This document shows, piece by piece, positions 1 through 64,000 of a stretch of DNA of 64,000 bases; the first letter of the stretch is position 1, and each line of letters begins with the position of its first letter. This DNA comes from Cytophagales bacterium (lineage in GTDB: Bacteria > Bacteroidota > Bacteroidia > Cytophagales > Thermoflexibacteraceae), in the NCBI GenBank assembly GCA_013299115.1, contig JAAFKA010000002.1, positions 1 through 64,000 of the forward strand, given 5' to 3'. The notes below the pieces were generated by a model, which saw nothing but the letters and a program-made list of their open reading frames with translations, was not told the DNA's origin and made no database searches. A program made the translations under genes and the position numbers.

Positions 1-1
1 C

Positions 2-139
2 AAAAAACTAATCAAAAGAGGACATTTTAGCTCCAAAGAAGACCTCAAAGAAAAGCTAAACAAATTTATTGACTACTTCAATCAAACTATGGCAAAGCCT
101 TTTAAATGGACATATGGGGGAAAGCCATGCAAAGTATAA
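2..139 (+). CDS. IS630-family transposase, C-terminal fragment (cut by window edge)
   Basis: An open frame enters from the left edge and stops at 137-139. Its last 45 residues include 'FSSKEDLKEKLNKFIDYFN' and 'KPFKWTYGGKP', the typical tail of IS630-type DDE transposases (a helix followed by the KPFxWTYxGKP ending). Only the C-terminus is visible, so it cannot be judged whether the element is intact. No terminal inverted repeat is recognised between the stop and lpxD, although the right end of the element should lie within about 100 bases after 139. The frame has no start in the window. Family assignment rests on the tail motif alone. Confidence 0.75.
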   Translation, partial: KKLIKRGHFSSKEDLKEKLNKFIDYFNQTMAKPFKWTYGGKPCKV

Positions 140-261
140 AGTAAACGGTTATTTATGAGATGTAACACTACACAAAAATAAACCACTATTTTTATGTTTT
201 TTTGTTTTTTTTTTGAAACTTGCAAACGAAAAGCCTTAGCTTTTGTTTCTATTTTTAAGAC

Positions 262-1293
262 ATGGAATTTACAGTAAAACAATTAGCCACTTTGTTGGGC
301 GGAGAAGTCAAAGGAAATGACAGCCTAAAAATCAACAAGTTAGCAACCATACAAGAGGGGGTGGCAGGTGCTATTTCTTTCTTATCGAATCCAAAATACG
401 AAAACTATATCTACACGACCCAAGCCTCTGCGGTCATTGTCAATAAAAGTTTTGAACCCAAACAAGCCGTTGCTGCCACGTTGATAGTCGTAGAAGATGC
501 GTATTTGGCGTTTTCTGCCTTGTTGGAGGAGTATTATCGATTAATGAATTTTATCAAAAAAGGAATAGAGCAACCTTCCTTTGTGGCAAGTTCTGCCCAG
601 ATAGGCGAAGCTATTTATTTGGGGGCATTTGCTTATATTGGCGAAAATGTAAAAATTGGAAACAACGTAAAAATCTATCCTCAAGCCTATATTGGCGACA
701 ATACGACCATTGGCGACAACACCATTGTCTATGCAGGGGCAAAAATTTATGCCAATTCAGTTATTGGGCATTACTGCACCATTCATTCGGGGGCAGTCAT
801 TGGCAGTGCAGGCTTTGGTTTTGCACCCCAACCCGATGGCAGTTACAAAGATATTCCGCAGTTGGGCAACGTGATTTTAGGGAATCACGTGAATATAGGG
901 GCAAACACCACCGTAGATTGTGCTACCATGAGTTCGACCATTATAGAAGACGGCGTAAAATTAGATAATTTGGTGCAAATAGCCCACAACGTAAAAGTAG
1001 GCAAGCACACAGTCATTGCAGCCCTTAGCGGCGTGGCTGGCTCTACTTCGGTAGGCGAAAATTGTGTGATTGCAGGGCAAGTAGGCATGGTCGGACACAT
1101 AGAAATTGGCAACCGAATTACCATAGCAGCCCAAACAGGCATTACCAAGTCTTTCAAACAAGATGGCATTACGCTGTTAGGCTCGCCAGCTTATGAGTAC
1201 AAAGACAGTGTAAAATATATGGTAGTCTATCGCAAATTACCCGATATGCTTCGCCGTTTGGAGGCATTGGAGAAAAAAATATTAAATTCATAG
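262..1293 (+). CDS. lpxD: UDP-3-O-(acyl)glucosamine N-acyltransferase LpxD
   Basis: LpxD adds the second, N-linked acyl chain to UDP-3-O-acylglucosamine in lipid A synthesis, using acyl-ACP as donor; it is a cytoplasmic homotrimer. The 343-residue product has the usual family length. Residues 1-100 form the uridine-binding N-terminal domain, and residues 105-305 are hexapeptide repeats of the left-handed beta-helix (many [I/V]GxN/xxI steps). 'QIAHNV' places the catalytic histidine at H242, equivalent to E. coli H239. The tail (305-343) is the helical ACP-recognition segment. The gene stands alone here, with no lpxA, lpxB or fabZ beside it; in many Bacteroidota lpxD is likewise separate. The ATG at 262 directly precedes the conserved start 'MEFTVKQLATLLGG'. 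Confidence 0.95.
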   Translation: MEFTVKQLATLLGGEVKGNDSLKINKLATIQEGVAGAISFLSNPKYENYIYTTQASAVIVNKSFEPKQAVAATLIVVEDAYLAFSALLEEYYRLMNFIKKGIEQPSFVASSAQIGEAIYLGAFAYIGENVKIGNNVKIYPQAYIGDNTTIGDNTIVYAGAKIYANSVIGHYCTIHSGAVIGSAGFGFAPQPDGSYKDIPQLGNVILGNHVNIGANTTVDCATMSSTIIEDGVKLDNLVQIAHNVKVGKHTVIAALSGVAGSTSVGENCVIAGQVGMVGHIEIGNRITIAAQTGITKSFKQDGITLLGSPAYEYKDSVKYMVVYRKLPDMLRRLEALEKKILNS

Positions 1294-1301
1294 ATTAAAG
1301 T

Positions 1302-1582
1302 GTAGCATAGACTTTAGTCCAATGCTATTAAGCTAAGAGTTTTTTACAACCTCGAAGAGGTTGAACAGCAATAGCCCTACGTGCAACGTAGGGAAAAGAT
1401 AAGAGAGTACGCCACAACCTCGAAGAGGTTGAACAACCTTACTTACCCTGTGCCATTGTTCAACCTCTTCGAGGTTGGATGCAAGTTTGCAAATATTCCC
1501 CTACGTGAAACGTAGGGCTATTATTGTTCAACCTCTTCGAGGTTGCAAGTTTTCTTAGCTTAATAGCATTGGACTTTAGTCG
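1302..1582. repeat. Mirror-image nested palindromic element (MITE-like)
   Basis: This 280-base intergenic block is symmetrical around its middle. The outer arms are CCAATGCTATTAAGCTAAG (1319-1337) and its complement CTTAGCTTAATAGCATTGG (1554-1572). Inside lie two copies of CAACCTCGAAGAGGTTGAAC (from 1347 and 1415) and two in reverse (from 1458 and 1526). Each side also carries a CCCTACGTG-AACGTAGGG hairpin (1375-1393 and 1499-1517). No ORF of its own is present, so it would need a transposase in trans. Pieces of the outer arm recur at 58653-58744. The block could also act as a transcription barrier between lpxD and the HU/SPOR gene. Confidence 0.85.
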
Positions 1583-1644
1583 GGGACGCCTAGTCTGTGC
1601 AATTTTTGCATTTTATTTAATTTGTAATCAAATCGTAAGCAACC

Positions 1645-2715
1645 ATGATAACCAAATATATCAAAAATTTATTGGCAGAACACGAAAAAGTTGTTGTGCC
1701 GCATTTGGGTACTTTTACTACCTCTTATAGCCATGCCACTGTTGGCACAGACCACGAAAGCCTATTGCCTCCTCAAAACCAAATTGCTTTTTATGAATAC
1801 GAGGTAAACAATGGCGACTTGCTGCGGAGTGCCATCTTAAAAAATGAGTCAATAGACGAAGGCACTTACCACAAGTTGCTCAAAGATTTTACAGACGATA
1901 TCAAGACGCAAATTGCTATTTTTGGTAGCTATGAAGTGGCGGGTTTGGGTCGTTTTTTTAAGAATGAAAACGGCGTTTTGCAATTTGAGCAACAAAATAA
2001 CCAAAACTTTTTGGGTAGCAGTTTCGGCTTGCCCAAAGTGGATTATCAACCTTTGAAAGCTACTCATCAGGAAAGCAACACCGCAAACACTTCAAAAAAC
2101 ACTAACGAACCTGTGGGCGTGGAAGAAGAAAAAGACAAACGCAAATCTTCTGAATTGGTTTGGTGGCTCGTGGTTATTCCCTTGTTGTGCGTATTTGCTT
2201 TTTTGATTTATTTGGTAACAGACAAAGATGCCATAGATAGGTTCAAGGCTTTTTTCAACGGAGGCAAAGATACGCCTGTTGCCCTCAATATGTCTGAGTC
2301 TAAGTCGTATGACAATTTTCAAAAAACTAAATCAGATGTACTCACCACCACACCTGACAATACAGAAAATACACCTGTTTCGGAAGTGCCTGAACCCGAA
2401 AAAGAGGACAAAGAATTGATTGCAACTAAAAATAAAGACAAAACTGTAAAAGCAACAGTTGCAACTGCACCCGAAGTGGCTACATCAGGCAAATATTACA
2501 TTGTCTTGGGTAGTTTTACGGCAACCGAAAAAGCCGACAAATTGCGAGGCGACATAGCAAACAAAGGTATCAACGCCAAAGTTATTACAGGTAAAGATGG
2601 CAAAGTATTTAGGGTGGTTTACGACCAAGAATTTGGTACAGACAAAGAAGCAGCCCCCAAAGTAGCCGAAGTGGGCAAACAACTCAACGTACAGGCGTGG
2701 GTGGCAAAATATTAA
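1645..2715 (+). CDS. HU (CCDC81-type) and SPOR domain membrane protein
   Basis: This 356-residue protein has an N-terminal HU/IHF-like CCDC81-type domain (about 1-130, starting 'MITKYIKNLLAEHEKVVVPH'). One membrane helix follows (about 171-191, 'LVWWLVVIPLLCVFAFLIYL'), then a low-complexity, charged linker. A C-terminal SPOR domain (about 282-356, 'GKYYIVLGSFTATEKADKL') ends the protein. SPOR domains bind denuded peptidoglycan at division sites, so the C-terminus should lie in the periplasm and the HU-like part in the cytoplasm. This HU-SPOR architecture is common in Bacteroidota and is thought to link DNA or the cytoplasm to the division septum; that role is inference. The ATG at 1645 fits the conserved start. 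Confidence 0.85.
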   Translation: MITKYIKNLLAEHEKVVVPHLGTFTTSYSHATVGTDHESLLPPQNQIAFYEYEVNNGDLLRSAILKNESIDEGTYHKLLKDFTDDIKTQIAIFGSYEVAGLGRFFKNENGVLQFEQQNNQNFLGSSFGLPKVDYQPLKATHQESNTANTSKNTNEPVGVEEEKDKRKSSELVWWLVVIPLLCVFAFLIYLVTDKDAIDRFKAFFNGGKDTPVALNMSESKSYDNFQKTKSDVLTTTPDNTENTPVSEVPEPEKEDKELIATKNKDKTVKATVATAPEVATSGKYYIVLGSFTATEKADKLRGDIANKGINAKVITGKDGKVFRVVYDQEFGTDKEAAPKVAEVGKQLNVQAWVAKY

Positions 2716-2730
2716 GACAAGAGGAACTAT

Positions 2731-2776
2731 TTAGTACGTTGGCAAGGCTGCTTTTGCACCTTGACAATCGTACTAA
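2731..2776. repeat. Palindromic repeat, TTGGCAA..TTGACAAT core with complementary arms
   Basis: The perfect arms TTAGTACG (2731-2738) and CGTACTAA (2769-2776) enclose a core related to the ones at 43323, 48081 and 61630 (TTGGCAAgG ... CACCTTGACAAT). The core is shared between copies, while the arms differ but stay complementary. It lies between the HU/SPOR gene and the following membrane protein gene. It makes a spurious TTG extension of that gene. Confidence 0.75.
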
Positions 2777-2802
2777 AATTAGACCTAAATAACTACGAAA
2801 AT

Positions 2803-3303
2803 ATGATACTCATTTACGTTAAGTTCCTTTGGTTAGCCTCCATGGTAGGCTTTTTGGTTATGCTGGGAGTTTTGCAGATTTATCTGCCCTCTCATGTCGT
2901 TTTTACTATGGAAAATGTCTTGGATTTTGGCTATGCTTTTACAAAAGATACTTTCTTTTATATGGCGTTGGCAATGGGCGTATTTGTCAATGCTGCTCTG
3001 CTTGCCTTTGGCAATTTGTATAGTTATTTACCAAAAAAGTACATTTTTGTTCCTAAAAAGAGTTTTTGGTTGCAAAATATAGAAAAACATCGCCGTTTGG
3101 CAAAACTATTTAAAGGCTGGACAAAAGGTATTTTGTTGGTTTGCAACTTGCTCTTGATTTACTTCTTAATTTCTGTTTGGGCTTTGCACGACCAATTTAT
3201 ACGTTATGACACGTCTTGGGTTTTTGTTCTCTTGCTTTTGGTTTTAGTCGGTTGGTTGGTTTATTATCCTATCTTGTTTGCGACTGCTACGGAGGAAGAT
3301 TAG
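2803..3303 (+). CDS. Hypothetical membrane protein (about 4 TM)
   Basis: The product has 166 residues from the ATG at 2803. The frame is open from a TTG at 2761, but that codon lies in the palindromic repeat, so the ATG is preferred. Four hydrophobic stretches are visible: near residues 3-25, 50-68, 110-133 and 137-158. A basic loop ('KHRRLAKLFKGWTKG') precedes the third, suggesting it is cytoplasmic. No family is recognised. The stop overlaps the convergent amine oxidase gene by 4 bases. It follows the HU/SPOR gene in the same direction after an 87-base gap that contains the repeat. No function can be assigned from sequence. Confidence 0.65.
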   Translation: MILIYVKFLWLASMVGFLVMLGVLQIYLPSHVVFTMENVLDFGYAFTKDTFFYMALAMGVFVNAALLAFGNLYSYLPKKYIFVPKKSFWLQNIEKHRRLAKLFKGWTKGILLVCNLLLIYFLISVWALHDQFIRYDTSWVFVLLLLVLVGWLVYYPILFATATEED

Positions 3304-4685
3304 TCATAAAAGTATGGTTTTTCTGATGGATAGTTAGCTCCTATTTCTTTTGCAGCTCTTACTCCTGACAGATACGCCCCATGTGCATAAGAATAATAGT
3401 CTTGCAAAGTAGCTTCACCTGCAAAAAACAACTTACCAAAAGGTGCTGCCAAGTCGTCAAACACAGTAGGTTGCACACCTACAGGCAAATAACTGTATGC
3501 GCCTAAGCTATATTCGTCTGTTGTCCAACGGCTGACCAAATAGTTTTGAAGTTCAACTTTTTTCTTTAGGTAGGTTTTATTGAGCAAATCCAGCAAATAA
3601 GTTACTAATTGGTCATTAGTCAAAAATTCCATTTGTCGGGCATCTTCGCCACCAAAATAAGCTGTTAGCACAGGTTGTTTCTGAAAAAACTGGTGGTTAT
3701 GCACAAAAGAAACGTGCAAGTCTTCTGTTTCGGTAGGCAACCACGTTAAAACTTCACTTTTAGGTTGCCAAAAACAATAGGTAAATTTTAAAAATACTTT
3801 ATTCAAAGCCCCCATTCCTATCGTGGCAATGGCGGTTTGTTTGGCAGCAGGCAAAGGTGGCAAAAATTCAACTTTTTGTTGTTTTAGCACACCCAAAGGC
3901 AACGTAACGACTACGGCAGTAGCCTCCCAAATTTTAGTTGGCGTATAAATTTTGACCCTTCCCTCTTGATTTTGTTCTATTTTGCTTACCACTTGCCCTA
4001 AATGAATGGGTATATTTTGGGCTAAATTTTCAATCAACTGCCCATAACCTTGCGGAAGAAGCAAATCATTGCTTATAAATTCATTTTCGTCGCTTAAAAT
4101 GCTTTGTACCGAAATCTTATCGAGGTCTTCGCCATAGTAACTTTCAAAGAGTTTGGTAGCCCACAACAACATCACTTCTTTTTTAGGGAGTTGCACGCCA
4201 TTGAACAAAGTTTGATAGGATTGATTGGGATAAGTAAGCATATTTGCCTGTAAAGCCTGCCCCAGCGAAGCATCTGCTAATTGATTGGTTTGGAGGTACT
4301 GTTGCAACTGCCCTTTGCTTGTGCAGTGCTGAAAAAAATGCAAATAATTTTTAATGGCGGGTTTTGTTAGGGTCAAGCCTTGCTGGTCGCAGGTGCTTAA
4401 AGCCGTAAATGGCGACACCACAGTAGGCAATTCCAATTTTTTTGCCAATTCGTGGAGAGGTTGGTGCGTATCTGCATAGTGAATCCACGATGCTCCCAAA
4501 TCTAATGGTACACCTAAGCTATGGTCTGTATGTACCCTTCCGCCTATGCGTGTACGTGCCTCCAAGACCTCCACCGCATAACCTGCCTGTTGCAAAGTTT
4601 GGGCTGCTGCCAAACCTGCCATGCCTGCCCCTATGATAATGATGTTTTGCAAAGTAAAATATAAAATTTGTGTTACCCAATCCAT
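3300..4685 (-). CDS. Flavin-dependent amine oxidase (monoamine oxidase family)
   Basis: This 461-residue FAD enzyme probably oxidises an amine to an imine or aldehyde with release of H2O2 and ammonia; the substrate is unknown. The ADP-binding Rossmann motif is 'IIIIGAGMAGLAAAQTL' (about 15-31), followed by the 'EARTRIGGRVHTD' signature at about 41-53. The C-terminal FAD motif 'FFAGEATLQDYYSYAHGAYL' is near 415-435. The length is typical for the family. The only ATG before the Rossmann fold is at 4685, which lies 13 bases inside the end of the upstream M61 peptidase gene, so the two are probably translationally coupled. No signal peptide is seen, so the enzyme is likely cytoplasmic. Confidence 0.85.
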   Translation of the reverse strand: MDWVTQILYFTLQNIIIIGAGMAGLAAAQTLQQAGYAVEVLEARTRIGGRVHTDHSLGVPLDLGASWIHYADTHQPLHELAKKLELPTVVSPFTALSTCDQQGLTLTKPAIKNYLHFFQHCTSKGQLQQYLQTNQLADASLGQALQANMLTYPNQSYQTLFNGVQLPKKEVMLLWATKLFESYYGEDLDKISVQSILSDENEFISNDLLLPQGYGQLIENLAQNIPIHLGQVVSKIEQNQEGRVKIYTPTKIWEATAVVVTLPLGVLKQQKVEFLPPLPAAKQTAIATIGMGALNKVFLKFTYCFWQPKSEVLTWLPTETEDLHVSFVHNHQFFQKQPVLTAYFGGEDARQMEFLTNDQLVTYLLDLLNKTYLKKKVELQNYLVSRWTTDEYSLGAYSYLPVGVQPTVFDDLAAPFGKLFFAGEATLQDYYSYAHGAYLSGVRAAKEIGANYPSEKPYFYD

Positions 4686-6550
4686 GCCTTTCGCAAAGCA
4701 AGTTGTTCACTGGTAGCTTTGGGGTTGATTTCCAACACATTAAACTCTGTTTGGCTGTTTTGGATAATCTTACCTTTCAGTTTGAGTTTTTTCTTTTTGC
4801 CGTCTGTGGTTCTTTCCACCGTAATTTTGAGGTCATCGCCAATGACAGCTGTTTTTTGGTAATTTTCTACAAAAGCCTGTATGTTTTCGCCTGTAATTTT
4901 TGTTTTGTTTATTTCCAAAATCAAATCATCTGTTCGGTAACCCAATTCCTCGCCCAAAGCATCTATTTCGGTTACATCTGCCACTACCACTTTGCCCTCT
5001 GGATTGGTTGCAATGCTGATTCCGCCTAACGAGGTTCGGTTATTTTGGCGTTTGGGCAAATAATTGATACCAACGGCTGCCAAAGACTCCGTAAGAGGCA
5101 ATTTTTCTTCGCCTTCTACATAGCGTTGAAAAAACTCCTTCAATTCAGGAAAACCTGTAATTTGCACAATTTTGTCAAACAGTTCTTCGTCTTTAAAGGC
5201 TTTGTTTTTTCCGTATTCCTTAGCCAAATCTGCCATCAGGTTTTGCAAACCATAACTGCCCTTAGAAAGTTGGCGAAGGCGAATATCTAAACACAAGCCA
5301 ATCAAAGCACCTTTTTCATACACATTGCTATATTGGTCTTTGTAAGTGGTAAGACAGCCTTTGCTCATGGTCGTAAAAGGCAATTTTTGATTAAATCCAT
5401 CGGCATTGATTATCTTGTTTCGCATCGTGCCAAGGTAGTCGTCTAAGGAAAGCAAGCTGTGCTTGGCTTGCATATGCCCCGCAAAATACTCGACCACACC
5501 CTCGTAGAGCCACAAATGCTTAGACATTTCGGGCTTGATGTAGTCAAAATCGTGGATTTGCTCGGCGTGAATACTCAATGGCGTGATGATATGAAAAAAC
5601 TCGTGAGCAGCTACGTCTTTAATGGTTTGAGCCAAAAGCATGGGATTCATTTCGGGCAAAAAGTACAAAGACGAATAAGAATGTTCCAAAGCACCCATAG
5701 CACCCGAACCACTTGTGCCTTTGAACAAATAAATGATAAAAGCATAACGGTCTATTGGGAGTTTGCCACCCAAATACTCTTTTTGTGCATTCAAAATGTC
5801 TTTGATATTTTGGGCAACAAACTTAGAGCCCATTACCTTGCTTGGCGAATAAACCGAAACCAAAATTTCTGCTCCGCCTACATTCATTACTGTTGTGTCG
5901 GGCTTGCAATACATAATGGGTGAGTCGACCAACTCCATATAAGTAGGCACTTGGAATTGGTCGTTTTGGGCATCTTTTGCGGTGGCTCGCAAGGGCGAAG
6001 AACCAAAAAACTCGGCAGGTTTTGTGAAATTCAGCACATAAGCATTGCGTTTCATGCCCTCCAAATAGCCAAAAAAACCATGTGTATTGACCACAAAATT
6101 GCTACCTTCTTCTATGTTAGTTCCCGCAGGCTCAAAAATAAAGTTAGGTTGTTTGGTATCGTAAGAGTCTTCTACCTTGTAAGTGATTTGGTATAATTTG
6201 CTTGCTTGCAAAATTTTCCAAGAATTTTCATCTATTTTGAGTACAGGCAAGGACTTGCCTATGCTATCAGTAGCCTGAAAATCGGACAAAAAACGACCAA
6301 AATCGTAAATGCTATACGTACCAGGTACTATTTTGGGTAAGTAAAACAAGATTTCATCTTGATTGGCAGGCAGTTTAAAATAAGGAACTATCAACTGCAC
6401 AGACAGTTTGTCGTCTTGTACTTTGTTGAGGTCTATAAAATATTGGTAATTTTGAGTTCTTGCCAACACAGTGCTTTTGTTTTGGGCAAGTATTGTTTGC
6501 TTTAATCCAAAAAGGGACAGCAACAAAAAGATTTGGAAATAATAACGCAT
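4673..6550 (-). CDS. M61-family (glycyl aminopeptidase-like) metallopeptidase with PDZ domain
   Basis: This 625-residue secreted zinc peptidase begins with a signal peptide ('MRYYFQIFLLLSLFG' to about residue 23). An N-terminal beta domain of the M61 type follows. The catalytic site is HEFFH at 316-320 with the third ligand E350 in 'LWLYEGVVEYFAG', as in M61 peptidases. A C-terminal PDZ domain is at about 510-590 ('TDDLILEINKTKITGENIQ'). Family members cleave N-terminal glycine or act as general endopeptidases. Export by Sec puts it in the periplasm or outer membrane space. It overlaps the downstream amine oxidase gene by 13 bases, but there is no obvious metabolic link between the two. Confidence 0.88.
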   Translation of the reverse strand: MRYYFQIFLLLSLFGLKQTILAQNKSTVLARTQNYQYFIDLNKVQDDKLSVQLIVPYFKLPANQDEILFYLPKIVPGTYSIYDFGRFLSDFQATDSIGKSLPVLKIDENSWKILQASKLYQITYKVEDSYDTKQPNFIFEPAGTNIEEGSNFVVNTHGFFGYLEGMKRNAYVLNFTKPAEFFGSSPLRATAKDAQNDQFQVPTYMELVDSPIMYCKPDTTVMNVGGAEILVSVYSPSKVMGSKFVAQNIKDILNAQKEYLGGKLPIDRYAFIIYLFKGTSGSGAMGALEHSYSSLYFLPEMNPMLLAQTIKDVAAHEFFHIITPLSIHAEQIHDFDYIKPEMSKHLWLYEGVVEYFAGHMQAKHSLLSLDDYLGTMRNKIINADGFNQKLPFTTMSKGCLTTYKDQYSNVYEKGALIGLCLDIRLRQLSKGSYGLQNLMADLAKEYGKNKAFKDEELFDKIVQITGFPELKEFFQRYVEGEEKLPLTESLAAVGINYLPKRQNNRTSLGGISIATNPEGKVVVADVTEIDALGEELGYRTDDLILEINKTKITGENIQAFVENYQKTAVIGDDLKITVERTTDGKKKKLKLKGKIIQNSQTEFNVLEINPKATSEQLALRKAWIG

Positions 6551-6638
6551 AAGATTTAGTAGTTAGTAGAATAATTAATTTTAATAGTGTGCACTAAGTT
6601 TGCATACAACTTAATTTTTGTGGACAGGCTTTAAAGAT

Positions 6639-7643
6639 TTATTTATTTGAAGAAATTGCTACCTCTGTTTCTTTCAGGTCTTCCACCACAATTCGCCTGC
6701 CATCTGCTTCTTTGCTTTTGGCTGCTTCTATTTGGCGTTGCACTTCCTCTGCGTGTTTTCGCATATAATAAGAAAAAACAGGATAAGCAAAGACCGAAGT
6801 GAGCAAAAGTGCAGTACCCAAATAAAAACCTGAATTCATCATTTCATTTTTGCCCATAAATAGCAAGTCGAAAACAATACCATACACAGGAGATAAATTG
6901 GCAATGAGGGCTACTACGAAGGGCGGAATGGTACGCATACAACGCACCATGACCGAATAGGCATAGATAGAAAACACAAATGCCAGTCCTAGAATAAGCA
7001 GCAAATCCATCCCATCAACAGCATCTAATTTTAACCCTTGTTCTTTTGTAAAGTAATAGCTATAAAAAGGCAAAAATAAGGAAGTACCAATCCATGCCCC
7101 TACCATTTGGTAAAATGTAACAGTATAAGCACTATGTTTACGTGCTAAACGCGAAGTTACAATAGTAAGCAAAGCACCAAAAAACGAGGCTGTAATGCCT
7201 ACAGTCAAGCCCCAACCATAGACAAAACCTGAATTAAAGATAATATACAGCCCAATAACGGCATTGATACTCAATAATTCTTGTAGAGGTTGGTTTTTTG
7301 TACGGAAAACAATGGGCTGCAAAAAAGAAATCCAGACAGAACTTGTAGCCATTCCGACTAGACAAACCGACAAGGTAGAGATTTTAGCAGACACAAAGAG
7401 TAAAATAGAATAGGCAGAAGTGAGCAAACCTGAAAACAAAATTTTCAAAATTTCGGCAGTTTCTATTTTAAAGTTAATCTTTTTGACGTACAGAAAAGCC
7501 CCTAATAACAAGAAAGCTGCTAAGGTTCTGTAAAAAACAATTTCCACCGAAGGAATAGCTATATTTTTTACTATCAACGGCAGAAAACTGTTGAGCAACA
7601 TAATCATATTTAGTTGCAAGAAATCTTTGCTGACTCCGTTCAA
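6639..7643 (-). CDS. EamA/DMT-family transporter
   Basis: This 334-residue inner-membrane protein has about ten hydrophobic helices in two EamA halves and a charged C-terminal tail of about 40 residues. The longest frame starts at a TTG (7643). The first residues 'NGVSKDFLQLNMIMLLNSFL' resemble the usual EamA start (KDFLQLH...W), so that start is kept. The alternative ATG is at 7607 and would remove the first 12 residues. Substrates of EamA proteins are mostly small metabolites or amino acids; none can be assigned here. The gene is isolated, with the M61 gene downstream in the same direction after 88 bases. Confidence 0.82.
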   Translation of the reverse strand: MNGVSKDFLQLNMIMLLNSFLPLIVKNIAIPSVEIVFYRTLAAFLLLGAFLYVKKINFKIETAEILKILFSGLLTSAYSILLFVSAKISTLSVCLVGMATSSVWISFLQPIVFRTKNQPLQELLSINAVIGLYIIFNSGFVYGWGLTVGITASFFGALLTIVTSRLARKHSAYTVTFYQMVGAWIGTSLFLPFYSYYFTKEQGLKLDAVDGMDLLLILGLAFVFSIYAYSVMVRCMRTIPPFVVALIANLSPVYGIVFDLLFMGKNEMMNSGFYLGTALLLTSVFAYPVFSYYMRKHAEEVQRQIEAAKSKEADGRRIVVEDLKETEVAISSNK

Positions 7644-7733
7644 AGTAGTAGAAGTGAGTTATTGGTTGATTGTTGGGTTAAAAGTATAAAAAAAATGAGA
7701 ACAAATTGTAATAGATAGAAAAATAATTCACAA

Positions 7734-8082
7734 TTATTCAATTACCAACTTCTTGCTCATTATCTCACCTTGTTCAGTCGTTATTCTCACCACATAACAG
7801 CCCATGGTCAAACTTGCCCACGCACTAACCGAAGGTTGATTAAGCACCGCAGATGCAGTTTCGGTGGTGTTGCCTGTGATAAAAAACAGTGATGTTGTTG
7901 CCTGCCTGCGTGCTTTGTGCATTGAGGGCATCAAAAGCAGCTTTGAGGGTGGCGTAAGTGCCGTTTGCCCCTGTGGAGTTGGCAATGGTTACGTTTTGGG
8001 CTTTTATATCAACCATTGGCAGGGTGCAAAAAAGCACCACTGCCAAGGTTGCCATAATTTTGAAGGCGTAGGAAGTTTGCAT
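7734..8082 (-). pseudogene. Decayed T9SS cargo gene (frameshift plus internal deletion)
   Basis: The 5' part (from ATG 8082) encodes a signal peptide ('MQTSYAFKIMATLAVVLFC' to 'IKAQ') and the start of a secreted protein ('TYATLKAAFDALNAQ'). Reading continues in a second frame after a run of six A's on the plus strand (7881-7886). Removing one base there restores 'NNITVFITGNTTETASAVL'. The second frame ends with 'GCYVVRITTEQGEIMSKKLV', the tail of a type A T9SS sorting domain. The mature region that should lie between is missing. This is therefore a remnant of an outer-membrane-secreted protein gene, not two small genes. Confidence 0.75.
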
Positions 8083-8206
8083 AAACAAAAAATTATTATA
8101 TTTTGTATAGCAAATTAACATAGGCTATCCAAAATATAATAATTTTAAGGCTTACAAAAACTTAACAAGGGGTTACAAAGACTTAACAAAGATAAACAAT
8201 AAATAA

Positions 8207-8264
8207 CATACGCTTTAGTCTGTGGGTGTCATGTAAGAAACTCCACAGATTAAGGTATATGTTA
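8207..8264. repeat. Imperfect inverted repeat downstream of ADP-ribosylglycohydrolase gene
   Basis: AACATACGCTTTAGTCTGTGG (8206-8226) pairs with CCACAGATTAAGGTATATGTT (8244-8264) with a few mismatches. It contains the CTTTAG core seen in other palindromic repeats of the window (1309, 44072, 47977). It lies just past the stop of the minus-strand gene at 8278 and could serve as its terminator. Confidence 0.45.
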
Positions 8265-8277
8265 TATTCTACCTTGC

Positions 8278-9318
8278 TTAAAACTTCACTTTGTTCAATA
8301 ATTTTTGCCAAAAACTTTCTTGTGTGGGGGTTGTCTTGTCGTTTTTGGGTTGATTGGCAGTAGTAGAGTGGTCTAATATTTTAATCAACTGTTGGATTTT
8401 TGCCTCCAAACTTTCTTTGCCTTTTAGTTTGTCTGTCCACCGCAAAGGAATAGCCTCAAAACCATATTTTGCACCCAACAAAGCACCAGCTACGGCACCG
8501 TTGGTATCTGCATCGCCACCTTCGTTGATGATTTTAATAACACCCTGCTCGAAATCGGTATTTTTCAATGCCCAAAAACCTACGGCAAGGGCTTTTAGCG
8601 TATAGCCAATGGCATCTTTTTGGTTCAGGTCTAAGTCTTCTATTCTTGGTGCAGCCAGGGCAAGGTCTAAATATTCTTTTATTCGGGCATCATAAGGCAA
8701 AGTGGCTGCATTGACCTTACGCATGAGGGTATCAAAGTTGGTTTCTCCCTGCAAAAGCAAGGCAATGGCAGTAGAAACAGCTACACAAGAGCCTATGCAA
8801 CGAGGGTCGTAGTGGGTAATTTTGCAAGCATTTTCAGCATTTGCCCTCACTTTTTCCAAATCGTAGTAGTCCCATACACCTAACACACAAGTCCGCATGA
8901 CGCCACCATTGGCAGCTAACATTTTGCCCGATTTCTCCCATACTTGCAAGGAAACTTTGTGAGGGTCTTTCAAAAAATCTTCTGACGACAAGACTGCATA
9001 AATTGTATTGCCAATTCCTCGCCCTCCGTTGTTAGCCCACGTATATAAATTTTTGGCAATGTCCCTTACATCTACCGTTTTTTTGTCTAAAATACTGTTA
9101 AAGATGCAGAGCATCTGGTCGGTGTCGTCTGTCCATTCGCCTTTCTCCCACCTCGACCTGTGTCCGTCTTGAATAATTTGGTCGTAATCTGTCAAACCAT
9201 CTGTATAAAATTGGCTGACCTGCGTTTTAGTCAAAAACTCTGCACCCAAACCCAAGGCATCGCCAATGGCTTGACCATATAATACACCGCGAATTTTATC
9301 AACTAAGTCTTTTTGCAT
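8278..9318 (-). CDS. ADP-ribosylglycohydrolase (DraG-like)
   Basis: This 346-residue protein matches the DraG/ARH family, which removes ADP-ribose from proteins (Arg, Ser) or other targets using two metal ions. The sequence shows 'GQAIGDALGLGAEF' near the start and 'WTDDTDQML' (T63-D67) binding the first metals. The second metal cluster is 'EGGDADTNGAVAGALLGAKY' near 265-285. The C-terminal 35 residues are charged and probably disordered. It is 21 bases downstream of an unknown 241-aa gene in the same direction, so an operon is likely. No ADP-ribosyltransferase is recognised next to it. It is cytoplasmic. Confidence 0.88.
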   Translation of the reverse strand: MQKDLVDKIRGVLYGQAIGDALGLGAEFLTKTQVSQFYTDGLTDYDQIIQDGHRSRWEKGEWTDDTDQMLCIFNSILDKKTVDVRDIAKNLYTWANNGGRGIGNTIYAVLSSEDFLKDPHKVSLQVWEKSGKMLAANGGVMRTCVLGVWDYYDLEKVRANAENACKITHYDPRCIGSCVAVSTAIALLLQGETNFDTLMRKVNAATLPYDARIKEYLDLALAAPRIEDLDLNQKDAIGYTLKALAVGFWALKNTDFEQGVIKIINEGGDADTNGAVAGALLGAKYGFEAIPLRWTDKLKGKESLEAKIQQLIKILDHSTTANQPKNDKTTPTQESFWQKLLNKVKF

Positions 9319-9339
9319 TATTTCAAAATGTTAAATTGT

Positions 9340-10065
9340 CTATGCTGTCGCATTGATTTTGCTCACATATTGTACCAAACTCCGTTTGGTAATGGGGAGC
9401 AAAGCATATTCCAATGGGCAATGAATTTTTGCACACACTGCAAAGGTAGCTGGATTTGGCAAATTTTTATACTTTTTTGCTAAATTTACTTTAATATTTT
9501 CATAAGTGTTTACTAAACTGTATCCCACCGTTTCGAGGTACTCAAAATTGACTCCTCTATATTTTTCGTGCATACTCTCAAAAATAGAAATTTGATACCG
9601 ATACACCTTCGTATCTTTGTCGGCATACTCATTGAGCAACACATAGCCCTCGTCTGCATAAAAAGGCGTAATACCAATGGGCAAAATTTCTATATGTTGA
9701 GCAAGATGTTCATAAATTTCTTTTCCATTTGCCAATAAATTGTCGAATTGGGGCAGGGCAAACTGCACTATCTCCTCTATAATGGTCATGGTTTCGTCAT
9801 CTTGCACTATTTTTTTATACATCATCTCCAACTTTGAGAAATCTGCCCGACTAATTTTTTGCGGGAATTTTTCGTACAGCAGTTGTTTATGTTGTTTGAT
9901 TTCGAGCAAATTGTGGTAATGAAAAATCAAATCTGCAAAGGCAGGGTACAACCTTTTGTGTGCAAACTCCTCTTTTACAGCAGTCAAATAGGCTAACAAC
10001 ACATATTTTTTGTATTCAAAATCCAAAACCCCGTCAGTGAGCCAATTAAAATTAAGTGTTTTCAT
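9340..10065 (-). CDS. Hypothetical protein, 241 aa, in operon with ADP-ribosylglycohydrolase
   Basis: I do not recognise the family. The product is soluble, mostly helical, with no signal peptide or membrane segment. It is rich in aromatic and charged residues ('HYHNLLEIKQHKQLLYEKFP', 'EKYRGVNFEYLETVG'). The start ATG at 10065 is the first codon of the frame. The 21-base gap to the ADP-ribosylglycohydrolase gene suggests co-transcription, so a link to ADP-ribosylation is possible. No ADP-ribosyltransferase (R-S-E or H-Y-E) or macro-domain signature is visible, so it should not be called a toxin. Confidence 0.65.
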   Translation of the reverse strand: MKTLNFNWLTDGVLDFEYKKYVLLAYLTAVKEEFAHKRLYPAFADLIFHYHNLLEIKQHKQLLYEKFPQKISRADFSKLEMMYKKIVQDDETMTIIEEIVQFALPQFDNLLANGKEIYEHLAQHIEILPIGITPFYADEGYVLLNEYADKDTKVYRYQISIFESMHEKYRGVNFEYLETVGYSLVNTYENIKVNLAKKYKNLPNPATFAVCAKIHCPLEYALLPITKRSLVQYVSKINATA

Positions 10066-10147
10066 TTGTCAAGTCGTTTAGTAAAAGTAATCCAACCCTA
10101 ATAATAAACATTTACGAATAAAAAACAATAGAGTTTGAAAAAAAATT

Positions 10148-10320
10148 ATAATTTTGTATTTGGAGTTACCCCATTAGTGCCATTATCAAGTTGTATAAAG
10201 GTGGTGGGACTTCTGCTTATCACCCTCGTCTGTTGCTTGGAGCAAAAAACCTTGTTTTTTATTTTTTGTACTTCAAAAACGATTTAGAGAAGGCTATAAA
10301 CTGGAAATTGTTGCTAAACA
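10148..10320 (+). pseudogene. IS1182-type transposase N-terminal remnant
   Basis: The plus-strand frame through 10191 reads 'LYKGGGTSAYHPRLLLGAK', which matches the conserved N-terminal block of IS1182-family transposases (YKGGGTSxYHPRMLLK). It then loses similarity and ends at 10397. The remaining several hundred residues of the transposase, including the DDE core, are absent, and no ATG is suitably placed. This is the main content of the 360-base gap between 10066 and 10425, apart from the hairpin at 10359. Confidence 0.55.
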
Positions 10321-10358
10321 ACAACTACAGAAGGATAAACCTGAAAAATTTAATGACA

Positions 10359-10388
10359 AAAGAGGCTGTCTTTTCAGGCAGCCTCTTT
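10359..10388 (-). terminator. Rho-independent terminator of the PLD-helicase gene
   Basis: AAAGAGGCTG (10359-10368) and CAGCCTCTTT (10379-10388) form a perfect 10-bp stem with a 10-base loop. On the minus strand the stem is followed by a T-run, 38 bases after the stop of the helicase gene. It can also work on the plus strand, where TTTTC follows. Confidence 0.7.
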
Positions 10389-10425
10389 TCCATGTAAGAT
10401 TTTGATAAATCAAAACCCTACATTT

Positions 10426-13400
10426 TTACTTTACAACCACAGTTTCCCAAACCACGACCTCAAAATTTTCGGGGTTGAAATAATTATTAGCAGCATTTTC
10501 TTTCTTACCAGCAAACATAGCAGCCCCAAAACCAGCTTTGGCGGCTTTTTTCAAATCTGCTTTGGTTTCTACTGTGGTTTGTTGGTTTAGATAATTGGTA
10601 AGCATTTCGGCAAGTTGGTTGATAAAAACCTCGTGATTATCCTCTACTTTTTTCAAGGTTTCGTTATCACGCACCAATTTTTTGTGGGTACTTAGAAATT
10701 GCAAGACAAAAAAGTTATTCAAAAAAACACCCTTTCCTTTGTCATTTGTCAAAACCAAACGCAAATCTTTTGTTTCCTTGTGCTTGAGCAAGGCAATAAC
10801 ATTTGTTTCTGTTACATCTACCAAATTTTTAGTAGGAATTTGATTTATCAAATTCGGAGTAGAATTTTGATTTATCAAATTCTCTTTCTTATCTAAGACA
10901 AAACCCGAAAAAACGTGGTTGGGCATATTTTCTAATACGCCTTTATGCTCCATCAAGTAAGCCAATAAATCCTGCCTAAAAATTTCCATCGAGAAGTCAG
11001 CTAACGAAAGAGCCTGTCCGCCTGCCTCTATGTCGTCCCAAGAAGTCTGCATTTGCCTAAGCATTTTCTCTTCCTGTTGTGATACCAGCGGACTTTCTTT
11101 GAGCATTTCCTCCACTTTTTCTGTCAAATTGTCTATGGTTTCTGTGCCGACCAACGCCATAATTGCCATTCGTTTTTCGACTCTATTTTTGAGGTTCATC
11201 GCATTTTCAAAATTTTCGCCTACCCAAAAATTGACTACCGAAACCGAAGCATTTGGTGAGCCAATACGGTCTATCCGCCCAAATCTCTGGATGAGTCGCA
11301 CAGGATTCCAATGAATGTCGTAGTTTATCACACAATCGCAGTCTTGCAGGTTTTGCCCTTCCGAAATACAATCAGTAGCAATCAGTATATCTATCGGATT
11401 CTCGAGCTGCTCTTTTATGGTTGTGTCGTGTTGGCTGACAAAAGTTTTCCAGACCTCAAAATCTGTAATCATTTCTTTGTTGCGGTGCTTGTCATAGAGA
11501 GTCTGCCATTCTTTTTCTTTAAAAAGTTTGGTATAAGGAGCAAAATATTCGAGTATGGTTTCAAAGTTTTTGAAACTCCGTTGTTCGTTTCTTATCTTTG
11601 CCGAATATTCGTCGCCTGTGATGTATGCAATGTTTTGGTTTGGTAATTGTTTTTTCAAAGCCTCAAATAAATACTTGGCAGTGTCTTTGAAAGCAGTAAA
11701 AATCAACACTTTTTTGGTAGGAATTTGATAAATCAAATTCCTACGGTTTTGTATGGTATCTATCAAAACCTGTAGTTTATCGTCTTTTTGTTTATTTTTC
11801 TCAATATTATCGGCATAGTGTTTTACTTGTTGGGCTATGAAAATTAGTTTTTTGACCTCTGCACGCAAATCTTTTTCAAACTTGCCAATATCCCGAATAT
11901 CACTTAATTTAATAGCCTTTTCTTTGTTTTTGCCCAGCGTATATGCCTCTATTTTTTCGTTAAGTTTTTGGGCATTTTCGCTGTCTGCCTCCATGCTTTC
12001 GTGGAGTTGTGCCTGCTCTTCGGGGATTAAATCAACATAAGGAATGGTGGTTTGTGTATTTTTTCCGTTCCTATTCTCCCGAAATTCTATCACTTTTGCT
12101 AAGGCATTTTCGTGATGTTTCAAAATATTGTGCAGCGTAGATTGAAACGAAAACCACGAAGATTCGAGCCTTTTCATCAACAAGAAAAACATCATACGAG
12201 CCAAAAAACCCTGTCGCAAATATTCGTTTTCGGTGGCATCTTTGGAAGTATTTTCCCATTCCTCTTTTGTTTTCACATATTTTGCAGGTTGGTAGCCCCA
12301 AAAATGTAGCTGTTCTAAGGCTGCAATAATTTGCTCAGGAGTTGCCAATTCACCAAACTCTTTGGGCAGGTGATAAATATTGACAGGTTTTTCTTTGACA
12401 GGAAATTTCAAATCTGTTTGCAAGTTTTTTTCTATCATCTTGCGGGTTCGTGCCACCACTAAGGCATCGTTGAGTTTATAAAAATCCTGTTCTATGTTAG
12501 TAAAAAAATCTTTGAGTGGAACATTGTGCAGTTTGTTTTGTGTTTCCCATTCATTAAATTGTGTTTGTACTCTTTTGAACAAATCTTGCAAATTATTTAC
12601 AAACAAATTGTCTTTAAAACCATCATTTTCGCCTTTTACCAAGAGCTTAAATTGGTTTCGCAAATCTGTAATTTTGGTGTTTATGGGTGTGGCAGAAAGC
12701 AAGAGAACTTTGAGGTCTGCATAAGGTTTTTGCTTTTGCAACAACTGTTCTACCAAAAACTTATACCGATTGGAAGCATCGTTGCGTAGGTTATGGCTTT
12801 CGTCTATGACCAAAAGCAGTTTGTTGTTGTTCTGAAAATACTTTTCTAAGGTCTTTAGTGGTTCTTTGGAGGCTAACCTTTGGTCTTGCAAATCTGTATG
12901 ATAACGGACAATGTAACGAAAATCGTCTGTTTCAAAAATAGAACCGTTGCCGTTGCGATACTTTTCCCAATTATTTTCTAACTTTTTAGGACATAGCAAA
13001 ATAGTTTTGTAGCCTTCCAATTCATAGTATTTCATCACCGCTAAGGCTTGCCACGTTTTGCCCAGCCCTACGGCATCTGCCAAAATTGCTCCGCCATAAT
13101 TTTGCAGCATACGAATAAGACTTAATACGCCCTTCTGTTGAAAATCAAAAAGTTTGCTCCAGATGGCAGTTTCTTTGAGGTGAGTAAGTTGTTTTTCTAT
13201 CCACTTCGTATCCGAATTGTTTAGGTCTTTGGCAAACAACTCGAACAAAATTTTGTAATAAATTTCTTCGGGACTATACGCATAAAACAGCTTTTTTATC
13301 TGCTCTATGACGTATGCCTTATAGTTTTTCTTTGTTTGGTTTTCAATTACAATTTCTGTATCTGCCTCATTCCACATACGTTGAAACCATACTTTTAAAT

Positions 13401-13896
13401 CTCTAAAATCTTCATCTTCGCCTATTTTGGCTACGTTCAATTCAATATTTGATACAGGCGTATCTTTCAGCCCTGCGTGGGTATAATTGGAACTACCAAC
13501 AGAAAAAAATGACTGATTAGACTGTGTGGGGTGTTCATAAATATAGGCTTTGGCGTGGCAAAATTTTTCATACCTTCTAAACTCTACCTCATTTTGTTCT
13601 AAAAATTCAATAGCTTTTTTTGAGTTTGCTGCTAATTGAAAATTGCCTAACAAAGTCGGCTTGTCTGATAATAAATCAACTTGTGCTTTATTGGTTTTTT
13701 CGCCTTCTGTTAAATTGGCTAAAATCATACGAAATTTATTGATTTTATCAAATTTTTCGGCACTATCTGCCAACATAGACACAGAAAAAAAGCCTGAAAC
13801 AATATCGAAGTTTCCTTCTTGAATGTATTTAATAAAAAAATCGTACAAGTTTTTCGGATTTTTCGGATTATTTTGGTTTTTGTTGTCTATGAGCAT
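10426..13896 (-). CDS. PLD nuclease-SNF2 helicase fusion (restriction/defence type)
   Basis: The 1156-aa product starts from the ATG at 13896; the frame is open 10 codons further, to a TTG at 13926. An N-terminal phospholipase-D-like nuclease domain shows HAKAYIYE and GSSNYT, the HxKx4[D/E] motif at about 114-121 and 134-139, with Glu in place of the usual Asp. A SNF2/DEAD ATPase follows: 'ADAVGLGKTWQALAV' (Walker A), 'LLLVIDESHNL' (DESH) and 'LLLSATPIN'. The helicase C half has 'KKVLIFTAFKDTAK' and 'WNPVRLIQRFGRIDRIGS'. PLD nuclease plus helicase is the ATP-dependent cleavage engine of NgoAVII/CglI-like restriction systems. The divergent neighbour is a methylase, which supports that role. 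Two in-frame palindromes (10832-10883, 11717-11744) add peptide inserts outside the motifs. Confidence 0.85.
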   Translation of the reverse strand: MLIDNKNQNNPKNPKNLYDFFIKYIQEGNFDIVSGFFSVSMLADSAEKFDKINKFRMILANLTEGEKTNKAQVDLLSDKPTLLGNFQLAANSKKAIEFLEQNEVEFRRYEKFCHAKAYIYEHPTQSNQSFFSVGSSNYTHAGLKDTPVSNIELNVAKIGEDEDFRDLKVWFQRMWNEADTEIVIENQTKKNYKAYVIEQIKKLFYAYSPEEIYYKILFELFAKDLNNSDTKWIEKQLTHLKETAIWSKLFDFQQKGVLSLIRMLQNYGGAILADAVGLGKTWQALAVMKYYELEGYKTILLCPKKLENNWEKYRNGNGSIFETDDFRYIVRYHTDLQDQRLASKEPLKTLEKYFQNNNKLLLVIDESHNLRNDASNRYKFLVEQLLQKQKPYADLKVLLLSATPINTKITDLRNQFKLLVKGENDGFKDNLFVNNLQDLFKRVQTQFNEWETQNKLHNVPLKDFFTNIEQDFYKLNDALVVARTRKMIEKNLQTDLKFPVKEKPVNIYHLPKEFGELATPEQIIAALEQLHFWGYQPAKYVKTKEEWENTSKDATENEYLRQGFLARMMFFLLMKRLESSWFSFQSTLHNILKHHENALAKVIEFRENRNGKNTQTTIPYVDLIPEEQAQLHESMEADSENAQKLNEKIEAYTLGKNKEKAIKLSDIRDIGKFEKDLRAEVKKLIFIAQQVKHYADNIEKNKQKDDKLQVLIDTIQNRRNLIYQIPTKKVLIFTAFKDTAKYLFEALKKQLPNQNIAYITGDEYSAKIRNEQRSFKNFETILEYFAPYTKLFKEKEWQTLYDKHRNKEMITDFEVWKTFVSQHDTTIKEQLENPIDILIATDCISEGQNLQDCDCVINYDIHWNPVRLIQRFGRIDRIGSPNASVSVVNFWVGENFENAMNLKNRVEKRMAIMALVGTETIDNLTEKVEEMLKESPLVSQQEEKMLRQMQTSWDDIEAGGQALSLADFSMEIFRQDLLAYLMEHKGVLENMPNHVFSGFVLDKKENLINQNSTPNLINQIPTKNLVDVTETNVIALLKHKETKDLRLVLTNDKGKGVFLNNFFVLQFLSTHKKLVRDNETLKKVEDNHEVFINQLAEMLTNYLNQQTTVETKADLKKAAKAGFGAAMFAGKKENAANNYFNPENFEVVVWETVVVK
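10832..10883. repeat. In-frame double palindrome in the helicase C-terminal region
   Basis: GAATTTGATTTATCAAATTC (10836-10855) and GAATTTTGATTTATCAAATTC minus one base (10862-10882) sit side by side. On the minus strand they are translated as 'ENLINQNSTPNLINQIPTKN'. The same palindrome occurs between genes at 33737-33830 and 58577-58618. Confidence 0.75.
11717..11744. repeat. In-frame palindrome before helicase motif IV
   Basis: GTAGGAATTTGAT and ATCAAATTCCTAC are perfect 13-base arms around AA. The element is translated on the minus strand as 'RNLIYQIPTK', immediately before the strand 'KVLIFTAF' of the helicase C domain. It is the clean version of the family also found at 10832, 33737 and 58577. 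Confidence 0.8.
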
Positions 13897-13960
13897 AAGA
13901 TTTTTGTATAATTGTGGCACAAACAAAAATAGTTATTATTTTCTAAATTCAAAAAACTTT

Positions 13961-13982
13961 GTACGAAGTAGGAACTTCGTAC
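13961..13982. repeat. Palindrome between the divergent helicase and methylase genes
   Basis: GTACGAAGT and ACTTCGTAC are perfect 9-base arms around AGGA. The palindrome lies 13 bases before the methylase ATG, inside the 98-base divergent promoter region. It could be an operator for a regulator or another dispersed palindromic element. Its position also creates a false 12-codon TTG extension of the methylase frame. Confidence 0.7.
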
Positions 13983-13994
13983 TACATAAAAACT

Positions 13995-16900
13995 ATGAAC
14001 TTGGTACTTTTTAACGACACTGACCAATTATACCAAGCCACAAAACAACTTTTTGCGGAGTTTGGTTTTGCCTTAAAGGGAGATACAAACCCTTATAGTT
14101 TGCCTTTTGTGTTGGATAATTTGCCTGCCAATATTCCAGAGGTACATAAAAAACTTTTGGCAAATGAAAATATAAAGGTCTATTTTATGGGTGTGGTCAA
14201 TGAAGATACACTAAACAGCAAAATAGAGCATTTATTTGATAGGGAGGCTGCACGAAAAGGAAAGTATAATGAGGAGGGCGAAAACGGCAGAAATGGGCTG
14301 GGGGTGGTGGCTCTTGATTTGGATTTTGAGCCAAAAAAAGCAGATTTGGTGGCACTGGTGCGAATGTTTAACCGAAATTTTGAAACCTCACCAATTATTT
14401 TGGTGATGAGATACAATAAAACCAATTCATCGGGTGGCTCGCAGCCACCCGATAAATTTATTTCCATTGCATCGAGTTTTCGCAGAGAGAGAATAAAAAA
14501 TTCGCAATATTTGGGCGAAGTGGTGGAGAAAGTCTATGTGTTGAAAGATGTAAACGTGGCAAACCCACACAGAGGACATTTAGACACGTTGGCAGATTTG
14601 AAACCCCGCAAGGAAGTAGCTACGTTTGAGGAACTGTATTTGCAGTGGTTGGAGGTGTTTAGCACCAAACTGTTGGGCAAGAAATTCTATCAAGATGTGA
14701 TTAAGTGGTATGGGTGGGCAATAAAAGAAGTGCAATTTCCGCAACTATTGCCCAAAGCCAATGAGCCTGAAAGAATAGCCAACGAAACCTATCAGGAACA
14801 GTCTGTTTTGCGACTGTTTACGAGGCTGATGTTTTGTTGGTTTATGAAAGAACGGAATTTGATACCCGAAAAGGCTTTTGATAAAAAACTCTTGCAAACA
14901 GAAATTAAGGATTTTGGGGCAAAAGACAATTACTATAAGACAGTGTTGCAAAATATGTTTTTTGCTACGCTGAGTGTGCCGATGGAAAACAGAAGGTTTG
15001 TAAAAAAATATGAAAGTGATTTTAGAAGCAAAGATTATGGCAACCAATATGCATACAGGCATCATAAGTTGTTGGAAAATACTGGTTTTATCAAAGAATT
15101 GTTTGAAAAGGTGCCGTTTTTGAATGGGGGCTTGTTTGAGTGTTTGGATAAAGTGGAAAGAGAGGAAAATGACAAGGCTATTGCAGAAACCGAAAAAAGA
15201 ATAGACGGTTTTTCGGAAACACAATATAAACAGGCAAAAGTGCCTGATGTGTTGTTTTTTGGCGAAAAAGCTAACAAAGGTTTGATTGAGATTTTTGAGA
15301 AATACAAGTTTACGATAGAGGAAAACACACCAACGGAGGAGGAAATTGCACTGCCTCCAATCATGCTTGGTACGGTGTTTGAAAATTTGCTTGCCTACCA
15401 CACAGACGACACAGGAAAAGAAGCACGAAAAAGCAAAGGGGCTTACTATACGCCAACCGAAATTGTATATTATATGGTGGAGGAAAGTTTGCTGGCGTTT
15501 TTGAAAAATAAAATAGCAGCCCCCCTAACCCCCGAAGGGGGAGTTTTAACTCCAAACTCAACTCCGCAAGGGCTTAAAGCCCTTGCAGAGTTAAAACGTG
15601 GAGATTTGCACCAAAAACTCGAAAACTTAGTAAGAGAAAAAACCACAAGCAATGAGTTTAGCCCTGCCGAAACCAGACTGCTGATAGAAACACTGTTTAG
15701 TTGCAAAATTCTTGACCCTGCCTGCGGCTCTGGGGCTTTTCCTTATACCTTGTTAGATAAATTGGTGAAAATTTTGAATATTCTCGATGCCGACAACAAC
15801 TACATTGAACAGGTTTTGGCTGCACAGCAAGAGAAAGAAAACCAAGCCCTGTTGCAACAAATAGCTGCCGACTATCTGCCAAAAAGAAACGAACTGCTGC
15901 AAAACAAGAAAATTGTAGAGCAAATTACGATTGACGAACTCCGAAAACAAAATATTGCAGACCTCAACCGCAGACTTGACGAGCTGACCAAACAGTATGA
16001 AGACCAACTGCAAAAGCTAAGGCAAGCCTTTAACCCCGAAGAAAACGAAAAAGATTATGGCAAAAAACTCTATTTGATACAAAACTGTATTTTTGGGGTA
16101 GATATTTTGCCTATTGCTATTCACATTTCTAAACTGCGGTTTTTCTTGTCTTTGCTCATCTCGCAAAAAGAAAACCCCGAAAAGAAAAATAGAGGAATTT
16201 TGCCCCTGCCCAACTTAGATACCAAATTTATTGCTGCCAATACGCTAATTGCACCTGAAAAAGATGCACAAAAACCTGCGAATATGTATATCACAGACAT
16301 AAAAGCAAAGCAAGAAACACAAAAAGAATTGCGGGCAAAACACTTGCACGCAAACAACCATGCAGCCAAAGAACAACTTGCAAAACAAGATATAGCCCTA
16401 CAAAAAGAAATTGCTGAAATGCTGTGGTTGAGTTATAATAATCCACGAAGTTTTGATAATTCGGTGCAACTTGCTAATTATTTGCAAGAAATAGACATAC
16501 AAACTGCACCTTATTCGGTGGAAATAGAAAAACTGACAAAGCAACTAAAAGATGCCAACAAAGACCACAAAAAAGCTATTAATTCAAAAATAAGCGTGGC
16601 AATACAAGCTATTGATAAAATTCATAAAGATACAAACTATGTGCAGTATAAAATATGGCTACCTACTTTTGCAGACATAGACCAGCTGGCTGCCTATACG
16701 CCCTATAACCAAGAAAAAATTGCTGCCCTCTTTGAGCCTGAATGGATGCTGGGCTGCAAGGAGTTTGATGTGGTTATTGGAAATCCGCCGTATGTGCAGC
16801 TCCAAAAAATGAAAGCACAGCAAGAAAGTTTTGAGAAACAAGGCTACACAACTTACTCTAAAGCTGCCGATTTGTATTGCTTGTTTTATGAAAAAGGCGT

Positions 16901-18044
16901 GCAACTGCTCAAAGAACAGGGAATTTTGGCGTATATAACCTCAAATTCGTGGATGCGGACACAATATGGCGAATTGTTGCGTGTTTTTTTTGCTGAACAA
17001 ACAAATCCTTTGTTGTTATTGAATTTTGAAAACTCACAAGTTTTTGAAAGTGCTATTGTGGAAAGTAATATTTTGATTACACAAAAAACAATGCCTCTGC
17101 CAAAAAACACCACAAAAAACATACAACTCAAAGCTGTAACTGTAAAAGAAGATGCAAAAAATATATCGTTGCCTACTTACGTTGCCGAAAAACATATTTT
17201 GCTTACCGAACTTGATACCAAAGGTTGGATTATTGGAAATAGTAAAACCATTTTGTTGAAAAAGAAAATTGAAAGTGATACGATTTTGTTAGGTAATTTA
17301 GGTGTTACAATGGATTACGGCGTAAAAACAGGTTTTAGTGAGGCTTTTTTTATTGACAAAGAAACCAAAGAGTTGCTTGTAAGTAAAAATCCTAAAAATC
17401 TCGAAATAATAAAACCGTTTTTACGTGGAAGAGATTTATTAAAATATACATATAATTGGGCAGAATTGTGGTTTATAAATGCTCATAATGGAATAAAAGC
17501 TAAAAATATAAGTCCTGTAAATATTGAAAAAGATTACCCAGAACTTTATCAATATTTTTCCACTTATGAAATACAGTTAAAAAAACGTGCTGATAAAGGG
17601 CAACATTGGACTAATTTAAGAGATTGTGCATATATTGAAAATTTTGCAAAACCAAAAATTATTTGGATTGTACTTTCGGACAAAGGGAAATTTGCGTATG
17701 ATGACAAAGGTTATTATACTAATGATAGTTGTTTTATAATGACAGGCGAAAATCTAAAATATTTGTTGGCAATTTTAAACTCAAAAGTAGCTGAATGGTA
17801 TTTTAATCAAATTTCTACAAGTTCGGGAATGGGAACTAATATGTGGAAAAAATATAAAGTAGAACAATTACCCATCAAAAACATTTCCATTTCCGAGCAG
17901 CAGCCTTTTGTGTTGTTGGTAGATAAGATTTTGGAGGCAAAGGCACAAGGCGAAAATACACAAGTGCTTGAAAATGAAATAGATATGTTGGTTTTTGGGC
18001 TATATGGGCTTACGGAAGAAGAGATAAAAATTTGTACGCAATAG
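13995..18044 (+). CDS. Large Eco57I-type DNA adenine N6-methyltransferase
   Basis: The product has 1349 aa from the ATG at 13995. An N-terminal region of about 250 residues ('DLDFEPKKADLVALVRMFNR' ... 'HRGHLDTLADL') is of a type I associate with large Eco57I methylases next to helicases. The catalytic domain has motif I 'DPACGSGAF' (D574) and motif IV 'NPPY' (N930), typical of N6-adenine methylation. A TaqI-like C-terminal region probably reads the target sequence. A coiled, Gln/Lys-rich stretch lies between the motifs. No PD-(D/E)XK nuclease is recognised, so cleavage would come from the divergent PLD-helicase. Two palindromic elements are inserted in frame (14430-14452, 15521-15597); both leave the catalytic motifs intact. 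Confidence 0.85.
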   Translation: MNLVLFNDTDQLYQATKQLFAEFGFALKGDTNPYSLPFVLDNLPANIPEVHKKLLANENIKVYFMGVVNEDTLNSKIEHLFDREAARKGKYNEEGENGRNGLGVVALDLDFEPKKADLVALVRMFNRNFETSPIILVMRYNKTNSSGGSQPPDKFISIASSFRRERIKNSQYLGEVVEKVYVLKDVNVANPHRGHLDTLADLKPRKEVATFEELYLQWLEVFSTKLLGKKFYQDVIKWYGWAIKEVQFPQLLPKANEPERIANETYQEQSVLRLFTRLMFCWFMKERNLIPEKAFDKKLLQTEIKDFGAKDNYYKTVLQNMFFATLSVPMENRRFVKKYESDFRSKDYGNQYAYRHHKLLENTGFIKELFEKVPFLNGGLFECLDKVEREENDKAIAETEKRIDGFSETQYKQAKVPDVLFFGEKANKGLIEIFEKYKFTIEENTPTEEEIALPPIMLGTVFENLLAYHTDDTGKEARKSKGAYYTPTEIVYYMVEESLLAFLKNKIAAPLTPEGGVLTPNSTPQGLKALAELKRGDLHQKLENLVREKTTSNEFSPAETRLLIETLFSCKILDPACGSGAFPYTLLDKLVKILNILDADNNYIEQVLAAQQEKENQALLQQIAADYLPKRNELLQNKKIVEQITIDELRKQNIADLNRRLDELTKQYEDQLQKLRQAFNPEENEKDYGKKLYLIQNCIFGVDILPIAIHISKLRFFLSLLISQKENPEKKNRGILPLPNLDTKFIAANTLIAPEKDAQKPANMYITDIKAKQETQKELRAKHLHANNHAAKEQLAKQDIALQKEIAEMLWLSYNNPRSFDNSVQLANYLQEIDIQTAPYSVEIEKLTKQLKDANKDHKKAINSKISVAIQAIDKIHKDTNYVQYKIWLPTFADIDQLAAYTPYNQEKIAALFEPEWMLGCKEFDVVIGNPPYVQLQKMKAQQESFEKQGYTTYSKAADLYCLFYEKGVQLLKEQGILAYITSNSWMRTQYGELLRVFFAEQTNPLLLLNFENSQVFESAIVESNILITQKTMPLPKNTTKNIQLKAVTVKEDAKNISLPTYVAEKHILLTELDTKGWIIGNSKTILLKKKIESDTILLGNLGVTMDYGVKTGFSEAFFIDKETKELLVSKNPKNLEIIKPFLRGRDLLKYTYNWAELWFINAHNGIKAKNISPVNIEKDYPELYQYFSTYEIQLKKRADKGQHWTNLRDCAYIENFAKPKIIWIVLSDKGKFAYDDKGYYTNDSCFIMTGENLKYLLAILNSKVAEWYFNQISTSSGMGTNMWKKYKVEQLPIKNISISEQQPFVLLVDKILEAKAQGENTQVLENEIDMLVFGLYGLTEEEIKICTQ
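14430..14452. repeat. In-frame palindrome in the methylase N-terminal region
   Basis: TCGGGTGGCT and AGCCACCCGA (10-base arms) enclose CGC. It is translated as 'SGGSQPPDK' between two apparent beta strands ('PIILVMRYN' and 'FISIASSF'), a loop position where an insertion should be tolerated. Confidence 0.75.
15521..15597. repeat. In-frame compound palindromic element upstream of methylase motif I
   Basis: This stretch holds CCCCCGAAGGGGG (15529-15541), then GTTTTAACTC (15543-15552) pairing with GAGTTAAAAC (15588-15597), and inside that GCAAGGGCTTAAAGCCCTTGC minus one end (15566-15586). It is translated as 'APLTPEGGVLTPNSTPQGLK' and 'ALAELK'. Parts recur in the restriction gene at 53090 (PLTPEGG) and in the porin N-terminus at 61681 (TPQGFKAL). 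Confidence 0.8.
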
Positions 18045-18084
18045 TAAAGGCTGCTTGGAAAGTCAAAAAAATAAAAAATATAAA

Positions 18085-18109
18085 TAGAGGTTATTACGAT
18101 AATTTTTGT
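18085..18109. repeat. Copy of the TAGAGGTTATTACGATAA repeat
   Basis: TAGAGGTTATTACGATAATT and the next five bases match exactly the complement of the right arm of the inverted repeat at 54661-54778. It lies between the methylase stop and the convergent phosphatase gene. No other feature is seen in this 165-base gap except a small AGCCTAAAGGCT palindrome at 18191-18202. Confidence 0.6.
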
Positions 18110-18209
18110 GGGCACCCTCTATTTTTTATATAGTTTGTTATTTGCTCCTTGTTTGGCAAGAGAGAAGAGTAGCCTAAGGCAAATCATACAACACAGCCTA
18201 AAGGCTATG

Positions 18210-21200
18210 CTACAGTTTCAACCCCACCACTGTTACATCATCTACCTGTTCCTGCTCTCCCTGCCAATTCATAAAAGTTTTATCTAATTCGGCTACCTGT
18301 TCAGCCATAGATAAGTGGTGATTTTGGTGCAGCAACTCCCGCAGTTTTTTGGTCATAAACTTTTTGTTTTGGCTACCTCCAAATTGGTCTTGGTAGCCAT
18401 CGCTGACCAAATACAGCGTAAACCTTGCAAGGTTTTGAAAACCTTGCAAGGTTTCTGGCAAAGCATAATCAATTTCATGGCTCATAAACTCCATAGAGTT
18501 TTCAGTTTTTTTGCTACCACCAATAGCTTTTTTATCTGCCTTTATTTCTTTCAATTCGCCTGCCTGCACATAATACAGTGGGTTCATTGCCCCTGCATAA
18601 TTGATTTTTTGGTTGGTTTTGTCTATGGAAATCAGGCAAATATCCATTCCGTCTTGCACTTTGAGGTGGTCGTTGGTTTGGTTTTCGTTGGTGGGCAAAG
18701 CCATGTTTTGATTGAAAAAAGTAGTAATTTCTTTGTTCAGTTTGTTCAGAATCAAGTGAGGGTGCGAAAGTCCACGTTTGGTAATTTCATTCAGCGTAGC
18801 ATTGCCCACCATGCTCACAAAAGCCCCAGGCACGCCATGCCCTGTGCAGTCTGCCACCGCAAAAAGTAGTTTTCCGTTCACTTCCTTACACCAATAAAAA
18901 TCTCCCGAAACAATATCTCTTGGTTTAAACAGCACAAAATAATTACTTGCACCCAACAACTCATTTAGGGTTTCGGTGGTCGGCAACATAGCATTTTGTA
19001 TTCGTTTGGCATAGTTGATAGAAGCAATAATTTCTTGCTTTTGCAATTCTATTTCGTGGAAAGTATCGGCATTATTTAGGGCAATTTGGGTATAAACAGC
19101 CAAACTTTTCAACAAATTGAGGTGATAAGGCTGGTAAGCATTTCGTTTATAGCTTTGCACAGTAATCACGCCAATCACTTTTTCATTTGCAAAAATTGGC
19201 GTATAAAGCATAGCATACACCTTGCTGGTTTGGCTACCATCTTCCAGACTTACCTTGTCCTCGTCATCATGATATTTGCTAATATAGTTTTGATATTCTG
19301 CAAAAACATCTGCAATCAGTACATCACTTTTTTGCTCTATACACCAAACAGGAAACTGGTTTTTGTCTGCCATAGTTCGGCTAAACGGTGTATAACGGAC
19401 TCCGTTTTCTATTGCCAAACGGTAGTAAATTTGCTGTTTTGCCTCGTCATACAAACCAATGCCAAAAACAGTTGCGTCCATCAATTCATTCACATTCTCG
19501 TATAGCGTAGTCAGCACTTTGTCTAAGTCTAAGCTGGCAGTAATTTGCTTGCCAATTTCACTCAATACCTGCACATTTTCGTAAGAGTTTTCAATTTCTT
19601 GCTTTTTTGCCTCTATTTCGGCTGTCCGCAACAAAACTGTTTTTTCTAAGGCTGCGTTTTGGGCTTGCAATCTTTTGGTATTAAATTTTACGATTTGCCA
19701 AACCACCAAACCACTCACGCCTACATACACAAGGTATGCCCACCACGTTTGATACCAAGGGGGAAGGATTTTGAATTGGTAAGTTGCCTCTCTGCCCTCC
19801 ACCTCGTAAATATTTTTAGATTTTACCCGAAAAACATAGTTGCCTGCGGGCAAATTGGTATATTCTTTTTTGCTCTCTTTTGTCCACGAAGACCAATTTT
19901 CGTCAAAGCCTTGTAGTTTATGACTATATAGATTTTTTTCGGGTAAATCATAATAAGGCAATGAATATTCAAATAGTATTGTATTGTATTGGTAAACAAT
20001 ACCTTTGGCGTGAATATTTTTTGTAAGGAGTTGGCTATCTGTGCCATAAAAAATAGTACTGTCGTTAGGTAAGCTAACTTTGCGTAATTGTGTAGCAGGA
20101 ATTTGATTATAATTTTTCTTGATTTTACCATCAAACCTAAACAACCCTTCCGACCCACCAAACCAAAGCACTTCTTGCGGGTCTGCCCAAAAAGCAACAT
20201 CGGACATGGTGGGAATACGATAATAAGGCGTAGAATTCCATTGATAACTGCCATCGTTTTGGTATTCGGCTACACCCAATAAATATTGTTTGCCTTTGAT
20301 GGCACAAATCCACACGTTTCGTTTGTTGTCTTCTAACAAATTAGTTATAGCATAGCTGTCATCGCCAAATTGAAAGCCAAATTTGGTGTAAGGCACAAAA
20401 TTATTTCCTTTTGGGTTATATTGTTTTATTCCTTTTTCTGTGGCAACTAATATTTCACCGCCAATTTTGAAAAATTTATTTTCCTTCAGCGTGATATTTT
20501 GGGACGTATCATACTTAACCATTGTAGCTGTTGAATCAAACTTGTTTCCGTTAAGCGTAAATTTTCTCACGCCATTTAGGTTGACAGATGCCCAGAGTTG
20601 GTCGTTTTTGTCCTCTATGATAGACCGAATGTCGTCTCCTTTCATTTTTAAATGACCCTCCTCTTCCCATTTACCATTTTTATAGAGCAAAGCCGCTATA
20701 TAATCTCTGCCACTACAATACAGTCTTAGTGGATTGACCAGAGAGGGATAAACCACAAAGGAAGAATTGGGAGAAATTTGCAATGGTTTTCCATTTTTGA
20801 GTTCATAAACCCCCGCAGCAGCAAAAATTATTTTGGTTTCATTGCCAATTTTCATTGGTTTTATATCCCAAACCTGAAAACTAAAACCTTCTATTTTTTT
20901 AAAGTTATTGGTAGTTTTATCCAAATAAAAAATCCCTAAACTTGTACCTGCATATAGAGTATCTTCAATTCTTGTGATACAATAAACTGTCCCTTCTAAG
21001 CCTCGTTTATCTGTAAAAATAGTTGCAGGTGTATTAATTTCTGTATAAATAATTCCATTATTTGTACCAATCCACAAGTTATTTTGTTTATCTGTATAAT
21101 TTATGTAATGTGACTCAGAGTGCATTCCTTCGGCTTTTTGGAGTTTGTAGAGTAATTTGCCGTTTTTGTCTATAATAAAACTGCCTCCTTTGCGTGTGGA

Positions 21201-22010
21201 CATCACAAAATTACCGTTAGGTTGTTTGGCAAAAGCATACGCCCCATGTTTGACTAAGGCACTATCTATTTCGGTTGAGAATTTACTAACGACTTGTTCT
21301 TTATTTACATTGGGATTCAAATCCAATAACTGAAAAGAGGATTTGATTCCACAAAAAAGCACTTTACTACCCTCATAAGGTACTAAATTGACAAGTCCCT
21401 CTTTCTCAAATAAACTCAACTCTCTGAAATCAACCAATTTATCATTGACCATTTCTCTTAATGGATTTTCAACCTCTTTGACAAAAAGTCTGTCTAAAAC
21501 GTAGGTTACTAATTGAAAACGGGTTTTGGATTTCCACACCTTGATTTTTCCATTCGCCCATCTAAAAAGAGAGTTAGCACTTTGAAAATACACACCTTCG
21601 TGGGTGGAAACAGTTCTCCAAACATCACCAAATTTTTTATCTTCTTTTGACAGTTTAGCTGAAATAGAAACGTATTCGAGCTTTCCTGTTTCATTTGGTT
21701 GCAAATAGCCAAATTCGTTGATACCACCCGCATAGATGATGCCTTGCTTATCAATAGCAACAGCCCGTACAGTAGATTTATTGGTAGTAGGGAACACACG
21801 CCAATACGTACCGTCAAATTGCAGCACACCTTCATTGTTAGCAAAGTACATCATGCCCGAGCTATCTTGCACAATATCCCAGTTTTGGGTAGCTGCCTGA
21901 TACTCTTTTGGCAAATAAGACTTGACAAAAAAATTGCCCATCTCCTGCCCCTCACACACCCCCGCCCAAAGCAAAAGCAGTAGTATTCGTAGTAAAATTT
22001 GTATTCTCAT
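18210..22010 (-). CDS. Sensor phosphatase: propeller, Y_Y_Y, TM, GAF, SpoIIE domains
   Basis: This is a 1266-aa membrane signalling protein. A signal peptide (about 1-21) is followed by a periplasmic two-component-regulator-type beta-propeller (about 40-640, repeats such as 'IRSIIEDKNDQLWASVNLNG'). A Y_Y_Y domain follows (about 680-750, 'HKLQGFDENWSSW'), then one TM helix (about 757-777) and a coiled coil. A GAF domain (about 835-975) and a C-terminal SpoIIE/PP2C serine phosphatase (from about 1030, 'RDIVSGDFYWCKEV', 'ADCTGHGVPGAFVSM', 'LYLVSDGYQDQFGG') complete it. The sensor is fused to a phosphatase instead of a histidine kinase, so output is probably through an anti-sigma or STAS-type switch; no partner is adjacent. 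A palindromic element at 18421-18453 adds 'ETLQGFQNLARF' just before the phosphatase strand 'TLYLVSDG'. Confidence 0.88.
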   Translation of the reverse strand: MRIQILLRILLLLLWAGVCEGQEMGNFFVKSYLPKEYQAATQNWDIVQDSSGMMYFANNEGVLQFDGTYWRVFPTTNKSTVRAVAIDKQGIIYAGGINEFGYLQPNETGKLEYVSISAKLSKEDKKFGDVWRTVSTHEGVYFQSANSLFRWANGKIKVWKSKTRFQLVTYVLDRLFVKEVENPLREMVNDKLVDFRELSLFEKEGLVNLVPYEGSKVLFCGIKSSFQLLDLNPNVNKEQVVSKFSTEIDSALVKHGAYAFAKQPNGNFVMSTRKGGSFIIDKNGKLLYKLQKAEGMHSESHYINYTDKQNNLWIGTNNGIIYTEINTPATIFTDKRGLEGTVYCITRIEDTLYAGTSLGIFYLDKTTNNFKKIEGFSFQVWDIKPMKIGNETKIIFAAAGVYELKNGKPLQISPNSSFVVYPSLVNPLRLYCSGRDYIAALLYKNGKWEEEGHLKMKGDDIRSIIEDKNDQLWASVNLNGVRKFTLNGNKFDSTATMVKYDTSQNITLKENKFFKIGGEILVATEKGIKQYNPKGNNFVPYTKFGFQFGDDSYAITNLLEDNKRNVWICAIKGKQYLLGVAEYQNDGSYQWNSTPYYRIPTMSDVAFWADPQEVLWFGGSEGLFRFDGKIKKNYNQIPATQLRKVSLPNDSTIFYGTDSQLLTKNIHAKGIVYQYNTILFEYSLPYYDLPEKNLYSHKLQGFDENWSSWTKESKKEYTNLPAGNYVFRVKSKNIYEVEGREATYQFKILPPWYQTWWAYLVYVGVSGLVVWQIVKFNTKRLQAQNAALEKTVLLRTAEIEAKKQEIENSYENVQVLSEIGKQITASLDLDKVLTTLYENVNELMDATVFGIGLYDEAKQQIYYRLAIENGVRYTPFSRTMADKNQFPVWCIEQKSDVLIADVFAEYQNYISKYHDDEDKVSLEDGSQTSKVYAMLYTPIFANEKVIGVITVQSYKRNAYQPYHLNLLKSLAVYTQIALNNADTFHEIELQKQEIIASINYAKRIQNAMLPTTETLNELLGASNYFVLFKPRDIVSGDFYWCKEVNGKLLFAVADCTGHGVPGAFVSMVGNATLNEITKRGLSHPHLILNKLNKEITTFFNQNMALPTNENQTNDHLKVQDGMDICLISIDKTNQKINYAGAMNPLYYVQAGELKEIKADKKAIGGSKKTENSMEFMSHEIDYALPETLQGFQNLARFTLYLVSDGYQDQFGGSQNKKFMTKKLRELLHQNHHLSMAEQVAELDKTFMNWQGEQEQVDDVTVVGLKL
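18421..18453. repeat. In-frame AACCTTGCAAGGTT palindrome inside the SpoIIE domain
   Basis: AACCTTGCAAGGTTTT (18421-18436) pairs with AAAACCTTGCAAGGTT (18438-18453) around one base. On the minus strand it encodes 'TLQGFQNLARF'. The second SpoIIE phosphatase of this window (62175-64000) lacks these residues at the same place, so this is an insertion. Confidence 0.8.
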
Positions 22011-22244
22011 TGAGTTTTTTTATATTTTCGGATAATTTGCAGAGTTTAGAGGAGAAAAGCAAGGGTTTGAAAGAGAAATTAGAAAATAAACTTTATCAAT
22101 TTTTGAAAAAACTTCTTTCATGTCTTAATTAAAATAGCTAACTTCCAACGAAATAATGGGCAGCGAAAATTATATTTTTCAGACTAATGCCACGCAAGAA
22201 AAACGGAAAAAAGTTATAAAAAAGTTGCAAGAGGGGAAAAGTGA

Positions 22245-22266
22245 TTTCGGTTGCTCACAACCGAAA
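22245..22266. repeat. TTTCGGTTG-CTCA-CAACCGAAA palindrome
   Basis: Nine-base perfect arms enclose the loop CTCA, 10 bases after the lipid kinase stop. It belongs with the CTCA-loop palindromes at 42272, 42299 and 43426, and can serve as a terminator for the minus-strand gene. The rest of the 265-base gap 22011-22275 shows nothing recognisable. Confidence 0.6.
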
Positions 22267-22275
22267 CCCTAAAAC

Positions 22276-23145
22276 CTACCTCCACACCCTCAACGACTGG
22301 GGAATAATTTGGTAGTTCAGTTCGGCAGGCATGGCTATGGGTTCTCCGTCTGCGTGCAACCAATCTGATTTTTTGCGAACAATTTTTATCTTTTTTGCTC
22401 TAATAATTTCAACAGCTTTGTTGTGGTGCAGCGAATAACTGAACAAGTCAAACGAAAAACGGAGGGCTGCCCACGCATTTGTCATGGGTTTTACCATACA
22501 AAGGTCTATGTGTCCGTCTGCAATATCGGCTGCGGGAGAAATATAGGCGTTGTTGCCATACTGCCCTGCATTGGCACAAGTCAAAAGGTGTAACAGTCGA
22601 GTTTGTTTTTGCCCATCTATTTCCAATTCATAGACCTGCGGTTGATAGTCAAAGAAAGTAAACAAACTTGTTTTGAGATAAGTCCACAGCCCTCTACTTT
22701 CTGCCACCGAAAAACGATGGGCAACCTCCGCATCGAAACCTATGCCCGAAGTGCAGAAAAAAGGCGTATCATTTACAGTGCAAGTATCTATCACCAATTC
22801 CTCTGCCCTACTCAAACGGCGAAGGGAAGGACGCAAACCCACAGGAATTTTCAGATGCCTTGCCAGCCCGTTGCCCGACCCCGTAGGCACAATATACAAG
22901 GCTGTTTGGCTACCCACTAAGGCTTTCGAAACTTCGTTTACTGTACCATCGCCACCTACAGCAGCTATGATGTCGAACTCATGGCGGCGTTGATAAACTA
23001 TTTCCGTTGCATGACCTGCATATTGGGTATAATGAATAGCTGTTTCATACAAACTTTTGTCCACCCAACGAGAAATGACAAACTCCATGTTCTCTTTTTT
23101 GCTTGTCCCCGATATAGGATTGACAATAAACAATATTTTTTTCAT
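22276..23145 (-). CDS. Diacylglycerol kinase-family lipid kinase (YegS/DgkB-like)
   Basis: The product has 289 aa from the ATG at 23145, chosen because 'MKKILFIVNPISGTSKK' is the standard family start; ATG 23157 is also possible, and the longer frame runs into the upstream gene. The nucleotide-binding motif 'GGDGTVNEVSKALVG' and 'PTGSGNGLARHL' are typical of DAGK_cat proteins. A C-terminal beta-sandwich domain ends with 'LHADGEPIAMPA'. The enzyme phosphorylates diacylglycerol, sphingoid base or a related lipid at the inner membrane; the substrate cannot be told. It starts 5 bases after the DedA-type gene, so the two form one operon with a common theme of membrane lipid handling. Confidence 0.9.
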   Translation of the reverse strand: MKKILFIVNPISGTSKKENMEFVISRWVDKSLYETAIHYTQYAGHATEIVYQRRHEFDIIAAVGGDGTVNEVSKALVGSQTALYIVPTGSGNGLARHLKIPVGLRPSLRRLSRAEELVIDTCTVNDTPFFCTSGIGFDAEVAHRFSVAESRGLWTYLKTSLFTFFDYQPQVYELEIDGQKQTRLLHLLTCANAGQYGNNAYISPAADIADGHIDLCMVKPMTNAWAALRFSFDLFSYSLHHNKAVEIIRAKKIKIVRKKSDWLHADGEPIAMPAELNYQIIPQSLRVWR

Positions 23146-23149
23146 TTGT

Positions 23150-23800
23150 TTAATCATTTTTCTTGCCGTATTTTTGTTTAACAATTTCGAACACGGCGGG
23201 CAAAATAGATATGATAATGATACCAAAAATGACTAAGGTAAAATTTTTGCGAACTATGGGCGTAGTGCCAAAAAAGTAACCAGCCGACAAGAAAATTGCT
23301 ACCCATAAAAAACCACCTACAATGTTATAGGTAATAAATTTTTTGTACTCCATAGTCCCCACCCCTGCCACAAAAGGGGCAAAAGTGCGGATAATAGGCA
23401 CAAATCGAGCAAAAATAATCATCTTTGCCCCGTGTTTCTCATAAAACTTTTGGGTCTGCAATAGATATTCTTGTTTGATAAACCTATTGTTGATACTAAA
23501 AGCCCTATGTCCTATGTATTTGCCCACACTGTAATTGACAGTATCGCCAATGACAGCGGCAATAAACAGCAAAATGCCCATTAACAACAGATTTAAGCCA
23601 CTATTTGGCAAAGCAACCACTGCCCCTGTTGCAAAGAGCAAAGAGTCTCCTGGCAAGAATGGCGTAACAACCAAGCCTGTTTCCATAAAAATAATTGCAA
23701 AGAGCAAAAAGTAGGTTAAAGTGCCGTAAGCAGCCACAATACTGGTCAGATGTTTGTCTAAATGCAGAAAAACATCGATAATTTCTTTCAGTAATTCCAT
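23150..23800 (-). CDS. DedA/SNARE-associated family membrane protein
   Basis: The product has 216 aa from the ATG at 23800; the longer frame would add 19 residues without a good start context. Hallmarks are 'FMETGLVVTPFLPGDSLLFA' (the F/Y-x-E..G....P..PG[D/E] motif) and 'FARFVPIIRTFAPFVAGVG', both conserved in DedA proteins. About five hydrophobic segments are present. DedA proteins act in the inner membrane in lipid-carrier (undecaprenyl phosphate, phospholipid) flipping and in envelope integrity. The lipid kinase gene follows within 5 bases. Confidence 0.92.
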   Translation of the reverse strand: MELLKEIIDVFLHLDKHLTSIVAAYGTLTYFLLFAIIFMETGLVVTPFLPGDSLLFATGAVVALPNSGLNLLLMGILLFIAAVIGDTVNYSVGKYIGHRAFSINNRFIKQEYLLQTQKFYEKHGAKMIIFARFVPIIRTFAPFVAGVGTMEYKKFITYNIVGGFLWVAIFLSAGYFFGTTPIVRKNFTLVIFGIIIISILPAVFEIVKQKYGKKND

Positions 23801-23918
23801 GTTTTTTATAAAACGAAACAATAAAAATATTTGCAAGTGAGGTAATTGCAAATACAAGCCACAAAGGTAATAAAAAACTACGGAACTAAGGGAAATGGGG
23901 TAAAAAAAATTAATAACT

Positions 23919-23948
23919 TTTGTTTCTGAAAGATATTATTTTACTTTG
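23919..23948 (+). promoter_or_regulatory. Possible Bacteroidota-type promoter for the 492-aa membrane protein
   Basis: TTTG at 23919-23922 is followed after 18 bases by TTACTTTG (23941-23948). This is close to the Bacteroidota consensus TTTG-N19-21-TAnnTTTG. Transcription would start about 20-25 bases before the ATG at 23982. The same TTACTTTG form recurs at 55025. Confidence 0.4.
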
Positions 23949-23981
23949 TAAACTGTTACAAATTTTGGTAAACTTCTTACA

Positions 23982-25460
23982 ATGGAAAATTCTCTTAGCT
24001 TTATAGACTTTTTAATGACACCCATTTGGTTAGCTATTACCTACTTGCTGGCTCATAGACTAAGAAAAAGTTTTACCAATAAGGAAACCCGACCCTATTT
24101 TTTTAAGGCTTTGCATCTCAAAATGGCAGGTGCTATTATGTTGGGGTTAATTTTTAATTTTTATTATGGTTATGGAGATACTTTGTTGTACCATTATTTA
24201 GGTGGTTATGCTTATACCAGCTTTTCAGAGAATTTTGATGCTTTTATGCACCTCACTTTTTACCCTATCGCAGAACAAGATAATGTAAGTATGTATTATA
24301 CAGCAGGCAATGTTTTTTATCTCAAAAAAGACTATGCCACTTATTTTGTTATACGAATTGTTGGTTTATTCAGTCTATTCACTTTTCATAGCTATATGGC
24401 AATAGCTATCATTTTTGGTTTTATTAGTTTTATTGGGGCTTGGGCTATGTTCGGAATTTTTACAGATATCTATCCAAGATTACACAAAAAAATGGCTATT
24501 GCAGTTTTTTATCTACCTTCTGTATTTTTTTGGGGTTCAGGTTTGCTCAAAGACTCTATCTGTTTTGGAGCTTTAGGGCTGGTCTTTTATGGGTTTTATC
24601 ATGCAGTCATTCGCCGAAATAATATTGTGCAACATAGTATATTGGCACTTTTTGCCATGTTAATCCTCTATAAAATCAAAATTTATATTCTACTTTGTTT
24701 TATACCCATGTTAGCCCTGTGGACTTATCTCCAATACATTGCTTTTATCAAATCTAACTTCTTAAAATTTGTGTTTGCTCCTTTTGTACTTACCCTCACA
24801 GGTTTTGCAGGTATTTACGCTGTATTGATATTGAGTCAAGGCTCAGCTTATGAGATAGGTAGTTTGGCTACTAAAACCAAAATAAATTCAACTTATCTAC
24901 AACAAATGAGCTTACAAGGGTCTGTTTACTATCTTACAGAATATGATGGTACATTGGCTGGTTTACCTTACTATTTTGCAGAAGCAGTATTTGTTACTTT
25001 GTTTCGCCCTTTTCTTTGGGAAGCACGCAATCCATTTGCCTTGCTCTCTGCTATCGAAGCCACTTATTTTATTTGGTTTACTTTGACTGTATTTGTAAAA
25101 GTAAAAATTAGAAATTTTATCAAAACTTTTTTGAAAGAACCCTTAGTACCAGCTTCTCTGTTTTTTACCTTTGCTTTTGCCTTTGCCGTTGGTATCAACT
25201 CTGGTAATTTTGGCACTTTGGTAAGATACAAAATACACATCATGCCGTTTTATATCGTAGCCCTCATGATTATGCTCGAATCTAACCGCAGGAAGACTGT
25301 AAGTGAACAGAGTTTAGAACTCCTCAATTTACGAAATAAAGAAAGCAAAAATGAAGTAGAACAAGCAATAACAGACCCAAATCAAGAAAATACAACAGCA
25401 GAAATCACACAGGTGGGGAATAGAAAACTTAAAATACCAAAAAAATTTATTACAAAGTAA
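23982..25460 (+). CDS. Polytopic membrane protein of unknown function (EpsG-like?)
   Basis: This 492-aa protein has roughly ten to twelve membrane helices spread over residues 10-435 and a polar C-terminal tail of about 50 residues rich in Asn, Glu and Lys. The segment 'FYLPSVFFWGSGLLKDSICF' (near 180-200) is a conserved block I associate with uncharacterised Bacteroidota membrane proteins. The overall plan resembles EpsG/Wzy-type polysaccharide polymerases, but no diagnostic motif is seen and the name is only a guess. The gene is alone: the next gene starts 58 bases downstream and encodes a different envelope protein. Confidence 0.7.
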   Translation: MENSLSFIDFLMTPIWLAITYLLAHRLRKSFTNKETRPYFFKALHLKMAGAIMLGLIFNFYYGYGDTLLYHYLGGYAYTSFSENFDAFMHLTFYPIAEQDNVSMYYTAGNVFYLKKDYATYFVIRIVGLFSLFTFHSYMAIAIIFGFISFIGAWAMFGIFTDIYPRLHKKMAIAVFYLPSVFFWGSGLLKDSICFGALGLVFYGFYHAVIRRNNIVQHSILALFAMLILYKIKIYILLCFIPMLALWTYLQYIAFIKSNFLKFVFAPFVLTLTGFAGIYAVLILSQGSAYEIGSLATKTKINSTYLQQMSLQGSVYYLTEYDGTLAGLPYYFAEAVFVTLFRPFLWEARNPFALLSAIEATYFIWFTLTVFVKVKIRNFIKTFLKEPLVPASLFFTFAFAFAVGINSGNFGTLVRYKIHIMPFYIVALMIMLESNRRKTVSEQSLELLNLRNKESKNEVEQAITDPNQENTTAEITQVGNRKLKIPKKFITK

Positions 25461-25518
25461 ATTTTCTGTATCTTCGCCTTAGGTAAATTTTAATCAATTA
25501 CCAAAACCACCAACCACA

Positions 25519-27429
25519 ATGACACGCATTTTATACCTTTGTAGTTTTTTTCTTCTTTTGGCTCTGCCTTTGTTTGCCCAGCAACCCTCTAAAAAAGCCC
25601 AACAAAAATATGATGACGCAAGGCAGGCTATGTCCGTAGGCAATATGGACAAAGGTATAAAAATCCTCGAAAACTTATTGGAAGACGAGCCTAACTTCCT
25701 CACCGCCAGAGAGTTGCTCATAGATACCTACCAAATGATACGCCAACCCGATAAAGCCGAAATGCACTGCCGTATTGCCACAGACCTTGCCCCAAATGAT
25801 GCCAAATTGTTGCCTTTGTATTATATGGTGGCAACTTATGACCTCCAAAAAGGAGATTATGCAAGGGCAAAAGACAATGCCAATAAATTTTTGCGGTTGA
25901 GTGGGGTGAGAAGCACCAATTTAACGGCTGCTTGCAGACGCATCATAGACAATGCAGACTATGCCGTAGAGGGAATGAAAAAACCCTTGCCCTTTAAGCC
26001 CAAATTGATTAGCAAAGCTGCCAATCGGTTACCTATCCAATATTTTCCTGTTATTTCGGCAGACCAGCAAACCCTTATTTTCACAGGCAGAGTTGGCGAC
26101 CAAAAAGACCAAGACGAAAATATGTATGTTTCCAAAAAAAGTGGCAACGAATGGGGAGAACCCGAATTTTTGAAAGAACTCAACACCTTCCAAAATGAAG
26201 GCACTTGCACCATTGCTGCCGATGGAAAAACCTTGATTTTTACAGTCTGCAAAGGAAGTGAGGAAAGACCCACCTATGGGCGTTGCGACCTTTTTATCAC
26301 CTACAAAATTGGTGGGGCGTGGACTACGCCCCTGAACTTGGGCAACATAGTCAATTCGCCACATTACGAGTCGCAGCCTTCTCTTTCGGCAGATGGCAAA
26401 ACTTTGTATTTCGTTTCCGACCGTCCAGGTGGATTTGGGCAGGAGGACATCTGGACAAGCACCTTGCAAGACGATGGCAAATGGACAAAACCCAAAAATT
26501 TGGGCAGCAAAATTAACACGTCTGCTATGGACAAAGCCCCCTACATTCACGTAAACGGCAAAACCTTGTTTTTCAGTTCAGAAGGGCATCGCGGCTATGG
26601 TGATTTGGATATTTTCAAAGCTGAACTAAGCAATGGCACTTGGCAAACTCCCGAAAACTTGGGCTACCCTATCAACGACTATCGAGAACAAACAGGTATG
26701 GTCATCAGTGCCGATGGCAAACACGGCTTTTATTCGCAAGGCTCTTTTAGCCATGATGCCAAAACCAACAGCTTGCTCTACGAATTTGATTTGCCTGCGG
26801 AAATCAAAATTAATCCCAGCAACTATGTAAAAGGGACGGTGTATGATGCCAAGACTAAAAAAAAGTTACAAGCAAAAATAGACTTGGTTGATGTACGCAA
26901 AGACAGCATAGAAACCACTATTTTTTCGGACAAAGAAAATGGCGACTATCTCATTACTCTCAACAAAGGGGCAGAATATGCCCTCTACACCAGCAAAGAA
27001 GGCTATTTGTTCCAAAGCCTTTCTTTCGACTATGCCGAACACGAAAACAAAGATGTGGAGATTGATATTTACTTAGACCCCATAGAACAAGGCTCGAAAA
27101 TGACGCTGAACAACATCTTTTTCGATTTTAACAAAGCCAATTTGTTGGACAAATCAAAGACTGAACTTAACCGTTTGCTTGTTTTTTTGCAACGCAACCC
27201 CAGCATAAAAGTAGAAATCAGTGGGCATACAGACAACGTAGGCAATACAAAATATAACATGGATTTGTCACAACGGCGCGCAGCAGAGGTGCTTAATTAT
27301 CTGAAAACCAACGGAATAGACACCAAAAGAATAAGCTCCAAAGGCTACGGAGAAACACAACCTCTCAAGCCTAACGACACCGAAGAAAATAAAGCTATTA
27401 ATCGAAGGATTGAGTTTAAGATTTTGTAA
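25519..27429 (+). CDS. OmpA-family protein with TPR, PD40 propeller and carboxypeptidase-like domain (PorE-like)
   Basis: This 636-aa exported protein begins with a signal peptide ('MTRILYLCSFFLLLALPLFA'). TPR-like helices span about 25-135. A WD40/PD40 beta-propeller follows (about 180-415, 'PSLSADGKTLYFVSDRPGGF', 'LDIFKAEL'). A carboxypeptidase regulatory-like beta domain is at about 430-510. The C-terminal OmpA domain (about 527-636, 'FDFNKANLLDKSKTELNRL', 'ISGHTDNVG') binds peptidoglycan. This is the domain order of PorE, which anchors the type IX secretion complex to peptidoglycan. PorE is a lipoprotein, whereas this protein has no lipobox Cys, so it may be a paralogue. No other T9SS structural gene is adjacent. 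Confidence 0.85.
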   Translation: MTRILYLCSFFLLLALPLFAQQPSKKAQQKYDDARQAMSVGNMDKGIKILENLLEDEPNFLTARELLIDTYQMIRQPDKAEMHCRIATDLAPNDAKLLPLYYMVATYDLQKGDYARAKDNANKFLRLSGVRSTNLTAACRRIIDNADYAVEGMKKPLPFKPKLISKAANRLPIQYFPVISADQQTLIFTGRVGDQKDQDENMYVSKKSGNEWGEPEFLKELNTFQNEGTCTIAADGKTLIFTVCKGSEERPTYGRCDLFITYKIGGAWTTPLNLGNIVNSPHYESQPSLSADGKTLYFVSDRPGGFGQEDIWTSTLQDDGKWTKPKNLGSKINTSAMDKAPYIHVNGKTLFFSSEGHRGYGDLDIFKAELSNGTWQTPENLGYPINDYREQTGMVISADGKHGFYSQGSFSHDAKTNSLLYEFDLPAEIKINPSNYVKGTVYDAKTKKKLQAKIDLVDVRKDSIETTIFSDKENGDYLITLNKGAEYALYTSKEGYLFQSLSFDYAEHENKDVEIDIYLDPIEQGSKMTLNNIFFDFNKANLLDKSKTELNRLLVFLQRNPSIKVEISGHTDNVGNTKYNMDLSQRRAAEVLNYLKTNGIDTKRISSKGYGETQPLKPNDTEENKAINRRIEFKIL

Positions 27430-27529
27430 GAGGGTGAGGGGATGTGAAATGTAAGCACAGTTTGTATTTTCAGCGTTGCTATTCTAAATTAGCAAGGCTG
27501 ATGATGAAATAGGCAAGAAAAACAGATTT

Positions 27530-28537
27530 TTAGAGTAGGCGGTTTTGTTTGTTGCCAACTGCAATAACTTCTGTACCTATTTTGTCTTGTTTTGGTAAAG
27601 TCAATTTTATTTCTCTCAAAAAATCGGAGGCAACTAACCAAGAATTTTGCCCAAACAGGGAATTAAATTGCAAGGTAGTAGCTGGAATGTCTTTGTTAAT
27701 TTGCCCTCCTTTGAAATAGCAAAAACTTTGTCCCGATTGAATGTGAAAATAATTTGTAAAAATCATTCTATCATGGCTGTCGTGTAAGTCAATTTTACAG
27801 ATAGAAATATTGACTTTAAGACTTGACAGTGCCGTTGCTATTTTATCTCTAATTGTACCTAAGTTGAGTTTAAACGCATTGCCAAGTATCAAAACATCAG
27901 TAGTTGTATCAGGGTTTAGCAAGTTTTTGAGAATAGGTATCAAATTTTCTGTTAATCCATATTCCGAATTTAATAAATACCTGTCGCAAATGATTAGGGA
28001 ATTGATAGGGTGATTATAATTCTTTAAATCCGCCCAACTATTGAGAGAAGGTGTACCTTGTTCTGTATTTGTTCCAAATTTTAACAAACGTAAATTGTTG
28101 TCTTCCAATGCTTTAATAGAAAATTTTTGGATTGTTTTATACAACATCTCATAATTGAAAAATAGAAAACCATATTTCTCTTGTTTCTGTTTGCAATTTT
28201 CTTGCTCAGTGTCTAATCCAAAAAACTTACAAAAACTCCCTTTTTCATAAAAAGTATCTTCTTCTAATTGTTCAAATGGTAAAGTATCAAGTGAAATGCT
28301 TTCTTTTCCTTGTTCAAAAAGATTTAAAAAATAAATTAAAAAAGGGTGTTCTTTTGACAATTCTTTAAATCTATCATACTCTAAATCTATACAAACCTCC
28401 AAATTGTTTTCACTCAGAAAATGGTGAAAGTCCCACCACAATTTTTGCTCTTGGTTGAGTTGTAATAAATTTTGGTCTGGTTTTGATTGATAAAACTGCA
28501 CCAAAAACTTAAATTGGAGGTATATTTCTCGTTTCAT
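27530..28537 (-). CDS. Unknown protein coupled to the ATPase gene; possible effector
   Basis: The product has 335 aa with no signal peptide. The C-terminal part carries 'SLIICDRYLLNSEYG' (about 180-194), 'TDVLILGNAF' and 'HDSHDRMIFTNYFHIQSG' (H255, D256, R257). The HDR..[ILF]TN......SG pattern is one I associate with phospholipase-D-like/MIT-associated effector domains next to ATPases; this is family recollection, not proof. The N-terminal half ('WWDFHHFLSENN', 'LEYDRFKEL') is not recognised. The start codon follows the ATPase stop without a gap (TAA-ATG), so the two are co-translated. A nuclease or phosphodiesterase role in defence is plausible but unproven. Confidence 0.75.
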   Translation of the reverse strand: MKREIYLQFKFLVQFYQSKPDQNLLQLNQEQKLWWDFHHFLSENNLEVCIDLEYDRFKELSKEHPFLIYFLNLFEQGKESISLDTLPFEQLEEDTFYEKGSFCKFFGLDTEQENCKQKQEKYGFLFFNYEMLYKTIQKFSIKALEDNNLRLLKFGTNTEQGTPSLNSWADLKNYNHPINSLIICDRYLLNSEYGLTENLIPILKNLLNPDTTTDVLILGNAFKLNLGTIRDKIATALSSLKVNISICKIDLHDSHDRMIFTNYFHIQSGQSFCYFKGGQINKDIPATTLQFNSLFGQNSWLVASDFLREIKLTLPKQDKIGTEVIAVGNKQNRLL

Positions 28538-30106
28538 TTAGTTTTTTGCTTTCTTTTGAAGTGAATAAGTTGACATCATCAAATCAATAGCCTCATCAAA
28601 AAAACCTTTGCCAAACTCTTGGCTTAACCGTCCATCTTCCTGAATATCAATGCTTTGTATTTGTCCATCAACCTGAAAATAATAAATAGCTACTTCTTTA
28701 CCTGTTATTTCTTTCTTTGCAGTCAAGTATTGCAACTTCCTAATCAAATACTCCGAGTGAGTTTCCACAATAAAATTGATACCAAAAGTTTTGTGGGCAT
28801 CAATCAACATATCGGCTAATTGAGATTGAAAATTGGGGTGTAAACTATTTTCAGGTTCTTCAATTATCAAACATTTTGTTCTGCAAATTACAATATGAAT
28901 AAGCATAGGTAAAAGTTGTGTAACAGCAAATCCTAAATCTGTTAAATCTAGTTCTTTATTATTACGATAAACCTTAATTCTTGTTCCTAATTGTTCCTCC
29001 CAAATAAACTTTATGTTATCAGCTATGCCTAATCTGTCCAACCATTTTTTTATAAATAGTTTCTCTTTGCCATTATCAGATAAGTTCATTTTATTGAATT
29101 GGTACAACAAAGAATTAAAGGCTGTTCCTTCTGAAGTATTTTTATACAATCTTTTTGAATTTGCTCTTACTGCACTTTCGTACTCAAAAGTGATTTGATT
29201 ACGAAGATTTTTAACAAATAGAAAAGCATCATTAGGAATTTCTAATAAATAGTCAGCATATTCTTTTTTGAGAATATCACGGATGCTAAAAGTAGATAGG
29301 GCTTCAAAAAATGGCTGGTAAGCCTCATTATCTAAAAAATCTTTTTTAATGTAAGGGAAATTACCAATGGTAGCAAGTTTGGCAAATGCACTAATTTTTT
29401 CATAATGCAGTTGGTTGAAAATGTAACCAAGTTCTAATTTGACAATATTTTGAGGAGGGTATGATAACCACTCCACTGTATATTTATTCAATAAATATAA
29501 AAAATCATTACTTAGATTAACATTTATATTTGTTACTATTTTAATTATTTCTTTGCTAATCAAATTTAGATTGATAGAAGTAGAAGTATCTGTATTAAAA
29601 TAATCACTGGGAGTTAATAAATCTATGAATTTTTGCTGCATAAAATAAGCTATTCCCAAAAAACTTGAATATTGCTCATAGCTCTGATATTTAATGCCAT
29701 AGATATAAAAATATTTGTCAGTAGCTTTGTCTAATTTTTGCACTCTATAATTCAATAATCTATTATTTGTTTCATGTTTTTCATATTCTAATATTAACTT
29801 ATAGGTTGCACTATCTATTTCGTAAAATAGGTCAAATTTAATTCTATTTTTTTCTATAAAAGCTTCATTATTTAGGCTTAAATCAAAAGTAGCCAAGTTA
29901 TGGATTTCGCTAAATTGTCCTGAAAAATCCAAGTCAATCACATTGTTTTTTTCTGAATTATCTGCCAACAACAACAAAGCCTTAATCAAACTACTTTTGC
30001 CCGAATTATTTGCCCCTGTCAATAGCGTAAGCGGAGCAAACTTAAATTCGGTATAGTCCTTAAAAATCCTAAAATTTTCTATGCCTAAGCCTGTTAATTG
30101 TGCCAT
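28538..30106 (-). CDS. AAA/ABC-type ATPase (OLD/RecF-like, defence type)
   Basis: This 522-aa ATPase has the SMC/RecF-like head found in OLD and related defence proteins. It starts with 'GIENFRIFKDYTEFKFAPLT' and the Walker A 'GANNSGKSSLIKALLL' (31-46). The long middle insertion is low in recognised motifs. Near residue 420 come 'CLIIEEPENSLHPNFQSQLA' (Walker B) and 'IVETHSEYLIRKLQYL' (H-loop). No TOPRIM nuclease follows the ATPase, so the enzymatic output probably comes from the directly abutting downstream gene. ATPase-plus-effector pairs of this kind are common in phage-defence systems. A TAACTTTG box (minus strand, 30130-30137) lies 24 bases upstream of the ATG and may be the -7 element. 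Confidence 0.85.
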   Translation of the reverse strand: MAQLTGLGIENFRIFKDYTEFKFAPLTLLTGANNSGKSSLIKALLLLADNSEKNNVIDLDFSGQFSEIHNLATFDLSLNNEAFIEKNRIKFDLFYEIDSATYKLILEYEKHETNNRLLNYRVQKLDKATDKYFYIYGIKYQSYEQYSSFLGIAYFMQQKFIDLLTPSDYFNTDTSTSINLNLISKEIIKIVTNINVNLSNDFLYLLNKYTVEWLSYPPQNIVKLELGYIFNQLHYEKISAFAKLATIGNFPYIKKDFLDNEAYQPFFEALSTFSIRDILKKEYADYLLEIPNDAFLFVKNLRNQITFEYESAVRANSKRLYKNTSEGTAFNSLLYQFNKMNLSDNGKEKLFIKKWLDRLGIADNIKFIWEEQLGTRIKVYRNNKELDLTDLGFAVTQLLPMLIHIVICRTKCLIIEEPENSLHPNFQSQLADMLIDAHKTFGINFIVETHSEYLIRKLQYLTAKKEITGKEVAIYYFQVDGQIQSIDIQEDGRLSQEFGKGFFDEAIDLMMSTYSLQKKAKN

Positions 30107-30230
30107 GATGCGAAATGATTGTTTCTTGCAAAGTTAAAGTTTTTTTTGGTTTTTGAAAATAAAAAAACAAGCAAAATTTTGGCGAAACTAAATCTTGCAT
30201 TAAAAAAACATTCGCCTAAGGCGAATATAC

Positions 30231-30827
30231 TTAACCAAAAATTTCACCAACCTCCACCACCAACCCCACCAGCACCTTAGACTGAATAGTGCCTTTTTCG
30301 GTGGCCACGTCCTCCAACACATAATCCTCGTTTTGCAGGGTATAAACCTCTATGGCTTGGTTGTTTAGGTCTATTATCCAGTATTCGGGGATTTGGTGCT
30401 GTTCGTAGAGGTCTTTTTTGCTTCCTCTGTCGTATTTCATCGTAGAAGGCGACAATACTTCCACCACCAAATCGGGACTGCCCATGATACCATCTTTGGT
30501 AATGAGGTGGCTGCGAGAAATCCGCACAAACAACAAATCGGGATTGACTAAGCTGTTTTCTCCCAAAAATACATCTACGGGAGCAAAAAAGACTTCTCCT
30601 AATTTATTTGCCAACACAAAATTATTGATAATTGTATTTAGTCTGCTCAACACTCTTTGGTGTTGGGTTGTGGGGCTTGTTTTTCGCATGATACTGCCGT
30701 TGATGAGTTCATATAAGAAACCGTCTGCTAATTCCAATGCCAAAAATTCGGCAATAGAATAGCGTTGCACACTGTAAGTTTTGTGCGAAGGCGGACTTTC
30801 GGGTGGCAAGACAAGGGTAGGTAGCAT
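30231..30827 (-). CDS. Uma2-family (DUF820) PD-(D/E)XK endonuclease
   Basis: This 198-aa protein has the Uma2 fold. 'FLYELINGSIMRKTSPTTQH' comes near the N-terminus, 'DVFLGENSLVNPDLLFV' supplies the catalytic Asp, and 'GSPDLVVEVLSPST' the E-x-x/K region, followed by 'KKDLYEQHQIPEYWIID'. These are the standard positions of the DUF820 nuclease-like core. Such genes are abundant in cyanobacteria and some Bacteroidota; their function is not established and links to mobile DNA have been proposed. It stands alone, 124 bases from the ATPase gene. Start ATG 30827. Confidence 0.88.
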   Translation of the reverse strand: MLPTLVLPPESPPSHKTYSVQRYSIAEFLALELADGFLYELINGSIMRKTSPTTQHQRVLSRLNTIINNFVLANKLGEVFFAPVDVFLGENSLVNPDLLFVRISRSHLITKDGIMGSPDLVVEVLSPSTMKYDRGSKKDLYEQHQIPEYWIIDLNNQAIEVYTLQNEDYVLEDVATEKGTIQSKVLVGLVVEVGEIFG

Positions 30828-30933
30828 TGGCTATGCTGTTTTGGTGCTTTCTCAAAATTACTATTTTTTTTCTCATTTGAAAAAAAGTAAGCAATATTTT
30901 TGGTAGTGCTACAGATGTAATGCTCAGAAGTAA

Positions 30934-31409
30934 CAGAATGGCAAACAGCTATTTGCAAACACAGATTTGCAACAACAAAACCCACAAGTTTTGATAGACA
31001 AAACAGGTTTTAGAGGTTTGTGGGATAGTTTGGCAACTATTGCCGCCTATGACAAGCCCACCACATTGGCTTTGTTGCTCAACACCAGCAGATATCAGGC
31101 TTTGTATGGTTCTTTCCAATATTTTTATCAAACAACACCCAAGCAGGAAGGACAGAAACCCAAACAGCCCAAACAGAAATTGTTTGCTACCCCAACCCTG
31201 TAGAAAACATATTGTACGTAGATTTGGGTGGCATAGAGGCAAAACAAGCTATTTTATCAGATGCCTTGGGCAACCAACTCCTCACGCAACAGATAGAGAA
31301 CAAAAATAATTGTCAGTTTGCTATGCAGCATTTGGCAGCAGGGGTGTATATCCTCCGCATAATATCTGATGGCGGCGTGATAAGCAAAAAAATAGTGCTT
31401 ACAAAATAA
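30934..31409 (+). pseudogene. Decayed T9SS cargo gene, C-terminal part (frameshifted)
   Basis: The first frame (from about 30934, no start codon) reads 'GLWDSLATIAAYDKPTTLAL' and 'LNTSRYQALYGSFQYFYQ'. The second frame (visible from about 31120) reads 'TEIVCYPNPVENILYVDL' and ends 'AAGVYILRIISDGGVISKKI'. The second part is a clear type A T9SS C-terminal sorting domain (xYPNPVxxxLxV...G.Y.L......S.KI). The frame change lies around 31110-31150. No signal peptide region is found upstream, so the gene has lost its 5' end as well. It is the second T9SS cargo remnant in this window. Confidence 0.7.
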
Positions 31410-31428
31410 GCATCATCAAACAAATTTG

Positions 31429-31451
31429 TCGGACACTTTAAAAGTGTCCGA
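31429..31451. repeat. TCGGACACTT palindrome, likely terminator
   Basis: TCGGACACTT (31429-31438) pairs with AAGTGTCCGA (31442-31451), and is followed by TAAATAG and TTTTTTC. It lies 20 bases after the cargo remnant. A relative with altered stem (AATTATTCGACACCT) is at 31713-31745. Confidence 0.6.
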
Positions 31452-31488
31452 TAAATAGTTTTTTCTCACCTATTTATCTCAAAAACTC

Positions 31489-31581
31489 ATGAAAAATCTA
31501 CTTTATATTCTCTTAGTCTTTTTTGTCTGGGACTGCATAGAAGACAAATCAAAACTTCCTGCCCCGCTTACGTATGTTTAG
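31489..31581 (+). CDS. Tiny ORF with signal-peptide-like start (probably a gene fragment)
   Basis: ATG 31489 to TAG 31579 encodes 30 residues beginning 'MKNLLYILLVFFVWDCIEDK'. This looks like the first part of a lipoprotein or exported protein that ends early. It is either a fragment of a lost gene or a very small membrane peptide. It lies in the 413-base gap between the cargo remnant and gldA, which otherwise holds only the two palindromes. Confidence 0.3.
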   Translation: MKNLLYILLVFFVWDCIEDKSKLPAPLTYV

Positions 31582-31712
31582 AAACTATTACCTAACAATA
31601 TAATTTTTTTGAAAATTGCGTATTTTCTGTAATTTTGTATAAAATTCTCACAGTTAAGTAGTTAGACTTAAATAAACGACAATATTTTAAACCCTATATA
31701 GCTGATTATCAG

Positions 31713-31745
31713 AATTATTCGACACCTTTGAGGTGTCGGATAATT
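31713..31745. repeat. AATTATTCGACACCT palindrome
   Basis: AATTATTCGACACCT (31713-31727) and AGGTGTCGGATAATT (31731-31745) pair with one mismatch around TTG. It shares the TCG-ACAC/GTGT-CGA character of the element at 31429. It lies 78 bases before gldA, so it could be in the 5' untranslated region. Confidence 0.6.
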
Positions 31746-31822
31746 AAGTTCAATTACTTATATTGCATTACAGATGAAAATTTACATTTTAAATTTTGAA
31801 TAAAGAACGAAATATTTAATTT

Positions 31823-32731
31823 ATGTCATTAGTCGTCAGAGAACTCACAAAAATTTACGGCACACAAAAAGCTGTGCATCAGGTTTCGTTTGAGGCAAAA
31901 AAAGGAGAAATTTTAGGTTTCTTAGGCCCCAACGGTGCAGGAAAATCTACGACTATGAAAATAGCAACAGGTTATCTCACGCCGACCAGAGGGACTGTGG
32001 AGGTCTGTGGCTATGATGTAGTGGCAAAATCTTTGGAAGTACGCAAAAAAATTGGCTACCTGCCCGAACACAATCCGCTATACCACGACAGGTATGTGCG
32101 TGAATATTTGGAATTAATGGGCAATCTATATGGTTTGAAAGGACAAAATTTGCAAAAACAAATTGCAGCAATGGTCGACCTTTGTGGTTTGGGTGTGGAG
32201 CAACACAAAAAAATAGGGGCTTTGTCTAAGGGCTACCGCCAACGGGTGGGGCTTGCCCAAACGATGCTGCACAACCCCGAAGTGCTGATTCTGGACGAGC
32301 CTACGACGGGTTTAGACCCTAACCAAATTTTGGAAATCCGAAAAGTTATCAAAGAGGTAAGCCAAGACAAAACTGTCATTTTCTCTACTCACATCATGCA
32401 AGAAGTGCAGGCACTTTGCAACCAAGTTGTGATTATCAAGGCAGGCGAAATAGTAGCCAATCAGAGTTTGGGGGCTTTGGCTGCACTGCAAAACGAAACC
32501 AATTTGTTGGTAGAATTTGCAGAAAACACAGAGGCAACGACATTGGCTGCAATAGAAGGTATAAAACAAGTAACACAGCTTTCGCCAACTTCCGTAAAAT
32601 TGACTACCAACAAACAGCAAGACCTGCGGGTTGCCGTTTTTCATTGGGCGGTGCAAAATCAAAAAACTCTAATAGGTATGCAAAAAGAGGAAACTACGCT
32701 GGAAAAGGTGTTTTATGAACTGACGAAGTAG
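31823..32731 (+). CDS. gldA: Gliding-motility ABC transporter ATP-binding protein GldA
   Basis: This 302-aa ABC ATPase shows Walker A 'GPNGAGKSTTMKIATGYL' (35-52), signature 'LSKGYRQRVGLAQ', Walker B 'VLILDEPTTGLDPNQ' and H-loop 'FSTHIMQEVQALC'. The segment 'IGYLPEHNPLYHDRYVREYL' is characteristic of GldA rather than other ABC-2 ATPases. In Flavobacterium johnsoniae GldA works with GldF and GldG and is needed for gliding and chitin use. No gldF or gldG is adjacent, so the permease must be elsewhere. The product is a peripheral inner-membrane protein. Confidence 0.88.
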   Translation: MSLVVRELTKIYGTQKAVHQVSFEAKKGEILGFLGPNGAGKSTTMKIATGYLTPTRGTVEVCGYDVVAKSLEVRKKIGYLPEHNPLYHDRYVREYLELMGNLYGLKGQNLQKQIAAMVDLCGLGVEQHKKIGALSKGYRQRVGLAQTMLHNPEVLILDEPTTGLDPNQILEIRKVIKEVSQDKTVIFSTHIMQEVQALCNQVVIIKAGEIVANQSLGALAALQNETNLLVEFAENTEATTLAAIEGIKQVTQLSPTSVKLTTNKQQDLRVAVFHWAVQNQKTLIGMQKEETTLEKVFYELTK

Positions 32732-32741
32732 GGAATAAGCC

Positions 32742-32930
32742 TCACCCAAATTTATACTTTCTCCTTAGTTGATTTATCAAATACAATTTTTGCATAGTAA
32801 AACTATCCTCGTGAGTTTGCTCAAAAATTCGGGCAAACTCCGCATAGCGTAGTGGCTCGGCAGTTTTGAATAAATCCGGATTTATTTTTTTCTTGGTCAG
32901 GTAAACCTCAAATTCAGATGGTTGTAACAT
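32742..32930 (-). CDS. Small conserved-looking hypothetical protein, 62 aa
   Basis: From the ATG at 32930 the product is 62 aa, beginning 'MLQPSEFEVYLTKKKINPDL'; the frame is open five codons further. It is charged, helical and has the composition of a real soluble protein ('RYAEFARIFEQTHEDSF', 'NQLRRKYKFG'). It is convergent with gldA (10-base gap). No family is recognised, and the call rests on composition and on its fitting neatly between two genes. Confidence 0.55.
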   Translation of the reverse strand: MLQPSEFEVYLTKKKINPDLFKTAEPLRYAEFARIFEQTHEDSFTMQKLYLINQLRRKYKFG

Positions 32931-33023
32931 AAATTGGTAATACAAAAAATACGAGAAATTGGAAAGTGTACCAAAGGTAACATGAATATTGTGTATGACT
33001 GCTTATATTAAAACTATAAAAAT

Positions 33024-33605
33024 CTATCGAGTTGCTCTCATTTTGCTCAAAAACTCAGGTGTAACACCAATGTAAGCAGCTATTTGTTTCTGGGGCAAAG
33101 TATGAATGAGAGTAGGATAAACTTGACAAAAATTGGTGTAGCGTTGTTGTGCAGTCAAGGTAAGCCCGTCGAGTACCCGTTGTCGACTTGCTACCAATGA
33201 TTTTTCGGTAATAATCCTAAAAAATCTTTCTAATTTGGGGATAGTAACAAATAACTCTTCTTGCTGATGACGACTCAATAACAAAACTTCCGATTCCTCT
33301 ACGGCATCTATGTTTAAATAGCCTTCTTTTTGACTGATAAAGCTATACATATCTGTAATCCACCAATCAGCAGGAGCAAATTGGAGAATATGCTCAAAGC
33401 CATTGTCGTCTATGGTGTAGGCTCGCAAGCAACCCCGCACGACAAAGGTTGCGATTTTAGACACTTCACCTGTACGCAATAAAAACTGTTTTTTTTTTAA
33501 TGCTTTGACTTGCAACTGACTGATTAACAAGTTTTTTTCTTCTGCATTCAGCGTAATATGCTTACTTATATTTTGCAAAAACAAAGAAAAATTAGAGGAA
33601 ATCAT
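33024..33605 (-). CDS. Crp/Fnr-family transcriptional regulator
   Basis: This 193-aa protein has a cyclic-nucleotide-binding-like beta domain (about 20-120, 'FLLRTGEVSKIATFVVRGCL', 'APADWWITDMYSFI') and a C-terminal helix-turn-helix ('KQIAAYIGVTPEFLSKMRAT'). The effector-binding residues of cAMP-binding CRP (RxS) are not evident, as is usual in this Bacteroidota subgroup. The targets are unknown; neither neighbour is clearly linked. The ATG at 33605 is followed closely by the domain start. Confidence 0.88.
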   Translation of the reverse strand: MISSNFSLFLQNISKHITLNAEEKNLLISQLQVKALKKKQFLLRTGEVSKIATFVVRGCLRAYTIDDNGFEHILQFAPADWWITDMYSFISQKEGYLNIDAVEESEVLLLSRHQQEELFVTIPKLERFFRIITEKSLVASRQRVLDGLTLTAQQRYTNFCQVYPTLIHTLPQKQIAAYIGVTPEFLSKMRATR

Positions 33606-33736
33606 GTTTTTTAATTGTAGTGTCTTACAAATAACTGTATAATTTAGACTTTACAAGGTTTCCATTCAACCCACTTAAAAGGCTTGCCAACATTGTAAGG
33701 AAATTAGGTTGTCTGACAATTTTTGTGGAAACGTAC

Positions 33737-33830
33737 ATGAAATGAATTTGATAAATCAAAATCCTACATGGAAATGAATTTGATAAATCAAATTCCTATA
33801 TGAAATGAATTTGATTTATCAAAATCCTAC
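33737..33830. repeat. Three tandem 31-base units containing GAATTTGATAAATCAAA palindromes
   Basis: Units of about 31 bases start at 33737, 33768 and 33800, each of the form ATGAAATGAATTTGAT plus [AA/TT]ATCAAA[A/T]TCCTA. Each holds the palindrome GAATTTGAT-NN-ATCAAATTC. The last ends 7 bases before the stop of the adhesin gene. The same palindrome is inserted twice in the PLD-helicase gene and lies at 58577-58618. As a 3' structure it may terminate or stabilise the adhesin transcript. Confidence 0.8.
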
Positions 33831-33837
33831 GTTTTCA

Positions 33838-36800
33838 CTACCTTGTAACTTCCCGCACCACTCTAATTACTCCTGTGGTAGATTGGCGTTTGTTAAAGCC
33901 CTTGCGGTCTTTGCTCCAATACACTATCACATATTGGTAAGAGTCGGCAGGTACAGGAGAGCCGTTATAGGTGGCGTCCCAACCCCATTCTTCTTTGAAA
34001 GTGCCGTCCCAACCGCCATTTTTCTTAGGGTCTATAAATCTTTCATAGACTACATCACCCCATTTGTGGAAGACTTGTACCAAAATACCTGTCAAATCAC
34101 TTGTCAAAGGAGCAAAAACATCATTGAGTTTGTCGTCATTTGGCGTAAAGGCACTTGGAATTTTTACCCTTGCCTCGCAGTTGTATTTTACTCTTACAGT
34201 GTCTATGGTTTCGCATTTAGTCGACTCCATACGCACACGCAAGACGTAAGTGGTGTCCACTGTTGGAGAAGTATTGAGTACCAAAGGTATCATACCACCT
34301 GCTTCTACTCTGCCCACACCTTCGGGTATCAGCGTTGGGTTGCCTTTCACTTTCCAATCGTAATAATACACTTCGCCTGCCTCCATGTTTGTCAAACGGG
34401 CTTGAATAGTGTGCTGATAAACCCTGTAAGGCTTGTCTTCTATTTCGTTTGGTTTGGCAAAACACAACAGCGTATCTCTGGACAAAGCCAATTTAGGCAA
34501 ACTGCGATAAATTACTTGTGTCGTTTGCGAATAAGTACAATCTTTTATTTTCACTGTTACGGTATAAGTACCAGCTTTAAAGATTGGAATTTTTGGTCTT
34601 TGGTCGCCAGTATTCCACAAATAAGTGGCAGGAGCAGAATTATCGGGGTTGGTGGCATCGAGTTCTGTTCTTTCGCCTTCGCACAACACAATGCGTGGAG
34701 GCAATTCTTTGATTGGCGTAACTTTTACCAATACCGAATCAGCTTTTGATTTGCAACCAAATTCATTGAAAGTATTGACTAAATACCATGTATCTTTGGT
34801 AGGGGCAACTTCTGTACTTGCCGACTTCGCACCATGTCGCCACTCATAACGCAAACCTCCTGTGGCTGTTAAGGTAACTTTGTCGCCAGCACAAATTTTG
34901 ATGTCTTTTTGGGCATTGGCAACCGCAACAGGAATTGGATTAATTTGCAAACGAATAGTATCTGTACCTTCCGAACAGTCATTGTCAAATTTAGAAGCCA
35001 CCCAATAGGTTTGTATGCCCACTGTGGTAAATTTTACTAAGGTACTTGCCCCTGTTTTGCCATTACTCCACTTATACGTACCTCCTTGCGAAGCAGTCAA
35101 AGTGATAGAATCTCCCAAACAATATTGCAAAGGAATGTTTTTGTTGATAATTGGTTTTGCCTTGCGGAAGAAAGTAACTTTCAAGGTATCACGTTTCAAA
35201 CAACCTGTTACGCCATCGGTTACTATGGCTTCGTACAACACTGTGTTGTAAGTTGGTCTTGGTTTGAGGTCTGCAAAGTTAAATTGGTATTTGGAATTAG
35301 TACCAACTACTTCGCCTGTTGCCACACTTCTCCACGTATAACGCACACTCAAAGGGTGAGCAGGGTCAAAAACATCTACCTCTATTGGTGTATCTTCGCA
35401 AGATTTCACTTCTTTTTGTGCAGGCAATTTGACAGTCATTGCAGGATTAACCACAATCGTAGCTGTAACTTTGGTGGACTTACACAATTTGCTATTGGCA
35501 TTGCCAACTTCTACTGTATAAAAATAGGTTCCCGCAGCACTTGGAGTCATGGTCAAGTTAGGTGTAGTTGGCAAATTGGCAACTTTGTTGTCGTTGCTTG
35601 TCCATTTGTAAGTATCTCCTCCGCTTGCACGCAAAGTAAAAGTTTCGCCCAAACAGATTTGTCTTGGGAAATTGTTTTCAATCATCGCAACAGGGCGAGG
35701 TTGGAAAGTTACGGTTACAATGTCCGTAGAAACGCAATTTGAGGGTGGCGTAATGGTTACGGAGAAACGAACAGGGTCAAAGGTATTGACATCACTGTAT
35801 TTGAGGCTCAACTTAGCCGAAGTACCCACCACTGCATTGGTTGCCAAATTTCTCCATTCATATTTAATGCTCGACAAATGAGAAACGTCATAAGCATCGA
35901 GAACTAAGATGCTGTCTTGGCAAACTTCTATTCTATTGCCCACCACAACAGGTTTGATAACTGCGGTTGGGAAATCTGCCACAAAAACATCTACACTTAC
36001 CGCAGCATTGCATTTGGTTGTTTTGGTTTTGTCTTTTACTTTGACTGTGTAACGTCCTGATTTATTTACTTTTACCGACAATTTGTCTTGGGTAGTGCTG
36101 ATAATGCCAGGTCCTTCCCACGTAATTTCGTAGTCTAAGATATTGGTGGCTTGCACAAACAAAGTAGCTTCGGTTAAGCATTGTCCGTTATTGTCTGCAC
36201 CCAAAATTTTCAGACTTGGGTCACCGTCAAACAAAATTTCTACTGTATCTCTTGTCATGCAACCGTTGGCAGTTGTAACAGCCACTGTATATACACCAGG
36301 TACGGTAATGTCGAGATTTGGTGTAGTTCCCAAACTTGCATTAGGGTTGGCAGCAAAAGGATTTGTCCATCGGTACGTTACGTTTAGGTTGGCATGGCTC
36401 ACGTCATAACCTATCAATTTGTAAGGTACTTGCGAAGGATTGCAAATTGCCCTGTTTGCACCCAAATCTACAACAGCTACGTCATTGAAAAACAACAACA
36501 CTTCATCTCTACCCACACATTTCGAAGGGAAATTTTCGTCTGTAACTTCTACCGAATATGCCCTTGTACCTCTGATGGTGGCAGAGTTTATTGTAATTGT
36601 TTTGGTTGTTGCCCCTGTACTCCATTTGTATTTGAAGTTGCCTGTGTTGTTTCCATTCGGGTCGGCATCTAACACAATGGTTTGGTTTCCGCACACTGTA
36701 CGGTCTGGTCCCAAATCTACAACAGGGTTTGGATTTACTGTTACTTTGGTTTCTACAATTACAGGATTACAAGCCCTTGCGTCTGTTATTTGCACTGTGT

Positions 36801-39800
36801 ATGTGCCTGTTGCATCAACAATTAGGCTTGGCGTAGTTGCCAATACCGCACCTGTTCCTTTGTTTCTCCAAATATAACTTATATTAGAGTCATGGCTTGG
36901 CAGGTAAGCATTCAACCGAATTGGCGTTGCCGACTTACAAACCACTGCATCTGTAAAAGTAGGTGCTGCGGGTTCTCCAATTATTTTGGTAAATACTTTG
37001 GTAGTGGCAGTACAACCATTGAGAGCTGTGTAACTATACACAATTTCCACATTGGGGCTAACACCAACCGTAGCAGGATTAAAAATTACGCTGTTTACTG
37101 CATTGTTTGGCAAACCTGTGGCGGGTTGTCCGTTGATAAAGAACTTGCCACCCAAAGGCGTTGCATTCAGGGCAAAAGCAGCAGAACTTACGCAATAATT
37201 GGCTGCCAACGTAGTGGTAATGGCTGGTGTTGGCAATGGTTTTACTGTGAATGTGGTTTGTGCAGAGTTTTCGCAACCTTTGGCATCTTTGAAAGTGTAA
37301 CGCAAAACGTAAGTACCAACGCCCAACGTAGTTGGGTTAATTGGTGCAGGAATGATGTTTGCCCCAATGCGGAACACGCCACCTGTCGGATTGACAATAG
37401 GCGTAAAAGCATTGTCGTTTAAGCAATAATCAGGATTTACACCTGTTAGGGTTACAACAGGCAAAGGATTTACAAAAACGTCTGTGTCCATTACGTCATT
37501 GCAACCATTGGCATCTGTAAAAGTAGTACGCACTTTGTAAGCTACTGTTCTTGCCCCCAATGTGGCAGGACTGAAAATGTAGGTGTTTGGCAATGCACCC
37601 GCAGGAGCAGGGGCACCGTCTATGGTTACGACTGCACCCGCAGGCGTAGGTGTTAAGACAAAATCAGCATCAGACACGCAATAATTTGGGCGTATCGGAT
37701 TGGCATAAAACACCTTGGTAGGTGCTACAATCGTAACAGCACGTATAATTTCGGTTTGGCAAGCTGCAGGACCAGGGGCTGTGTAAACGTATTTGACAGG
37801 ATAAACTCCTGCACCCAACGTGGCTGGTCGCAATTTGGTTTCGGGTACGTTGTTCACAAAGAAAGTACCCCCCGCAGGGTTGGCTGCTAAGGTAATATCT
37901 GCCACATTTGAGCAATATTGCGTGTTTAAACCAATGAAAGACAAAGCTGTTGGTGCTAAAATTTGCACGTTTTGGCTGGCTTGGTTTTCGCAACCATTGA
38001 GGTCTGTGTAAAAATATTCTACCAAATGACTACCTGCCCCGATTGTTGAGGGGTTGAACATTGGTGGAACTCCTGTAACAGCAATGCCATTGATTCTGAA
38101 AGTGCCTGTGCCTCCTGTGGGATTGGTGGTTGCTGCCAAATTTACCGCAGGTGCATTCAAGCAATATTGAGGAGCCAAACCTGTGATAGCAACCGTAGGC
38201 AAAGGATTAATGGTTACAGTTTTGGTAGCTTCCTCCGTACAACCTGTGCCATAAGTATAAACATAACGGACTGTAATAGGTTGAGGCAATACCCCCAAAG
38301 TGGTTGGGTTAAAATTGGTAACAGGTGCAGGATTTGCGTTGATAAAAAACTGCCCTGTGCCACCCACGCCGCTGCCTGTGAGAACAACTGCTGCATCATT
38401 GATACAATATTTATCTTGTAAATTGGTAATATTAACAGGCACTACGTTGTTGATAAATACGTTTTGGGTAGTAGAATTTACGCAATTTGTAGTAGGATTG
38501 GTAAAGGTATAAGTCAATACCCAAGCCCCTGGATTAAGTGTAGTGGGCGTAATTTGTGTTACGGTGTTGGTAACAGCCCCTTGTGTGAGGGTAAATGTAC
38601 CTCCTACAGGTGTGCCTTTGCCCGCCAAATCTACTGCTGCCTCGTTGCTGCAATAGCTGGTTGCCACGCCATTGATAGCCACAACAGGCAAAGGATTGAC
38701 TGTAATTGCCAATGCCGTTGGCGTTGTCAAAATACAACCCAAACCTGTTGTAATTCTCACTGTATAATTGCCTGTGGTGGTTACTGTCAAAGTGGGGTTG
38801 GTTTGCCCTGCAATGACTACGTTGTTTCGTAGCCACTCATAAGTCCACGTCTGCCCTGCGGTTACAGGTGCAGTATTAATCACTGTATTTTCGCCTTGAC
38901 AAAGCACCACTGGCGTAGCCGAAATGGTGGGGTCTGGGCTTGGATTAACCACAATCGGAATGATGTTGGAAACCAAAAAACAACCAAATTGATTGGCAAT
39001 TCTAACCCTGTAACTGCCTGATAGATTGGTAGTTAAAGTATTATTTGTTTCACCTGCAATGGGGTTGCCATCACGTTGCCATTCGTAAGTCCACGTTTCG
39101 CCTACTGTTGGCGTGGTGGTTACGGACAAAGTGGTAGTAACAGCAGAGCAGAAAGTAGTCAAGGTTGCCGAAATATTGGCAGTCGGCATAGGATTGACCG
39201 TGATATTAATAGGATTGGAAGTTCTGGTACAACCCAATGCTGTCGTAATTTTTACCGTATAACTGCCTGTGTTATTTACCAACAAAGTGCTGTTGGTTTC
39301 ACCTGCCAAGTCTGTGCCGTTTCTTGCCCATTGGTAATTGTAAGTTTGCCCTGCGGGTGCTGTTTGTGCTGTCAAAGTGGTGTTGGTATTGGCACAAAAA
39401 ACAACTTGCGGTACTGTTACCAGCATATTTGGGCTGTGATTGACTACCAAAGCCACTTCGGGAGTTGTAAAAGTACAGTTGGTGGTATTGTCTGTAATTT
39501 TTACTTTCATGTTGAAAATCCCCGCTGTGTTATAAATATTGCTATAGGTAGCAAAATTACCTCCGATGGGTACGTTGTTTTCAAACCACTCATATTTAAA
39601 AGTGGTCATGGTCGGATTTGGAATTGGCGTTGTGGAGAAAGTAATGGTAGTCCCCTCGCAAATGATAGGCGGTATGCTGGTGAGCAAAGTAGCCGATGGC
39701 AGAGCCTTTTGCTCTATGAACAAATCAGGCGTAGAAAAAGATTGGCAGTTGGTAATGGTATTGGTAACACGCAAACGGTAATACCCTACTACGTTGGTGG

Positions 39801-42147
39801 TGTGGTTGATGGCGGTTGCCCCTGCAATGTCTGCGTAAGCAGCCAAAGGCGTGGCTTTAAACTGCCACTGATACGTATAATCTGGCGAAGCTGGCAAAGC
39901 TGTGCCTTGCAATTGGAGGCTTTCACCTGCACAAAAATAGGTTTTGTCGTCTTGTCCTTTGATAGTAACGGCAGGGGCAGCAATGACCGTAACAGCAGCT
40001 GTGTTTGATACCAAACTTCGGCAATTGGTAGGGGCAGCACCAATGGCAAAAACAGTGTAATTGCCAACAGTGGTAGCCAAAAGTGTATTTGTTGAACCCC
40101 CAATAATTACGTTGTCTTTTCGCCACTCAAAAGTTACGTTTGGTGTAGTGGTGTTGGCAGTCAAGAGAACAGAGCCACCTGCACAAAAACCAGGGCTTAA
40201 TGGTGTAATATTGACAACAGGCAAAGGCACAACAGTCAAAGTTGCGTTATTAGATGTAACCTCACAAACACCTCCTCTCGTGATTTTTACTTTATATACG
40301 CCTGCATTGGTGGCATTTACGTTGTTGAGAGTCAAAGTTTGTGCGGTTTGTCCTACTATCACTACATTGTCTTTGTACCACTCATAGGTTTGGTCTTGCC
40401 CTGCGGTGGCGGTAAAAGTTACGTTTGTACCTTGACAGACAGTTTGGTCTGCACCTATGCTGGCAGTAGGCGGAGCCGTAGGATATATTTTTGCTTGTTT
40501 TTTGAGTACCCCCGTAGCCGAGCAGCCTGTGCCGCCGCCCACAAAGGTTACAGTCATGGTAATTTCATAAAAACCAACTGCTGCGTAGGTATGCGGTGGA
40601 GGATTCTGCCCTGTTACCACTGGGCTACCATCGCCAAAATCCCATGAATAAGAAGCTATGTTAATACCTGAACCAGCCACCGTAACGGTGCGGTTAGGGT
40701 CGCACAAAGGATTGGGGTTAATGGTAAAATTATAGGCTTGGTTTTCGAAAGATGCACCAACGGAGTAGGAATAAACATCTACATCACTATATCCATAAGC
40801 ATAAGCTATAAATTCCTTAGTCGATGACAAAGTAGAGGTGATAGGCGTAACATTTACCCCACCTAATGTATTGCCTATGGAAATTATAGCTGTAGAATAG
40901 TTAGGTAATTGAGGAACTTCAGTAAATAAGGTAATTAAGGGATTAGCAAATCCATCATTAGTTGTTCCATTAAAACGCAAATCTGGAACATCTGCTGTTT
41001 TCATAATTACATTTACAAAATGGCTACCAGGAGCAGCAAGAGGTAAAGTATTAAAAGTTGTTTGCCTTGTTGTTTGATTGAGAGGGTTAAGAATAACCAA
41101 AGATACATCTCCTTGTCCTGCACCACTACAAGATGCAGTAAGAGTCATCTGTGCCACACTAATTGCCTTATCAGCACTAATATAAAAAGGACTAGTGGCA
41201 GCAGTAACAAACTTAGCTACGTTTTGAGTGGCATTCAAGTTTATGACCTCATCCACACCTGCGGGATTTTTAATCGTAACAGTTGTATTATCTTCTTTGG
41301 CAACTACTCTGTACCAGTAATCAGTTGCATTTTGAAAAGGTATTATGATATACTCTTTACCCCACGTTTCCAAAGGATATTGTTGTTCGTAGGTATGTTG
41401 CCAAGAAGACCCAACCGTTGGAGGTGCGCAAAGGGTGGAAGCCTGTGAACCAGCAAATACTGCAAAAGGTTTGCAAGTTCCATCAGCAGCTTTGATACGA
41501 GTTCCAGAAAAATCTTGCCCCCTGCTTTGTGCAACGTACTGAATCATTTGGTTCTTTTGGAGTGTAACAGAAAACATAGTACCTGCCACTTTACCACCAT
41601 TTGTATTTATTGTGGGGGTAATTTCAAGTACAGTATTATTTTCATAAGCAACAACCAGAAACTCAGAAAATTCTGCTCCCCCAGTTGTATTGCCAACTGC
41701 ACTTGTATTGACAATGTACTCTGTAACAGCACCTAACGAGGTAATAGGCAATACACTTGAAGCCTCAGTACGATTATCAACTTGGCTATGCGCAGTTACA
41801 CTTATGTCATTGTTATTTGATTTTACAAATAGTACCTTATTATCTATTGCAACCTCATTTACTGTTGCTCTGTGTGTACTTCCTGTACTGATTTGTATTA
41901 CCTGTGTGGAGCCAGCCGCCACATTAAATGGAATAGATAACGGTGCAGTAGGAGGGGTATTGTTTGCTGTGATTGTACCTGAAGCTCCTAATTTTGAACT
42001 TATGATAAGTCGAGAAGCTCCTCCTGTATTAGAGTTTGTTGTCATAAACCCGACATAAAACTCCTTCCCCTCCGTAGAGATAACCTGTGCTTTGCTTTGC
42101 AGATGCAAGCCGCACAAGCACAATAAAAGTAAAATGATTTTTTTCAT
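33838..42147 (-). CDS. Giant T9SS-secreted adhesin: IgGFc-binding, PKD, many Ig-like domains, CHU_C tail
   Basis: The product has 2769 aa from the ATG at 42147, where a clear signal peptide starts (MKKIILLLLC ... SKAQ); the longer frame adds 13 residues. Residues about 25-400 look like an IgGFc-binding-type N-terminal domain ('STEGKEFYVGFMTTNSN'). A PKD domain ('SYSWDFGDGSP') lies near 500. From about 555 to 2550 come some twenty Ig-like or PKD-like beta modules of 80-100 residues with recurring 'TxNPLPxxxI', 'YCxN' and 'CxGExxxL' motifs. The C-terminal 110 residues ('IPSAFTPNDDKLNDVFAPL') are the gliding-motility-associated CHU_C domain, a type B T9SS sorting signal. It should be a long filamentous surface protein for adhesion or gliding. 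A 7-base tandem repeat lies in its upstream region. Confidence 0.92.
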   Translation of the reverse strand: MKKIILLLLCLCGLHLQSKAQVISTEGKEFYVGFMTTNSNTGGASRLIISSKLGASGTITANNTPPTAPLSIPFNVAAGSTQVIQISTGSTHRATVNEVAIDNKVLFVKSNNNDISVTAHSQVDNRTEASSVLPITSLGAVTEYIVNTSAVGNTTGGAEFSEFLVVAYENNTVLEITPTINTNGGKVAGTMFSVTLQKNQMIQYVAQSRGQDFSGTRIKAADGTCKPFAVFAGSQASTLCAPPTVGSSWQHTYEQQYPLETWGKEYIIIPFQNATDYWYRVVAKEDNTTVTIKNPAGVDEVINLNATQNVAKFVTAATSPFYISADKAISVAQMTLTASCSGAGQGDVSLVILNPLNQTTRQTTFNTLPLAAPGSHFVNVIMKTADVPDLRFNGTTNDGFANPLITLFTEVPQLPNYSTAIISIGNTLGGVNVTPITSTLSSTKEFIAYAYGYSDVDVYSYSVGASFENQAYNFTINPNPLCDPNRTVTVAGSGINIASYSWDFGDGSPVVTGQNPPPHTYAAVGFYEITMTVTFVGGGTGCSATGVLKKQAKIYPTAPPTASIGADQTVCQGTNVTFTATAGQDQTYEWYKDNVVIVGQTAQTLTLNNVNATNAGVYKVKITRGGVCEVTSNNATLTVVPLPVVNITPLSPGFCAGGSVLLTANTTTPNVTFEWRKDNVIIGGSTNTLLATTVGNYTVFAIGAAPTNCRSLVSNTAAVTVIAAPAVTIKGQDDKTYFCAGESLQLQGTALPASPDYTYQWQFKATPLAAYADIAGATAINHTTNVVGYYRLRVTNTITNCQSFSTPDLFIEQKALPSATLLTSIPPIICEGTTITFSTTPIPNPTMTTFKYEWFENNVPIGGNFATYSNIYNTAGIFNMKVKITDNTTNCTFTTPEVALVVNHSPNMLVTVPQVVFCANTNTTLTAQTAPAGQTYNYQWARNGTDLAGETNSTLLVNNTGSYTVKITTALGCTRTSNPINITVNPMPTANISATLTTFCSAVTTTLSVTTTPTVGETWTYEWQRDGNPIAGETNNTLTTNLSGSYRVRIANQFGCFLVSNIIPIVVNPSPDPTISATPVVLCQGENTVINTAPVTAGQTWTYEWLRNNVVIAGQTNPTLTVTTTGNYTVRITTGLGCILTTPTALAITVNPLPVVAINGVATSYCSNEAAVDLAGKGTPVGGTFTLTQGAVTNTVTQITPTTLNPGAWVLTYTFTNPTTNCVNSTTQNVFINNVVPVNITNLQDKYCINDAAVVLTGSGVGGTGQFFINANPAPVTNFNPTTLGVLPQPITVRYVYTYGTGCTEEATKTVTINPLPTVAITGLAPQYCLNAPAVNLAATTNPTGGTGTFRINGIAVTGVPPMFNPSTIGAGSHLVEYFYTDLNGCENQASQNVQILAPTALSFIGLNTQYCSNVADITLAANPAGGTFFVNNVPETKLRPATLGAGVYPVKYVYTAPGPAACQTEIIRAVTIVAPTKVFYANPIRPNYCVSDADFVLTPTPAGAVVTIDGAPAPAGALPNTYIFSPATLGARTVAYKVRTTFTDANGCNDVMDTDVFVNPLPVVTLTGVNPDYCLNDNAFTPIVNPTGGVFRIGANIIPAPINPTTLGVGTYVLRYTFKDAKGCENSAQTTFTVKPLPTPAITTTLAANYCVSSAAFALNATPLGGKFFINGQPATGLPNNAVNSVIFNPATVGVSPNVEIVYSYTALNGCTATTKVFTKIIGEPAAPTFTDAVVCKSATPIRLNAYLPSHDSNISYIWRNKGTGAVLATTPSLIVDATGTYTVQITDARACNPVIVETKVTVNPNPVVDLGPDRTVCGNQTIVLDADPNGNNTGNFKYKWSTGATTKTITINSATIRGTRAYSVEVTDENFPSKCVGRDEVLLFFNDVAVVDLGANRAICNPSQVPYKLIGYDVSHANLNVTYRWTNPFAANPNASLGTTPNLDITVPGVYTVAVTTANGCMTRDTVEILFDGDPSLKILGADNNGQCLTEATLFVQATNILDYEITWEGPGIISTTQDKLSVKVNKSGRYTVKVKDKTKTTKCNAAVSVDVFVADFPTAVIKPVVVGNRIEVCQDSILVLDAYDVSHLSSIKYEWRNLATNAVVGTSAKLSLKYSDVNTFDPVRFSVTITPPSNCVSTDIVTVTFQPRPVAMIENNFPRQICLGETFTLRASGGDTYKWTSNDNKVANLPTTPNLTMTPSAAGTYFYTVEVGNANSKLCKSTKVTATIVVNPAMTVKLPAQKEVKSCEDTPIEVDVFDPAHPLSVRYTWRSVATGEVVGTNSKYQFNFADLKPRPTYNTVLYEAIVTDGVTGCLKRDTLKVTFFRKAKPIINKNIPLQYCLGDSITLTASQGGTYKWSNGKTGASTLVKFTTVGIQTYWVASKFDNDCSEGTDTIRLQINPIPVAVANAQKDIKICAGDKVTLTATGGLRYEWRHGAKSASTEVAPTKDTWYLVNTFNEFGCKSKADSVLVKVTPIKELPPRIVLCEGERTELDATNPDNSAPATYLWNTGDQRPKIPIFKAGTYTVTVKIKDCTYSQTTQVIYRSLPKLALSRDTLLCFAKPNEIEDKPYRVYQHTIQARLTNMEAGEVYYYDWKVKGNPTLIPEGVGRVEAGGMIPLVLNTSPTVDTTYVLRVRMESTKCETIDTVRVKYNCEARVKIPSAFTPNDDKLNDVFAPLTSDLTGILVQVFHKWGDVVYERFIDPKKNGGWDGTFKEEWGWDATYNGSPVPADSYQYVIVYWSKDRKGFNKRQSTTGVIRVVREVTR

Positions 42148-42184
42148 GTTTTTCAAAAGATGATTAAAGTAAGTAGATAAGTGC

Positions 42185-42216
42185 AATTATGAATTATGAA
42201 TTATGAATTATGAATT
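42185..42216. repeat. Heptanucleotide tandem repeat (AATTATG)x4.6 upstream of the adhesin
   Basis: Four full copies of AATTATG plus AATT lie 38-69 bases upstream of the adhesin ATG (minus-strand gene). The position is right for the promoter or leader. A simple repeat of this length can change copy number by slippage and so alter promoter spacing. Confidence 0.85.
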
Positions 42217-42243
42217 TTTTTGCAAAAAAATGTAATTATTTAG

Positions 42244-42395
42244 TTATGTGCTTTCGGTTATTTAATTATGTGCTTTCGGTTTCTCAAAACCGAAAGCAGG
42301 GGTTTCTCAAAACCCCAAAAAGAGTTTAGACAAAATTATGTAAACTTTTACTTTCGGTTTTGAGAAACCGAAAGCACGTATTGTAACCGAAAGTA
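42244..42395. repeat. Cluster of CTTTCGGTT / CTCA-loop palindromes
   Basis: GCTTTCGGTTT-CTCA-AAACCGAAAGC (42272-42297) is followed by GGGGTTT-CTCA-AAACCCC (42299-42316) and CTTTCGGTTT-TGAG-AAACCGAAAG (42351-42374). There are also half copies TGTGCTTTCGGTT (42247) and AACCGAAAGTACGTATTG (42386). The loop is constant while the outer stem bases change in pairs. This cluster fills the 263-base gap between the adhesin and the Rpn-type gene. Confidence 0.8.
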
Positions 42396-42410
42396 CGTAT
42401 TGTATTTGTT

Positions 42411-43298
42411 TTAGATTATAACTTTTTCTACTTCTGATTCGGCTATTTGCAAAGCTGCTGCAATCTGCGAATTAGTTAAGCCTAATAGCACCAAATTTTT
42501 TATTGCCATTTCAGTTTTCGCTAATAAAGCCTGCTTTTCCAATTCTGCTTTTTGTTGTGCTTGTTGTGCCTCTGCCAACTTCCGTTCTATCTCCTCAAAC
42601 TTGCTTTCTATTTCGTCTTCTGCTTCGGCTCTTTGAATCATCATTTGGTCTTGCAAAGGATAGTTCAGCCTTTCTATCAACTCTCGTAGTTCAGGGTCTT
42701 CATTCCACTCCACAGGCAAGCTCATAATTTTATTGTCTTTGGTCGTAACATATTTTTGATTAAAAACAGACAATAATTTTTCTATTCGGTTTTGCATATT
42801 CAACCGCAAACGTGGCACTTGTATCACGTAGCAGTCGTGTGTTAGTTGTTCTACAAATTCGTTTCTAATCTCATAATTTTCTTTGCTCACCAAATCCGAA
42901 TATTGCCTATTTACTTTCAACAAAGGAAATTTTACATTTGCCAATTTAAAATTCAGAAAATAGACCGTAATAATAGGCAAAGTTTCTTTTTCGTTGGTGT
43001 TCTGCACTTTATCTTGATAAGTATAACCATCTGCCAAGTATTTTCTCAAACAAACCATGTCAAATAAGATACGAGTTTTATGCAACTCTATCAATGCTTT
43101 CTTTTCTATTCCTTCTTTTGTCAAAATCACTGCCTTAAAATTTACGTGCAGCCCAGTCAAAAGTTCATTCTTATATCTACAAGGCTCTAATGACAAAATT
43201 TCAGTGTCTAATAAAGCTGATAGTAGTTTTTTTGTAATATTGGTATCTTCAAATAAAAATTTGAAGAAAACATAGTAAAGAGGATTGGCGATGTGCAT
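42411..43298 (-). CDS. Rpn-family (PD-(D/E)XK) recombination-promoting nuclease/transposase-like protein
   Basis: The product has 295 aa from the ATG at 43298; the longer frame starts at a TTG inside a palindromic repeat and is not preferred. 'NPLYYVFFKFLFEDTNITKK' followed by 'LLSALLDTEIL' is the typical N-terminus of the Rpn/PDDEXK_2 group, and the segment 'KKALIELHKTRILFDMV' carries the E-x-[HQ] nuclease signature. The C-terminus is a Glu/Gln-rich coiled coil (about 215-260) and a short helix-turn-helix-like end ('GLTNSQIAAALQIAESEVEK'). Rpn proteins cut DNA and raise recombination. The gene is flanked on both sides by palindromic elements. Confidence 0.82.
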   Translation of the reverse strand: MHIANPLYYVFFKFLFEDTNITKKLLSALLDTEILSLEPCRYKNELLTGLHVNFKAVILTKEGIEKKALIELHKTRILFDMVCLRKYLADGYTYQDKVQNTNEKETLPIITVYFLNFKLANVKFPLLKVNRQYSDLVSKENYEIRNEFVEQLTHDCYVIQVPRLRLNMQNRIEKLLSVFNQKYVTTKDNKIMSLPVEWNEDPELRELIERLNYPLQDQMMIQRAEAEDEIESKFEEIERKLAEAQQAQQKAELEKQALLAKTEMAIKNLVLLGLTNSQIAAALQIAESEVEKVII

Positions 43299-43322
43299 TA
43301 AAATCTTGTTTTTTTGGTAATC

Positions 43323-43371
43323 TTTCTTATACGTTGGCAATGGTCGCAGACCTTGACAATCGTATAAGAAA
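43323..43371. repeat. Palindromic repeat, TTGGCAATGGTCGCAGACC core with TTTCTTATACG arms
   Basis: The perfect 11-base arms TTTCTTATACG (43323-43333) and CGTATAAGAAA (43361-43371) enclose the core TTGGCAATGGTCGCAGACC plus TTGACAAT. The same core has different but still complementary arms at 2731, 48081 and 61630. It lies just upstream of the Rpn-type gene. Confidence 0.85.
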
Positions 43372-43425
43372 ATCTTTTTTCCACTATAATTTACCTCACA
43401 TACTAAAGGGTGTGGTACAAATTTT

Positions 43426-43449
43426 CTTTCGGTTTTGAGAAACCGAAAG
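43426..43449. repeat. CTTTCGGTTT-TGAG-AAACCGAAAG palindrome
   Basis: Ten-base perfect arms around TGAG; the reverse orientation of the CTCA-loop family found at 42272 and 42351. It is 67 bases past the stop of hpt (minus strand) and may terminate hpt transcription. Confidence 0.75.
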
Positions 43450-43516
43450 CACTAAACAAAACACTTACCAAAAGCATTTGTAATGTTTTCACAAAATTAA
43501 CAAAAAAATAATGAAT

Positions 43517-44062
43517 TTATTGCTGCAAAACACAAATATCTTTTAAATTTCTTCCATAGCCGTCAAAATCAAGCCCATAACCCACCACAAAACGGTTTTC
43601 TATCTCAAAACCAATGTATTTGATGTCCAAATCCTCTTGCAAAGCCGAAGGTTTGAGCAGCAAGGTTACGACCTCTACCGAAGCAGGTTGGAGTTGCTGA
43701 ATGTCGTTTAAGATTTCGGTCATGGTAAGTCCTGTGTCTATGATGTCCTCGATGAGCAACACATGGCGACCTTTTGCCTCACTGGTCAGCCCAATAAACT
43801 TTTCGACCACACCCGAACTTTCCATGCTGCGGTACGAATTGTATTTGATAAAAGTCAATTCCAAAGGCAAATTGATTGCCCTCGATAGGTCGGCAGCAAA
43901 CATATAAGAACCATTCAGTATGGCTATACAAAGCAAATCTTTGCCTTTGTAATCTTTGGCAATTACTGTTCCTAATTCGTTTACCTTCTGAGCAATGGCA
44001 ACAGAATCTATAAAAGTTTCAAAATTTTTTTGGTGAATAGTTGGCATAAATGGTAGTTGCAT
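43517..44062 (-). CDS. hpt: Hypoxanthine phosphoribosyltransferase
   Basis: This 181-aa enzyme makes IMP (and usually GMP) from hypoxanthine or guanine and PRPP in purine salvage. The PRPP-binding loop is 'VLLIEDIIDTGLTM' (E105-D106 and the DTG-T part). 'LLCIAILNGSYMFAADLSRA' and 'EIENRFVVGYGLDFDGYGRN' are conserved family blocks, the latter holding the purine-binding region. The start may be at 44062 or at the ATG at 44047 (MPTIHQ). It is followed upstream by prs, the PRPP synthase gene, in the same direction, but a repeat-filled 140-base gap separates them; the two share the PRPP pool. Confidence 0.93.
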   Translation of the reverse strand: MQLPFMPTIHQKNFETFIDSVAIAQKVNELGTVIAKDYKGKDLLCIAILNGSYMFAADLSRAINLPLELTFIKYNSYRSMESSGVVEKFIGLTSEAKGRHVLLIEDIIDTGLTMTEILNDIQQLQPASVEVVTLLLKPSALQEDLDIKYIGFEIENRFVVGYGLDFDGYGRNLKDICVLQQ

Positions 44063-44071
44063 AAAATTGAA

Positions 44072-44183
44072 TGTAGCATACGCTTTAGCGTGTGCAGTGG
44101 TAAGAAAACAGAAACAACTTCATCGCAAATCACACGCTAAAGCGTATGCTACAATACAAATCACACGCTAAAGCGTATGCTAC
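44072..44183. repeat. Three GTAGCATACGCTTTAGCGTGTG repeats
   Basis: One copy (GTAGCATACGCTTTAGCG + TGTG, 44073-44094) and two copies in the other orientation (CACACGCTAAAGCGTATGC + TAC, 44131-44152 and 44162-44183). The palindromic core is CGCTTTAGCG. The cluster fills the gap between hpt and prs. Related cores with other stem bases occur at 1309, 18191, 47977, 51902 and 58727. Confidence 0.85.
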
Positions 44184-44202
44184 AATATTGCGAATAGACG
44201 GG

Positions 44203-45132
44203 TCAAATAAACAAGGTACTGATAGATTCGAAGTCGTGGATTTTGCGAATTGCTTTTGCAAACATATCTGCCACAGTCAAAACCTTGATTTTTGGGTGTT
44301 GTTGGCGTTGGGGTATGGTATCTGTTATTACCAATTCCTCCAAGACAGACTGCCCGATATTTGCTAAGGCATTGCCCGACAACAAACCATGCGTGCAGAC
44401 TGCCCGAACAGATTTTGCACCTTTGTCTTTGATGAGGGCAGCAGCTTTGCAGAGAGTACCACCTGTATCTATCATGTCATCTACCAACACCACATCTCTC
44501 CCCTCCACTTCGCCTATGACCTGCATCGAGGCTATTTCGTTTGCTCTTTTGCGGTGCTTGTCGCAAATAACCATATCTGCATTAAACTGTTCTGCGTAAG
44601 ACCTTGCTCTGGACACGCCGCCCACATCGGGTGCTGCAAACAACAAATCGAGGTTGAGGTTTCGCAGATAAGGCACAAAAATACCAATGCCATGCAGATG
44701 GTCGAGAGGAATATCGAAAAAGCCTTGAATTTGTCCTGCATGAAGGTCGCAAGTTACAATTCGGTTTGCCCCTGCTGCCGAAATGAGGTTTGCCACCAAT
44801 TTGGCAGCTATGCTCACACGCGGCTTGTCTTTGCGGTCTTGCCTTGCATAACCAAAATACGGAATAACCACCGTTACATATTTGGCAGAAGCTCGGCGGG
44901 CTGCGTCTATCATCATCAGCAACTCCATCAGATTGTCCGCAGGAGGTTGCGTAGATTGAATTAAAAACAGGTCTGTCCCTCTAATAGATTCTTCAAACGC
45001 CACAGATAACTCTCCATCACTGAATTTTTTGAGTGTAACCAGCCCAAGTGGTTTGCCATAAGCATGGGCTATGTGTTTGGCAAGGTCTTGCGACCCCGAA
45101 CCTGCAAATAGTTTGACTGAATAAGAAGGCAT
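44203..45132 (-). CDS. prs: Ribose-phosphate pyrophosphokinase (PRPP synthase)
   Basis: This 309-aa enzyme forms PRPP from ribose 5-phosphate and ATP, feeding purine, pyrimidine, NAD, His and Trp synthesis. Visible motifs are 'KLFAGSGSQDLAKHIA' at the start, 'KKFSDGELSVAFEESIRG', the ATP-loop 'PYFGYARQDRKDKPR', the catalytic 'CDLHAGQIQGFFDIPLDHL' and the PRPP loop 'DVVLVDDMIDTGGTL'. Length and order are those of class I PRPP synthases. Start ATG 45132. It lies upstream of hpt in the same direction. Confidence 0.96.
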   Translation of the reverse strand: MPSYSVKLFAGSGSQDLAKHIAHAYGKPLGLVTLKKFSDGELSVAFEESIRGTDLFLIQSTQPPADNLMELLMMIDAARRASAKYVTVVIPYFGYARQDRKDKPRVSIAAKLVANLISAAGANRIVTCDLHAGQIQGFFDIPLDHLHGIGIFVPYLRNLNLDLLFAAPDVGGVSRARSYAEQFNADMVICDKHRKRANEIASMQVIGEVEGRDVVLVDDMIDTGGTLCKAAALIKDKGAKSVRAVCTHGLLSGNALANIGQSVLEELVITDTIPQRQQHPKIKVLTVADMFAKAIRKIHDFESISTLFI

Positions 45133-45273
45133 GACTAAATGAATAATGTTTTTGCAAAATAAGAGAATTTTAGCAAATTGTTTACTATTTTATACATTAA
45201 TTCTTTTATCTCTTGTTTGTCTTGCTATATTTTAGCTTATTTGCAGAATACAAACACTAATTTTAGTACAAAA

Positions 45274-46368
45274 ATGGTAGGCTACCTTTTTTCTATTCTT
45301 TTGGTTATACTCAATTTGCAATTTGAGCAAAGTTACAACAAAATTGGCTATGTGCAACGCGGCGTTTCGTCTTACTATGCAGACGATTTTCATGGCAAAA
45401 AAACTGCAAATGGCGAGAAGTTCGATATGAATAGCTTAACAGCTGCCCACCCACGTATCCGTTTTAATACGTTGTTGAAAGTTACCAATCTGGACAATGG
45501 CAAATCGGTAATTGTAAGAGTAAATGACCGAGGTCCCTACGTTGGCGGAAGGATTTTGGATTTATCACGAGCAGCAGCCCAAAAAATAGATATGATTCGC
45601 AACGGCACTGCCCAAATTACGGCAGAGGTGATAGCCGTAGAACCCCTACCAACAGTGGAGGATATTGCCAAAAACAAACCTAAAAATAAAGAAGTTGATA
45701 GCCAAACAACCAAAGAACAGCCCAAAGAAGAAATGCAAAGAAAAACCAAAATTGGCGGTTTGTTAGCCAAAATAAAAGATGCTTTGGTGGGCAAAAACCC
45801 AAAAATAGAACAACCTAAGCCTTTGCCTCCTATCAAAAAAGATACGCAAACGCAGCAGGAAACTAAAAAACAGCCTACTCCGCCTGTGAAAGAAGAGCAG
45901 CCCAAACAAGAGCCGAAAATTCAACCCAAAATCCAAACCACGCCGCCACCTGTAAACAATCCAAATGTGGAGGCAGAGGAGGAAGCCCCGCGCCCAAAAC
46001 CTGTTACCAAACAAACAACCAACAACCCTACAAACACCACGACCAATACAACTACCAACTCAACCATAGCAATAAACGAAAGCAACTTTATTGCCATGAA
46101 CACCTATAACATTTGGGGAACAGAGAAATTTCCTGACGGCTACGGCGTGCAAATAGGCTCATACAGTGATTTTGCAAAGGCAATGGAGATAGGCAAAGGA
46201 GTGCAACAAACCAACATAGCTACGGCTTATGTGCAGGTGGGCATCAGTGGCGACAAAAAAGTATATCGAATAGTGGCGGGCGAAGGTGATGCCAACAACG
46301 CCAAAACTTTAATCAACCTGTTAAAAGACAAGGGCTATGCAGGAGTGTTTATGAAACAACATTATTAA
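45274..46368 (+). CDS. RlpA-like septal ring protein with DPBB and SPOR domains
   Basis: The product has 364 aa from the ATG at 45274, which begins a hydrophobic signal ('MVGYLFSILLVILNLQFEQS'); the frame is open 32 codons more, with no better start. The double-psi beta-barrel (about 28-115, 'GVSSYYADDFHGKKTANGEK', 'VNDRGPYVGGRILDLSRAA') is the lytic transglycosylase-type core of RlpA. A long Pro/Gln/Lys/Thr linker (about 130-270) leads to a C-terminal SPOR domain ('YGVQIGSYSDFAKAMEIG'). RlpA cuts glycan strands lacking stem peptides, and the SPOR domain takes it to the septum. No lipobox Cys is seen. Confidence 0.88.
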   Translation: MVGYLFSILLVILNLQFEQSYNKIGYVQRGVSSYYADDFHGKKTANGEKFDMNSLTAAHPRIRFNTLLKVTNLDNGKSVIVRVNDRGPYVGGRILDLSRAAAQKIDMIRNGTAQITAEVIAVEPLPTVEDIAKNKPKNKEVDSQTTKEQPKEEMQRKTKIGGLLAKIKDALVGKNPKIEQPKPLPPIKKDTQTQQETKKQPTPPVKEEQPKQEPKIQPKIQTTPPPVNNPNVEAEEEAPRPKPVTKQTTNNPTNTTTNTTTNSTIAINESNFIAMNTYNIWGTEKFPDGYGVQIGSYSDFAKAMEIGKGVQQTNIATAYVQVGISGDKKVYRIVAGEGDANNAKTLINLLKDKGYAGVFMKQHY

Positions 46369-46379
46369 TTGTTAGTAAC

Positions 46380-46745
46380 TTACATTTTTATCATTGCAAT
46401 CAATTCCTTTTCCACATACCAATCTTCTGCCACTCTCAATATTGCCATAGCTTCCATTTCTGAAATGTAGCCTTTTTTCTCATTAGATTGCCAAACTTGG
46501 GTGATGTAACGAATTTTGGTAGCCTTGTCTAAGGTTTCGCCTACACCTCTAAAAAATACCCTTGCTCTGTCGAAAGCATTAAAATAGTCTTCCTCTATGA
46601 AAGCCGTAGCCCATTGCATTTCTGCCTGTGCGTCTAATTCTGCTGCCGTTTCGTCTAAAATGGTCTGTTCGTCTTCATCTAATCCATGATAATGGAAGAT
46701 GACACTTTTAAGCAGTAAAAAGGCTTTTTTTTCGTCGCTTGTCAT
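46380..46745 (-). CDS. Hypothetical helical protein, 121 aa
   Basis: The product has 121 aa from the ATG at 46745 ('MTSDEKKAFLLLKSVIFHYH'); the longer frame adds 29 poorly coding residues. It is acidic and all-helical, with several short helices ('DEQTILDETAAELDAQAEM', 'EEDYFNAFDRARVFFRGVG'), somewhat like TerB-type helical bundles, though no family motif is certain. It is convergent with the RlpA-like gene (11-base gap) and divergent from the M42 peptidase gene. No function is assigned. Confidence 0.65.
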   Translation of the reverse strand: MTSDEKKAFLLLKSVIFHYHGLDEDEQTILDETAAELDAQAEMQWATAFIEEDYFNAFDRARVFFRGVGETLDKATKIRYITQVWQSNEKKGYISEMEAMAILRVAEDWYVEKELIAMIKM

Positions 46746-46890
46746 GGAGGTTATAAACTTTGAATTTACAAATATAAGCATATATCTTACTTTGCTAAAA
46801 ATTTTACAAAAAATTTTTACTTTTCTATGCAAAAACTTTTTCTACTCTTATAAAGTTTACAACTTTGCCAAATAGCAAAAACAAATTAAA

Positions 46891-47970
46891 ATGGACAACG
46901 TAAGCAAAGAATTTCTTTACAATTACCTCAACAATACTGCCCCTACGGGCTTTGAGGCATCGGGACAAAAAATCTGGTTAGATTATCTGAAACCTTATAC
47001 AAAGCACTGGTTTACAGATGTTTACGGCACTGCCGTAGCCGTAGTCAATCCTGACCATGAACATTATACAGTGGTCATAGAGGCACACGCCGACGAGATT
47101 GCGTGGTTTGTGCATTACATCACTGCCGAAGGTTATATTTATCTTATTCGCAATGGAGGGTCTGATGCCCTCATTGCTCCTTCCATGCGTGCCAACATTC
47201 ATACCGAAAACGGATTGGTGAAGGCTGTTTTTGGCTGGCCTGCCATTCACGTAAGAGATAGGGAGAAAGATACCATGCCCAGTATGAAAAACATCTTTTT
47301 AGATTGTGGGGCTGCTTCCAAAGACGAAGTAGAGGAAATGGGTATTCACGTGGGTTGTGTGGTAACTTTTGAAGACCAACTGATGGAACTCAACGGCAAA
47401 TATTTGACAGGCAGGGCTTTAGACAACAGAATTGGTGGTTTTATGATAGCCGAAGTTGTCCGCCGTTTGCACGAAAACCAAGTAAAATTGCCTTATAAAT
47501 TGTATATAGTCAATTCGGTGCAGGAGGAAATAGGCTTGCGTGGGGCAGAAATGATTTCTCGCCGACTGAATGCAGACGTTGCCATTATCACCGATGTTTG
47601 CCACGATACGCAAGCACCTATGTATGACAAAATCAAAAGTGGCGACATTAAATGTGGTAAAGGTGCAGTATTGAGTTATGCTCCTGCGGTGCAGAACAAC
47701 CTGCTCAAAATGCTAATTAATACGGCAAAGGCAAAAGAAATACCTTTTCAACGATTGGCAGCCGAAAGAAGTACAGGCACAGATACCGATGCTTTTGCGT
47801 ATTCGGGTGCGGGCAATACGGCAGCAGCTTTGGTGTCTTTGCCCCTGAAATATATGCACACCACCGTAGAAACTGTGGCAAAGGCAGACATAGAAAGTGT
47901 CATTCAGTTGATTTACGAATTTTTGGTGCAGTTAGAACCTCGAACAGATTTTAGGTATTTGCCAAGTTAA
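46891..47970 (+). CDS. M42-family metallo-aminopeptidase
   Basis: This 359-aa cytoplasmic peptidase belongs to the M42 family (tetrahedral dodecamers that trim peptides). Metal ligands fit: H66 and D68 ('IEAHADEIAW'), bridging D178 ('GRALDNRIGG'), E212-E213 ('SVQEEIGLRG', catalytic base and ligand), D235 ('ITDVCHDT') and the C-terminal His in 'KYMHTTVETV'. Usual family length. Which residues it removes (Leu, Glu or Lys) cannot be told. The start ATG at 46891 fits the family start. Confidence 0.93.
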   Translation: MDNVSKEFLYNYLNNTAPTGFEASGQKIWLDYLKPYTKHWFTDVYGTAVAVVNPDHEHYTVVIEAHADEIAWFVHYITAEGYIYLIRNGGSDALIAPSMRANIHTENGLVKAVFGWPAIHVRDREKDTMPSMKNIFLDCGAASKDEVEEMGIHVGCVVTFEDQLMELNGKYLTGRALDNRIGGFMIAEVVRRLHENQVKLPYKLYIVNSVQEEIGLRGAEMISRRLNADVAIITDVCHDTQAPMYDKIKSGDIKCGKGAVLSYAPAVQNNLLKMLINTAKAKEIPFQRLAAERSTGTDTDAFAYSGAGNTAAALVSLPLKYMHTTVETVAKADIESVIQLIYEFLVQLEPRTDFRYLPS

Positions 47971-47976
47971 TGTAAG

Positions 47977-48167
47977 ATACGCTTTAGCGTATATACGTTG
48001 GCAATAGTCGCCATTGCTTGTGTCCTCACAAGCAATTAACTAAGTTGTTTGTGAGGACACAAACAAAACGGCAAGGAAAACTTTTCATACGATTGTCAAG
48101 GTCTGCGACCATTGCCAACGTATGAAAAGCATGGGGTTGCCTAAACCATTGCCAACGTACATAACTA
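47977..48167. repeat. Mixed palindromic repeat cluster
   Basis: The gap holds, in order: ATACGCTTTAGCGTAT (47977-47992); a half copy of the TTGGCAATaGTCG core (47996-48010); an inverted repeat of the type TTGTGTCCTCACAAGCAA / TTGTTTGTGAGGACACAA (48019-48065, imperfect); and the complete element CTTTTCATACG (48081-48091) ... CGTATGAAAAG (48119-48129) around the TTGTCAAGGTCTGCGACC core. A further half copy CCATTGCCAACGTAC is at 48149-48163. Elements of two families have thus gathered in one gap. Confidence 0.8.
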
Positions 48168-48192
48168 ATTAGAAAAACTCTCAACAATCTCT

Positions 48193-50325
48193 ATGCGTTT
48201 TTTCAGCTTTTACCTCTTTTGTTTCTTAGGCTTTCTTGGGCAGAGTGCAGCCCAGGCTTCGCTACGCCCTTCGGCAGCTCAGTTAAAAGAGTGGTATCAA
48301 CGCTATACTTACATTAAATTTCCGAGTGAACGCAGAATCAGGCAAATTTCTAATTATGACCCTGCCAAAGAATTGCTGTTAGTCAGAAATTACCAGTTGC
48401 GTTATGGTTTTATCAACCTGCAAGGCGAGGAAGTTATCCCTTGTGAGTATGATGATGCTAATGAATTTAGGTACGGAAATGATTGGGTTTATGCAAAGAA
48501 AGACGGCATAGCTTACTCCGTAAACAGAGAAGGCAAAACTAAATATTACCGAAGACCAGAATTGGATTTGGGAGATGAAAATTTGCGTTACTTTTATAAA
48601 ACAGAGAAAAATAAGGACAAAAAAAAAGGCGTAAAAAAATATTCGGAAGTTGTTATTCCTGCTGTTTACAACCAAATTGAATTTATAAAAAGGGATAGTT
48701 TGTTTTTGGTTAGAAAAGGTAAATACTATGATTATGGAGAACTTCATTTTTTTAGGATAAATTCCAAAGAGGAAAATCAAGGATATAACACAAACGAAAC
48801 AGAAACAACAGAAACTGCCACCTACTATGGTTTGTTTGATAGAAATGGCAAAACCATTTTCCCCTGTGTGTATGATTATTTGCGAGTGGCAGAAGACTAT
48901 CCCTATATCATTGCCTCTAAAAAAGGTAAATTTGGATTATATACCAAACAAGGCGTATGTTTGATAAAACCCCAATACAGGCAGTTATCAGGGTTTAAAA
49001 CCATAGACAATACCCTGCTTTTTGCTGCCCAACAGACCGAAGAACCTTACCTTTGGGGCATTGTCAATGCAAGCAACAAAGTTTTGCAACCTTTTATTTA
49101 TTCAGAAGTAGATAATTATGCAGGAATTGTCATACACAGTGATTTGCACGCTGCTACTGACAATCTTATTAACAAGAAGGGCAAAAAAGTATTGAAAGAT
49201 GAATACTTTTCCTTAACTTTTATGGGGAATTGTTATGAAGCAAAAAAGTTTAATGGGGAGGTAGATTTCTATAAAAAAAATGGCAAAATTTTAGTCAATA
49301 GTACTTACCTAACAAATTTATATGAACACAGCCGATACGAGTATGAGCAGGAGTACTATGATGATGAAACAGAAGAATCAATCTATACAAAAACTTTCAC
49401 CATACCATTTTTTATAGTTCGTTATAAAGATAGAGTGGGTGTATTGAATAACGACAGCACTTGGTTTATTCCGCCCCAGTATGAAAATATTACCAAAATA
49501 ACAGAAGGTTACATTGTCAGTTGTGCAGATTCTAACAGCCTGCGTTATGGCTTGCTCGACCTCAAAGGCAAAACTATTTTGCCAACTGTTTATAAAAAAA
49601 TAGCAATAGAAGAAACAAAACAGGGAGGCACAAAAATCATTTTGGAAGCAGACACCTTAACACCTTATCCTTATTCAAATTACAGTGAAATATATGCAGG
49701 GGCTTTTTATGGCAGTAGTTACCAATGGTTAGTCTATAGCACAGCCGATGGCGGTACAGTCTTTCTTAACCCCAAAAAATTACTGCACCAACCACCAATC
49801 TATGACAAAGTGGAGATAAATAGTTACTATGATGAGGATAACTACTTTATAGTCAAGCAAGGTAATTTTTATGCTTTGACAGATACCAAAGGCAAAGTTG
49901 CGTTTAGTATTGAGCAAAGACAATATACCAATTTAGAGAGTATGGGCAATGGTCTATTTAGATTTGAGCAAAAAGTGAAGGTAAATAAAATTTGGGAACA
50001 GAAACTTTGGGGAATTATCAATAGGCAAGGCAAGGTACTTTGCAAGGCTTTTTATGATAAAATATTTGAAAATTATAATAGTGATGATGTATTTATAGTA
50101 AAAAAAGGAGAAAAATATGGATTTATAGACTGTTTTGGTGTGCAAATAGTGCCTTGTGTGCTTGACCAAGCCGACAATTTTAGGTTAGGTTTGGGCAGGG
50201 GCAAAAGAGGAAAACAGGTTTATTATATCAACCGCAAAGGACAGTATATGCAGTTGCCTCCACCTTCTCCGAGGGAAGGTAGAGAATCATGGCAATATGA
50301 ACATTGGACAACAAAAGATGAGTAA
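48193..50325 (+). CDS. WG-repeat protein, exported
   Basis: This 710-aa protein has a signal peptide ('MRFFSFYLFCFLGFLGQSAA'). About ten WG-type repeats fill the chain: 'YGFINLQGEEVIPCEYDDA', 'YGLFDRNGKTIFPCVYDYL', 'FGLYTKQGVCLIKPQYRQL', 'YGLLDLKGKTILPTVYKKI', 'WGIINRQGKVLCKAFYDKI', 'YGFIDCFGVQIVPCVLDQA'. WG repeats form beta structures, probably for protein or ligand binding, and are widespread in Bacteroidota without a defined role. The extreme C-terminus 'PPPSPREGRE' lies at a small palindrome (ACCTTC..GAAGGT, 50261-50280), possibly one more in-frame element. It stands alone. Confidence 0.88.
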   Translation: MRFFSFYLFCFLGFLGQSAAQASLRPSAAQLKEWYQRYTYIKFPSERRIRQISNYDPAKELLLVRNYQLRYGFINLQGEEVIPCEYDDANEFRYGNDWVYAKKDGIAYSVNREGKTKYYRRPELDLGDENLRYFYKTEKNKDKKKGVKKYSEVVIPAVYNQIEFIKRDSLFLVRKGKYYDYGELHFFRINSKEENQGYNTNETETTETATYYGLFDRNGKTIFPCVYDYLRVAEDYPYIIASKKGKFGLYTKQGVCLIKPQYRQLSGFKTIDNTLLFAAQQTEEPYLWGIVNASNKVLQPFIYSEVDNYAGIVIHSDLHAATDNLINKKGKKVLKDEYFSLTFMGNCYEAKKFNGEVDFYKKNGKILVNSTYLTNLYEHSRYEYEQEYYDDETEESIYTKTFTIPFFIVRYKDRVGVLNNDSTWFIPPQYENITKITEGYIVSCADSNSLRYGLLDLKGKTILPTVYKKIAIEETKQGGTKIILEADTLTPYPYSNYSEIYAGAFYGSSYQWLVYSTADGGTVFLNPKKLLHQPPIYDKVEINSYYDEDNYFIVKQGNFYALTDTKGKVAFSIEQRQYTNLESMGNGLFRFEQKVKVNKIWEQKLWGIINRQGKVLCKAFYDKIFENYNSDDVFIVKKGEKYGFIDCFGVQIVPCVLDQADNFRLGLGRGKRGKQVYYINRKGQYMQLPPPSPREGRESWQYEHWTTKDE

Positions 50326-50465
50326 TATAATTAACAAATTGAAACGAAAAAAGATACTCAAATAACAATAAATTATTATACAATTTTGCCTAAATTTGGA
50401 GTTGAAAAGAAGTCATCTTTTCAATTCCAAATTTGTTTTTGTAAAGCAAAACCACACCAAAACCA

Positions 50466-53456
50466 TTGGCAAAAACCACAACCTTTTTTGAGGAATTAGA
50501 CAAAATTCGAGAGTTTATTAGCAATCCTGTAAGCGAAGCTGCTAAAAGACCTTTGGTCTATCCCCTATTTCAAAAACTTTTTCCTGCCAAATTTAAGGTG
50601 GAAACAGAGGCTGCAGGGGCAGATGTGTATGTAGAAGGAAAGTTGGTGGTAGAACTTAAAACCTCCGAAACTGATTGGTTATCAGGGTTTTATCAGGCTT
50701 TGCACTACCAAAAAAAAGGTTTGGCTTTTCCTGTGGTTTGTGTGATGGCAGAAAAGTTTTTGGCTGTCTGGAAAGTCAATCACATTCCCGAATTTGCTGT
50801 AATTTTGGCACACACCGCCAACCCCATGACTGCACCAAACATCATGGGCAGGGAAAACGCAAAGAAAACGAGCAAACAAATAGCCAACGAAATTTTGGAG
50901 TCGGCTATGTTTTGCATTACGCCCAAAAAATTTGACGAAGCAAAGAAAAGTTTGCGTCTGACCTACGAAGTTCACGAGTTTTTGAATATTCTGAAAAACC
51001 TCGATTCGGACAGGTTGCAAATAAATACGTTCAATTTTACAGAAAAAATTGAGCAAATGAAAGTGTTTTTTGATACGCCGATGGAGGCTATCCACGCCTT
51101 TTATGAAATGGTGGGCTATTGGGATATTACTTCGCAAATTGCCGAAAACGACAAAGCAAATACTTTGCAGTTGGTGGGCTACAAAGGCAAAAAAATTAGT
51201 GGCGTAGTGGCTGTTGCCCCACGCAAACGCAAAGATTTTGTGAGGTTTGTAGAAAATCATTACATCTTTACCAATGACGGTTCGGGCTTAACGGTTGATT
51301 ATTATTTCAGTCGTTTTGATGAAGTGCTGACCAAAGTAAACCCCGAATATGCCAAACAGCACGGTGTTTTCTTTACAGACGACAATTTGGGTAAATTCTG
51401 TTTGTGGTTTGCAGAACAACAAATTGGTATGGAATGGGCAGATAATTGCATTGTGATTGACCCCGCAGCAGGTTCGGGCAACTTGGTAGTGGGCTACAAA
51501 GGCAAAATTAAGCACAAAATTGTTTCTGATTTGCAACCTGATTTGCTACTCACGATAGAGCAACGGATGAAGGCTGACCCTTATCATATAGAAACAGGTT
51601 TTACGATTATTCCTAAAACTTCGGAAAATGCAGGGCTTAATTTTTTGGATAAAGACCAACAAACTTACATAAAGATTTTAGAAAAATATTTGGATGAAAA
51701 AAGCCTGAAATTAGATAAACCTTTGGCGTTTTTGGTTAATCCGCCTTATAAAAATACAGACGAACACGAAAAACTGCGAACAGACAACGAAGCCGAATAT
51801 GAGATGAACCCCAGCATTTTTGCCCTCACAGGCGAAGATGCGGGAAAGGAAAGGTATTTGGCGTTTTTGGCTCAAATGCTGTTGATTTGTAGGGAACAGG
51901 CACAGGCTAAAGCCTATGCTACAGAAAAACCGACTAAAGTCGGTTCTACAGGTAATTATATTCTGATTTTTTCGCCTACGTCTTGGTTGATACCTCGCCC
52001 AACTTATACCAATTTTAGGAAAATTTTTGATGCTTTTTTTGAGTACAAAGCAGGCTTGGTGGTAACGTCTAACGAATTTTTTAAGATTGGAGGCAAGTGG
52101 CCTGTAGCTTTTACGATTTGGAAATATAAGGAAAAATTGCAAACCCAAAACAATAAAGACAGTAAAGATAATGGAGCAGCTATTCAAACTTTTTTTGATA
52201 GTTTGGCAGAAAGAGATGCCGAAAAAAGTTTTGCTTTATTTGAGCAATTAGTTGGAAATCAGGATTTTACTAATAAAATTTTGATGTATGATTACCTCCA
52301 CCTCAAAGGCAGAGATTTGGTTTATGAATGGGAAAAGGAAAAAACCGAAACCTACCAACTGATGAACGAAAAGGCGGTGGGGATTAAGAATTTTGTGTTT
52401 ACAAAACAAACAGGTGATATCCGTGATGATTTGCCTTTATTGGAAAATAACAAAGGCAAATTGATACGCCAAACCCGATATGATTACAGTTATGCCAAAC
52501 GAAAAGAGGATTATGGAAAAATAGTAAGTGGTTTTCCTTTAAAAGACAAAAAACGACATTTAGAACTGTTGCGGAAATGTGGCGAAACGACAGGCGAATT
52601 TGTTGGCTTTTATGATGACAATACACCCGTGCGTGTGAGGCAAGATACTTGCAACCGCCAGAGTAACAGTCCTGATAGGGTTTGGTTTTTGTTGATGACT
52701 GCATTTGGGCAAGTTAATTTATCACAAATTCATTCAGGAGCAGCCAATAGCAGGTCATACTGTGCTTATGATTTGGAAAGTGCAAAAGTCTTGTTTTCTT
52801 GGTTTGCCATTTCCAAAGCAGTGAATGGTCGTTATCCTTTGTGGGCAAATCAATATGATTTGTGGGCAATAGATTGGGAAAATGTAAAAACCTTAGCAGG
52901 TTTCGAAAACCTGCTAAGGTTTCAGGAGTATTTTTATAATTTGTGTTTTGCCTTTGGTTTGGCAGAAAACCGTTGTGTGGTTACGAAGTTTGAGGCAAAT
53001 AACCCTGTGCCAAATACTCCCGAAATTTTTGTAGACAATCCGCTGTGTCCTACGAATAGGGAAAGTTTTTGGGCGAAAATAATAGCACCAAGCCCCCTAA
53101 CCCCCGAAGGGGGAATTACGTCATTACGTCAAACTCCCCCTTCGGGGGTTGGGGGGCTTGGGCTTATCAGTGCCGTTACAGACTTATACCAATATTGGAA
53201 CAAAACCTATTGCAAAGGGCAATGGCTTTATGATGTGGGGCTGCAAGACGAGCCTTATTTCAAATATTTTGACTATGCAGATTTTCTCACGCCACATTCG
53301 GGCTTGGTGCAAATTCGCAAGTATGCTGAAAATCAGACAGATACAAGGCTTGGCGAAAAATTAGCCTTGATAACTAAACTAAGTGAGGAAGTTAAAAATG
53401 AGATTTTTAGGTTGTTGGTAGAGGTGATAGGCTACTTTGAAAGTGGAAAAAAGTAG
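50466..53456 (+). CDS. One-polypeptide restriction-modification enzyme (type IIG-like nuclease-methylase)
   Basis: This 996-aa fusion joins cleavage, methylation and target recognition. The N-terminal nuclease has D53 and E63-x-K65 in 'ADVYVEGKLVVELKTSE', a PD-(D/E)XK site. After a helical linker comes the N6-adenine methylase: motif I 'IDPAAGSGNLVVGY' (D332) and motif IV 'LVNPPYKN' (N425). From about residue 640 comes the recognition region. No ATG is near the nuclease; the frame opens after a stop at 50442 and the TTG at 50466 is the only plausible start. Three in-frame palindromic elements lie at 51902-51945, 52888-52922 and 53090-53159. The last 230 residues are nearly repeated in the next gene. 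The enzyme should protect the host from foreign DNA; it appears intact. Confidence 0.85.
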   Translation: MAKTTTFFEELDKIREFISNPVSEAAKRPLVYPLFQKLFPAKFKVETEAAGADVYVEGKLVVELKTSETDWLSGFYQALHYQKKGLAFPVVCVMAEKFLAVWKVNHIPEFAVILAHTANPMTAPNIMGRENAKKTSKQIANEILESAMFCITPKKFDEAKKSLRLTYEVHEFLNILKNLDSDRLQINTFNFTEKIEQMKVFFDTPMEAIHAFYEMVGYWDITSQIAENDKANTLQLVGYKGKKISGVVAVAPRKRKDFVRFVENHYIFTNDGSGLTVDYYFSRFDEVLTKVNPEYAKQHGVFFTDDNLGKFCLWFAEQQIGMEWADNCIVIDPAAGSGNLVVGYKGKIKHKIVSDLQPDLLLTIEQRMKADPYHIETGFTIIPKTSENAGLNFLDKDQQTYIKILEKYLDEKSLKLDKPLAFLVNPPYKNTDEHEKLRTDNEAEYEMNPSIFALTGEDAGKERYLAFLAQMLLICREQAQAKAYATEKPTKVGSTGNYILIFSPTSWLIPRPTYTNFRKIFDAFFEYKAGLVVTSNEFFKIGGKWPVAFTIWKYKEKLQTQNNKDSKDNGAAIQTFFDSLAERDAEKSFALFEQLVGNQDFTNKILMYDYLHLKGRDLVYEWEKEKTETYQLMNEKAVGIKNFVFTKQTGDIRDDLPLLENNKGKLIRQTRYDYSYAKRKEDYGKIVSGFPLKDKKRHLELLRKCGETTGEFVGFYDDNTPVRVRQDTCNRQSNSPDRVWFLLMTAFGQVNLSQIHSGAANSRSYCAYDLESAKVLFSWFAISKAVNGRYPLWANQYDLWAIDWENVKTLAGFENLLRFQEYFYNLCFAFGLAENRCVVTKFEANNPVPNTPEIFVDNPLCPTNRESFWAKIIAPSPLTPEGGITSLRQTPPSGVGGLGLISAVTDLYQYWNKTYCKGQWLYDVGLQDEPYFKYFDYADFLTPHSGLVQIRKYAENQTDTRLGEKLALITKLSEEVKNEIFRLLVEVIGYFESGKK
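51902..51945. repeat. Two adjacent in-frame palindromes in the restriction enzyme
   Basis: AGGCTAAAGCCT (51902-51913), followed by ATGCTACA, and ACCGACTAAAGTCGGTT (51928-51944). They are translated as 'AQAKAYATEKPTKVGSTG', between 'LLICREQ' and 'NYILIFSPTSW', a loop of the methylase domain. Both have the CTAAAG centre with different complementary stems. Confidence 0.7.
52888..52922. repeat. In-frame AAACCTTAGCAGGTTT palindrome
   Basis: AAACCTTAGCAGGTTT (52888-52903) pairs with AAACCTGCTAAGGTTT (52907-52922) around CGA. It is translated 'TLAGFENLLRF', the same pattern as 'TLQGFQNLARF' in the SpoIIE phosphatase. An identical copy is at 54024-54058 in the repeated gene. Confidence 0.85.
53090..53159. 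repeat. In-frame 25-bp-arm palindrome (PLTPEGG element)
   Basis: The arms 53090-53114 (starting AAGCCCCCTAACCCCCG) and 53135-53159 (ending GGGGGGCTT) are 25 bases long with a single mismatch, around ATTACGTCATTACGTCAAAC. They are translated 'SPLTPEGGITSLRQTPPSGV'. Copy B of the repeat has a different palindrome at this exact place. Confidence 0.9.
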
Positions 53457-53459
53457 AGG

Positions 53460-53483
53460 GCATAGAGGAACAGACCTCTATGC
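53460..53483 (+). terminator. Hairpin after the restriction gene (first copy)
   Basis: GCATAGAGG (53460-53468) and CCTCTATGC (53475-53483) form a 9-bp stem with a 6-base loop, starting 3 bases after the stop. There is no T-run, so it may stabilise RNA rather than terminate. The ATG of the next gene lies in its right arm. A second copy is at 54611-54634. Confidence 0.55.
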
Positions 53484-54607
53484 AAATTGCTAATCACAAA
53501 TTTTCATATTTACAGACACAAGCAAAAGTTTTTGAATTTAAAGGAAAAGGAGACATACGCAAAAATATACCTTTATTGCAAAGTGCAAAGGGAAATTTGA
53601 TACCACAACCTCGCTTAAATTTATATCGAAATCGCAATAAAGATGAAATTAGCGAAAAAATTATTAGTGGTTTTCCATTGAAAGATGATAGACATTTTAG
53701 GTTGAAAGACCCTTATGGCTTTGTTGATGGAGAATTTGTTGGTTTTATGGACAATAATACACCTGTTCGTATTAAACAAGATACTTGTAATCGTCAAAGT
53801 AACAAACCTGATAGAGTTTGGTTTCGTCTTGACCATATGATTATCAATGTCAATCAAACAAGAATTTTGAGTGGTTCGGCTGATAAATATAGTTTTTGTG
53901 CATACGATTTAGAAACAGCAAAAGTTTTCTTCTCTTGGTTTGCCATTTCCAAAGCAGTGAATGGTCGTTATCCTTTGTGGGCAAATCAATATGATTTGTG
54001 GGCAATAGATTGGGAAAATGTAAAAACCTTAGCAGGTTTCGAAAACCTGCTAAGGTTTCAGGAGTATTTTTATAATTTGTGTTTTGCTTTTGGTTTGGCA
54101 GAAAACCGTTGTGTGGTTACGAAGTTTGAGGCAAATAATCCTGTGCCAAATACGCCCGAAATTTTTGTAGACAATCCGCTGTGTCCTACGAATAGGGAGA
54201 GTTTTTGGGCGAAAATAATAGCCCCTCAACTAAAAACTTTGGCAGTGGCTAACAGCCCTGCCAATAGTTCACCTACTAAACTATTGGCAGGGTCTATCGA
54301 CCACTGCCAAAGTTTAGTAGCTGCCATAACCGACCTTTATACTTATTGGAACAAAACCTATTGCAAAGGGCAGTGGCTATATGATGTGGGGCTGCAAGAC
54401 GAGCCTTATTTCAAATATTTTGACTATGCAGATTTTCTCACGCCACATTCGGGCTTGGTGCAAATTCGCAAGTATGCTGAAAATCAGATAGATACAATAC
54501 TGGGCGAAAAGTTGGATTTGATAAGCAGGCGGAGTGAGGAAGTTAAAAATGAGATTTTTAGGTTGTTGGTAGAGGTGATAGGTTACTTTGAAAGTGGAAA
54601 AAAGTAG
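53480..54607 (+). CDS. Second specificity (C-terminal) copy of the restriction enzyme, no catalytic domains
   Basis: This 375-aa product matches only the recognition and C-terminal part of the preceding enzyme. The first 150 residues are diverged ('GDIRKNIPLLQSAKGNLI' versus 'GDIRDDLPLLENNKGKLI'), with shared 'SGFPLKD', 'DNNTPVR' and 'QDTCNRQSN' blocks. The remaining 225 residues are almost identical, apart from the exchanged palindromic insert. No nuclease or methylase motif is present. It could be an alternative target-recognition subunit, a donor cassette for gene conversion, or the leftover of a tandem second enzyme. The ATG at 53480 lies within the hairpin of the first copy, 24 bases after the upstream stop. 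Confidence 0.75.
   Translation: MQIANHKFSYLQTQAKVFEFKGKGDIRKNIPLLQSAKGNLIPQPRLNLYRNRNKDEISEKIISGFPLKDDRHFRLKDPYGFVDGEFVGFMDNNTPVRIKQDTCNRQSNKPDRVWFRLDHMIINVNQTRILSGSADKYSFCAYDLETAKVFFSWFAISKAVNGRYPLWANQYDLWAIDWENVKTLAGFENLLRFQEYFYNLCFAFGLAENRCVVTKFEANNPVPNTPEIFVDNPLCPTNRESFWAKIIAPQLKTLAVANSPANSSPTKLLAGSIDHCQSLVAAITDLYTYWNKTYCKGQWLYDVGLQDEPYFKYFDYADFLTPHSGLVQIRKYAENQIDTILGEKLDLISRRSEEVKNEIFRLLVEVIGYFESGKK
54234..54315. repeat. In-frame nested palindrome replacing the PLTPEGG element in copy B
   Basis: The outer arms AAACTTTGGCAGTGG (54234-54248) and CCACTGCCAAAGTTT (54301-54315) are perfect over 15 bases. The inner arms CCCTGCCAATAGTT (54256-54269) and AACTATTGGCAGGG (54279-54292) are perfect over 14. 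It is translated 'LKTLAVANSPANSSPTKLLA' and 'GSIDHCQSLV'. It keeps the reading frame. Confidence 0.9.
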
Positions 54608-54610
54608 AGG

Positions 54611-54634
54611 GCATAGAGGAACGGACCTCTATGC
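54611..54634 (+). terminator. Hairpin after the second specificity gene
   Basis: GCATAGAGG-AACGGA-CCTCTATGC, the same 9-bp stem as at 53460 with one loop change, 3 bases after the stop of the 375-aa gene. Confidence 0.55.
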
Positions 54635-54660
54635 AGGGTTGTACATATTTTGACACTTAT

Positions 54661-54778
54661 TAGAGGTTATTATGATTTGTACCGTACCCTTTGGCGGGGA
54701 TTGCCTCCAACTGCAAGGTCAATTACTTGAAAATTAAGAAGTTATTTTTCTGTACAAAAATTATCGTAATAACCTCTA
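54661..54778. repeat. Inverted-repeat element TAGAGGTTATTA...TAATAACCTCTA
   Basis: The left arm starts TAGAGGTTATTATGAT and ends TTGTAC (54661-54682). The right arm starts GTACAAAAATTATCG and ends TAATAACCTCTA (54752-54778); they differ by a short indel. The right arm recurs alone at 18085-18109. With the next palindrome and hairpin it accounts for most of the 464-base gap 54608-55071. Confidence 0.7.
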
Positions 54779-54779
54779 T

Positions 54780-54872
54780 TAGAGTTTATGAATAAATTTT
54801 TGTTATGAGGTTTGAAAAAAGATGTCATTTTTTTGAAAAATGACATCTTTCGAAAATTATTCATAAACTCTA
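54780..54872. repeat. Nested palindrome TAGAGTTTATGAATAA / AAAGATGTCATTTTT
   Basis: The outer arms TAGAGTTTATGAATAA (54780-54795) and TTATTCATAAACTCTA (54857-54872) enclose an inner pair AAAGATGTCATTTTT and AAAAATGACATCTTT (54818-54850). A piece of the inner arm (AAAAGATGACATCTTTTA) is also at 61918-61935, where it is itself palindromic. Nothing else is seen up to the promoter at 55003. Confidence 0.7.
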
Positions 54873-55002
54873 TTGTCAAGGTGCGAAAAGCACCACTGCA
54901 AAGTTAAAACTTAGAGAGTATTCTGTAAGATAGGCTTATGATTTATCAAATGCTTTGCAATTTGGCAATGGTCAATTATTTTTTCAAAAATTATTTCCAA
55001 TT

Positions 55003-55032
55003 TTTGAATAGCTACTAATTTTTCTTACTTTG
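55003..55032 (+). promoter_or_regulatory. Likely Bacteroidota-type promoter of the MaoC gene
   Basis: TTTG (55003-55006), an 18-base spacer and TTACTTTG (55025-55032) match the pattern TTTG-N19-TAnnTTTG except for one base of the -7 box. A start near 55038-55040 would leave a leader of about 32 bases before the ATG at 55072. Confidence 0.45.
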
Positions 55033-55071
55033 CAACCAAACCATAAACAACCTTAAGAACACTATTTTTTT

Positions 55072-55494
55072 ATGCAAGACACAAAAAAATTGCTGGAAGT
55101 AGGAGATACTTTTCAACACCAATTTTCTTTTTCTCAACAAGAAGTCAATCTGTTTGCAATCGTTACAGGAGATAGTAATCCCCTGCACTTAGACGAGCAA
55201 TATGCAGCTCAAACACAGTTTAAACGACCTATTATGCACGGTTTTCTGGGAGGTAGTATTTTTTCCAAAGTTTTTGGCGTATTATTTCCAGGAGAAGGAA
55301 CTGTTTACCTGAGTCAAAACATGAAATTTCTTAGACCCATGTATGTAGATACATTGTACGAAGCTGTTTTTACGGTGCAAGAAGTCAATCGTGAGAAAAA
55401 TACAGCCATTGTAAAAACGCAAATGATAGACAAAAGCACAGGAAAAGCTACCATTGATGGAGAGGCAACAGTAATGAACAAAGTCCGAGTCTAA
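55072..55494 (+). CDS. MaoC-family (R)-specific enoyl hydratase-like protein
   Basis: This 140-aa hot-dog-fold protein carries the hydratase-2 motif 'FAIVTGDSNPLHLDEQYA', with D34 and H39 as the catalytic pair and N36-P37 conserved. 'RPIMHGFLGGSIFSKVFGVL' is the following conserved helix segment. Family members hydrate trans-2-enoyl-CoA to (R)-3-hydroxyacyl-CoA. There is no polyhydroxyalkanoate or fatty-acid gene beside it, so its acyl-CoA substrate is unknown. It overlaps the convergent DUF2520 gene by 4 bases. Confidence 0.92.
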   Translation: MQDTKKLLEVGDTFQHQFSFSQQEVNLFAIVTGDSNPLHLDEQYAAQTQFKRPIMHGFLGGSIFSKVFGVLFPGEGTVYLSQNMKFLRPMYVDTLYEAVFTVQEVNREKNTAIVKTQMIDKSTGKATIDGEATVMNKVRV

Positions 55495-56282
55495 TTCATA
55501 TATCTTACCTCTTCAAATACACTTTCTGTCAGCACCTCATACACTTTTTTGTAAGTTGGGTATTGTTCCAATAAGGCAAGATGTTTGGCTATGGTTTGCG
55601 TATCGCCACGTTTGGCAGGTCCTGTTTGGGCATCTTTGGGTGGCATTTGCATAGCCTTTTGCACTGTTTCGTTGATGAGGGGAAAAAGCAATTCAAAATC
55701 GAGGTCTTTGTCTTGCAAAAGTTGGTGGGCAATGGCAAATAAATGATTGGTAAAATTGCAAGCCATGACCGCAGCCAAGTGCAAAGTTTGGCGTTGGGCA
55801 GTATCCAACACATAAACTTCTTTGCTTAGGGAAGTGGCAATATCGCCGAGTAAATCTAAGGTGGTTGTATTGGTACTTTCTATGCAAAAAGGTACTTGCT
55901 TAAAGTTGATAGTCTTGCCTTTGGTAAAAGTTTGCAAAGGATAAAAAACACCAATATTTGGGCTGTTTGCAAGATTTGTTGCCAAGAGTTGCAAAGGTTG
56001 CGTACCCGAAGTGTGGGCAAGTGTAGCTTGTGAAGGTAGTTGCAAAGCTGCGACTACGGAGGGCAAAGCATTGTCGCTGACGCAAAGCAAAAATAAATCT
56101 GCTTCCGTTGTGGTAAAATTGAGTTGGTCGGTAGCCTTTGCCTCATAGAGTTGCTGCCCCAGCACTTTTGCATTCACGAGGTGACGACTATACACCGCCA
56201 CTATTCGATGCCCTGCTTGTTCGAGGTGCGAGGCAAGATGCCAAGCCACATTGCCTGCCCCAATCAATACAATTTTATACAT
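55491..56282 (-). CDS. Rossmann-fold and DUF2520 domain oxidoreductase
   Basis: This 263-aa protein starts with a dinucleotide-binding motif 'IVLIGAGNVAWHLASHLEQA' (4-23), followed by a Rossmann domain resembling pyrroline-5-carboxylate reductase or ketopantoate reductase ('LFLLCVSDNALPSVVAAL'). The C-terminal DUF2520 helical domain (about 125-255) contains 'LHLAAVMACNFTNHLFAIAH'. This two-domain type is conserved in many bacteria and its substrate is not established. Its ATG overlaps the stop of the upstream channel-like gene by 8 bases, suggesting coupled translation. Confidence 0.88.
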   Translation of the reverse strand: MYKIVLIGAGNVAWHLASHLEQAGHRIVAVYSRHLVNAKVLGQQLYEAKATDQLNFTTTEADLFLLCVSDNALPSVVAALQLPSQATLAHTSGTQPLQLLATNLANSPNIGVFYPLQTFTKGKTINFKQVPFCIESTNTTTLDLLGDIATSLSKEVYVLDTAQRQTLHLAAVMACNFTNHLFAIAHQLLQDKDLDFELLFPLINETVQKAMQMPPKDAQTGPAKRGDTQTIAKHLALLEQYPTYKKVYEVLTESVFEEVRYMN

Positions 56283-58329
56283 TTTGGTTGCTGCTCAATA
56301 TGGCTTCTTTGGCACTTTGCATAACAGGAATTAGCAAAAACATATTCAAATCTTTGTCCTCCATTTCTTTGTCCAAATGGTCGTAAGGAATGATTTGGTC
56401 GTGAATTTTCAACATTTCTTTGAGCAAATTGCGTTTTGGTTTTTCCTTTGGAAATTTGCCGTAACGGAATTTGAAACTTTGTTTTTCGGAGTTCCATCTT
56501 TTGTGTTCTATCGGTGCAAACACTTTGAGGTAACTTTCTATCACCTCTTTGGTAAAATCTGTATGCCCCATTTTTTTCAGGAAGTTTACTTTTACCTCCA
56601 AATGTCGGGCTACATAACGGTTAGAGTCTTGTTTAATATCAGAAAGTGCATTCCATTTGGCATTGATACCAAAAGTTTTTGCCAATTCTACTTGTTTTTT
56701 GTGCAAGGCTTTTGCCATTTCGCCCAAAACAGCCTCTTCGAGTTCTTTGGTAGGCTGCGAAGAAGTAAACCTTTTTGCTAAGAAAATCCCCTCCAATTTG
56801 TCTGTTAAACCCAAATCTTTGTAGGCTTTGCGGTCTGCTTCGGGCAACAGCCATTCAAATTCGTATTTGACTGCATAGAAATAATTGACCATTTTTGCTA
56901 ACTCTACTACCACACCCACATCATCTATGAGTTTTGCTTTGGTACAAGTGTCGCTAATTTGATTGACTACGTTGATATTAAAGCCTTTTTGTACGGTGTC
57001 AAATAAATGTTCTTTGCTCTTGTCGGCAGGATTTGGGTCTATGATAGACATAATTTTAGAACTTTCGGGCAAGCAAACCACCAAACTTGCCTGATTCATG
57101 TCGTCTATTTGGGCATACAATAATTGGCGGAAACGACTTGCCAAACCCATTAAATAGGCATCATGGTTGCCAAAAAAGTAAGCATGGCTCAATATTTTGA
57201 GGTGATTGACAAATTCTGGGGAGTTGAAAACATTGCCATAAAAATTTTCGTCTTCCAGTTCATAAGGTATCAAATCCAAATAGTCGTCTATGAATGGAAA
57301 TTTAAACCGAATTTGTTTCACATATTTTTGCACATCTACATCAATGAGCAAAATTTTGAGGTTTCTTAGCCCTGGTACGTGGCTCAAAATAATACACTCT
57401 ACAATAAAATTTTCGGCTGCTGCATTAAAACCAACAAGGGCAATGGCATTGTCGGAGGATTCTATGTGTGAGGTTTTTCCTGTTTCAGCCGAAGTAAATT
57501 TTTGATAGGTTACGTTGGCAATCGGCGAATATTTATCAAAAATCATTTGGGCTACATTCAAATCCGTATCGAAAGTATCTATATCAAAATGGTTGGTTTT
57601 GGTATAAAGGTCTAAATAATCTTTCAAAAAATTGACATTGTACCAATCATTGATATTCATGTGAACTTTGAGGTGGTCTTTTATCTTGCCTAATTGGTTG
57701 AGTTGCGACAAGATGTGTGCAGCCTCCAAATTGCTTTCGTCATGACCCGTAACCACAATACAGTAGCTTGCCCTGTCCACACCTACTTTAAAAAGGTCGT
57801 CTTTTTCCATTGCCGAGCCTATCATGGCAATTCCTCCATAGGCTTGTATGATGACTAAGTTTTCGTTGTGCGGGTTGTTGTCCAATACCACCACTTGCTC
57901 ACCAGCCTTTAACATTTCTACGGCTATTTTGCAACCAATATGACCCCCACCCAAAACAACAGTATGATTTCTATAAAAATATTTGACCTTAAACAAAAGC
58001 CAAGCCGTATGCAAATAGTTGTAAACGGTAATAAAAATACCATAGCCAAGCAACAAGGCTGCTAAAAATTTGGCTGCTACCAATTTGCCGTTTGCAATCG
58101 TTGGCGGGTCCATGCCTTCCATCAAAAACATACTAATTACCGCATAAAAAGCACCCCACCAATCTGTTTCTATGGTTTCAGTTGGTCGCAGTTGGCGTTG
58201 CATTTCCCAATATTCTTGGTAGCCCAGCAACCCCAACACAAAAACCAGCGATGTGAGTGAAAAAATTATAACAGGGCTAAACATTCGCAACTTGCGAAGA
58301 ATGCGGTAAAATGATAGTTCTGGATACAT
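56275..58329 (-). CDS. Two-TM channel-like protein with TrkA-N (RCK) and RyR domains
   Basis: The product has 684 aa from the ATG at 58329; a GTG at 58359 would add ten residues. The N-terminus has a TM helix (about 17-36), a pore-loop-like segment ('WWGAFYAVISMFLMEGMDPP', about 57-76) and a second TM (about 85-108). This is a 2-TM potassium channel plan, but without a TxGYG filter. 'NHTVVLGGGHIGCKIAVEML' opens an NAD-binding TrkA-N domain (121-250). A second Rossmann-like half follows. Near 595-660 lies 'VFAPIEHKRWNSEKQSFKF', the bacterial RyR domain. It may gate ion flow in response to NAD(H) or a nucleotide-derived signal bound by the RyR domain; that is inference. It is coupled to the DUF2520 gene. 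Confidence 0.82.
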   Translation of the reverse strand: MYPELSFYRILRKLRMFSPVIIFSLTSLVFVLGLLGYQEYWEMQRQLRPTETIETDWWGAFYAVISMFLMEGMDPPTIANGKLVAAKFLAALLLGYGIFITVYNYLHTAWLLFKVKYFYRNHTVVLGGGHIGCKIAVEMLKAGEQVVVLDNNPHNENLVIIQAYGGIAMIGSAMEKDDLFKVGVDRASYCIVVTGHDESNLEAAHILSQLNQLGKIKDHLKVHMNINDWYNVNFLKDYLDLYTKTNHFDIDTFDTDLNVAQMIFDKYSPIANVTYQKFTSAETGKTSHIESSDNAIALVGFNAAAENFIVECIILSHVPGLRNLKILLIDVDVQKYVKQIRFKFPFIDDYLDLIPYELEDENFYGNVFNSPEFVNHLKILSHAYFFGNHDAYLMGLASRFRQLLYAQIDDMNQASLVVCLPESSKIMSIIDPNPADKSKEHLFDTVQKGFNINVVNQISDTCTKAKLIDDVGVVVELAKMVNYFYAVKYEFEWLLPEADRKAYKDLGLTDKLEGIFLAKRFTSSQPTKELEEAVLGEMAKALHKKQVELAKTFGINAKWNALSDIKQDSNRYVARHLEVKVNFLKKMGHTDFTKEVIESYLKVFAPIEHKRWNSEKQSFKFRYGKFPKEKPKRNLLKEMLKIHDQIIPYDHLDKEMEDKDLNMFLLIPVMQSAKEAILSSNQNV

Positions 58330-58510
58330 AACAACGAATAAAAGTAGAAGCCTTTTCACGCAGGTAATTGAATTGGTTTTTTAAAACTAAGTATATTTTA
58401 GTTTTCTACAAAATAGTTATCAATTTTTTGTCCAAAAAATAAATCATTTTACTTTTTTCACTCCAAAGTATCCAAATTAGTTTAATTTTGGGTAATGTAG
58501 CTAAGAACCT

Positions 58511-58744
58511 GTGGTTGTCTGACAATTTTTGTAAAATGAAAACAATGTAGTCAAATGCTTTGCACAAAAGGGTACTTGATAAATCAAATACTACGTTTGA
58601 TAAATCAAGTACCTGCATTTCTACAAAAATTGTCGGGCAACCGAACTTGCACCATAGGTTTTAGTCCAATTCCATTAAGTGGGGCTGCCTAAACTAAGAT
58701 TTGCTTTCTTAGCTTAATAGCATTGACTTTTAGTCTATGTTACA
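58511..58744. repeat. Palindromic repeats between the channel-like gene and gdhA
   Basis: GGTTGTCTGACAATTTTTGT (58510-58529) and ACAAAAATTGTCGGGCAACC (58622-58641) form an imperfect inverted repeat around the palindromes GGTACTTGATAAATCAA / TTGATAAATCAAGTACC (58570-58614). The left arm also occurs at 33708-33727. From 58653 to 58744 follows a degenerate copy of the outer arms of the 1302-1582 element (TTTTAGTCCAATTCCATTAAG ... CTTAGCTTAATAGCATT), ending at the gdhA stop. These account for most of the gap 58360-58748. Confidence 0.7.
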
Positions 58745-58748
58745 AATC

Positions 58749-60023
58749 TTAATAACCTCCGCGGAATTTGTAAGTTTCAGCAACTTTTGCAATGGCTACA
58801 ATGTAAGCAGCCAAACGCATAGAAACTTTATATTTTACAGAAGTTTCATATACCCTGTTGAAAGCATCGCCCATTACTCTGTCTGTACGGCGGTTTACCC
58901 TGTCCAAAGACCAACGGTAGCCTATGCGGTTTTGCACCCACTCAAAGTAAGAAACTGTAACGCCGCCTGCATTTGCCAAAATATCTGGCACTACACTGAT
59001 GCCGTTTTCGTGAATAATTTTATCTGCTTTTGCATTGGTAGGTCCATTTGCACCTTCCACTATCAATTTTGCCTGAATTTTGTCGGCATTGTGTACTGTA
59101 ATCACGTCTTCTTTGGCAGCAGGCACTAAAACATCTACTTTTGCTACCAAAAGGTCGTCATTCGATATTCTGTCGGCATTGGGATAGCCTTCCAAAATAC
59201 CTTTGTTTTTGTTTCTGTATTCAATGGCATCTTGAATATCCAAACCTCTTTCGTTGTAATAACCTCCTGTTTGGTCGCTAATTGCTACCACACGCAACCC
59301 TCTTTCTTCGAGCAATACGGCAGCATTAGAGCCTACATTTCCAAAACCTTGAATGGCACAAGTGGCTCTGGAAGGGTTGATTTTTAATTTTTCCATTGCA
59401 TTCAAAGCCGTAGCCATTACGCCGCGTCCTGTGGCTTCTACCCTGCCTAATGAACCGCCCAAAACCAAAGGTTTGCCCGTAACCACTGCGTTTACAGTTT
59501 TGCCTTGTGCTTTGGAGTATTCGTCCATGAGCCATGCCATTTCGCGGGGACCCGTACCCATGTCAGGGGCAGGAATGTCTTGGTCAGGACCAAAAACGTC
59601 TATCAAAGCACTGGTGTAAGACCTTGTGAGCCTCTCCAATTCACCTGCGGACATTCCGCGTGGGTTGCAAATGATACCACCTTTTGCACCGCCGTAAGGA
59701 ATATCTACAACGGCACATTTCCACGTCATCCACGCTGCAAGGGCTTTTACCTCGTCTATTGTTACATCGAGGTCGTAACGAATACCACCTTTGGAAGGAC
59801 CCAGAATGTTGGAGTGAATGACCCGATAACCTTCAAATACCTTGCGTTTGCCATCGTCCATCGTGATAGGCAGGGACACAATAACTTGTTTGGTGGGACT
59901 TTTTAAGACTTCGTAGGTTTCTTGGTCTAAGCCCAGTAGGTTAGCAGCTTCGTTAAAACGGGACATCATGGATTCAAAAGGATTCTCCTTGTCCATGATA
60001 GGAGCAGGTTCTATGTAAGCCAT
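58749..60023 (-). CDS. gdhA: Glutamate dehydrogenase (Glu/Leu/Phe/Val dehydrogenase family)
   Basis: The product has 424 aa from the ATG at 60023 ('MAYIEPAPIMDKENPFESMM'); the frame reaches 60068 but adds only basic residues. It catalyses reversible oxidative deamination of glutamate to 2-oxoglutarate with NAD(P). 'GPSKGGIRYDLDVTIDEVKA' and 'VDIPYGGAKGGIICNPRGM' hold the substrate lysines, with the catalytic Lys in GGAKGG. The nucleotide-binding segment is 'AIQGFGNVGSNAAVLLEERG'. The length of about 424 fits the hexameric small GDHs. The gene stands alone. Confidence 0.93.
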   Translation of the reverse strand: MAYIEPAPIMDKENPFESMMSRFNEAANLLGLDQETYEVLKSPTKQVIVSLPITMDDGKRKVFEGYRVIHSNILGPSKGGIRYDLDVTIDEVKALAAWMTWKCAVVDIPYGGAKGGIICNPRGMSAGELERLTRSYTSALIDVFGPDQDIPAPDMGTGPREMAWLMDEYSKAQGKTVNAVVTGKPLVLGGSLGRVEATGRGVMATALNAMEKLKINPSRATCAIQGFGNVGSNAAVLLEERGLRVVAISDQTGGYYNERGLDIQDAIEYRNKNKGILEGYPNADRISNDDLLVAKVDVLVPAAKEDVITVHNADKIQAKLIVEGANGPTNAKADKIIHENGISVVPDILANAGGVTVSYFEWVQNRIGYRWSLDRVNRRTDRVMGDAFNRVYETSVKYKVSMRLAAYIVAIAKVAETYKFRGGY

Positions 60024-60231
60024 AAGTTTTTTTATTGGTTTATTGGTTTTGGTTAATGATTTTTGCATATATGAAACAACAAAGAAAAGCTACCTTATAA
60101 ATAAACTATTTTATAAAATTGCCTCTGTGTGCTAAATGTAAAAAAATTTTGTAAATATATGCAATTTTTTGTTTCTTTTTATTCCAAAGCCAAAAATTAC
60201 TATCTTTGCCTACAGAACTCTAATATAAACG

Positions 60232-60484
60232 TGCGTGGGGCAGGCTTTAGCAGAAATGGTAGCTTGTGAAAAATTATTTCCAAAATTGGTGGTTTATGGC
60301 TGGGCTACCAATGGCGATAGCTGGCAATTTGCAAAATTGGAAAATAATGTGTTTATTCAAGATGATTTTTAGCTATTCAGTATCTACCGACCCGCAAAAA
60401 ATAGCAGGAATTTTGAACCATATTTTTACAACCGTAGTCAAAGGTGCAGAAGAATATTTAGCAAAAAATCCGCAAAAAATCTAA
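60232..60484 (+). pseudogene. Fragment of a restriction-endonuclease-like (PD-(D/E)XK) protein gene
   Basis: One frame (from about 60235) reads 'GQALAEMVACEKLFPKLVVY' then 'GWATNGDSWQFAKLENNVFI' and stops. A second frame continues from the T-run near 60366 with 'SVSTDPQKIAGILNHIFTTV' to 60484. Together they match the C-terminal half of a nuclease-like family seen often in cyanobacteria ([GQ]xLAEMVAAQxF...VYGxVTTGxxWQFLKLE...ILGxL). The N-terminal half is missing and one base shift splits the rest. It is therefore a remnant. Confidence 0.6.
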
Positions 60485-60501
60485 AAAAGTTTTGTGAAAC
60501 C

Positions 60502-61737
60502 TTAAAACCACACTGTAATATTTCCTGTCAATAAAACAGCAGATTTTGCAGGATTTTTGGAAATATCGACAAAAGTTTGGTTAGGCGAAAGAAACCACCG
60601 CCCATCTAACCGAAACATGGCATTGCCAAAGACCGTAACATTGAGGCAAGTCCCCAAACTCCACGTTTCGAAGGCTAGTTTCGGGGCATTTGTAACAATA
60701 TTTCGCACCATAGCATTGTCTTGGTCGTTAAAATATTCTACTCTGCCCGCCAAATTGACATTTTCAGAAAAACGAAAACTACCAATAAAATTTGCCTGCC
60801 ACCAAAGCAAATTGTCGGTTTTGCCAATCAAATTTCTTCGGTTTTGCACGCCCACGTAGGCACAAGAGGTGAAAGAAAATTTGCCTGTTGGATTGTAAAT
60901 AGCATAGACATCAGTAAAATACCGCATACGGTTGTCGGGTTGGTCTTTGCTCCGTTCATCACCCATAAAAGTATTCCAGTTTAGCAGCAGTTTGTCCGAA
61001 GGTCTGTATTCGAGTTGAGTACCAAAAGCCTTTTGCTCATTGTTGTCTTGGATAACTTGCCAACCATTGAACAGATAAAAATAGGCATTTACCTTGTCGT
61101 GCAAAGGTACAGACAACTTCGCCCCACTCAAATAATAAGGCACATATTCTGCCGACAACGACCTTGTGTACATTAAATGGTCTTTCGAAACATAAGACTC
61201 GTTGGTGTAAGGAGAACCAATGACGCCTGCCTCTAACCAAATTTGCTTTTTCTCAAACAACCGCAACCCAACAGAAGCCTCCACAAAGTTTCGCAATGCC
61301 GAAGGTTCATTTTTATAATTGGCTTCAATATATGTACCAAAACCAGGTACTAACCTTGCCCTTACTCTCGATGACGAATATTTGACATCTACATAAGCCA
61401 AATTAATTGTAATTTCGTTGTGGCGGGTGTTGTTGTAGCTGTAAGGTCGGTTGCCTTCGGGGTCTAAAGCACCAAAATAATAGGTGTCATAGACATCGAT
61501 ATAGCCCCCAACTGTGAGTTTTCCTTTTTTCTTTACGTCTGTTGTGTCTATTGTACCTGTGTTGGTAACTTGGGCAACAGCACCAAAGGAGAAAAAGAAA
61601 AGCAAAATGATGTAAAAAATCGTAGATAGTTTACGATGGTCAAGGTCTGGCGACCCTTGCCAACGTAAAGCAATAAATAACCCCACAAGGGCTTTAAACC
61701 CTTGCGGAGTTTGGAGAGGAGAAAAAAAATTTTTCAA
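60502..61737 (-). CDS. OmpL-like outer-membrane beta-barrel porin (bbp2 family)
   Basis: This 411-aa protein has many amphipathic beta strands ('KLTVGGYIDVYDTYYFGAL', 'YVPYYLSGAKLSVPLHDKV', 'FSFTSCAYVGVQNRR') and ends '...AVLLTGNITVWF' with the terminal aromatic of outer-membrane barrels. It fits the OmpL-like porin-2 family common in Bacteroidota. The signal-peptide core is 'STIFYIILLFFFSFGAVAQ'. Before it the frame consists of two palindromic repeats ('TPQGFKALVG' and 'LRWQGSPDLDHRK') with no ATG. The listed start is a TTG at 61737 and is uncertain. Insertion of the repeats appears to have remodelled the start region. Confidence 0.82.
   Translation of the reverse strand: MKNFFSPLQTPQGFKALVGLFIALRWQGSPDLDHRKLSTIFYIILLFFFSFGAVAQVTNTGTIDTTDVKKKGKLTVGGYIDVYDTYYFGALDPEGNRPYSYNNTRHNEITINLAYVDVKYSSSRVRARLVPGFGTYIEANYKNEPSALRNFVEASVGLRLFEKKQIWLEAGVIGSPYTNESYVSKDHLMYTRSLSAEYVPYYLSGAKLSVPLHDKVNAYFYLFNGWQVIQDNNEQKAFGTQLEYRPSDKLLLNWNTFMGDERSKDQPDNRMRYFTDVYAIYNPTGKFSFTSCAYVGVQNRRNLIGKTDNLLWWQANFIGSFRFSENVNLAGRVEYFNDQDNAMVRNIVTNAPKLAFETWSLGTCLNVTVFGNAMFRLDGRWFLSPNQTFVDISKNPAKSAVLLTGNITVWF
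61630..61727. repeat. Two palindromic elements in the porin start region
   Basis: The first has arms TTTACG (61630-61635) and CGTAAA (61664-61669) around the core TGGTCAAGGTCTGGCGACCC plus TTGCCAA, the fourth copy of the 2731/43323/48081 family. The second is CCCCACAAGGGC-TTTAAA-CCCTTGCGGAG (61681-61709), followed by TTTGGAG. It is related to the element at 15566 in the methylase gene. Both are read through in the porin frame. Confidence 0.8.
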
Positions 61738-61761
61738 TTTTAAATATTTTTGCGTTTTTTA

Positions 61762-61792
61762 TTGACATTGTAAAAATAAATACTTAGCTTTG
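61762..61792 (+). promoter_or_regulatory. Possible promoter for the 63-aa gene
   Basis: ATTG (61761-61764), a 20-base spacer and TAGCTTTG (61785-61792) fit the Bacteroidota promoter pattern with an exact TAnnTTTG -7 box. The leader to the ATG at 61987 would be about 185 bases; it contains the AAAAGATGACATCTTTT palindrome at 61918. Confidence 0.4.
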
Positions 61793-61986
61793 TATCAACA
61801 AATTAAAACCGAAGTATTTGATTTATGGGCTTTTGCAAAGTAAGCCATTCTTAACAGTTTCCATAATAAAATATTTCAGTAAGCTACTTCAAAACTGGTA
61901 AGTAAATAAGGTGTCAAAAAGATGACATCTTTTAAAATTAACTACCAAAAATCTTGTGTTTTTTTACTTAAAACCTCGAAGAAATC

Positions 61987-62178
61987 ATGGAAAATAGAAT
62001 GTTACAGCCGTTAGCCTTGCAAGTATTGCTCAATCAACGGATTCAAGAACTCAAATACCAAACTTTGATTGCACAGCAATTTGCAAATTTTGGTAACAAT
62101 AGCGAAACAAAAGAGCAAAATTTTATAGCTAATTTTAGCCACGCACCCTTGCTGGCGCCGCAACCAGCTTGGTTTTAA
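61987..62178 (+). CDS. Small hypothetical protein, 63 aa
   Basis: ATG 61987 to TAA 62176 encodes 63 aa: 'MENRMLQPLALQVLLNQRIQ' then a Gln/Asn-rich helix and a Pro-rich end. No family is recognised. A promoter-like sequence lies upstream, and the frame is free of repeats. It overlaps the convergent phosphatase stop by 4 bases. The coding status is plausible but not certain. Confidence 0.45.
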   Translation: MENRMLQPLALQVLLNQRIQELKYQTLIAQQFANFGNNSETKEQNFIANFSHAPLLAPQPAWF

Positions 62179-64000
62179 ACCAAATAAATTCCCATCACCA
62201 GCACGTCATCTATCTGTTTGCGGTTGCTTTGGTCTTTCCATTGGTTGAAAGTTTGCAAGAAAATATCTTTTTGTTCAGGCATAGTTAATTGGTGGTGGGC
62301 AAGTAATAGTTTTTTAAATCGTTGTGCCATAAACTTCTCTTTCTTTTCGCCTCCAATTTGGTCTTTGTAGCCATCGGTGGACAAATACAAAGTAGTAGGT
62401 TGGCTCGTGGTGAATTTTTGTTCGGTAAAATGATTGGTTTGGTGGATACCGCCTATGGTTAGTCTGTCGGCTTTTAGTTCTATCAACTCCAGATTCTGCA
62501 CATAGTACAAGGGATTAATAGCCCCCGCATACCAAACCGTTTGGGTTTTGCGGTCTATTTTGCAGAGAGCCATGTCCATACCGTCGTGGTTGTGGGTTGT
62601 GTTTTGTTTCAATGTCTTTTGAATATCTTGGTGCAAAACATCTAAAATTTGGGCTACGCCTGTAATTTCTTGTTTTTCTACTATGTCGAACAACAGTTGA
62701 TTGCCTATCATACTCATAAAAGCACCTGGTACGCCATGTCCTGTGCAGTCTATGACTGCCACAAGCACCTGCTCGTTGTCTAATTGGTGCAGCCAATAAA
62801 AATCTCCGCTTACAATGTCTTTGGGCATGAACAAAATAAACGTATTGTTTATACCAAAAACTTCGTCAAACCGATTGGGCAAGGGCAACATAGCTTGTTG
62901 TATGCGTTGGGCGTAGTTGATACTGGACAAAATATTTTTGTTTTTTGCCCCAATCACTTCATTGGCAACCTGCAAATCTTGGGCTTGCTGCACAATTTCG
63001 TCTTTTTGGATTTGCAACAACTGATTGGCTCTACGTTTTTGGTAGTAGCCAATACTCAACCCAATAAAACCCAACAGCACAAAAGTAATGAGCAAAAAAG
63101 TAATATTTTGAATCAGTTGTCGTTTTTCATTCTCTATTTTGTTCAGTTCTTTTTGTTGGGTAAGCAATTTAATTTGGGCTTGTTGCCTTTCAGCATTTAT
63201 TTTTTGGTTTTCGGTTGCGGTGGTTTGCTGGCGAATAGTTGCTTCATTCAATTCATTTTCTCGTTGCAACAGCGTAATTTGGTTGCTACTTTTTTCTGCC
63301 AACAAAGTATTTTCATATAATTTCAATTCATTAATTTGATTATCTTTTTCCAATAACGCAATTTTAGTTTGCTGTTGGGCTGTTTCATAGCTGTTTTGCA
63401 AATTGGCAATTTTTGTCAATCCTTCCTCACTCAACAGGCTGTCTTTCAGTTGGGTTTCCATGTCTTTGTAGTACAAAGCCGAGTCGAATTGGTTGTTTAT
63501 TTTGTGTGTAGCTGCCAATTCTCTGTAAATTTGTTGGCTCAATTTGCGGGTGTTGGCAAGTTTAGAAACCTTGATAGCATAGTGAAAATAAAACAAAGCC
63601 GAGTCTTTTTTGCCCAATAAGTGATAGGCTTTTGCCAATGACGAATAGTTTAACGGATTTTGTTGTTTTAGGCTTTGGTTCAGGGCAATGCTTCGGCGAA
63701 TGTAAGGCAGGGCTTCAGCAGGTGCTTGCAAACCCAAATAGGCATTGGCTATGTTGTTGGTATTCAGGGCTATACTCCGTTGGTTGTTTTTCTTTTCATT
63801 AAATTGCAAGGCTTTTTGATACAAGGCAATGGCTTGGCGAAAGTTTTTTCTTTCGTATTCTATCAAGCCCATGTTGTTCAGATTGGTGGTTTGCCCTATA
63901 TCTTGGCGTTTTTCGTTGATAGCAAAAGCCTTTTGAAAATAAACCAAAGCCTCTTCTAATTGGTTTTGGTTTTTATAGACCAGTCCAATGTTATTATACA
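62175..64000 (-). CDS. TPR and SpoIIE-domain serine phosphatase (5' end beyond window)
   Basis: At least 608 residues are visible; the frame is open to the window edge ('YNNIGLVYKNQNQLEEALVY'), so the true start lies further. The N-terminal half holds TPR repeats ('NNMGLIEYERKNFRQAIALY', 'NNIANAYLGLQAPAEALPYI'), then a coiled coil, one TM helix ('LIQNITFLLITFVLLGFIGL') and a cytoplasmic coiled coil. The C-terminal SpoIIE phosphatase has 'PKDIVSGDFYWLHQLDNEQV', 'IDCTGHGVPGAFMSMIGNQL' and 'LYLSTDGYKDQIGG'. The architecture is of the common Bacteroidota TPR-SpoIIE type. It shares the phosphatase domain with the gene at 18210-22010 but lacks the LxGFxNLxRF insert. Confidence 0.9.
   Translation of the reverse strand, partial: YNNIGLVYKNQNQLEEALVYFQKAFAINEKRQDIGQTTNLNNMGLIEYERKNFRQAIALYQKALQFNEKKNNQRSIALNTNNIANAYLGLQAPAEALPYIRRSIALNQSLKQQNPLNYSSLAKAYHLLGKKDSALFYFHYAIKVSKLANTRKLSQQIYRELAATHKINNQFDSALYYKDMETQLKDSLLSEEGLTKIANLQNSYETAQQQTKIALLEKDNQINELKLYENTLLAEKSSNQITLLQRENELNEATIRQQTTATENQKINAERQQAQIKLLTQQKELNKIENEKRQLIQNITFLLITFVLLGFIGLSIGYYQKRRANQLLQIQKDEIVQQAQDLQVANEVIGAKNKNILSSINYAQRIQQAMLPLPNRFDEVFGINNTFILFMPKDIVSGDFYWLHQLDNEQVLVAVIDCTGHGVPGAFMSMIGNQLLFDIVEKQEITGVAQILDVLHQDIQKTLKQNTTHNHDGMDMALCKIDRKTQTVWYAGAINPLYYVQNLELIELKADRLTIGGIHQTNHFTEQKFTTSQPTTLYLSTDGYKDQIGGEKKEKFMAQRFKKLLLAHHQLTMPEQKDIFLQTFNQWKDQSNRKQIDDVLVMGIYLV

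Follow-up and report, generated by a model that had tools for sequence, protein, structure and literature searches.

We conclude, at a probability of roughly two in three, that the palindrome lying within the C-terminal part of a restriction-modification (R-M)-like gene is a non-autonomous miniature of a mobile element that carries a DUF559 nuclease domain in frame and has ends specific to its lineage. The gene lies in a window of 64,000 nucleotides (the whole stretch of DNA analysed) and is followed by a tandem partial copy, ORF B, in which a different palindrome occupies the same site, as the first-pass annotation had reported. The two palindromes are unrelated to each other in sequence and both keep the frame, gene A and ORF B being open as had been claimed. 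The features concerned are the following:

50466-53456, + strand: gene A, single-chain restriction-modification-like enzyme, 996 aa (open reading frame; N6 adenine methyltransferase domain)
51904-51945, + strand: site 0, small palindromes AGGCTAAAGCCT and AACCGACTAAAGTCGGTT (sequence; protein alignment)
52888-52922, + strand: site 1 of copy A, third palindrome, AAACCTTAGCAGGTTT-CGA-AAACCTGCTAAGGTTT, read KTLAGFENLLRF
53088-53161, + strand: site 2 of copy A, A-type palindrome (putative miniature), 74 bp, AAG-CCCCC...GGGGG-CTT, read SPLTPEGG...TPPSGVGGL
53162-53199, + strand: diverged right flank of the copy A insert (copy B counterpart about 54316-54345; 59% identity over 53163-53199)
53480-54607, + strand: ORF B, tandem partial copy of the C-terminal part of gene A, 375 aa (open reading frame; four-way alignment)
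54024-54058, + strand: site 1 of copy B, palindrome identical to that of copy A, at the same site
54234-54315, + strand: site 2 of copy B, B-type inverted doublet of a REP-like unit, 82 bp, read KTLAVANSPANSSPTKLLAGSIDHCQS
15518-15546, + strand: second A-type arm in the window, AAPLTPEGGV in frame in a 1365-aa ORF

Palindrome A has arms of 30 nt that are 93% complementary and a spacer of 14 nt, and over 26 exact bases it matches the left end of the DUF559 element of the same genome; palindrome B has outer arms of 15 bp and inner arms of 14 bp (54256-54269 and 54279-54292). The third palindrome, at site 1 of both copies, had been overlooked earlier, and 33-bp palindromes related to it occur at 44 places in the window genome. 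The site 0 stretch is missing from distant homologues, and the congener sequence there differs. All three sites lie within gene A, which matched PF02384 (N6_Mtase) in Pfam at E 9.4e-5, gave a weak PADLOC match to MTase_II and nothing else, and has a dN/dS of 0.075 against its congener orthologue. ORF B is diverged over its first ~150 aa and near-identical to gene A at its C-terminus; it has no Pfam match to the methyltransferase part, which is absent from the alignment as well, and against the congener ORF B its dN/dS is 0.207 at a near-saturated dS of 1.14. An NCBIfam search matched neither gene A nor ORF B, a PDB search with gene A gave no match at E 0.01, and modelling gene A with AlphaFold from 7 sequences gave a mean pLDDT of 54 and a pTM of 0.36, so that the model was set aside for loop placement.

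The flanks of the site had been described as near-identical, and this held for three blocks, 52797-53077 (99% against 53933-54213), 53200-53350 (97%) and 53411-53456 (98%), but not for 53163-53199 (59%) or 53351-53410 (82%); aligning the copies at nucleotide level, as had been suggested, placed the 59% patch directly to the right of the insert. How old is the duplication? A congener of the same genus (G002, assembled separately) has the same tandem A-B arrangement, on a contig that appears to be CANGYA010000107.1 (L056), and because window copy A is closer over 52400-52796 to congener copy A (85%) than to window copy B (59-62%), copies A and B must have parted before the two species did. The block 52797-53077 is 99% identical within the window genome and 90% identical when copy A is compared across the two species, and, judged from these identities, the identical flanks look like later homogenisation, presumably by gene conversion, around a site 2 that escaped it. 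Because of these segment identities we reject the reading of a clean insertion after duplication, and the natural before-and-after experiment that the first-pass annotation saw here is lost with it; "or exchanged" was the better half of its reading, and turnover in coding DNA with the frame kept stands, although the duplication predates the species.

That the pattern is an artefact of misassembly or of chance inverted repeats is very improbable. The window genome is spread over 74 contigs, and assemblies tend to break down at repeats, but misassembly, an objection raised earlier, is unlikely because the separately assembled congener has the same tandem genes; moreover, both ORFs are open, the 14-base core of the A-type arm (<=1 mismatch) was observed 3 times in 64 kb where 0.01 was expected, and a reversed control pattern of the arm matched none of 291 genomes, against 18 of them for the true pattern.

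In the congener, both R-M copies carry yet other inserts at site 2. Its copy A retains the SPLTPEGG half, and therefore the insert dates back at least to the origin of the genus; the same insert is a chimera, the left 28 bases being of one end type and the right 24 of the other, from which it follows that part of an old insert was replaced. Had the segments been ancient protein sequence, as the first-pass annotation allowed, distant homologues might have shared their peptides, but these are absent at site 2 in the alignment of all five more distant homologous loci (L057, with two copies, L058, L059, L060 and L043), in which the site is a length-variable loop of 11-36 aa. These observations support the view that palindromes can enter coding DNA, and turn over within it, with the frame kept. 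Did the differing patch of the R-M pair instead come from recombination with a third homologue, such as transferred DNA, without any palindrome mobility at this place? Divergence does extend past the palindrome into the right flank (59% over 37 bp), and it is the flank of copy B (81%), not that of copy A (70%), that is like the congener. We nevertheless consider such an origin unlikely, since the B-type insert and the congener insert coincide at their left border, directly after a shared CCCCTCAAYTAA, and since searching the genome with both palindromes, as had been proposed, revealed them as members of two separate dispersed families.

The A-type family has dozens of in-frame members in the window genome. 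Its arms lie within ORFs of >=200 aa, with >=15 aa on either side, at 63 of 67 distinct genome positions; 34/34 coding left arms and 26/29 right arms are in one frame. These counts are lower bounds, as 40 of 132 candidate stretches were scored and BLAST stretches of ~20 bp or less were dropped, and because the loci had been chosen for their BLAST likeness to the coding copy in the window we also checked the first 13 perfect arms listed, a less biased subset, of which 11 are within ORFs. In a genome dense with genes, most copies would end up in genes by random insertion as well, and it is the single frame that is non-random; elsewhere the arm pattern is often intergenic, with only 9/22 (G069) and 6/12 (G132) within ORFs. 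A Pfam match was obtained for 18 of the 20 insert-bearing ORFs scanned, the hosts including LeuRS, MetH, UvrA, SMC, pyruvate carboxylase, MeaB/methylmalonyl-CoA mutase, AcrB-like and ABC proteins and several R-M proteins. The flanks of the inserts carry an AAG/CTT signal and none beyond, and inspection by eye of the listed doublets and of the cleanest empty site showed no target-site duplication. The end motifs are G/C-run hairpins.

Orthologues of these hosts carry different palindromes at the same place. Among 24 sites tried in the congener, both flanks were found for 18, and eight of these have an inverted repeat with arms >=9, as against 3.9% of 1080 random windows (binomial P 1.6e-7); six of the eight differ in sequence from those of the window genome. 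The other ten sites lack an inverted repeat of that arm length, and one of them is a clean empty site. A stricter tally is 7/17 (P 1.9e-6), because L163, the best-scoring partner of L051, is paralogous to it and carries an A-type palindrome, and the closer partner, L150, shows none.

The likely parent element emerged when the LeuRS and MetH insert sites were traced into other genomes. In its full form it consists of palindromic ends around an in-frame DUF559 domain, which we take to be a PD-(D/E)XK/Vsr-like nuclease; PF04480 (DUF559) matched in five host ORFs at E 6e-61 to 7e-32, and PF18741 (REase_MTES_1575) matched on the same stretch. Across 30 hand-picked genomes (18 with the arm pattern, 12 without), 20 of 35 DUF559 matches are within ORFs of >=700 aa, distributed over LeuRS (9), MetH (6, in 5 genes), IleRS-like proteins (3), MutS (1) and a helicase-like protein (1). 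Several of these inserts are at identical codon sites across families: the MetH linker holds inserts of 462-618 nt in G091, G127, G086 and G046, LeuRS site 1 one of 492 nt in G143, and the IleRS-like inserts, all three, share one site. The same MetH linker and LeuRS site 1 hold miniatures in the window genome (G000). Occupied and insert-free alleles were both found at the MetH linker and at LeuRS sites 1 and 2, a DUF559-type insert being missing from the MetH linker in 7 further genomes (the G069 MetH was assigned no state) and from LeuRS site 1 in 6. The nuclease domain has a dN/dS of 0.048 between the G046 and G086 MetH copies, and its key residues are conserved in the 10 aligned inserts (the motif search reached 10 of 14 host proteins). 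Matching arms do not bound every DUF559 insert: those of the G011 LeuRS and G066 IleRS-like inserts match over 8-10 bases, and none were found for the G091 IleRS-like and G030 LeuRS inserts, in a motif comparison that reached 20 of 30 loci. Phages and plasmids were considered as vehicles, and 3 phage and 40 plasmid records contain sequences related to the nuclease stretch, all at <60% identity. From sequence comparison of this kind, mobility and nuclease activity of the DUF559 element appear probable.

Could protein tolerance alone account for all of this, with many families inserting at random and surviving in permissive loops, and with neither replacement nor homing? The length variation of the site 2 loop in homologues would agree with it, as would the MetH, LeuRS (site 1) and UvrA inserts, each of which falls where the alignment to solved chains has a gap or no match, and the flanking codons, which also differ at several sites. 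Tolerance as the sole explanation is nevertheless doubtful, as full DUF559 elements recur at the same few LeuRS, IleRS-like and MetH sites across families and the chimeric insert of congener R-M copy A points to partial replacement.

That palindrome A is a miniature of the DUF559 element is suggested by the ends that the two have in common. The sole DUF559 match of the window genome lies between A-type ends in MetH, a gene that also holds an A-type miniature. Compared with the ends of this resident element, 34 distinct miniatures have a median of 24.5 exact bases in common (14-37), against 10 (max 11) for the MutS element of the congener, although part of the likeness is built in, the miniatures having been picked by the A-type pattern, and 11 of the 34 match over only 14-16 bases. 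The congener in turn has its own type: five of its ten inserts compared match its own MutS DUF559 element over 22-24 bases, among them those at site 2 of both R-M copies (24 bases), two are closer to the G000 type (16-17 bases), and three (IcmF, ValRS-like and L143) match neither element (best 7-11 bases). We infer that the full element gave rise to the miniatures rather than the other way round.

Palindrome B belongs to a different kind of family and has no link to DUF559. The B family is mostly intergenic and REP-like, with 60 of 74 stretches (from 28 loci plus the window, some match places being left out) outside any ORF >=150 aa, and it forms tandem arrays in L087 and L090; its counts, too, are lower bounds (40 of 134 candidate stretches scored; BLAST stretches of 25 bp or less dropped). 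With its inverted-doublet structure, mainly intergenic family and tandem arrays, the B-type insert resembles REPIN/BIME elements. Did Y1 transposases, REP-associated or IS200-like, move the palindromes via hairpins, DUF559 being cargo caught between two of them? The window genome encodes three Y1_Tnp genes. L067, whose sole match is to the REP-associated model at 54 bits (cut-off 80), has one and the same palindrome on either side, a relative of which is in frame in the window at 14424-14458; a B-like palindrome adjoins L066, which scores as IS200 and weakly as REP-associated; and both inserts of the R-M pair share the inverted-doublet plan of REPINs. The A-type arm is, however, absent from 3.3 kb around each of the three Y1 genes (the MetH A-type miniature is just outside the L067 stretch), nearly all of the A-type family is within genes at the loci examined, and DUF559 between unlike palindrome types in four conserved gene kinds goes beyond chance cargo, so that we hold transport by Y1 transposases to be improbable.

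If palindrome A is a miniature of the DUF559 element, the following scenario can be envisaged. The full form, a short open frame with the nuclease domain between two palindromic ends, would be translated inside conserved LeuRS, IleRS-like, MetH and MutS proteins at a few recurrent codon sites, and the nuclease may drive its spread by homing-like cutting of empty alleles. Nuclease-less copies would retain the ends and be scattered in frame across many genes, in loops and linkers; each lineage would have its own end type, with older copies overwritten or nested by the resident one. In the R-M pair, copy A would have retained an A-type miniature and copy B gained a palindrome of a normally intergenic REP-like family, while homologous exchange between the tandem copies homogenised the flanks and stopped at the non-matching palindromes. 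Miniatures at dozens of unrelated sites in one genome count against this model, as they are not given by site-specific homing alone. Whether these elements constitute a class of their own, translated in essential genes without splicing, with palindromic ends, a DUF559 nuclease homing to conserved LeuRS/IleRS/MetH/MutS codons and coding miniatures renewed in each lineage, we regard as an even question. If they do, this would be a selfish drive element hidden in protein loops, and splicing would be unneeded because it hides there; orthologous proteins would carry different inserted peptides at one place, rapid in-frame loop change in core enzymes would be accounted for, and what passes for a "lineage-specific insertion" in an aminoacyl-tRNA synthetase, in MetH or in MutS may be mobile DNA.

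How do these elements compare with known systems? In homing endonuclease elements, an endonuclease-type domain sits inside conserved genes, the insertion sites recur, and relatives have such sites free of the insert. The DUF559 inserts are like them in nuclease domain, recurrent sites and the presence of both occupied and insert-free alleles, and unlike them in that Pfam scans of the DUF559 hosts found no intein or other splicing domain, the insert stays open in the host frame, the ends are palindromic and nuclease-less copies occupy many sites; PMC3943268 describes homing endonuclease elements in introns and inteins. MITEs are non-autonomous miniatures of a parent element, according to PMC10969869 and PMC2229807. 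Like them, the A-type miniatures lack the internal part, occur in many copies and have ends in common with one resident full element; unlike them, they have a parent that encodes a DUF559 nuclease rather than a known transposase, they are located in frame, and no target duplication is apparent by eye. REPINs, REP doublets associated with RAYT, overlap genes in 14 of 1,067 16-mers in PMC3116915. The hairpin formed by two inverted copies of a palindromic unit is like them, as is the mainly intergenic family of copy B, whereas REPIN membership of the A-type insert was rejected on location (63/67 arms inside genes; 11/13 in the less biased subset), and a linked RAYT with the same palindrome was not seen for the A type within 3.3 kb of the three Y1_Tnp genes. 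A match of CCCCCGAAGGGGG in Synechococcus CRISPR repeats, in PMC2612747, was judged unrelated, and the literature matches listed, in a scope outside which most subscription journals lie, hold no description of such nuclease-linked coding palindromes.

A further likeness, by description, is to the Rickettsia palindromic elements (RPE; Ogata et al., 2000, 2002) and the Wolbachia coding palindromes (2005), as presented in passages of PMC2229807, PMC10969869 and PMC6649704. As with RPE, short palindromes of several families are in frame in many unrelated genes with a conserved peptide, and the host protein presumably still works; the A-type family, in unrelated conserved genes and with one preferred frame, corresponds to this description. 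Unlike RPE, the palindromes described here are from another phylum, sister species have exchanged one family for another at the same site, and nuclease-bearing elements with the same ends are resident alongside them, a parent of which those passages on RPE make no mention. As far as those passages go, no candidate enzyme for the entry of in-frame palindromes into proteins has been put forward since the first description of RPEs, and a resident nuclease element with the same ends is a testable one.

Two different palindromes occupy the same site in the two copies of a tandemly repeated R-M gene, and both keep the reading frame, as the first-pass annotation had claimed:

50466-53456, gene A, single-chain R-M-type enzyme of 996 aa with an N6 methyltransferase domain
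51904-51945, smaller palindromic stretch in gene A, upstream of the third palindrome
52888-52922 and 54024-54058, third palindrome, common to copies A and B (site 1)
53088-53161, copy A palindrome, 74 bp, in frame (site 2)
53480-54607, ORF B, partial tandem copy of the C-terminal part of gene A
54234-54315, copy B nested palindrome, 82 bp, in frame, same site as copy A's (site 2)

An assembly accident is unlikely as the source of this layout because the tandem pair recurs in the congener, G002 (apparently on contig L056, CANGYA010000107.1, from a Cytophagales MAG). With dN/dS of 0.075 for gene A and 0.207 for ORF B, the latter with dS near saturation, both look to be under purifying selection. 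Palindrome-free homologues have a loop of 11 to 36 residues at the site. Another Cytophagales MAG contig (L057, JAAFJK010000439.1) holds the R-M gene in two tandem long copies (3-2387 and 2550-5360), the first with SPLTPEGG where the window has KTLAGFENLLRF.

What history could have produced such a pair? Across 52400-52796 copy A shares 85% identity with the sister's A and only 59-62% with copy B beside it, which indicates that A and B diverged before the two species did. In the next stretch, 52797-53077, the two copies of this genome are 99% identical, versus 90% for the A copies of the two species. The copies had been described as alike on both sides of the site, and this stands for the left side; it fails for the flank immediately to the right, where A and B share 59% and B's flank matches the sister's at 81%. 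In the sister, the right flank and most of the right half of the inserts are identical between A and B, and the left half differs. We infer that conversion tracts ending at, or inside, the non-matching palindromes would explain this identity pattern.

The copy A palindrome, which reads SPLTPEGG...TPPSGVGGL, belongs to a family (A-type) with at least 85 matches over both strands of the genome, 40 of 132 candidates being scored. At the loci examined, 63 of 67 distinct arms lie within ORFs of 200 aa or more. This count is biased because the loci were picked for their likeness to a copy in coding DNA; in a pattern search, 11 of the first 13 perfect arms listed fall within ORFs. Many arms would land in ORFs simply because coding density is high, and the non-random part is the single frame: left arms read (S/A/N)P(L/P/Q)(T/A/P)P(E/K)G(G/E) in 34 of 34 cases and right arms PP(S/L)G(A/V)(G/R)G in 26 of 29. 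Pfam matches were found in 18 of 20 insert-bearing ORFs scanned, the hosts including SMC, MetH, pyruvate carboxylase, MeaB/methylmalonyl-CoA mutase, UvrA, LeuRS (two inserts), AcrB-like and ABC/C39 proteins, several R-M enzymes and others. Aligned to solved chains, the MetH insert lies where the alignment is gapped; those of UvrA and LeuRS site 1 sit between matched stretches. At 15518-15546, in a 1365-aa ORF, an A-type arm is followed in frame by TPNSTPQGLKAL, like the congener's CGCAAGGGCTT palindrome type; this insert is perhaps a chimera.

The pattern seen between the two R-M copies, different palindromes at one site, also holds between species, in core genes. The congener was searched for orthologues of 24 A-type sites, and both flanks were present at 18. 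Inverted repeats whose arms reach at least 9 are present at eight of the 18, versus 3.9% of 1080 random windows from the same ORFs (binomial P 1.6e-7; 7 of 17, P 1.9e-6, without the L051 paralogue), and six of the eight differ in sequence from A-type: LeuRS site 1, ABC/C39 and AcrB-like have a CCCCTCTCC-type palindrome, MeaB/MCM and a ValRS-like gene (named from sequence reading) a CGCAAGGGCTT-type, and locus L143 a CCCCTCCCC-type. No arms of 9 or more occur at the other 10 sites (one has 8), and L010/L155 is a clean insert-free site.

The likely parent of these inserts is a larger element that carries a predicted nuclease domain, DUF559 (PF04480). We traced MetH and LeuRS in 15 genomes, 13 of them picked for carrying the arm pattern. 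At the MetH linker, where the window's genome (G000) has a 75-nt A-type insert, G091, G127, G086 and G046 carry larger inserts, 462-618 nt long and in frame, as does G143 at LeuRS site 1 (492 nt); in all five, a DUF559 domain is flanked by hairpin-forming ends. Such inserts were not found at the MetH linker of G114, G066, G010, G031, G143, G021 and G009 or at LeuRS site 1 of G009, G069, G041, G091, G066 and G021; G031, G127 and G046 have palindromes without nuclease at the latter, and G086 a 63-nt insert in which no arm of 8 was detected by our script. When 30 hand-picked genomes were searched for DUF559, 20 of them had matches, 35 in all, and 20 of the 35 lie in ORFs of 700 aa or more.

Hosts of the 20 DUF559 matches in ORFs of 700 aa or more
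LeuRS, 9: G086, G011, G143, G091, G046, G031, G030; weaker or partial domains in G015, G132
MetH, 6 in 5 genes: G000, G091, G046, G086, two in G127
IleRS-like class I synthetase (sequence reading; Pfam tRNA-synt_1, Anticodon_1, DUF5915), 3: G066, G086, G091
MutS, 1: G002
DEAD/ResIII protein, 1: G226 (possibly a native fusion)

The three IleRS-like inserts share one site, immediately ahead of an LDLHRP(F/Y)VD stretch, and five LeuRS inserts (G086, G046, G091, G031, G030) are at the position that is LeuRS site 2 in the window's genome; some DUF559 inserts have no long matching arms. The draft genomes G086, G046, G091, G031, G127 and G143 each showed a single place for LeuRS and a single one for MetH, which suggests that, for these two enzymes, the gene with the insert is the functional one. 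The nuclease itself looks translated and maintained, given a dN/dS of 0.048 for its domain between the G046 and G086 MetH copies and the retention of FR(R/Q)QH...DF...E(I/V)DG..H in 10 aligned inserts. Standalone DUF559 ORFs of 126 and 102 aa occur in other genomes (L248, L253), with flanking inverted matches of 16 and 19 bases. The G091 IleRS-like ORF (L271) also holds, at residues 228-335 within the synthetase, an LPD3 domain (Large polyvalent protein-associated domain 3), around which inverted matches reach 8 bases at most, chance level.

The single DUF559 match of the window's genome lies in MetH (ORF of 1456 aa), flanked by A-type ends, and the same gene carries an A-type miniature, that is, a nuclease-less copy with such ends (L269, C11:39800-46200; a REP-associated-type transposase gene, C11:40224-40517, lies just past the 3' end of MetH). 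The 34 distinct A-type miniatures have a median of 24.5 exact bases in common with the ends of this element (14 to 37, longest in UvrA; 26 for the copy A palindrome); for the MutS element of the congener the median is 10. The likeness to the A-type ends is partly built in because the miniatures were selected by an A-type pattern. Of 10 congener inserts compared, five share 22-24 bases with that genome's own MutS element, both R-M copies at site 2 included; the congener's R-M copy A is a chimera that also has 28 left-hand bases of G000 type. Two of the 10 are nearer the G000 type (16-17 bases), and three match neither element. From this sharing of ends, the miniatures, which stand at dozens of unrelated sites, appear to be what is left when the two ends of a lineage's own element are joined, with renewal at sites already occupied earlier. 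We consider this the best explanation we can offer for two different palindromes at one place. No target duplication was apparent by eye.

Hairpin-cutting Y1 transposases remain a rival engine of palindrome spread, since the genome has three Y1 genes, and a palindrome with an in-frame relative in the window stands on either side of one of them; copy B's palindrome is better fitted by such enzymes. Its family (B-type, REP-like inverted doublets) has 60 of 74 stretches outside ORFs of 150 aa or more, frequently in tandem arrays, such as that at L087 (C18:58953-59793), whose doublets measure about 90 bp and for the most part avoid long ORFs. The site-1 family has 44 places in the genome; seven of 15 fetched are in ORFs of 120 aa or more, and in four of these, the two R-M copies among them, the insert is placed well within a longer protein. 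At 14424-14458 a palindrome, AATTCATCGGGTGGCT..AGCCACCCGATAAATT, is in frame in a 1365-aa ORF, and its close relatives stand on both sides of L067, a REP-associated-type transposase gene. Palindromes in minus-strand ORFs lie at 18417-18457 (1269 aa, read ETLQGFQNLARF) and 11717-11744 (1168 aa, read RRNLIYQIPT); large ones of other families, outside long ORFs, lie at 42249-42395, 44070-44184 and 1344-1548.

It is possible that a new class of non-splicing, in-frame, nuclease-bearing element stands behind the coding palindromes. Palindromes that code for protein have been described in Rickettsia and Wolbachia (PMC2229807, PMC10969869, PMC6649704), and REPINs are extragenic doublets with RAYTs (PMC3116915). 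Since the literature searched yielded no account of DUF559 elements that sit in genes and have palindromic ends, we place our finding within the coding-palindrome kind, as a variant of it.
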